Position numbers and translations under genes: made by a program
Virus record (IMG/VR): IMGVR_UViG_3300032284_000053
Coordinates: 1-20,126 of that record
Reading direction: 5' to 3' (one strand)
Length of the DNA stretch: 20,126 nt
DNA from: a virus
In this document: piece by piece, positions 1 through 20,126 of the stretch
How positions within the stretch are numbered: position 1 is the first letter of the stretch
How the letters are laid out: each line of letters starts with the position of its first letter
The notes under the pieces: model-generated
Database searches by the model: none
What the model was told of the DNA's origin: nothing
The model's input: the letters and a program-made list of their open reading frames with translations, nothing else

Positions 1-369
1 ATCATTGCCAAGAACGACATGCAGGGGCTGGGTAGTGCCTATACCTATGCGCGTCGTTACGGGTTGATGGCAATCATGGGCATTGCCCCTGAAGATGACG
101 ATGGTAATGCAGCGTCTGCAACCATTATCCCGCTTCCTGTAAAGAAGGCCGAGCCAAAGAAAGTGGAAGTTGCCCACGTTGAGGAGGCAAAATCCATACT
201 TTCGGAAGCCAAACAGATTTCAGACGCCAAAGAATTAGACTGGTTTCTGAAAAAGAATGCCCAGCGGATTGCAGATATACGCGAGGCTAGCACTGTAACG
301 CATGAATATCTGAAACAACGTATTGATGAACGTCGTCAAGAGATTAACAAGGAGATTAAAAATGCCTGA
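1..369 (+). CDS. ERF-family single-strand annealing protein, 5'-truncated by window edge
   Basis: The reading frame is open from base 1, so only the C-terminal 122 residues are present. ERF proteins are phage recombinases that anneal complementary single strands. The recognisable signature is at the very start: [19 protein letters not shown] followed by [16 protein letters not shown], the conserved ERF core with its typical 'EDDDGN' end. After it come a Pro/Lys/Glu-rich linker (about residues 42-58) and a charged helical tail (about 60-122), as is common in this family. The stop overlaps the next gene's start by 8 bases, so the two are probably translationally coupled. Its neighbours (SSB-tail protein, DUF968 nuclease-like protein) support a recombination/replication role. 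The Met at base 19 is internal to the core and is not the real start. Confidence 0.88.
349..354 (+). promoter_or_regulatory. Strong Shine-Dalgarno fixing the start of the SSB-tail gene
   Basis: AAGGAG lies 7 bases before the ATG at 362, inside the end of the ERF gene. It selects this ATG over the in-frame upstream ATG codons at 323 and 326, and indicates coupled translation across the 8-base overlap. Confidence 0.75.
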
Positions 370-616
370 GTATGACAACACAAATAGCGGCGTCCTGTTT
401 AAGAACGACAGGAAAGAAAAAGACACCCACCCGGATTACACCGGCTCCCTCAATGTTAAGGGAGAGGAGTTCTGGCTGTCGTCTTGGATTAAAGAAGGCA
501 AGAAGGGCAAGTTTATGAGCCTTGCTATTAAACCCAAGGATGAAGCTAAAGCGCCCGCACCCAAAAAGGTAGCAGTTGTAGATGTTTCAGATATGGATGA
601 CGACATCCCTTTCTAG
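362..616 (+). CDS. Small phage protein with SSB-like acidic C-terminal tip (84 aa)
   Basis: The protein is short and highly charged. A probable beta-rich core (residues 1-59, with the stretch [20 protein letters not shown]) is followed by an Ala/Pro/Lys linker and the terminal residues DMDDDIPF. That ending is essentially the C-terminal tip of bacterial single-stranded DNA-binding protein, known to dock RecG, RecQ, PriA, exonuclease I and the clamp-loader chi subunit. The rest does not match a classical SSB OB domain, and at 84 residues it is about half the SSB length. The start at 362 is set by an ideal AAGGAG. It sits directly after the ERF annealing gene, so a role as a ssDNA-binding or partner-recruiting protein in phage recombination is likely but inferred. 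The core resembles a recurrent small phage protein of unknown function. Confidence 0.82.
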
Positions 617-621
617 CACCC

Positions 622-735
622 GTGGACATGGTGAGGGCCGTTATGGACATGTTCCCCGGCTCCACCATCGTTCGCGTTACAAAAATTAAAAATGCTCAGA
701 CAGAGACAGCCACGAGTGGTGGACAAAAAGCATAA
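622..735 (+). CDS. Possible 37-aa peptide resembling the DnaX (tau) C-terminal motif
   Basis: A GTG start 5 bases after the previous stop (or ATG at 628) opens a 37-codon frame. Its core is VRAVMDMFPGSTIVRV. Alphaproteobacterial DNA polymerase III gamma/tau subunits typically end with a motif of the type V-x-A-V/I-L-x-x-F-P-G-A-x-I-x-x-V, and this peptide matches that pattern. I recall this from family knowledge and have not searched it. No good Shine-Dalgarno precedes 622 or 628. GTGAGG precedes an internal ATG at 643, but that start would cut the motif. The frame overlaps the first 44 bases of the next gene. It could be a real tau-mimicking peptide, a relic of a longer gene, or chance. Confidence 0.35.
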   Translation: MDMVRAVMDMFPGSTIVRVTKIKNAQTETATSGGQKA

Positions 736-1066
736 GGGCTATGTGGCCCAGCTTCCGTGCGTCATCTGCGGGACTGTAGGAGTTCATGTGGCCCATGTCA
801 GATACCCAAATGCGGAGGAAGGGGCTTCGCATACAGGTATGGGGCAGAAGCCAGATGATTGGAGAGTTGTGCCTCTGTGTCCCCGGCACCATGTGCATGG
901 GCCAGAGGCGCAGCACTCCATGGGGGAAGAGGCGTTTTGGCAAGAGAATGGGATAAACCCCTACACTCTTGCCAAGGCCCTTTTCGCCGCAAAGGGAGAC
1001 GTATTTTTTATGGTACAGCTAGTTTTGAAAGCTAAAAAACTGTTTCCTATGTCCACGCAAAAATAA
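692..1066 (+). CDS. DUF968/HNH-type nuclease-like protein (124 aa)
   Basis: The layout is that of the DUF968 family and related phage recombination nucleases. There is a basic start with VVDKKHKGYVAQ, a LPCVIC zinc knuckle (Cys23, Cys26), then VHVAHVRY (His35), KPDDWRVVPLCPRHH (Cys63, His66, His67) and finally QHSMGEEAFWQENGINP. The Cys pair, the CxxH and the central histidines are consistent with a zinc-bound HNH-like fold. The likely role is DNA cleavage in recombination or replication, by family analogy. No other in-frame start exists, because a TGA lies at 632 and no ATG/GTG/TTG follows it before 692. No clear Shine-Dalgarno is visible. The 3' end overlaps the convergent adhesin gene by 20 bases, and it is the last gene of the + strand block. 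Confidence 0.82.
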   Translation: MLRQRQPRVVDKKHKGYVAQLPCVICGTVGVHVAHVRYPNAEEGASHTGMGQKPDDWRVVPLCPRHHVHGPEAQHSMGEEAFWQENGINPYTLAKALFAAKGDVFFMVQLVLKAKKLFPMSTQK

Positions 1067-1817
1067 TGTATCCACCATCACCAGCACTACCGCCGTCACC
1101 GCCACCAGAACCACCGCCTCCGCCCGCACTGGAAGAACCAGTAGCAGGGCTACCGCCAAGACCGCCGTAGTTTTCACCGCCATAATCACCAGCGCTGCCT
1201 GAATTGTTTATGTTATTGCCACCAGATGCAGTGCCGCCCGCTCCACCGGCTCCGGGGGTATAATTACCAGCAGCTTGTCCACCGGAACCATAACCGCCTG
1301 TCATGGTGGCACCAGAAATGGAGCTGGTAGTGGTGGAACTTGTACCGGTGTTTGAAGAGCCAGCAGAGCCGCCAGCGCCAACAGACCACGATATCGAGCC
1401 GCTTACGCCGGTTACGTTGATAATAGACTGGGCATACCCAGAGCCGCCGCCGCCGCCACCACCGCTATTATAGTCGTTGTAAGTGTTGCCATAGCCACCG
1501 CCACCAGAGCCGCCTATTACGCTTAGAACAAGTTGAACCGCACCGGATGGAACAGCTTCAGTCCCAGAGCCGCTGGTGTAAGTGTTGGTGAACGGAGTGA
1601 AAGCAGTCGCACCAAAGAAGTTATTGATGCTGATAGTGCCGCTGGTTGGTATGGCAACGGGACCGCCACCATTAGGATAACCTACGGTTCCGGTGGGTAC
1701 ATAAGCACCGCCAGCATAGTAGTCACCAAGCGCAACATTCAAGGGCGACCCTACTGGCCCAAACTCACCCTTTATCTGGCTCATGGAAAGAGAATTACCA
1801 TAAACGGGAAGTGTCAT
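1047..1817 (-). CDS. Glycine-rich phage tail adhesin (256 aa)
   Basis: The N-terminal module (residues 1-70) has the pattern MTLPVYGNSLSMSQIKGEF ... GTISINNFFGA seen at the head of many short phage tail/adhesin proteins. A small beta segment follows (72-102). The rest (101-248) is dominated by Gly, Ser, Asn and Thr, including GGGGGGGSGYAQ and AGGGGGSGGGDGG. The end GDGGYIIFAWT resembles the closing strand of glycine-rich adhesins. Such domains, like the polyglycine-rich adhesin of Salmonella phage S16, bind host surface receptors at fibre tips. The start ATG shares one base with the TAA of the upstream 575-aa fibre gene, so translation is coupled and the product may be the fibre's tip. Placement at the end of the structural operon fits a receptor-binding role. 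Receptor specificity cannot be read from sequence. Confidence 0.8.
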   Translation of the reverse strand: MTLPVYGNSLSMSQIKGEFGPVGSPLNVALGDYYAGGAYVPTGTVGYPNGGGPVAIPTSGTISINNFFGATAFTPFTNTYTSGSGTEAVPSGAVQLVLSVIGGSGGGGYGNTYNDYNSGGGGGGGSGYAQSIINVTGVSGSISWSVGAGGSAGSSNTGTSSTTTSSISGATMTGGYGSGGQAAGNYTPGAGGAGGTASGGNNINNSGSAGDYGGENYGGLGGSPATGSSSAGGGGGSGGGDGGSAGDGGYIIFAWT

Positions 1818-3544
1818 TATCCATTGACCTTTGCGCTAAGGGCATTGATCAAAATCTGCTGTTCCTTAATAGCTTCGACCAGCAGGGGTACGAGACGCGC
1901 GTAGTCTAGCGTCAGGTACTGCGGATCAATAGGCGCAGGGGCAATAACTTCGGGCATGACAGCCTGAACATCCTGAGCAGACAGACCGACTTCGCGGACG
2001 GGTTCGTAACCAAGCGCCTGAGCAGTCTCGTTGGCCTCGTAGTAAAAGCCCTTAAGAGACATGACCTTAGCCAGCGCACCGCTGATGTAACCCAGACGGG
2101 TCTTCAGGCGATCATCCGAATAGTAGGCTGTAATGTTGCCTGTAGCCGTAATGGTTGTGGCCGTAACGGAGCCGCCGTTCAGATTAGTGGCAGTTGTAGC
2201 CGTCGCAGAGTTTCCAGAGCAGGCAGCAGACGTACCAGAATTGGTAGCATACGAAACAGACTGACTACCGATGTTGCTCGACGTAATAAACGTGCCGCCA
2301 CCGGCAGGGTTAGAAGCCGTCGCAGCATTGCCCGTGCAGCTCGCAGACGAACCAGTGACGTTAATACCCCAAGTACCAGAAGCACCGGAACCGCCACGCG
2401 AGGGGACATCAAGCGCAGACTGCGCTGATCCCTGTGATGTCCCACCCGTACCGCCGTTAGCTATAGGAAGTGTGCCGCTGACTTGAGAAGTCAGGCTGAC
2501 GCCAGACAAGGTTCCACCCAGTGTTATAGTGCCGGTAGAGGTAATCGTTCCACCCGTCAGGGTAATGCCGTTTACACTTCCAGCGGTTGCGACCGAAGTG
2601 ACCGTGCCGCCAAGTCCCGTAGCGGAAATTGTAATACCACCAGAGGAATTTGTAATAGTAACGCCGCTACCTTGCGTTAGCGTAGCGCGGGTAAAGCCCG
2701 AGCCATTGCCAATATCAAGCTGACCATTAGTCGGGGTTGCGGTCAGGCCCGTGCCGCCGTTGGCAACATTCAAGGTGCCAGCAAGCGAAACAACGCCAGA
2801 GGTGGCACTAGAGGGGGTAAAGCCGGTGCTTCCCGCGCTAAAGCTGGTGACGCCAGCCGCAATTCCGGTCCAGCTTAGGGTTGCCGAGCCATTGGTAGAC
2901 AGGAACTGGCCTGAAGCGCCGTCCGCTGCCGGGAGGATGTAGGTAGTGCTGCCAGCCGCCGCAGCCGGTGCTAGGCCAACGTAGCCGCTCGTGGAGCCAG
3001 ATAGCCGCAGGGTACCCTTAACGTCCAGCTTGGAGCCGGGTGAGGGGGTGCCAATACCCACATTGGTGCCGTCGTGAACGAAATTAGTCGTTCCAGTCAA
3101 AACACCGCCAGAATTGTACTGAACAGCAGTCGTCGAACCAGCCGCATAAGTGTTCGCAACTGCAACATTAGTGCCATCACAGACCACGATAACACTAGCC
3201 GTCTGCGCGATCACAACGGATGTGCCGCCGCCTGCTGAGGAAAATGTCACAGAAAAGGGACCGGTCGTATTGTTATAGAATGTCCAAGTGCCACCCGTAC
3301 CTGACGGCAACTGATAATTTACGCTGGCAGTCAGTACCCCAGTAACCACAATGAGAGGCGGGCGATACTGGGAGATAGAAAGACCGACAGTCCCAGATAC
3401 TGATGTAGCATTCAGGAGCGTCGCACCGCCAAAGGCAGTATCAATGTCGTCCATGTCCGCATTGACGGGAGTGTTCCAGTCATCGACGTAGCTGTTGTAT
3501 GCGGGCTTTTCGAGCAGCTTGTTGGTTGTGAATGAAGAGGGCAT
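1817..3544 (-). CDS. Tail fibre with C-terminal S74 self-cleaving chaperone (575 aa)
   Basis: The N-terminus (MPSSFTTNKLLEKPAYNSYV) is of the type that starts phage fibres with a virion-attachment region. The middle is a low-complexity Ser/Thr/Gly shaft with two ANGGTG motifs (residues 261-266, 362-367) and phrases such as NGQLDIGNGSGF, common in trimeric fibres. The last 100 residues form a peptidase S74 intramolecular chaperone: SDDRLK (Ser476, Lys481), then GLSAQDVQAVMPE (45-57 of the domain) and LTLDYARLVPLLVEAIKEQQ, a helix used in trimerisation. By family knowledge, the domain folds the trimer and is then released by cleavage just before the Ser. The mature fibre would then be about 475 residues. 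It sits 2 bases downstream of the 772-aa gene and overlaps the adhesin gene by 1 base. Confidence 0.9.
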   Translation of the reverse strand: MPSSFTTNKLLEKPAYNSYVDDWNTPVNADMDDIDTAFGGATLLNATSVSGTVGLSISQYRPPLIVVTGVLTASVNYQLPSGTGGTWTFYNNTTGPFSVTFSSAGGGTSVVIAQTASVIVVCDGTNVAVANTYAAGSTTAVQYNSGGVLTGTTNFVHDGTNVGIGTPSPGSKLDVKGTLRLSGSTSGYVGLAPAAAAGSTTYILPAADGASGQFLSTNGSATLSWTGIAAGVTSFSAGSTGFTPSSATSGVVSLAGTLNVANGGTGLTATPTNGQLDIGNGSGFTRATLTQGSGVTITNSSGGITISATGLGGTVTSVATAGSVNGITLTGGTITSTGTITLGGTLSGVSLTSQVSGTLPIANGGTGGTSQGSAQSALDVPSRGGSGASGTWGINVTGSSASCTGNAATASNPAGGGTFITSSNIGSQSVSYATNSGTSAACSGNSATATTATNLNGGSVTATTITATGNITAYYSDDRLKTRLGYISGALAKVMSLKGFYYEANETAQALGYEPVREVGLSAQDVQAVMPEVIAPAPIDPQYLTLDYARLVPLLVEAIKEQQILINALSAKVNG

Positions 3545-3546
3545 GG

Positions 3547-5865
3547 TTAAATAGCCTCGTTAGCTATGGATAACGCCTTAGTGACGGCTTCATCCGGCAC
3601 AGCAAGCAATGATTCCGTGGAATTGTTTAGGGCCTTCTTAGTCTTGTCAGCAAGACGGATCAGGTTCTCGGCCTCAGACCTATGGTTCATGATACGACCC
3701 CCGGAAGCGCGACCTATGCGGCCTCCAGTAGCAGCCCGCTTATCGCCTTCAAAGTTTGCCATCGCTTTAGACAAGGCGTCCAAAACATTTGGATCGGACA
3801 TATTCAGATGATCATGAATGCCGATGCCAAGGCGCTTTGCGACTTCTGATTTATAATGTTCCGTACTTTCCGGCGTATTTTCCGAAGCATTGGACGGACT
3901 CCATTTGTTTATAATTGCATCAATGGTATCCCTTCCCTCCGATCCATAACTAGAAAGTAAGGTTTTGTGGGCCGAATAGCCGTTTTCTGGTTTATCAAAA
4001 ACCGCAAATTTGCCGTCAGAGCCGACGTATCCCGGCTGTCTTTTGGCAAACTCGCTGTCCATAATATTACCGGGATTGTTATTTCTGACGTTCTTTGGAA
4101 GAGACTGGTTATCCTGCGGGGCATTAGAAGGCCCTCCGGTCATGTCTCCCGAAGGCTGTTGTTCCTGCTCTTGAATAGCACGTTGCCCATAATAGGCCCC
4201 GGAAGTTACGGGTTGAGACGTAGCTGCTGCACCTAATTTTCCAGCGCGGCCTAACATGTATTGAGACCTACCGGCAATCTTGGGGGACCCCATAGCCAAT
4301 GATCCAACAGCCGCTGCCGGATGAATAAGGGGCCACAGACCAAGGCTGGCTATAGCTTCCACTGCACCACTTGTACCGCCTCTAAAAGCATCTTTTGCTG
4401 CATATCCAGCCAGAATATAAGGAAGGTCCGGGTCATAAATTGCAAGCCGCTTTAGCACATCGGTTTTTGCGTCAGTTTTTAAAGACTTGAGCGCCCTAGC
4501 AAGTACTTTTGCATCGCCAACTTTTGCCCCAGCGCCCAACTCGCCTTTAAACTCTTTAATGGCGGTAAGACCAGTTTGGTATGCATCCATTATGTCAGCA
4601 TATTTAGGGTCTATATCAACAATGGACTTTTTTACGGAAGCGGCAATTGCATCAATTGCACTCCTAGGAGCGCCAGATGGCACAGAATTTCTCAGATCAT
4701 ACAAAGACCGTTTCAATGTATCTTGATCTAGTATTGTAGGGTTACCGCCCTGTGCGGCTTGGACAATTTTTTCAGCTTCGTCAATGGCATCATGCGTTGT
4801 TTTAAACCCAGCATTAGCGCCACTGCTATATTTTACGTTATTTCTTTGAGCGGCTATCTCATTGTTAATGCCGGAATAGTCAGGAGTGGCATTTACTAGA
4901 TTAGATTTGCCGGAAAGATATTCTGCACTATTTGCTCTGCGAGCAGCATCAGCGGCAGTATCAAGTCTGTCAGCAATCTTGCTTGCATCATAATTGCCAG
5001 AAAGTGCTGCTTTGTAACCAGCCCTTTGCGAGGCAGTTCCAGTTGCCCCTACTTCATGAGCCATTTTAAGAGCGTTATAATCAACACCAGAGAGACCGGA
5101 TTGCGTCCCACGAAGAACAGTAACTGGAACTTTAGCAACTTTCCCAGCAACGCTTAATGCCGCCTGTATTGGATCAATTTTTGATACCAGACTTAACGCT
5201 CTGCCCGCCGTTGTTTCCGGCGCTAGTGTTCCAAGAGACCCTACTGTTGCAGCGTCCATAATTAGACCGAAGGGATCGCTATTAAGAGCCTGCTTAAATC
5301 CTTTGGTAGAACCATATACATTTTTGTAATGATCTAGCAGGGCATTAAATGAACCTTCAGTATCAGCTTTTTGCTTTTCATCTTGTTTTACGCCTAACCA
5401 ACCAGCAGTTTTTGAAAGTGCGCCTTGCCCCAATCTACCAAGGGATGTTGCAGTATCTATGGGATGCGCCAAGGCGGAAACTATGGTTCCGACACCCTGA
5501 CCAGTGCTAGGCAAAAGAGATTTCCCGGCACCTTCAAACGCCTGTGACCAAGAGAGTTCCGGCGCAGGAGTGCCTGCCGTATGGAACAATTTTGGCGTTG
5601 TTTTTATTGGCGTTGTTTTTGATTGAACGATTGGTCTGGAAATAGAAGCGCGTGACGACGGTGCGCCGCCAAATGTAGACCTACTTTCCGGCGTCATATT
5701 GCCCATAAGAGCAGTGACATCAGAATCTTCGCCCGCTGCTGGTTCTTTGCCAGACGGCGCGGCTGCTTGAGTGCCACTACCAAACCGTGAGGCACTATCA
5801 GGCTGCATTTGTGAGATCAGTCCTTGAATGTCCTGATCTGAATTGGGCGACTGTTCGTTATCCAT
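3547..5865 (-). CDS. Large virion protein with RNNNPGNI-type domain (probable internal/ejection protein, 772 aa)
   Basis: The N-terminus carries two copies of a 22-residue unit (10-31, 47-68). A long helical, Ala/Lys/Asp-rich region (about 105-560) follows, with small hydrophobic stretches. Near the C-terminus is a domain from KNVRNNNPGNI (591-601) through DGKFAVFDKPENGYSAH and DTIDAIINKWSP to DPNVLDALSKAM (about 592-702). Domains with this signature occur in phage structural proteins and are usually thought to be lysozyme-like peptidoglycan cutters, so local wall digestion during DNA entry is an inference. A GGRIGRASGGRI motif (714-725) and a helical tail with LLAVPDEAVTKALSIANEAI follow. 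GGR-type motifs also occur in the neighbouring 1722-aa protein. AGGAAAAACA before the ATG supports the start. Its position between the 1722-aa protein and the fibre fits an ejection protein. Confidence 0.78.
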   Translation of the reverse strand: MDNEQSPNSDQDIQGLISQMQPDSASRFGSGTQAAAPSGKEPAAGEDSDVTALMGNMTPESRSTFGGAPSSRASISRPIVQSKTTPIKTTPKLFHTAGTPAPELSWSQAFEGAGKSLLPSTGQGVGTIVSALAHPIDTATSLGRLGQGALSKTAGWLGVKQDEKQKADTEGSFNALLDHYKNVYGSTKGFKQALNSDPFGLIMDAATVGSLGTLAPETTAGRALSLVSKIDPIQAALSVAGKVAKVPVTVLRGTQSGLSGVDYNALKMAHEVGATGTASQRAGYKAALSGNYDASKIADRLDTAADAARRANSAEYLSGKSNLVNATPDYSGINNEIAAQRNNVKYSSGANAGFKTTHDAIDEAEKIVQAAQGGNPTILDQDTLKRSLYDLRNSVPSGAPRSAIDAIAASVKKSIVDIDPKYADIMDAYQTGLTAIKEFKGELGAGAKVGDAKVLARALKSLKTDAKTDVLKRLAIYDPDLPYILAGYAAKDAFRGGTSGAVEAIASLGLWPLIHPAAAVGSLAMGSPKIAGRSQYMLGRAGKLGAAATSQPVTSGAYYGQRAIQEQEQQPSGDMTGGPSNAPQDNQSLPKNVRNNNPGNIMDSEFAKRQPGYVGSDGKFAVFDKPENGYSAHKTLLSSYGSEGRDTIDAIINKWSPSNASENTPESTEHYKSEVAKRLGIGIHDHLNMSDPNVLDALSKAMANFEGDKRAATGGRIGRASGGRIMNHRSEAENLIRLADKTKKALNNSTESLLAVPDEAVTKALSIANEAI
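5662..5838 (-). repeat. Two 22-residue repeats at the N-terminus of the 772-aa protein
   Basis: Residues 10-31 (DQDIQGLISQMQPDSASRFG..) and 47-68 (DSDVTALMGNMTPESRSTFG..) align without gaps as D-x-D-I/V-x-x-L-x-x-x-M-x-P-x-S-x-x-x-F-G. They look like two short linear or helical docking motifs separated by an Ala/Pro/Glu linker. Confidence 0.75.
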
Positions 5866-5873
5866 TGTTTTTC

Positions 5874-8800
5874 CTATTGATTAGTAACGTATCTGGAAAA
5901 ACCCGGAAACTTGAATAGTTTGTCTATAGTTTCTGGTTTTGTTTTGCCAGAATATACCCAATAGAAAAGACTGTTTCCGTCATTCATAGTTGTATTCAAC
6001 ATCTGAATAATGTTTTCTTTGGCTTTGCCATATTCTTGATCGGGATGTTCTTTGCGAAATGCTGCGTCAGCATTTTGGGCAAGATACATATTGGACATTC
6101 CGGGATGAGCCTCGGCAACATCGGATTTATATTCATTTAGATAGTTAAACCTATCCAATGCACGTTGCTTATCTATGTACTGCCCAGCAAGAATTTTTGC
6201 AGCTTGGTCTTTTGTAAGTGACGAGTTAGGAACCATAGAGGCAACTTCATCAAGCGCACCAAGTGAATTTTGGTTGGCCCCCTTTGTAGTTGCGATTCTT
6301 AAAAACCCGGTCAATTTATCAGACGCAGCTTTCCATCCCAAAGCATCGTTTTGCTCTGGTGTGGTTACAAGATACTGGGTCGGGTCCATATGAAGTGTAG
6401 ATGCAACTGTTTTAATTACGTCGTTTGCTTTGTTTAAGAGGCCCGCCTTAAAATCAAACAAAGGACCACCAGAAAGGGCCTCATTTGCAGGTAGTTTTAA
6501 CAGGGCCTCTGTAAGCTGATTTAGCGTTCCGCCTTGATTATAAGCTGAGGTTGCATCTTGGATTGTATTTGCTTCAACAGCCTTTGATATTTCCATTTGC
6601 GGAGCGCGTTGATCATCCGAAAGCGGCATTAGAGCAGCGAAGTCACGGTCAGCCTGCGCCCTGCCAATACCACCAACGAATTTAGGAACCTCTCCATGTG
6701 GCATCGGCATGTTTTCTAATGACTTGGTAGCCATAGTATTGCTCTGATCCGGCGTAGCCGACTGACCCGGCATGGAAGACTGACCCCACTCAGGGTGTCC
6801 AGAGATGATGTTTGGCAGTTCCGCCGAACCGGCAAGTGTTGGCCGTTTATTTGCCGGAAGAGCAAGATATTCGCCAACAAGCATACGGCTTCCATCAGGC
6901 ATGATAGCCCAATCTCGCCCGCCAATGGTCGCAAATCCAATTCCCTGCATTGCCTTACCAGCAACTGCCCGCGCCTCGGATATTCTTGCCCGATTCATCT
7001 GGGTGGATTGTAATGCGCCTGCACCTGCGCCAATGCCTTCAGCAAGAGCGCCAAGACCATAGCGGTTTGAAGAACTTGCCATAGCGCCGATACCCTGAAG
7101 GAACGGAATAACAGCGTCCTCGTCTCCACTGGCAAGTCTATCGAGATACCCACCCTTGGGAGCAAGAGTGTTACCGGCTCTTTCAAGGAAACCGGGCTTT
7201 GGTGGCGTTGGCGGCTGGGGTGCTTGCGGCTGTGCCAAATCTTGACGGATGTTAGGAGCGCCAAGTCCGGTACGGGCAAGAAGAGCGCCTTCAGCCGCAT
7301 GCGTATCTACCGGAGCCTGTGCAGAAGAAATCGCATTACTACCGCCAAGACCCGGAGCCATACCTGCACCAGTTTCTTCGCTGCGAATTGGAGGAAGCGC
7401 AGAAACATTTATAGGGGCGGGCAGCGGCGGTGCAATACCCGGCGCGGCAGGACGCGCCACGTTTGGACGGGGAGTGACTGGGTTGGCGGGTGTAGTCCTA
7501 CCTGCAAGCTTTGCTTCAGCAGCAGGATCAGAACCCATACGATACGCTTTTAAAGGTGCAGTAGAAGCCGATGGCTGTAACCCCGGAGCCACAGGAGGAT
7601 TAGTGCCGGACGGAGAAAGGCCCGTCGCTGCATACACAGCCGCCCTATGTGCGGCTGCGTCTGTATCATATTGAGAAATGACTTTCCTGTTTGCCTCGCT
7701 TTCATTTGGACTCATGAAATATGCAACAGGAGAAGTTGTTTTAAGATGATGATAAAAATTTGCAAATTGATCAAGCATTGGCATTTCTGCGTCTTTCGCA
7801 GTGTCGGTCTGAGCCATGCCTAGAAACTTATTACCGGCTTCTCTGTATTGGCGACGTTGGTTGTCAGATATGTTTGGATTTGGTGCAGTAGATACTCCAT
7901 ATAACTGCTCTCCAAGACTGCGATAGCCAGCCGGATTTCTTTGATTTTCTGGAATTTCTGAATTGTAAAGCGGAATATGTGGCAAATTTGCAGACGAATC
8001 TTCATCCAGAGGACCGCCACCATCCTTGCCAATGCGACCACCACGGTTCATCAGCGCCGCTAACGCAGCGATGCTTCCAACATCCTTTGCAAAATGCAGG
8101 CCCTGACTAAAGCCGCTTTCTGGCGCATCAGGTGCGGCACCCGGCTTTGCAAGCTCTTTTTTATCAATGCTTTCGGCGGAATCTGGCATATAAGGATTGC
8201 TGCCTGCGTCATAAGGCGTTCCAGAGCCAATATCTTTTTCAGCCTTTCCGCCTGCGGCTTTCTTTTTGCTAGAAGGGCTCATGGAGGATGCAAGGTCTGC
8301 AATACTAGCAGCGTCATCCATCATCTCAGTAAACCCAGATTTTGGAACTGGCGGGGGATCGCCAGCAACCATAAGATCAGGGGTGTCAGAATGAGAAAGC
8401 GGAATACCATAGGGACCTGAAGAAGCGCCACCAGAGGCGTAATGGCCTACGAGACCGCCACGATAAAGTGAAATTGGGTCGTTATTATTTTTATCAGGAG
8501 ATTTTGAATCTTTTGTAGTTTCAGATTCAGCCGCAGGTTCATCTTTTTTGAACCAGCTTTTAATTTCCTTAACTCCGGCTTTGCCAGACTTATATGCCTC
8601 TCCAAGACCACCAGAAGCCTCAAGCATCCCCTTTAACTGAGACTCCGGCAGTTTAGGAGCGTCACCAGCAACAGTTAGATTACCAACTGGAAGCGTTCCA
8701 GCGGGGACGAAACCGGGAGCGCCCGGAGAACCACCAAGACCGGGAATACCCTGATTGCCATACATGCCAAACTGAGCTTGAAGAATAGCAGCCATTTCAT

Positions 8801-11042
8801 CATTGCCAATTAACTGAGCCGGATTTCCGCCTTCAGCAAAACCGCGCCGCATCGGGAACGGAAGAACAGCGCCACCTTCCGACTCCGGCGCGAGGCCACC
8901 ACGAGCATAATGACCCTTAGAGGCAGCATCCTTAGTCGCAGCGTCGTAATCGACGGTCTTGTAGCCACCGGCCAAACCAACGGCATCGGGATGATGCTTT
9001 TCAACGTCCTGTGCGATAAGACCAATGCGTGTTCCCGGTTCGTTCTTGTAGCGGAACTTAACGATCTTTTGACCGTCAAAGGTCTTACCAATTGGCTCGA
9101 CGGCCTCCTTGAGGCGTTCGTCCGAGAAGAACGGCATAGGCTGGGTAGTCTGGGTGGTCGAACCCGACAGCGCACCAGTACCCATGGCAATGTTCGCCAA
9201 GAACTGGGCCTGCTGATACGGGAAGCCCTGCTGCTGGAGGAACTGGTTGTAAAGCGCGGTCTGACCGGCCTGCTGGGTCTGCTGCGCCACAGTACCCGCT
9301 CCAAGCTGGGCCTGACCCGCCGCAAGAGCGTTCTGCTGGGCCTGCGTACCCATACCGGCAAGAGCCTGAGACGTTCCCGCCCCCATGCCGTATAGGCCCT
9401 GACCGAGGCCAGCCATCGTGCCCGCAGCACCTGCGCCCATGCCATACTGCTGTTGGGCCAGAGCGGCCTGCTGGGCCGTCTGAGCAGCTCCCTGACCAAA
9501 TTGCTGCTGACCCAACTGGGCGAGGTTTTGACCTGTACCAGATTGCTGAGCGTAATTTTGCTGGCCGAGACCCTGCATGAAGCCGCCCATGCCGGTTCCC
9601 ATACCGTACAGGCCCTGACCCAGACCCTGCTGGGCCGACGCTGCGCCCATACCCTGAGAGTATTGCTGCTGGCCCAAAGCGGCCTGCTGCTGGGCAGTCT
9701 GCGCCCCCTGACCGAATAGCTGCGAACCAAGCGCGGCCTGAGCCTGCCCGGTTCCAAGCTGCTGCCCGTACTGCTGCTGGCCGATACCAGCCATAGCCTG
9801 TCCGGCACCAAGCCCCTGTCCGTAAATCTGCTGGCCGAGACCCTGTTGCGCCTGAGCCGCGCCCATGCCCTGCGAATAGCCCTGCTGGCCGATGCCAAGC
9901 ATCTGATTGGCACCCTGCTGGAGAGCGGCACGATTAGCCTGAGCGGCACCCAAGCCAAGCTGCTGCTGCTGTTGGGCGGCACCGAGGGCCTGCCCGTAGC
10001 CTTGGTTCATGAGGCCGGAAACCGTCTGGCCGGTAGCCAAGTCCTGCTGACGAGCCAAATTGGCTTGCGCGATACGACCGCGATCACCGCCAAACGCACC
10101 CTGAGAGACTTGATTACCCAGAAGGCTGGACTGCTCCTGATCCTGCTGTTGGCGCAGGTTAGCCATAGTCGAACCGACCACGCTGTTCAGGTACGGGGAC
10201 ATATACTGATTGATCTGATCCCCACCCAGCGGACCTGCATTAACGGCCTGAGTACCGGCAGCAGCGAGGCCAGTCGCCATACCTTGATATGGCTGTGCGC
10301 CAGCCTGTGCCTGATTAATTCCCCGTGCCGCAGCGGCGTTAAACGGCTGAGAACCAGCTAGACCACCCATGATTCCGGCAGTTGCGGCTTGATTATAAGG
10401 TTGCGCGGCAGAAGCGGCAGAATTGATATTCTCTGCGGCGTTACTTTGAAGGGGCTGGGCCGCTTGCCCCGCCTGCTGAAGGCTATTCAACGCAGCGCCG
10501 CCCAAGGCACCACCAACATCCTGCGCCCCAGTGACGTTCTGAGCCGCCTGTCCGTAATACGGTGTGGCGGCAGACAAGCCAGCTTGGGCGTACTGATCAG
10601 CAGCTTGATTATACGGCTGCGCTGATTGTAAAGCGCCCTGATACTGAGCGAGAGCGCCGCCCTGTAGATCCTGAGCGGCCTGAGCGCCTTGCTGCATAGG
10701 TTGATACGCAGCCTGAGTGCCTGTGACACCGGCATTCAGACCACCCAAAAGCTGTTGAGTAGCCTCGCCATAATAGGGGGTTGCCGCAGCCTGACCGCCC
10801 ATAAGCTGCTGGGTAGCGCCTTGGAAATATGGCTGCGCTACACCGCCAGCAGCGGAGATGGCGTTTATGCCTGACTGTTGCGTCTGATTTATAGGGGCAA
10901 CAAACGCATTTGGATCAGTGCTGTATTGCTGGAAAGGCGTAGCCGCAACTTCCGTCGCACGGGCGTTAACAGCGCGGTAATTTTGCATTACCTCGGGAGG
11001 AATTTGTACTTGTTGCGTCGTCTGGGCTGAACCACCGCACAT
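5874..11042 (-). CDS. Composite internal-virion/tail protein with 18-residue repeats and embedded S74 motif (1722 aa)
   Basis: The start MCGGSAQTTQQVQIPPE is typical of a family of large phage virion proteins. Order: repeat array A (70-267); a conserved segment with YMSPYLNSVVGS and QGAFGGDRGR (280-340); repeat array B (388-567); an S74-like segment starting SDERLK (Ser640-Lys645), with GLIAQDVEKHHPDAVG, to about 703; then a long Gly/Pro/Ala-rich, probably disordered stretch with recurring HYARGGL, YRGGLVGHYASGG and MNRGGRIG motifs; then a helical C-terminus (about 1470-1722) after GAMASSSNRYGLGALAEGIG. The S74 segment lacks the usual C-terminal trimerisation helix and lies mid-protein. AGGA lies 8 bases before the ATG, and one base separates it from the GNAT gene stop. 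Size and position match T7-type ejection proteins, but it appears to fuse several modules. The function is inferred. Confidence 0.8.
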   Translation of the reverse strand: MCGGSAQTTQQVQIPPEVMQNYRAVNARATEVAATPFQQYSTDPNAFVAPINQTQQSGINAISAAGGVAQPYFQGATQQLMGGQAAATPYYGEATQQLLGGLNAGVTGTQAAYQPMQQGAQAAQDLQGGALAQYQGALQSAQPYNQAADQYAQAGLSAATPYYGQAAQNVTGAQDVGGALGGAALNSLQQAGQAAQPLQSNAAENINSAASAAQPYNQAATAGIMGGLAGSQPFNAAAARGINQAQAGAQPYQGMATGLAAAGTQAVNAGPLGGDQINQYMSPYLNSVVGSTMANLRQQQDQEQSSLLGNQVSQGAFGGDRGRIAQANLARQQDLATGQTVSGLMNQGYGQALGAAQQQQQLGLGAAQANRAALQQGANQMLGIGQQGYSQGMGAAQAQQGLGQQIYGQGLGAGQAMAGIGQQQYGQQLGTGQAQAALGSQLFGQGAQTAQQQAALGQQQYSQGMGAASAQQGLGQGLYGMGTGMGGFMQGLGQQNYAQQSGTGQNLAQLGQQQFGQGAAQTAQQAALAQQQYGMGAGAAGTMAGLGQGLYGMGAGTSQALAGMGTQAQQNALAAGQAQLGAGTVAQQTQQAGQTALYNQFLQQQGFPYQQAQFLANIAMGTGALSGSTTQTTQPMPFFSDERLKEAVEPIGKTFDGQKIVKFRYKNEPGTRIGLIAQDVEKHHPDAVGLAGGYKTVDYDAATKDAASKGHYARGGLAPESEGGAVLPFPMRRGFAEGGNPAQLIGNDEMAAILQAQFGMYGNQGIPGLGGSPGAPGFVPAGTLPVGNLTVAGDAPKLPESQLKGMLEASGGLGEAYKSGKAGVKEIKSWFKKDEPAAESETTKDSKSPDKNNNDPISLYRGGLVGHYASGGASSGPYGIPLSHSDTPDLMVAGDPPPVPKSGFTEMMDDAASIADLASSMSPSSKKKAAGGKAEKDIGSGTPYDAGSNPYMPDSAESIDKKELAKPGAAPDAPESGFSQGLHFAKDVGSIAALAALMNRGGRIGKDGGGPLDEDSSANLPHIPLYNSEIPENQRNPAGYRSLGEQLYGVSTAPNPNISDNQRRQYREAGNKFLGMAQTDTAKDAEMPMLDQFANFYHHLKTTSPVAYFMSPNESEANRKVISQYDTDAAAHRAAVYAATGLSPSGTNPPVAPGLQPSASTAPLKAYRMGSDPAAEAKLAGRTTPANPVTPRPNVARPAAPGIAPPLPAPINVSALPPIRSEETGAGMAPGLGGSNAISSAQAPVDTHAAEGALLARTGLGAPNIRQDLAQPQAPQPPTPPKPGFLERAGNTLAPKGGYLDRLASGDEDAVIPFLQGIGAMASSSNRYGLGALAEGIGAGAGALQSTQMNRARISEARAVAGKAMQGIGFATIGGRDWAIMPDGSRMLVGEYLALPANKRPTLAGSAELPNIISGHPEWGQSSMPGQSATPDQSNTMATKSLENMPMPHGEVPKFVGGIGRAQADRDFAALMPLSDDQRAPQMEISKAVEANTIQDATSAYNQGGTLNQLTEALLKLPANEALSGGPLFDFKAGLLNKANDVIKTVASTLHMDPTQYLVTTPEQNDALGWKAASDKLTGFLRIATTKGANQNSLGALDEVASMVPNSSLTKDQAAKILAGQYIDKQRALDRFNYLNEYKSDVAEAHPGMSNMYLAQNADAAFRKEHPDQEYGKAKENIIQMLNTTMNDGNSLFYWVYSGKTKPETIDKLFKFPGFSRYVTNQ
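9342..9881 (-). repeat. Array B: ten perfect-register 18-residue (54-bp) Gln/Gly/Ala units
   Basis: Residues 388-567 of the 1722-aa protein. An aromatic residue (Tyr or Phe) occurs at 389, 407, 425, 443, 461, 479, 497, 515, 533 and 551, exactly 18 apart with no indel. A hydrophobic residue (mostly Leu) recurs 13 residues after it. Typical units are QYGQQLGTGQAQAALGSQ and QYSQGMGAASAQQGLGQG. Copies differ at most other positions, so the register is kept while the sequence drifts. Confidence 0.9.
10242..10835 (-). repeat. Array A: eleven in-register 18-residue (54-bp) units with QPY motif
   Basis: Residues 70-267 of the 1722-aa protein. The Pro of the (Q/T)-P-(Y/F/L) motif falls at 71, 89, 143, 161, 197, 215, 233 and 251, all spaced by multiples of exactly 18. 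Degenerate units at 107, 125 (AAQDLQ) and 179 keep the phase. One extra QP at 115 is out of register. Typical units are QPYFQGATQQLMGGQAAA and QPYNQAATAGIMGGLAGS. Confidence 0.85.
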
Positions 11043-11043
11043 A

Positions 11044-11535
11044 CTAGTGTTCCTGTCTCGTCAGATGTTCTTTTTTCATGTTGTAAACAAAGAATGCGCC
11101 CCGCTGCTCACCAAAGGCGCGTTCGTACAGTCGGATTTTAGGTGCTATTTTGGTGGTGCTTTGGATGCCGACAATTAGCGGCAGACCCATGTCATCCGAG
11201 AATTTCTTGGAGAAATCACACAACTTGCGGGCCAGTCCGAGACGGCCACTGCGATACTTGGGATGCACGAAAATTCCGCGCTCCTCTACAACATCATCAT
11301 CAGAATACCACGGCTTACCAATGCGGAGTAGAACGCCTGCCTGAATTGTCTCACCGGGCTTCCCAATAATTCCAAAAATTCCTCGATCTAAAGACAAGGC
11401 AGAATAGACTTCCCGAAGTACCTTTTCTGGGCAGGTATTTGAGAACCCCATTTCCTCATAAGTATTAGAAAGCTGGCTCATGATGTCATGAACATCAGCA
11501 ACCGTACCAATTCTGATCTCGGTTTGCTCTTGCAT
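11044..11535 (-). CDS. GNAT-fold N-acetyltransferase-like protein (163 aa)
   Basis: Length and pattern fit the GNAT fold: an N-terminal strand-helix (EIRIGTVADVHDIMSQLS), the central strand VVEERGIFVHPKYRSGRLG (83-100) leading into the helix LARKLCDFSKKFSDDMG, then PLIVGIQST and a C-terminal RLYERAFGEQRGAFFVYN segment. GNAT enzymes bind acetyl-CoA through a Q/R-x-x-G-x-G/A loop. Here the loop reads RSGRLG, so the usual fourth-position Gly is Arg. Enzymatic activity is therefore uncertain, although similar degenerate loops occur in GNAT-like proteins found in phage structural clusters. AAGGCGG upstream supports the ATG at 11535. It lies between the 204-aa and 1722-aa virion genes, so a virion-associated role, or modification of a virion or host protein, is possible. 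The substrate is unknown. Confidence 0.75.
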   Translation of the reverse strand: MQEQTEIRIGTVADVHDIMSQLSNTYEEMGFSNTCPEKVLREVYSALSLDRGIFGIIGKPGETIQAGVLLRIGKPWYSDDDVVEERGIFVHPKYRSGRLGLARKLCDFSKKFSDDMGLPLIVGIQSTTKIAPKIRLYERAFGEQRGAFFVYNMKKEHLTRQEH

Positions 11536-11543
11536 GTTCCGCC

Positions 11544-12158
11544 TTAGTTCTTCTTGGGGCCGGGAAGGTTCTTTAGGGTCTTTATGGTACGCGCCCGAAA
11601 TCCCTCCACAAAGTGGTCTAGAATTTTGTGGCCGTCATCCATTGACCCCTTGCCAATTCTTACCACATCTTGTGGGTCAATAACATATTCTCCCCCGGCG
11701 GCTACAATTGGTACGGAATCCACCCCCCCTCCCTCGGCTTTACCCGGAGATGGAACTCCGTAAGGAAGACCGCCGCCCGTGTAGGGGAGGCCAGCACCGG
11801 CTTTGGGAGACCCATAGAACGGTTGAGAGAATATATTCTTGGCTACTCGGAACCCAGACATGGTGTTTCCCTCCCCCATCGCAGAAATGATGTCCGCAGG
11901 GATGACGTAGGACCCCGATTTGACATGCATGTTCAAGTGATCGGTTCTACCGGAAACGGAACTATGGATGGGTCCAACATGGATTTTTCCCATTTTGGGC
12001 TTTTTGATGTGCATCTTCGGCATGCCGCCACGCGCATTATTTTCGCGGGCAATGTTTAGCGCAGCAGCTACAGACTGATCCTGCGGGTGACCGGCATGAA
12101 CCATCTCGCTGATATTCGTACTAATTGTCTTCTGGGACTTCCCGTGCTTCAGGGGCAT
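11544..12158 (-). CDS. Conserved phage protein with duplicated YVI motif (204 aa), function unknown
   Basis: The N-terminus (MPLKHGKSQKTISTNISEMV, then AGHPQDQSVAAALNIAREN) is a recurrent head of small phage proteins and looks like a basic helix-turn-helix-sized segment with no assigned role. A Lys/His-rich linker (46-62) leads to GPIHSSVSGRTDHLNMHV and then the first motif copy, SGSYVIPADIISAMGEG (81-97). A Gly/Pro/Tyr-rich stretch (115-145) separates it from a second copy, GGEYVIDPQDVVRIGKG (155-171), after VPIVAA. The Lys/Arg-rich tail ends LPGPKKN. Similar GEYVI elements occur in phage tape-measure and virion proteins. A GAGGA Shine-Dalgarno overlapping the previous stop supports translation of the next gene start here. 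Probably a minor virion or assembly protein, by context only. Confidence 0.72.
   Translation of the reverse strand: MPLKHGKSQKTISTNISEMVHAGHPQDQSVAAALNIARENNARGGMPKMHIKKPKMGKIHVGPIHSSVSGRTDHLNMHVKSGSYVIPADIISAMGEGNTMSGFRVAKNIFSQPFYGSPKAGAGLPYTGGGLPYGVPSPGKAEGGGVDSVPIVAAGGEYVIDPQDVVRIGKGSMDDGHKILDHFVEGFRARTIKTLKNLPGPKKN
11607..11921 (-). repeat. Duplicated YVIP/YVID motif within the 204-aa protein
   Basis: Residues 80-112 and 152-184 share the pattern (S/A)-G-(S/G)-x-(Y)-V-I-x-x-x-(D)-(I/V)-(I/V)-x-x-(M/I)-G-x-G-(N/S)-x-(M). One gap is needed near the D-P-Q-D segment. This suggests an internal duplication of a small beta-helix unit. Confidence 0.6.
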
Positions 12159-12165
12159 GGCTTCC

Positions 12166-12504
12166 TCACGAATAGCTAACTGATACCGTCTGGCCCGCTC
12201 CGGGGGCCACGACGATGCCGTTTACAACGGGTAAATTAACAAAAATGACGCCCACAGTGTTTGGAATAACATAAATTGGATTTGTCGTCGCGGTATCTAC
12301 AGGGGCGTCGTAAATGAAACCATTGGCACCGCCGACGATGATGCTGACCATGGCTACACGGCCAGACCCCTTTTTGACCAAGGTGGCCGCTGTGATGTCT
12401 GAATATAATTGGTTCCCTTGGACTGCCAAATAAGTCTGCGACACACCGTTTATCGCCGTAACGACGTTTTTAGCGGTAGTCAGAATATCACTTAAAGAGG
12501 CCAT
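12166..12504 (-). CDS. Small beta-rich phage protein (112 aa), function unknown
   Basis: A predicted N-terminal helix (MASLSDILTTAKNVVTAINGV) leads into alternating hydrophobic strands (VAMVSIIVGGANGFIYDAP, IYVIPNTVGVIFVNLPVVNG) and a C-terminal strand ending TVSVSYS. No signal peptide, Cys or catalytic motif is visible. Similar small proteins with a 'MASL..IL' start are common in phage structural regions and have no assigned role. A decoration or fibre-associated protein is conceivable but unproven. It follows the spike gene with an 8-base gap, and AGG in TATAGGTAAAACC gives a modest ribosome binding site. The next gene begins 7 bases downstream. Confidence 0.68.
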   Translation of the reverse strand: MASLSDILTTAKNVVTAINGVSQTYLAVQGNQLYSDITAATLVKKGSGRVAMVSIIVGGANGFIYDAPVDTATTNPIYVIPNTVGVIFVNLPVVNGIVVAPGAGQTVSVSYS

Positions 12505-12512
12505 GGTTTTAC

Positions 12513-14300
12513 CTATATGTTCCCGGTAACGCTCTTATTGCTGCCAGAGCCGCCATCATAAATACCGCCATTCACATTGTTATGAGTGCCGGTGGTAAGA
12601 TTACCTTGAATAATATAGTAATCGGAAGTTCCACCGGACACATATATTCCATATGATTGATTGGTAGACGTTTCTGGCGCTAAGACGGCAACGGAATTGG
12701 TTGTAAGCGTAAATTCTTTAACATTCGCTCCAACAGTAATTCCGTTGTAACCAGCTAGAGAATTGACGCTGTTATTGCATACGAAACAGTCTGATATTTT
12801 AGCAGCAAGCCCGCCGTCTAACAGAACGCCGTGCTGACCGTTTCCAAAGATTCTGGTTCCTTGAATGGTAATCTCGCTCGTCCAAGAGCCGCCTACACTC
12901 ACGCCGTTACCAACAAGGGTCGATCCAATATACGAACCATCAGCATGAAACCCGCGCCCTGCGTCCAAAGATACGCCAGCGGCGTAACAATGGTCCGTTT
13001 CAAGGTCAAAGAAGAACGCCCAACTAGGGTACGTCCCACTACCGTTATGAACCATCTTAAATCCGGTGTAGCCATTAAGGAGGACAATCCCAACGCCCGT
13101 AAGGCTGTTGGCATTACTGTCCATCAATATCCAGTTTAAATTGGTTGAGCATACAGCCTGAACATAGGCAGAGCCGTTTGCTACGGGCGTGTAATACCAA
13201 TTGGTTGTAGTGGGCGCAGCCGGTGCGGAACCACCAGAAGTACCCCCCGTTGTGACTTGCCATACCCAGTTGTTAGCCGTGAAAAGCTGCCCAGCAGCGT
13301 AAGAATGCGACGCTTGGAACGAAGTCCAAGCATTACTATCAGGAGAAGAGTACGGGTATGGATTGTCGCAAACCAAATCTTTAACGAAGAGGCCGTGTGA
13401 CTCACCGGAGTTACCCAGAAATCCAATGCCTTGGGTTCCGGTCATATACCGCATGGTTACGTTTTCAATGGAGCCACGGGTCGTGCTGTTTATGCCGATA
13501 CCGTTGTAACCCCATTCTATGAACACAGAGTAAATGACAGGCTCAAACCCACCCGTAACGTATATTTCATATCCGCTAGTTCTAAAGACATTTGGCATAA
13601 ATGCCATTTCACGGATGCTCGCAAACTGAGCGTTTGCGCCAAGAGTCATCGTGTTGCCAGTGGCAGATGTCATTTGAATAACGGTAGACCGAGGGCCGTC
13701 CCCTCGAACCGTTACGCCTTCTCTTGTTATGCTACTTAGCCCCGTGACGTTATACGTCCCAGTTGGGAAGTAGACTGTCTGACCTGTGCTATTGGCTACC
13801 GCGATTGCAGAATTAATGGCGGCAGTATCATTTGTTGAACCATCTCCTGTAGCCCCATATGATTTGACGTTTAGCCAAAGCGTCCCGCTTGACCCCGTAG
13901 GCCCCGTGGCCCCCATAGGGCCGGTTACAGACGCTCCTGTGGGTCCAGTTGGGCCAACATTTCCAGTAGGGCCAGTAGGGCCGGGAATAAACGAATTTCC
14001 GCCAGTAGGCCCGGTGGGTCCGCTGCCACTTGGACCAGTGGGGCCGGGGACGGCACTAGCATTCCCAGTCGGACCCGTGGGGCCAACGTTACCAGTTGGC
14101 CCTGTAGGACCACCGGGAGGACCCGTGGGGCCAACTACACCGGTTGGACCCGTGGGTCCCATGGCAGGTCCAGTCGGGCCTACATGACCAGTTGGACCTG
14201 TGGGACCATTAAGACCGCTGGGTCCTGTAGGCCCAATAGGGGACACCACCTGAAAATTGGCGTCTATGTACGGGTTACCAATTATGTATGGGACCGGCAT
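12513..14300 (-). CDS. Tailspike-like protein: collagen-like stalk plus pectate-lyase beta-helix (595 aa)
   Basis: Residues 1-20 may anchor to the virion. Residues 22-137 are a collagen-like region built from GPTGPTG blocks with short interruptions. From [18 protein letters not shown] (141-158), with [12 protein letters not shown] at 176-187, the protein has the hallmark start of the pectate-lyase-3 superfamily right-handed beta-helix, which continues to the C-terminus with repeating short strands. Residues 323-372 ([31 protein letters not shown]) look like an inserted small carbohydrate-binding-type module. The fold is typical of tailspikes that bind or cleave surface polysaccharide. Catalytic residues cannot be assigned from sequence alone. 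TAATG overlap with the nozzle-like gene couples translation, and GGAAG precedes the ATG. Confidence 0.85.
13890..14237 (-). repeat. Collagen-like Gly-Pro-Thr repeat stalk
   Basis: The encoded repeat is G-x-x, overwhelmingly GPT, in short blocks broken by 2-6 residue interruptions such as HV, VV, NV, NASAVP and GNSFIP. Pro is placed in the X position and Thr in the Y position, as in many bacterial and phage collagen-like proteins without hydroxyproline. Probably a trimeric stalk. Confidence 0.9.
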
Positions 14301-16345
14301 TAGAACTTCCCGTCAGGCTGTAGGCGGTAACGGATATTACCCAGACGCCAGAATGAATTGATGTCGCTGCTCGAAATGGCAATCGAAACCAACCTGCCAC
14401 GGAACCGGGGGGTGACATACTGCGTAGATTGGGTAACCGTGAACGGCCCAGACACCAGCGGTGTCTGCCCAGCGTAGTCCGTATAGTAGAACGTAATCTG
14501 GACGTTCGCGCTTTGAGTGCCGCCGTAATAGCCCCACTTCATGTCGGGCCAGACCTGATCAATAAAGGTCTTAACGTCGGCCTCGCTCAGGGCAAAGTAG
14601 CCAGTCTGGAAACTGGATAGCATTGGCTGGCCGTCAGCATTTTGCGAGGTCTCGTGCTGGTAAATGTACCGCTCCGGGCTGGCCCCGATAGGGTTACCAA
14701 GGACCGACTGATTGATCCACGCAGTACGGCCCAGCGTCCCGAAATCCCACTGTCCAAGACCCTTGTTATACTTAACATACTTTGCGACTTCACCATTGCT
14801 GCTAATAGTCGGGTAGTACCAAGCTATTTCGTTGAACAGAGAATTGGCAGCAAACCTAATCTTGTTAACATTGGTCAGATCAATGTCTTGGAAGATCACA
14901 TCCCAAACGGGGCAATAAATGGACTCAACGCCACTTCCAGCCAGCACATAGAACTGTGACGGCCCCATCCAATAAACAGAGCCGTTGAGCGTACCGGCTG
15001 CTTTTTGACCTATCAGGCCGCACCCAGTTCCGACTTCGTTGAAGCTATAAATGTATGGCTGGCCGATATACTGCATGGACCACAAGGCGGTGTCGGTCCA
15101 AATCAAGCCCTGCTGCGGACCCTGAATGCCACCTACGATGCGCGATCCGCGCGGAATGCGGTAAGAGCCAGCTTGATTGGTTACAGAGGCAATCCAAGCG
15201 TCATAATTTTCAACGTCGCACCAACGAACAAGAAGATGATCAATTATGCCGTTAAATGTAGAGCCATAAGCAATGACCTGCCTTTGCGGCATTGCTACAA
15301 AGCACCCAGTATTAGCTGTTGGCGCATTTGGTATGACTGTGGCAATCGTTGGGTTGACTAGCGGATTCCAGACATAGATTTCTTGCTCAAATGGATTAGC
15401 AATCAAAATGCTACCCCAATTGTCTAAAGACCAATCAGTAGCAGTTATAGCTGTTCCGGGATTAGCCGTAGGCGCTACGCCGCTGCCATATCCGCCCGCA
15501 CCATAGGGGCCAACGCCATAACCAGTACCTAAAGGAAGGGGGCCATCGCCAATAAACAATTGATAGCGGGCCAAGCCGCCATTCATGCTACCAGAGTCGT
15601 TTGCGTTAGCGGCGTTTGATGTTTGAATACTAAATGTGTTTGTAGAATTAACTTGTGTAATTAGGTAATTACCAAAAATGGTAATGCCAGCTACATTCGT
15701 TGAAACCAAGGCAGTAAAAGTATCTCCAACGACATAACCGTGATCTGCTAAAGTAACCAAAACAATAGATGAACCGTCTGTCGTATCGTAAACAGGAACA
15801 GCGCCGCCTGTAGTAACAGTAGCGGTGGCATAGGCCGGTTGCCCCAAAACATCAGTAGCGTAAATATTAAAGGAGTTAACGCCAATAGCCGAACATTGGT
15901 ACATTCCAAAAAGAACAAGACCGCCAACGCTAATTTGTGTTTGTATATAAACGCTGTCGTAGGAAGTAATATTGCTTCCAGTAATGTTGATAATTACTTC
16001 ATTGCTGCCAGAAACGGTGTCTACATTAACTCCAACATTATAAGTTTCAGTTCTTGGGGTGATGTTTCGTAAGATGTTTTCTGACAGCGTTTCGAGAAGA
16101 TCGACCGCCCCAATCGCCAGATATTTTTTGTCGTTCGCGTCAGCCCACGCCCATAGGCACCGAATGATGCTGCTGATGGGGTTGGCAAAATACTTAGTCC
16201 AGCCGCCCAACTTCTGAGGAAGTCCAATCCCCTGAGCGTCTGGCACAAAGCGGATAAGCTGCGACGTTGAAATCGCAGCCTCGTTCAGTGCCGGTGTCCG
16301 GTTCTGATTTACGCCCGGAATGAGTTTGAGAGAGGCATGTGGCAT
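14300..16345 (-). CDS. Probable tail nozzle / DNA-stabilisation protein (681 aa)
   Basis: The N-terminus [20 protein letters not shown] with [19 protein letters not shown] and GGWTKYF belongs to a widespread podovirus structural family comparable in size and place to T7 gp12/P22 gp10 nozzle proteins. That equivalence is inferred. Residues about 110-165 and 189-245 are two related beta domains. A Gly/Tyr loop ([17 protein letters not shown], 273-289) precedes [20 protein letters not shown], a family hallmark, and the remainder is strand-rich and propeller-like. It lies 3 bases after the adaptor gene and overlaps the spike gene start by one base, the expected order adaptor, nozzle, spike. GAGG upstream supports the ATG. 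The nozzle would close the portal channel and attach spikes. Confidence 0.75.
15611..16018 (-). repeat. Tandem duplicated beta domain inside the nozzle-like protein
   Basis: Copy 1 (residues about 110-165) has [11 protein letters not shown], then NSFNIYA. Copy 2 (about 189-245) has [21 protein letters not shown], then NTFSIQT. Both follow V-I ... Y-x-x-x-D/S ... V-(G/A)-G-(L/I)-x-(L/I)-F-G-x-Y ... N-x-F-x-I. The likely origin is duplication of an Ig-like or OB-like surface domain. Confidence 0.62.
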
Positions 16346-16348
16346 TTA

Positions 16349-17065
16349 TTAGCCTCTGGAGGGGGTAGCCACGGGGGACGGTGACTGTGACGACCAGCCG
16401 GACGCCTCAAACTTCTTCCGAGCCTCTTCAACAGCAGCGCCCTTCAGAAGGGCCTGATACTGACCTTCATAGCTTTGGGCCATAGCCGGATCATCGCTCT
16501 GGCGACCAAAGTTGCGCTGGTATGCGCTGACGTAAACCATGGACGCCATGATCATAACGTCAGGGAGATACAGGCTGATAAAGGTTGTTGGGGTGCTGAC
16601 CGAAAGGCTTGAGGGGCGAAAGGTCCCAACAATCTCAACGTAGTAGTTCTGGTCAGGATACGGGCCTACCAAAAACAAGTTGTCATTGAAGGGGACAAAA
16701 TACTGCGGGATGCCGGTATAGGTCGAAGCGCCGTAAACAGCGTCTAGGAACTCTTTAGTGGTCGGAAGACAGGGGACGCGCGTACCTGCGTTCGGATCGG
16801 CTGTCCCGGCTGGGGTGATAATGTTGATCTGCTCGGAAACGACGAATGTGCCTTCAGGCACTGTGATCGACCGGGTTCCAACTGTGCAAGCAAACCCAGT
16901 AAGCGCGGTCGATGTGAACAGGAAGTCCAGATCACGGCACATACGATTTTCGGCATATGTGATCATCTGCGGCAGGATTTCAACAAACGCCGGATCATTC
17001 TCCGCGACTACCGCCAAGGTGGCGATCTGTGTTACATACTGGGAATAGGTTAAACCTGTAGTCAT
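16349..17065 (-). CDS. Head-tail adaptor protein (238 aa)
   Basis: The sequence is helical at both ends with a beta centre. Its order is YSQYVTQIATLAVV, then MITYAENRMCRDLDFLF (a characteristic helix), a central PEGTFVVSEQINIITPAG, GPYPDQNYYVEIVGTFRPSS, and the C-terminal LYLPDVMIMASMVYVSAYQRNF followed by QSYEGQYQALLKGAAVEEARKKFEASGWSSQ (pieces quoted separately). These features and the length near 200-240 residues match podovirus adaptors equivalent to T7 gp11 (gp4-like), which bridge portal and nozzle. It lies 3 bases from the lysozyme stop and 3 bases before the nozzle gene. The adjacency to a nozzle-like gene strengthens the call. The disordered Ser/Pro C-terminal tail (about 224-238) is unremarkable. 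Confidence 0.78.
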   Translation of the reverse strand: MTTGLTYSQYVTQIATLAVVAENDPAFVEILPQMITYAENRMCRDLDFLFTSTALTGFACTVGTRSITVPEGTFVVSEQINIITPAGTADPNAGTRVPCLPTTKEFLDAVYGASTYTGIPQYFVPFNDNLFLVGPYPDQNYYVEIVGTFRPSSLSVSTPTTFISLYLPDVMIMASMVYVSAYQRNFGRQSDDPAMAQSYEGQYQALLKGAAVEEARKKFEASGWSSQSPSPVATPSRG

Positions 17066-17068
17066 ACG

Positions 17069-17518
17069 TCACCCAACCGGCAGAAGTGCCGCCTCTGCTT
17101 CGCGCCTAGCCACAAGTCCGGGCAGGATTTTACCCCCACCACGGACCCATTTTCTAAGCTGCTCCTGCGCCCCGTCCCAGTCCCCAGCATTAAGTTTTTC
17201 CCTCAAGGTACTGGTTTGCAGCCTGCCGACACCAAGGTTATAGCAGAAATCTACAATGGCGTTTAGTGCTTTCGGGTGTTGGACCAAATTTGGGCAGTAC
17301 CGGATAACCTTGGGCAAATACCGGTGCCGAAGTTCTGCCTCCATTAGGGCATGGGCGTCTTCTTTAGACATAGGCAAATCAGCCAAAGTGACGGCTCGAC
17401 CGTCAGCGTAATGGGTCGATCCATAACCAATCGTCGGTATTCCAGCGGGACAAAGATACGGTTTGTTCCTAAATCCAATGCGGAGGCGATCAAATATTTC
17501 TGAAGATGCCTCGCTCAT
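17069..17518 (-). CDS. GH24 (T4-type) lysozyme-like endolysin with altered active site (149 aa)
   Basis: Residues 15-33 (GFRNKPYLCPAGIPTIGYG) are the GH24 muramidase signature. ADGRAVTLADLPMSKEDA, VDFCYNLGVG, STLREKLNAGDW and RKWVRGGGKILPGLVARR complete a full-length domain of normal size. GH24 enzymes use Glu (8 residues) Asp/Cys (5 residues) Thr. Here the Thr (29) is present, the Asp position is Cys23 (a natural variant tolerated in the family), and the Glu position is Ile14 (R-I-G in place of xEG). This suggests loss of catalysis or a changed mechanism. No signal peptide or transmembrane anchor is seen, and no holin is recognised nearby. It begins with an ATGA overlap with the fusion-enzyme gene, with AAAGG just upstream. 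Peptidoglycan binding without cutting, or a virion role, is possible. Confidence 0.85.
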   Translation of the reverse strand: MSEASSEIFDRLRIGFRNKPYLCPAGIPTIGYGSTHYADGRAVTLADLPMSKEDAHALMEAELRHRYLPKVIRYCPNLVQHPKALNAIVDFCYNLGVGRLQTSTLREKLNAGDWDGAQEQLRKWVRGGGKILPGLVARREAEAALLPVG

Positions 17519-19725
17519 ACCTCTGCCTTTATACCCATGACAAAATCCAAGTTAGCTTTAAGCCTCAGATTATCAGGAGCCGCCTCAACCGCAAGTTTTG
17601 CTTGCTCGATGGAGACCTCTTTCAGGCCAAGGTGCCAAGCGGCGATACTGGCTAGATCGTGGGCCTTAAAGCCCCAGACTTCCGGGTCGCAGGTATAAAC
17701 AAGCTGCTTGTCTTTAATCGACAAGGCCCGCATGGCCGCACCGTAGCATTCGGCCCATTGGCTCTGGCGGTACTTTAACAGGGAAATAGCGCACCAAGGC
17801 TCGCGGGTATTGGGGGCTTCGGCGCAAGCCTTGTGATAGGCCCCCTCGGCCTCCCACTGCATGCCCTTTTCCTCATAGCATTGACCTAGGACCCTGTAGG
17901 CGTAGCACCGCTCATTGCCCCAAGTGGCTTCCGGCATGGTCAGGTATCTATTCAGGGCGACAATTGCCTCGTCCCATTTCCGATAAAAAGACAGTTCTCG
18001 GGCGTAATAGAAGGCGTTGCGCGGGCAGCGAGGGTCCTCCTTGACCGATACCGCCAGAAGATCAAGGTACTGGCCCCGGCTTTTCGTGGGATCGGGGTGG
18101 TGGCTGACCATTAGCATGTCGGTATCGGCCCAAACCTCTACAGTCCGGGGGTCTGGAATGGGATACTCATGGCAGGGGTGGTGCCACATATACCCTTTGC
18201 GGGCATGGATTTTCTCGTACTTAAACTTGATCCCGCAGCCCCAATCGAAGAAATAGCGCAGACGAGTGGTGTTTTCAGTCCACACCCGTTCCATTTCCTC
18301 CCGCCAGCCGGGTTCTAGGATTTCGTCTAGATCAAGCGAGACGCATATGTCCGCATCAGCCGGGATAAGCGCCAGAGCGGCGTTCCGAGCCAAATCAAAG
18401 CGCCAAGGAGTGATACAAATATTATGAACAATAGCGCCAGCAGCTTTAGCGGCCTCAACAGTCTTGTCCGTACTGCCTGTGTCAGCGATAACCACATAGT
18501 CAGCATCCTTTGCGGAATTACAAAATCTCTCAACAAAACTTTCTTCATTTTTGCAAATAGCATAGACAGCGATTTTCAATTTCCGGCCCCTTTTATGTAA
18601 CTCATCGTACAGGTTATGGGTTGTCCCCCAGTCATGCCGGGAGAAAACAGGCCCATTTCCAGTGTAGGTAAACCCATCAAAGTGGTCCGGGATGAAGTAA
18701 TGGGAGGGCCAGACGGTATAGCCATCCGGCTCTGCCTTTAAGACCCCGGTCAGACGCCTAGGGCCAGTCCCGTACCAAGCGGGCTTATTTTCTATGTCAT
18801 CATCGGCCCTGATCTCTTCGATCACCTTTAAAAGGCGCGGATCACCCTGCTTGGCCGCAATATAACCGCAGGCTATCAGGCCCTCTCTGACGGTCTCATT
18901 TTCCCAAGAGACGCAAAAATCGCTGTCAAAGAGCCAATCTTCCAAAGGTTTGACGCACTGGCTGTCAGCGTCAACATAGAATCCACCCTCGTTATAGAGG
19001 ATTTCGTAGCGCATCATGTCGGCAACCCCGCATAGCTGGCGCTGCCACATAGTCTCCATTCTGGCCTTATTTACCCAATTTTCCTTAGAATATTCCCTGT
19101 TACCCCATACTTTTACGGTCCAGTCAGGATTCATGTCCTTCCAAGTCTGGATGTAATTGTCGGGCCTTTTGGCCTCGTCGCCCACCCAGATCATATGGAT
19201 GACCTTGGGAATCATGATCTGGTGCTTGGACCAGACATAGACCCCGATCTCACCGTCTATGGCCGACCAAGAGGGCTTCCCAAAGGCTTCCTTGACCCTA
19301 GCGTCGGTCCAGTCATCGACTATATGACGCTCATGGGGGTTCCCACCCCAGTCACCCTGCGGAAAATGCCCTATGGGGATGCTCGCAATAACCGTGTCTG
19401 CCACCTGCCGGAGCCTATCAAGAAGGGCCTTGGCCTCCTCTTGGGTCATATGCTCCAAAACATCCCCGGCAAACGCTATGTCGAACCTATCTTCAGGCTC
19501 AAAAACATGAGTTCGCGCGTCGGCTATAATCAGCTTTGAGTACAGAGATTTAAGGTCATAAGCCTTAACATAAGGCTCCCAGACTTCAATCCCAGTCCAG
19601 TCGGCATCAGGGAATAGCTTGGCATAAGTGCCTTCACCGCACCCAATATCCAACATTCTGTCGTGCTTTAAAGCACCGACAATCCGTTTAATGTAAGTTT
19701 TTCCGTCCTGCGAACTAGTAGGCAT
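17515..19725 (-). CDS. Methyltransferase-GT32-GT2-TPR multidomain fusion (736 aa)
   Basis: Four modules can be read in order. Residues 1-168: class I SAM methyltransferase, with motif I LDIGCGEGTY (25-34), acidic IEVWE (46-50) and GDVLEHM (87-93). Residues about 171-350: GT32/OCH1-like sugar transferase, starting IPKVIHMIWVGDE, with GGFYVDADSQCV holding the DXD metal site (252-254). Residues about 381-545: GT2-type transferase, with LKIAVYAICKNEE, ADTGSTDKTVE (414-424) and SLDLDEIL (DXD 465-467). Residues about 566-736: TPR-like helices. GT2-TPR pairing is known in SunS-like glycosyltransferases. All key motifs look intact. The acceptor may be a virion protein, host envelope glycan or secreted sugar. 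No Shine-Dalgarno precedes the ATG; a 15-bp palindrome does. It overlaps the lysozyme gene by 4 bases. Confidence 0.87.
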   Translation of the reverse strand: MPTSSQDGKTYIKRIVGALKHDRMLDIGCGEGTYAKLFPDADWTGIEVWEPYVKAYDLKSLYSKLIIADARTHVFEPEDRFDIAFAGDVLEHMTQEEAKALLDRLRQVADTVIASIPIGHFPQGDWGGNPHERHIVDDWTDARVKEAFGKPSWSAIDGEIGVYVWSKHQIMIPKVIHMIWVGDEAKRPDNYIQTWKDMNPDWTVKVWGNREYSKENWVNKARMETMWQRQLCGVADMMRYEILYNEGGFYVDADSQCVKPLEDWLFDSDFCVSWENETVREGLIACGYIAAKQGDPRLLKVIEEIRADDDIENKPAWYGTGPRRLTGVLKAEPDGYTVWPSHYFIPDHFDGFTYTGNGPVFSRHDWGTTHNLYDELHKRGRKLKIAVYAICKNEESFVERFCNSAKDADYVVIADTGSTDKTVEAAKAAGAIVHNICITPWRFDLARNAALALIPADADICVSLDLDEILEPGWREEMERVWTENTTRLRYFFDWGCGIKFKYEKIHARKGYMWHHPCHEYPIPDPRTVEVWADTDMLMVSHHPDPTKSRGQYLDLLAVSVKEDPRCPRNAFYYARELSFYRKWDEAIVALNRYLTMPEATWGNERCYAYRVLGQCYEEKGMQWEAEGAYHKACAEAPNTREPWCAISLLKYRQSQWAECYGAAMRALSIKDKQLVYTCDPEVWGFKAHDLASIAAWHLGLKEVSIEQAKLAVEAAPDNLRLKANLDFVMGIKAEV

Positions 19726-19740
19726 GGTACATAATGTACC
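19726..19740 (-). promoter_or_regulatory. 15-bp perfect palindrome abutting the fusion-gene ATG (operator-like)
   Basis: On the minus strand the sequence is GGTACAT-T-ATGTACC, a perfect 7+1+7 inverted repeat ending at the base before the ATG. It occupies the place where a Shine-Dalgarno would be. As DNA it could be an operator; as RNA it could make a 6-bp stem with a 3-base loop. Confidence 0.5.
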
Positions 19741-19760
19741 AATATTGAACGATTTGTCTA
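19733..19760 (-). promoter_or_regulatory. Possible sigma70-type promoter for the fusion gene
   Basis: On the minus strand TAGACA (19755-19760) lies 16 bases before TACATT (19733-19738), which also has an extended TG two bases upstream (TGGTACATT). The start would fall at or next to the ATG at 19725, implying a leaderless message. The -10 lies inside the palindrome. Match quality is modest. Confidence 0.28.
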
Positions 19761-20126
19761 TTAGGGGAAATTACCACCAACCGGGTTCGGGAAGCCTTCA
19801 GGAGCCGCAGTGCCGATCTTAGAACCCGGAGGAACGGTGGTCGATGTCCACGGGCTTTCGTTCATGGGGCCTACGCAGTCGGCCAAGGTCGCGCCGTTTA
19901 CCTTCTCGGGGCGTACCGTGCAGGGCATGGACCACATGTTGGAGAAGCCGCCACCCGGCTTAGACGTGCTGGTAAAGGTGCGGACCACGACGGCAGTGGG
20001 TGCCCACGTTGGAGCGACGGGGTAGGTTGTGGCGTTACTGAACAAGGACCAGACTTTGCCCTTGGGGGCCTTACAGGAGCCGTTCATCAGGCTCAGGTCG
20101 GCAATGCTGGCACCCTTGAGGACTGG
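19761..20126 (-). CDS. Unrecognised protein, 5'-truncated by window edge
   Basis: The frame is open from the right edge to a TAA at 19761-19763, giving at least 121 residues of C-terminus (a Met at 20087 is probably internal). Visible text includes VLKGASIADLSLMNGSC, then a stretch rich in Thr, Val and Pro (YPVAPTWAPTAVVVRTFTS), three Cys, and a Gly/Pro-rich end (PEGFPNPVGGNFP). It looks beta-rich with no membrane segment or catalytic motif. It lies on the same strand as the structural operon, 35 bases upstream of the fusion-enzyme gene, in the zone where capsid-proximal genes would lie. A minor capsid or decoration protein is possible but not shown by sequence. Confidence 0.6.
   Translation of the reverse strand, partial: PVLKGASIADLSLMNGSCKAPKGKVWSLFSNATTYPVAPTWAPTAVVVRTFTSTSKPGGGFSNMWSMPCTVRPEKVNGATLADCVGPMNESPWTSTTVPPGSKIGTAAPEGFPNPVGGNFP

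Follow-up and report, generated by a model that had tools for sequence, protein, structure and literature searches.

The two arrays of 18-residue repeats in one long virion protein of this phage are, very probably, the two antiparallel arms of a single long alpha-helical hairpin; we read them so because all but one of 146 relatives have arms of matching length. The protein, which stands at the T7 gp14 place of the structural operon, probably serves as an ejection (internal virion) protein, and we moderately favour a hairpin of stepwise variable length which is freed by an S74 domain and lies side by side with others, extending the tail nozzle for DNA. The window, by which we mean the entire 20,126-base IMG/VR virus fragment that was analysed, carries on its minus strand structural genes arranged in a podovirus-like operon, according to its gene calls and their PHROG and Pfam matches. 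Its relevant features are the following.

5874..11042, minus strand: repeat-bearing ORF of 1722 aa, consisting of base, hairpin, S74 auto-chaperone and variable C-terminal part
10851..11042, minus strand: N-terminal base, residues 1-64 (IPPEV...PFxxYSxDPNAFVAP), kept among relatives
10233..10850, minus strand: arm 1 shaft (array A), residues 65-270, on an 18-residue grid with [QT]P in 8 of 11 units
9951..10232, minus strand: hairpin tip region, residues 271-364, with conserved YMSPY ... GAFGGDR ... QANR (alignment A1)
10080..10100, minus strand: predicted hairpin turn GAFGGDR, residues 315-321, with the A1 invariants G51, A52, G54 and R57 and a turn in the AF2 model
9333..9950, minus strand: arm 2 shaft (array B), residues 365-570, with ten aromatics at 18-residue spacing, 25% Gly and 27% Gln
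9192..9332, minus strand: C-terminal base of the hairpin, residues 571-617 (YNQFLQQQGFPYQQAQFL), conserved
8928..9125, minus strand: Peptidase_S74 / intramolecular chaperone, residues 640-705, with PF13884 and the SDERLK dyad
5877..8927, minus strand: C-terminal part, residues 706-1722, charged and Pro-rich
1817-3544, minus strand like the operon: fibre gene with its own S74
3547..5865, minus strand: 772-aa virion protein with a muramidase-like C-terminal half, at the T7 gp15/gp16 position
11044..11535, minus strand: GNAT acetyltransferase-like gene (PF00583, phrog_1249), at the T7 gp13 place
11544-12158, minus strand: p204, a protein of 204 aa
12513-14300, minus strand: tail spike, a collagen-like GPTGPTG stalk fused to a pectate-lyase-like part
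14300..16345, minus strand: tail nozzle-like protein, labelled from gene order (the L002 annotation is 'phage stabilization protein')
16349..17065, minus strand: tail adaptor-like protein, labelled from gene order

Positions 9342-10835, singled out by an earlier, sequence-only reading, encode residues 70-567 of the 1722-aa protein. That reading saw in array B an aromatic residue every 18 residues, ten times without an indel, and this is indeed the case (residues 389, 407, 425, 443, 461, 479, 497, 515, 533 and 551): none of 2000 shuffles of array B equals the run, the longest aromatic run in them on any grid being 4 against the 10 observed. For array A the 18-residue grid holds by lag-18 autocorrelation, while the Q-P-Y motif claimed for all 11 units does not: [QT]P occurs on the grid in eight (at 70, 88, 142, 160, 196, 214, 232 and 250) and an aromatic in seven, and the aromatic run of this array is by itself not significant (1118 of 2000 shuffles). 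The suggested check by autocorrelation at 54 bp, or 18 residues, gives an identity peak at lag 18, and then at 36 and 54, in both arrays; judged against shuffled controls, the lag-18 identity z is 9.3 in array B (residues 341-600) and 5.6 in array A (residues 55-265), the corresponding BLOSUM z being 10.6 and 8.0. At the DNA level Tandem Repeats Finder reports almost nothing in the window, and neighbouring repeat units are mostly 30-70% identical. Since the DNA of the units has mostly diverged, the periodicity is maintained at the protein level, by selection. Further, the arrays mirror each other about residue ~317.5, with 65-270 mirroring 365-570 and the ends falling at mirrored positions, a feature absent from the earlier reading. 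Eighteen residues make five helical turns, which had been thought to place the aromatic on one helix face, and in each arm an apolar stripe does bear the aromatic: arm 1 has a single stripe (Tyr, Ala, Leu/Ile), arm 2 has two (Leu; Tyr with Ala/Met). If residues are paired by the mirror i + j = 635, Gly-Leu/Ile-Gly of arm 2 stands opposite the aromatic of arm 1, both of one unit.

The case for a hairpin comes from 146 distinct relatives. Arm length was taken as the turn-to-base distance, from the tip to the conserved bases, with HMM anchors; no part of the family is better conserved than the tip between the arrays (YMSPY...GAFGGDR...QANR). Arm 1 spans 77-265 residues and arm 2 spans 97-295, the window protein having arms of 265 and 295, and the two lengths correlate with r=0.995. 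The excess of arm 2 over arm 1 is 20, 24, 30 or 33 residues, by subfamily, in 125 of the 146, and lies within 17-34 in 145. With phylogenetically independent contrasts, for which the tree was built from the conserved parts, r is 0.991 and the slope 0.984, and changes between sister pairs (arm 1/arm 2) are +108/+108, +90/+90, +78/+78, +36/+36, +25/+25 and +18/+18. A permutation test on 34 unique pairs, taken from an earlier version of the arm-length table, returned a minimum standard deviation of 34 in 100,000 permutations, against 4.6 observed. As controls, neither the distance from the C-anchor to S74 (r=-0.26) nor the length after the hairpin (r=0.32) tracks arm length. Simple parsimony yields 50 length changes for arm 2 and 57 for arm 1, figures that we do not take as numbers of events, since few columns underlie the tree.

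The comparison of copy number among relatives, which had been proposed together with the repeats, shows strict unit lengths rather than irregular ones: the steps in arm length are mainly multiples of 18 residues, with some of 11 or 7. Insertions usually lie at similar distances from the tip in arm 1 and arm 2 (66/66, 72/73, 81/84, 71/80); in the pair L052/L044 the distances are unequal, 61 and 86. In one clade (L032, L017, L024, L019) the flanks are nearly identical while arm length goes from 82 to 100, 136 and 208 residues, both arms gaining equally, and L019 carries five near-identical 18-mers in either arm, copies that are recent at the DNA level. Between L017 and L019 both arms differ by 108 residues, while the nozzle-like protein is 98% identical over 672 aa and the GNAT protein 97%; hence those parts do not dictate the length of the hairpin. 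The earlier notion of a structural ruler is thereby weakened in part: with 98% identical nozzles beside arms of 100 and of 208 residues, this part of the particle does not determine the length. One relative of the 146, L216 (1868-4297), is alone in having unpaired arms, its arm 2 carrying one 18-mer more (MGQQLAALGQQGYTTGAN); the unpaired unit may be either an intermediate that occurs in nature or an assembly fault.

Two independent rods are ruled out by the matching arm lengths, so that from the long rod or bundle suggested before we keep the helical arms and replace the two separate rods with one antiparallel hairpin. AlphaFold predicts helix in both arms rather than pure disorder. For window residues 1-708 the turn is at 314-320, at low confidence (mean pLDDT 48.9); for a short relative, L040, with a deeper alignment, confidence is modest (pLDDT 70.5, ~85-91 in the base, in a model that came without a distance-error map), with helices at 103-133 and 139-179 and the turn, 134-138, at the motif equivalent to GAFGGDR. 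The hairpin would thus turn at GAFGGDR, with the conserved segments IPPEV/AFV and YNQFLQQQGFPYQ forming its base; it would be ~40 nm long if fully helical, and each added 18-residue unit (five turns) would be answered by one in the other arm, with the register kept. The uncharged Gly/Ala/Gln-rich shafts would suit tight helix packing. Structure searches were also made. VIA-align places chemoreceptor and SMC hairpins on top, and also lists RipA and F-BAR, at Z about 7-8; we do not accept these as specific relatives, the Z being within the range that the tool calls a common arrangement. Foldseek against the PDB gave no match below E 0.37, and a PDB sequence search with profile A4 returned only RecA, a designed three-helix bundle and COMMD10, which were set aside as low-complexity or weak.

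Behind the hairpin lies the S74 domain, which matches PF13884 with 36.2 bits (cutoff 22) and has a Ser640-x4-Lys645 dyad (S640 DERL K645) that is conserved in at least 90% of alignment A4. The equivalent dyad in endoNF is S911/K916, and S74 domains are trimeric and cleave solely as trimers (PMC8326128). By analogy, this domain probably trimerises and frees the hairpin from the C-terminal part; the trimer would cut before Ser640, leaving residues 1-639 as the hairpin. The motif is present in about four in five relatives and absent in 32 of 146, some of which are truncated. The C-terminal part, in which a Pfam search found no match, contains 19% charged residues against 2.9% in arm 1 and 0.5% in arm 2, and it differs in kind from relative to relative. 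Judged by eye, the modules after S74 look swapped: lytic transglycosylase or lysozyme-like in L002 and L013, DUF4214-like in L015, L018 and L022, with a second S74-like motif in L013, L017 and L032.

The repeat had not been recognised as a named family, a view that holds only in part. Over the hairpin, short relatives give matches to PHROG_4287, 'DNA ejection protein' (L061 at 2.7e-15, L099 at 1.2e-10), L040 reaching 0.016, and aromatic 11/18-residue repeats are on record for tape measure proteins (PMC5099701). The whole window protein matches PHROG_4287 at 0.0059 over 525-701, and residues 1-667 alone, without the S74 part, give no match to it; the window is tied to this family through relatives with 56-94% identity in aligned parts. 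Protein 27 of Sinorhizobium phage phiM5, which matches PHROG_4287 at 6.5e-91, is annotated for that phage as 'detected in phage particle proteome'. It carries the tip motif as YMNPY...GAFGGSR, and genes for internal virion proteins and an exolysin come after its own.

Gene order agrees with T7. Each of the 89 loci that include 6 kb upstream has the order adaptor, nozzle, p204, GNAT and hairpin, with p204 directly preceding the GNAT gene; apart from p204, whose sole PHROG match is short and of unknown function, this order corresponds to gp11-gp12-gp13-gp14 of T7, where gp13-like genes are annotated as acetyltransferases too. The 'adaptor' and 'nozzle' labels come from weak PHROG matches together with this order. 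A homologue of the 772-aa protein lies downstream of the hairpin gene in 59 of the 89 loci, and the window operon, in which two small genes stand between the spike and the GNAT gene, also includes a glycine-rich fibre gene. Elsewhere in the window, next to a lysozyme-like gene, a 736-aa fusion (17515-19725, minus strand) unites methyltransferase, DXD sugar-binding glycosyltransferase and family 2 glycosyltransferase parts, and may take part in a glycan modification of the virion or the host. A host scan returned six MAG contigs, assigned to Chloroflexi, Proteobacteria, Methylococcales and Paceibacterota, which are probably binned phage.

Once T7 has ejected its DNA, six gp14 copies prolong the nozzle, each made of two antiparallel helices that a short loop connects (PMC11784390). 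Because of this hairpin precedent, PHROG_4287 and the T7-like order, we infer a protein that does the work of gp14 by means of a longer, step-variable hairpin. A number of such hairpins, lying next to each other, would form or line a nozzle extension for DNA passage across the envelope, resembling the six gp14 hairpins, and the extension would be as long as the arms allow. The conduit wall imagined in the sequence-only reading is accordingly possible by analogy with T7 gp14 (PMC11784390). What speaks against the ejection reading is that S74 domains are typical of tail fibres, together with the relatives that show no S74 motif, the unpaired unit of L216, the modest or low model confidence, the lack of a sequence relation to gp14 and the missing PHROG_4287 match of the window hairpin by itself. 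On the ejection-channel function as such our opinion is evenly divided. The further idea of a length-tunable trans-envelope channel, in which paired 18-residue units fit the reach to different envelopes with the rest of the tail unchanged, is tentative, and we would sooner bet against it.

The same free variation of length at a constant nozzle would also suit an outward rod. Three hairpins and an S74 trimer could make a six-helix tail needle or plug that closes the nozzle, like P22 gp26, the arms setting needle length; the gene lies just past that of the nozzle, and the trimeric state of S74 domains, which are cut only as trimers (PMC8326128), fits as well. We nevertheless consider a needle unlikely: PHROG_4287 and the phiM5 neighbourhood indicate ejection or internal proteins, the S74 motif is missing in about a fifth of relatives, and near-uncharged, Gly-rich shafts would be unlike a solvent-exposed rod. 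An internal position in turn recalls the mature T7 virion, where gp14 bridges the portal and gp15 (PMC11784390), so that the hairpin might sit in the head around the portal as a spacer or assembly part, a clamp that is ejected and lines no channel. A rod of 12-40 nm would fit a phage head, but a more than two-fold change in length with nearby tail genes little altered is hard to reconcile with a fixed socket there, and we regard this, too, as improbable. That the protein is the all-alpha shaft of a tail fibre or spike, with S74 in its usual role of fibre-assembly chaperone, seems more doubtful to us; S74 is indeed a fibre and spike chaperone domain, and GenBank relatives are named 'tail fiber domain-containing' or 'putative tailspike protein', but these names derive from the S74 domain itself, the window has separate fibre (with its own S74) and spike genes, S74 is here internal with ~1000 residues after it, and a GNAT gene precedes the hairpin gene as gp13 precedes gp14 in T7. 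Replication slippage producing two unrelated low-complexity Q/G/A arrays with no common structure deserves hardly any credit, since, despite the low complexity and the recent tandem copies of L019, it is already contradicted by arms that match across the relatives and through the tree, by mirrored insertions, and by an amino-acid periodicity kept by selection in mostly diverged DNA.

Returning to a hairpin within an ejection protein, the literature searched, with incomplete coverage, contains no description of matched arms in such a phage protein. Aromatic 11/18-residue repeats in tape measure proteins, paired change of arm length in chemoreceptors and periodic SMC arms are already known. For the question of how long a channel a short-tailed phage builds across the envelope, the family offers a natural series of near-identical proteins whose hairpins differ only by paired 18-residue units (arms of 77-265 residues), which makes hairpin length against channel length or host envelope directly testable. 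Matched arms are also evidence for a fold from sequence only where AlphaFold is weak, an approach that should serve for other virion proteins of low complexity too.

Among known systems, T7 gp14 (phrog_805, a PHROG distinct from PHROG_4287) occupies the same operon place, after the nozzle and a GNAT/DUF2833 gene, but has 196 aa, a hairpin of ~119 residues and neither S74 nor repeats, and is 23% charged against 0.5-2.9% in the window shafts; hhalign detects no homology of A5 to gp14 or to the six-sequence alignment A6 (E 0.66 and 0.91). The most conserved segment of gp14 relatives, GESxLEGNSMDR (T7 residues 86-98), lies at its hairpin turn. A likeness of this segment to GNxIxxGAFGGDR (window 309-321) is visual, and we rejected it as homology, profile comparison giving it no support. 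Tape measure proteins of siphophages (TP901-1; Belcaid et al.) have aromatic 11/18-residue repeats and a length set by repeat copy number (PMC5099701, PMC3271669). The window protein likewise has aromatics on an 18-residue grid, but in two mirrored, length-matched arrays around a turn, and its phage, unlike those siphophages, has a short-tail nozzle module of T7/P22 type; no tail-tube protein is among the PHROG and Pfam matches of the window, an absence limited by its being a fragment. Chemoreceptor cytoplasmic hairpins, which vary symmetrically from 12 to 32 paired heptads (PMC6628036), and SMC/Rad50 arms, SMC arm lengths being periodic (PMC5344682), share antiparallel intramolecular helical arms and paired change of length with our protein. 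They are built of heptads and serve cell functions, whereas here the steps are mainly of 18 residues (3.6 per turn) in uncharged Gly/Ala/Gln shafts, and we claim no homology to either. A further known system is PHROG_4287 itself, with hairpin and S74 and including phiM5 protein 27, a family that the short relatives match over the entire hairpin; 18-residue arrays of the window's length were not noted there, and the window protein differs from it by arms up to 3.4 times the shortest and by ~1000 more residues after S74.

Follow-up and report, generated by a model that had tools for sequence, protein, structure and literature searches.

The virus record analysed here, 20,126 bases long and referred to below as the window, carries on its minus strand (17515..19725) a gene for a 736-aa enzyme in which methyltransferase, GT32, GT2 and TPR modules follow one another in a single chain. 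On comparative grounds this is probably a phage glycosyltransferase of the SgtA kind, directed at protein, with two catalytic modules fused in front of it and with the phage's own collagen-like fibre as the structure that it decorates. The nearest relative that has been tested glycosylates collagen-like spore proteins, so the phage's own collagen-like tail fibres would be the most likely target.

In the pathway that we propose, the TPR arm would hold the collagen-like Gly-Pro-Thr (GPT) stalk of a tail fibre or spike made by the phage itself, and the GT2 module would start the glycan by linking a sugar to the hydroxyl groups of the Thr residues in this stalk. GT32 would add a second sugar, extending the O-glycan, and the methyltransferase would cap it; methylated sugars are known on BclA. 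A single soluble late protein of this type would decorate the fibre in the cytoplasm, ahead of virion assembly. Comparative support is good for GT2-TPR as the initiating unit and weaker for the order of the steps: holding by the TPR arm and initiation by GT2 are suggested by homology and context, extension by GT32 and methyl capping only by the recurring fusion. The Thr of GPT as acceptor in this phage, the identity of the sugar, the role of GT32 as extender and the action of the methyltransferase on sugar are all points that we infer. The phage might gain a fibre that is stiffer or resists proteases, or else masking or a change in adsorption.

Module composition and predicted structure of the enzyme

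The open reading frame named in a first-pass annotation of the window is real, with an ATG start and no internal stop over 736 residues on the minus strand; the plus strand has several stops over the same interval. The catalytic motifs that the annotation had listed are likewise intact within one chain. Residues 1–168 (19222..19725, minus strand) form a class I SAM methyltransferase module with DIGCGEG at residue 26 and a conserved GDVLEH-type motif, and the protein exceeds the curated Pfam cut-offs for both Methyltransf_25 (PF13649; 31.2 against 27) and Methyltransf_11 (PF08241; 29.1 against 21.2). The GT32-type module (residues 169–380; 18586..19221, minus strand) scores 43.7 against a cut-off of 23 for Gly_transf_sug (PF04488) and bears GGFYVDAD at residue 247, part of a conserved GG...D-x-D pattern whose D-x-D is invariant in 17/17 aligned sequences. 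It is followed by a GT2 module of the GT-A type (residues 381–585; 17971..18585, minus strand), with DTGSTD at 415 and DLDE at 465, which reaches 32.7 bits for Glycos_transf_2 (PF00535; cut-off 23.3). The GT2 DxD aspartates, D465 and D467 in the window, are invariant in 35 aligned sequences including SgtA.

The C-terminal module (residues 586–736; 17518..17970, minus strand) scores 14.3 for the Pfam TPR, below the cut-off of 27.8, and the same model is above cut-off in two relatives (L062 and L067). The model shows residues 553–730 as paired helices that resemble TPR structures, with pLDDT mostly above 90, in agreement with the TPR-like helices proposed for this end of the protein. Curated cut-offs and motifs thus identify GT2, GT32 and a class I methyltransferase, and the TPR is identified via relatives and the model. 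A single PHROGs family, phrog_13126, spans residues 384–731 (4e-98) and so treats GT2 and TPR as one family; we refer to this unit as the core. The protein is without a hydrophobic membrane segment (maximum 19-residue Kyte-Doolittle hydropathy 1.24), and the Pfam matches of the chain include no DNA-binding, base-modifying or 2OG oxygenase domain. A role in anti-phage defence was rejected, the enzyme matching zero PADLOC-DB families at E 0.01.

In the AlphaFold model of the full chain the methyltransferase and GT2-TPR parts are confident, with blocks mostly at pLDDT above 90, and the GT32 domain is of low confidence; modelled alone, the GT32 module reaches pLDDT 85 and pTM 0.85. The best fold matches of GT2-TPR are the peptide glycosyltransferases SunS and ThuS (Foldseek E 4e-17; structural comparison VIA Z 23.2, rmsd 3.8, 275 aligned). 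Profile matches of the core extend to GmaR (5e-20), to SunS (5e-17) and to the TPR domain with which prolyl 4-hydroxylase binds peptides (6e-7), a match that may be no more than generic for TPRs. Membership of the SunS family itself (TIGR04195) was rejected, at 16.4 bits against an NCBIfam cut-off of 350. Fold searches with the GT32 module returned YeGT, SetA, PaToxG and Och1. The methyltransferase profile resembles only solved structures whose names call them putative or generic methyltransferases, and its fold matches include protein N-terminal methyltransferases, so this module might act on protein.

Gene neighbourhood

The enzyme gene sits amid many structural genes. The candidate acceptor in the window is a 595-aa tail-spike-like protein (12513..14300, minus strand) with N-terminal collagen-like repeats and a pectate-lyase-like domain, in which 16 of the 36 GXY triplets are GPT (GPT part at about 13881–14243). 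This is the only GPT-bearing ORF of the window and lies downstream of the enzyme, four genes on; the upstream side, on which relatives have their main collagen gene, is off the contig. In a relative whose enzyme is about 90% identical to that of the window, without GT32 (L007), a 568-aa collagen fibre is encoded 4.8 kb upstream, and the truncated upstream ORF of L002 starts with the tail end of a GPT run.

A lysozyme ORF (17069..17518, minus strand) overlaps the enzyme gene by 4 nt at 17515–17518, and the first-pass annotation took this overlap as tying the enzyme to late expression. The overlap is present, but appears to be the product of a deletion of about 730 nt that is peculiar to the window contig, whether biological or an assembly fault. 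Five relatives (L002, L003, L005, L006 and L007) carry about 730 more nt at window position ~17476, and the overlapped ORF of L003 and L002 encodes a 72-aa protein of its own, with the lysozyme gene following two genes later. The lysozyme ORF of the window is accordingly a chimera, made of the first ~13 residues of the 72-aa ORF and a lysozyme minus its first ~14 residues. The missing start includes an FEG motif, whose Glu is presumably the catalytic residue of lysozymes of this family. The position of the enzyme gene makes late expression plausible.

Two 2OG-Fe(II) oxygenase genes lie directly upstream of the enzyme in close relatives of the window and are candidate hydroxylases of Pro or other residues. 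Relatives of the two were found in 6/80 and 9/80 of the IMG/VR core loci and, among the matches listed, in 6 and 2 of 116 loci fetched by a GPQ pattern; on these counts we rejected them as a conserved collagen-hydroxylation partner and regard them as a lead. An enzyme of the tryptophan-halogenase family stands beside the core in three loci only (L083, L162 and L181).

Association of the core with Thr-rich collagen genes

The phage loci comprised 57 cores that were non-redundant at 90%, 48 of them fetched without use of a GPT pattern. Among these 48 loci, of those having at least five upstream genes, 23/25 have a Thr-rich collagen ORF upstream of the core, no GPT-type collagen ORF being found upstream in the other two (L013 and L095); downstream, such an ORF occurs in 2/33 of the same set with at least five downstream genes. 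The nearest collagen ORF is on the strand of the core in 38/38 phage loci. In a permutation test over 60 loci, 38 of them with collagen, the mean distance from core to collagen was 3.29 genes compared with 5.57 at random (p ≤ 5e-4), the collagen gene usually lying 2–4 genes away; direct adjacency in phages was not above chance (9 against 5.4 expected, p 0.09). PF01391 is present in the collagen proteins of L007, L020 and L044, and collagen ORFs from six core loci match PHROG tail-fibre families, although such matches may rest on the repeats alone.

The reverse comparison started from the collagen pattern. Among the matches listed, a strong core was present in 13/120 GPT-pattern loci and in 0/116 GPQ-pattern loci (p 1.8e-4), four loci that match both patterns being counted in the GPT set only. 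The remaining 107/120 GPT-pattern loci, again among the matches listed, have no strong core in the fetched stretch, which argues that the core is dispensable for GPT collagen. A further control used 80 loci that share the structural gene at 14300–16345 of the window, 42 records of at least 8 kb being searched whole. GPT repeats were found in 10/42 of these records and the core in 22/42, with GPT repeats in 10/22 records with the core and 0/20 without it (p 5.7e-4); the records are fragments, and so the absences are soft. With all 80 loci as fetched and no length limit, the figures were 10/28 with the core and 2/52 without (p 3e-4). A background set of 34 loci, fetched with an arbitrary pattern and too small to carry weight, contained neither core nor GPT collagen.

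The same association is seen in cells. The scan of cellular genomes kept 80 of 309 relatives, the titles of which are mostly of Firmicutes and which, L453 aside, are 40–48% identical. A Thr-rich collagen ORF occurs in 44/72 Firmicute-type loci tested (53/80 cellular loci under looser criteria), and in 33 Firmicute-type loci it is directly adjacent, against 7.4 expected and a maximum of 18 in 2000 draws. No characterised function was found for Firmicute relatives closer than SgtA.

Exchange of modules around a conserved core

The IMG/VR scan kept 80 of 178 relatives of the enzyme. Those of near full length keep the module order, L002 and L003 at 94–95% and L086 and L004/L350 at 67–70%. All four modules are under strong purifying selection, with dN/dS of 0.02–0.11 in each when the window is compared with L002 and L003; against L004 and L086, synonymous sites were saturated in all modules but one.

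Counted as redundant ORFs over the fetched loci plus the window, the core stands alone in 87 (a figure that includes weak matches), behind a methyltransferase in 38, and in the full MTase-GT32-core order in 11; GT32-core accounts for 6, core-GT32 for 5 and MTase-core-GT32 for 2, with GT32 alone in 3 and MTase alone in 2. The 11 four-module ORFs represent only six contigs, because some were fetched more than once; the window is one of the six. The scan of cellular genomes added a seventh carrier, a 4.7-kb contig (L453) in an 'Anaerolineales' MAG. GT32-core fusions were absent from the 79 cellular loci other than this one. In the phage collection, 0/74 matching records cover 80% of the four-module chain, and no DNA closely similar to the window was found. 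The arrangement had been described as unfamiliar, and this stands for the four-module order, which is rare; it does not stand for the GT2-TPR half, which is common in phages and Firmicutes and of a kind already known from the characterised SgtA.

GT32 is fused in three positions (MTase-GT32-core, GT32-core and core-GT32), and all eight GT32-bearing fusions tested pass the PF04488 cut-off. In a quickly built tree of 61 cores, with 23/57 inner branches starred, the phage rows require at least 7 changes of state for GT32 and at least 10 for the methyltransferase. One starred group unites the window, L002 and L003, which have GT32, with L005, which does not. The L005 DNA is about 83% identical to the window in the methyltransferase and about 92% in the core, with the GT32 block alone missing, so this module was gained or lost recently. 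The conserved unit, as judged from these comparisons, is GT2-TPR of about 360 aa, around which GT32 and the methyltransferase have repeatedly been gained and lost.

Alternative roles for the enzyme

The enzyme might instead glycosylate one or more other virion proteins, the GPT collagen being a frequent passenger of the tail-fibre locus. The many structural genes around the enzyme and the distance of several genes that often separates core and collagen in phages are compatible with this, and there is a precedent in the glycosylation of capsid and tail-tube proteins reportedly described in mycobacteriophages by Freeman in 2023, work that is cited in PMC12619734. We nevertheless regard it as quite unlikely: the same association recurs in Firmicutes with cellular collagen-like ORFs as the neighbours, the core is found on GPT and not on GPQ contigs among the matches listed, and GPT repeats are absent, in the records searched whole, from phages of the same kind that lack the core. 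It is also unlikely, if a little less so, that the methyltransferase and GT32 act on something unrelated and that fusion merely co-expresses three independent accessory enzymes. The modules do come and go freely, with GT32 in three positions, and the methyltransferase is without a characterised close relative among solved structures. However, the same partners recur in independent fusions, and both Desulforamulus aeronauticus and Shouchella have MTase-GT2 fusions next to copies of GT2-TPR, a recurrence that argues for one pathway.

Phage glycosyltransferases are usually explained by DNA protection or by modification of the host surface, as far as the consulted parts of three reports go (PMC10202952, PMC7029224 and PMC12619734). 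A change to the LPS, teichoic or capsule glycan of the host surface that blocks superinfection or alters the adsorption of other phages was one of the roles offered in the first-pass annotation; it is a common published proposal (PMC7029224, PMC10202952), and the PHROG label of the core reads 'beta-1,4-glycosyltransferase, moron'. Nothing specific to this enzyme speaks for such a role, which we consider improbable for a protein lacking a hydrophobic membrane segment, in which a TPR arm is joined to a peptide-glycosyltransferase fold, and which combines SgtA homology with co-occurrence of GPT collagen. Glycosylation of phage DNA, proposed for some phage glycosyltransferases (PMC10202952), is so improbable as to be close to negligible, given the Pfam matches, the peptide-glycosyltransferase fold and the collagen association. 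The other role offered earlier, a short methyl-capped glycan on collagen Thr residues held by the TPRs, is the one that SgtA homology, the GPT-collagen neighbours and the controls favour.

Decoration of the phage's own collagen-like fibre is thus the reading that we prefer, and the evidence would assign to it a large phage family with a tested cellular relative. The comparisons show that the family evolves as its putative extender and capping modules are shuffled round a fixed initiating unit. If the reading is correct, the enzyme could serve as a compact single-gene tool to put methyl-capped O-glycans on peptides of the GPT type, and the glycans would gain a testable role in phage adsorption. 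More tentatively, and with some doubt on our part, the enzyme may be a single-chain O-glycan synthase of a tailed phage within an island for collagen maturation (2OG-Fe(II) oxygenases, halogenase), where module swapping would let phages alter fibre decoration quickly, as a host-range or anti-recognition trait. In the open-licence literature, we found no paper joining collagen-like proteins, threonine O-glycosylation and bacteriophage, and nothing relevant combining TPR, collagen and phage tail.

Comparison with known systems

The nearest tested relative is SgtA of Clostridioides difficile, a protein of 358 aa with a GT-A domain and four TPRs, whose gene adjoins bclA3 and whose substrate is the collagen-like BclA3 of the spores (PMC7157674). 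In vitro, SgtA adds beta-O-GlcNAc to GPT peptides at Thr and can use Ser as well, and the native spore glycan is longer than the SgtA product and is capped by enzymes left unidentified (PMC7157674). The sgtA ORF was fetched via a published primer, which matched 9/71 genomes at no more than 2 mismatches; the resulting locus (L536) has a 358-aa ORF that begins at the primer and is followed after 40 nt by a collagen ORF. Our phage GT2-TPR profile matches this SgtA at E 5e-37 (116 bits). The phage core and SgtA align end to end at about 22% identity with the motifs NE, DTGSTD, DxD, PxHE and YxxRE in common, and in pairwise BLASTP of the window protein only residues 383–617 are significant (1.9e-14). 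Like the phage core, SgtA consists of GT2 with a C-terminal TPR. Its gene stands beside a GPT-repeat collagen gene, and phage loci of the core family usually have one upstream. Unlike the window enzyme SgtA is cellular, acts on the spore coat and has a single catalytic domain with no fused GT32 or methyltransferase.

SunS and ThuS share with the window enzyme the GT2-TPR fold and an action directed at protein, SunS being a peptide S-glycosyltransferase derived from the SPbeta prophage; their targets are Cys residues of small bacteriocins. The same GT2-TPR core family includes phrog_13126 ('beta-1,4-glycosyltransferase') and similar proteins of Pseudomonas, Erwinia and Dickeya phages, which are annotated by name only. 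GmaR, the flagellin GlcNAc transferase of Listeria, also combines a glycosyltransferase, here N-terminal, with TPRs and acts on a filament protein, but it differs in its additional linker and antirepressor domains and in acting as a transcriptional regulator (PMC9638930). Mimivirus L230 parallels the proposed role in being a viral multi-domain enzyme that modifies the virus's own collagen-like proteins (PMC9614988). It fuses a collagen glucosyltransferase to a lysyl hydroxylase and yields hydroxylysine-linked glucose (PMC9614988), and unlike the window enzyme it comes from a virus of eukaryotes and is built from different enzyme families. The hydroxylase is fused within L230, whereas in the relatives of the window the 2OG oxygenases are separate neighbouring genes.

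Gene neighbourhood of the enzyme and its relatives

At position ~17476 the window is without ~730 nt that are found in five relatives (L002, L003, L005, L006 and L007). The lysozyme ORF (window 17069–17518) is a chimera from which the N-terminal FEG motif is absent and, compared with L003 and L002, a 72-aa ORF is shortened in the window and a 164-aa ORF is gone. Judged by position, the latter two ORFs are candidate lysis genes.

Immediately 5′ of the enzyme in close relatives lie two 2OG-Fe(II) oxygenase genes (PF13640 and PF13759) and a phrog_7084 gene; this arrangement is at L003:3438–4684 (+ strand) and recurs in L007 and L013. These oxygenases may be collagen hydroxylases. Also near the enzyme in close relatives is a second collagen-like protein, of the GNAGNPG type and nearly Thr-free (L003:198–2525; L007:5627–7627). 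A tryptophan-halogenase-family gene adjoins the GT2-TPR core in three phage loci (L083, at 6538–8109, L162 and L181), lying 3–12 nt from the GT2-TPR gene or overlapping it by the same amount. Each of these loci also has either GPT repeats or collagen genes.

L453, a contig 4.7 kb long in the bin of an Anaerolineales MAG, encodes a four-module copy of 743 aa (93% core identity). It may hint at the host, or it may be a phage contig that was misbinned. In Firmicutes (loci L454 and L455, and in whole genomes), MTase-GT2 fusions adjoin tandem GT2-TPR copies, and at least two core ORFs occur in 26 of the 80 cellular loci (the best 80 of 309 relatives).
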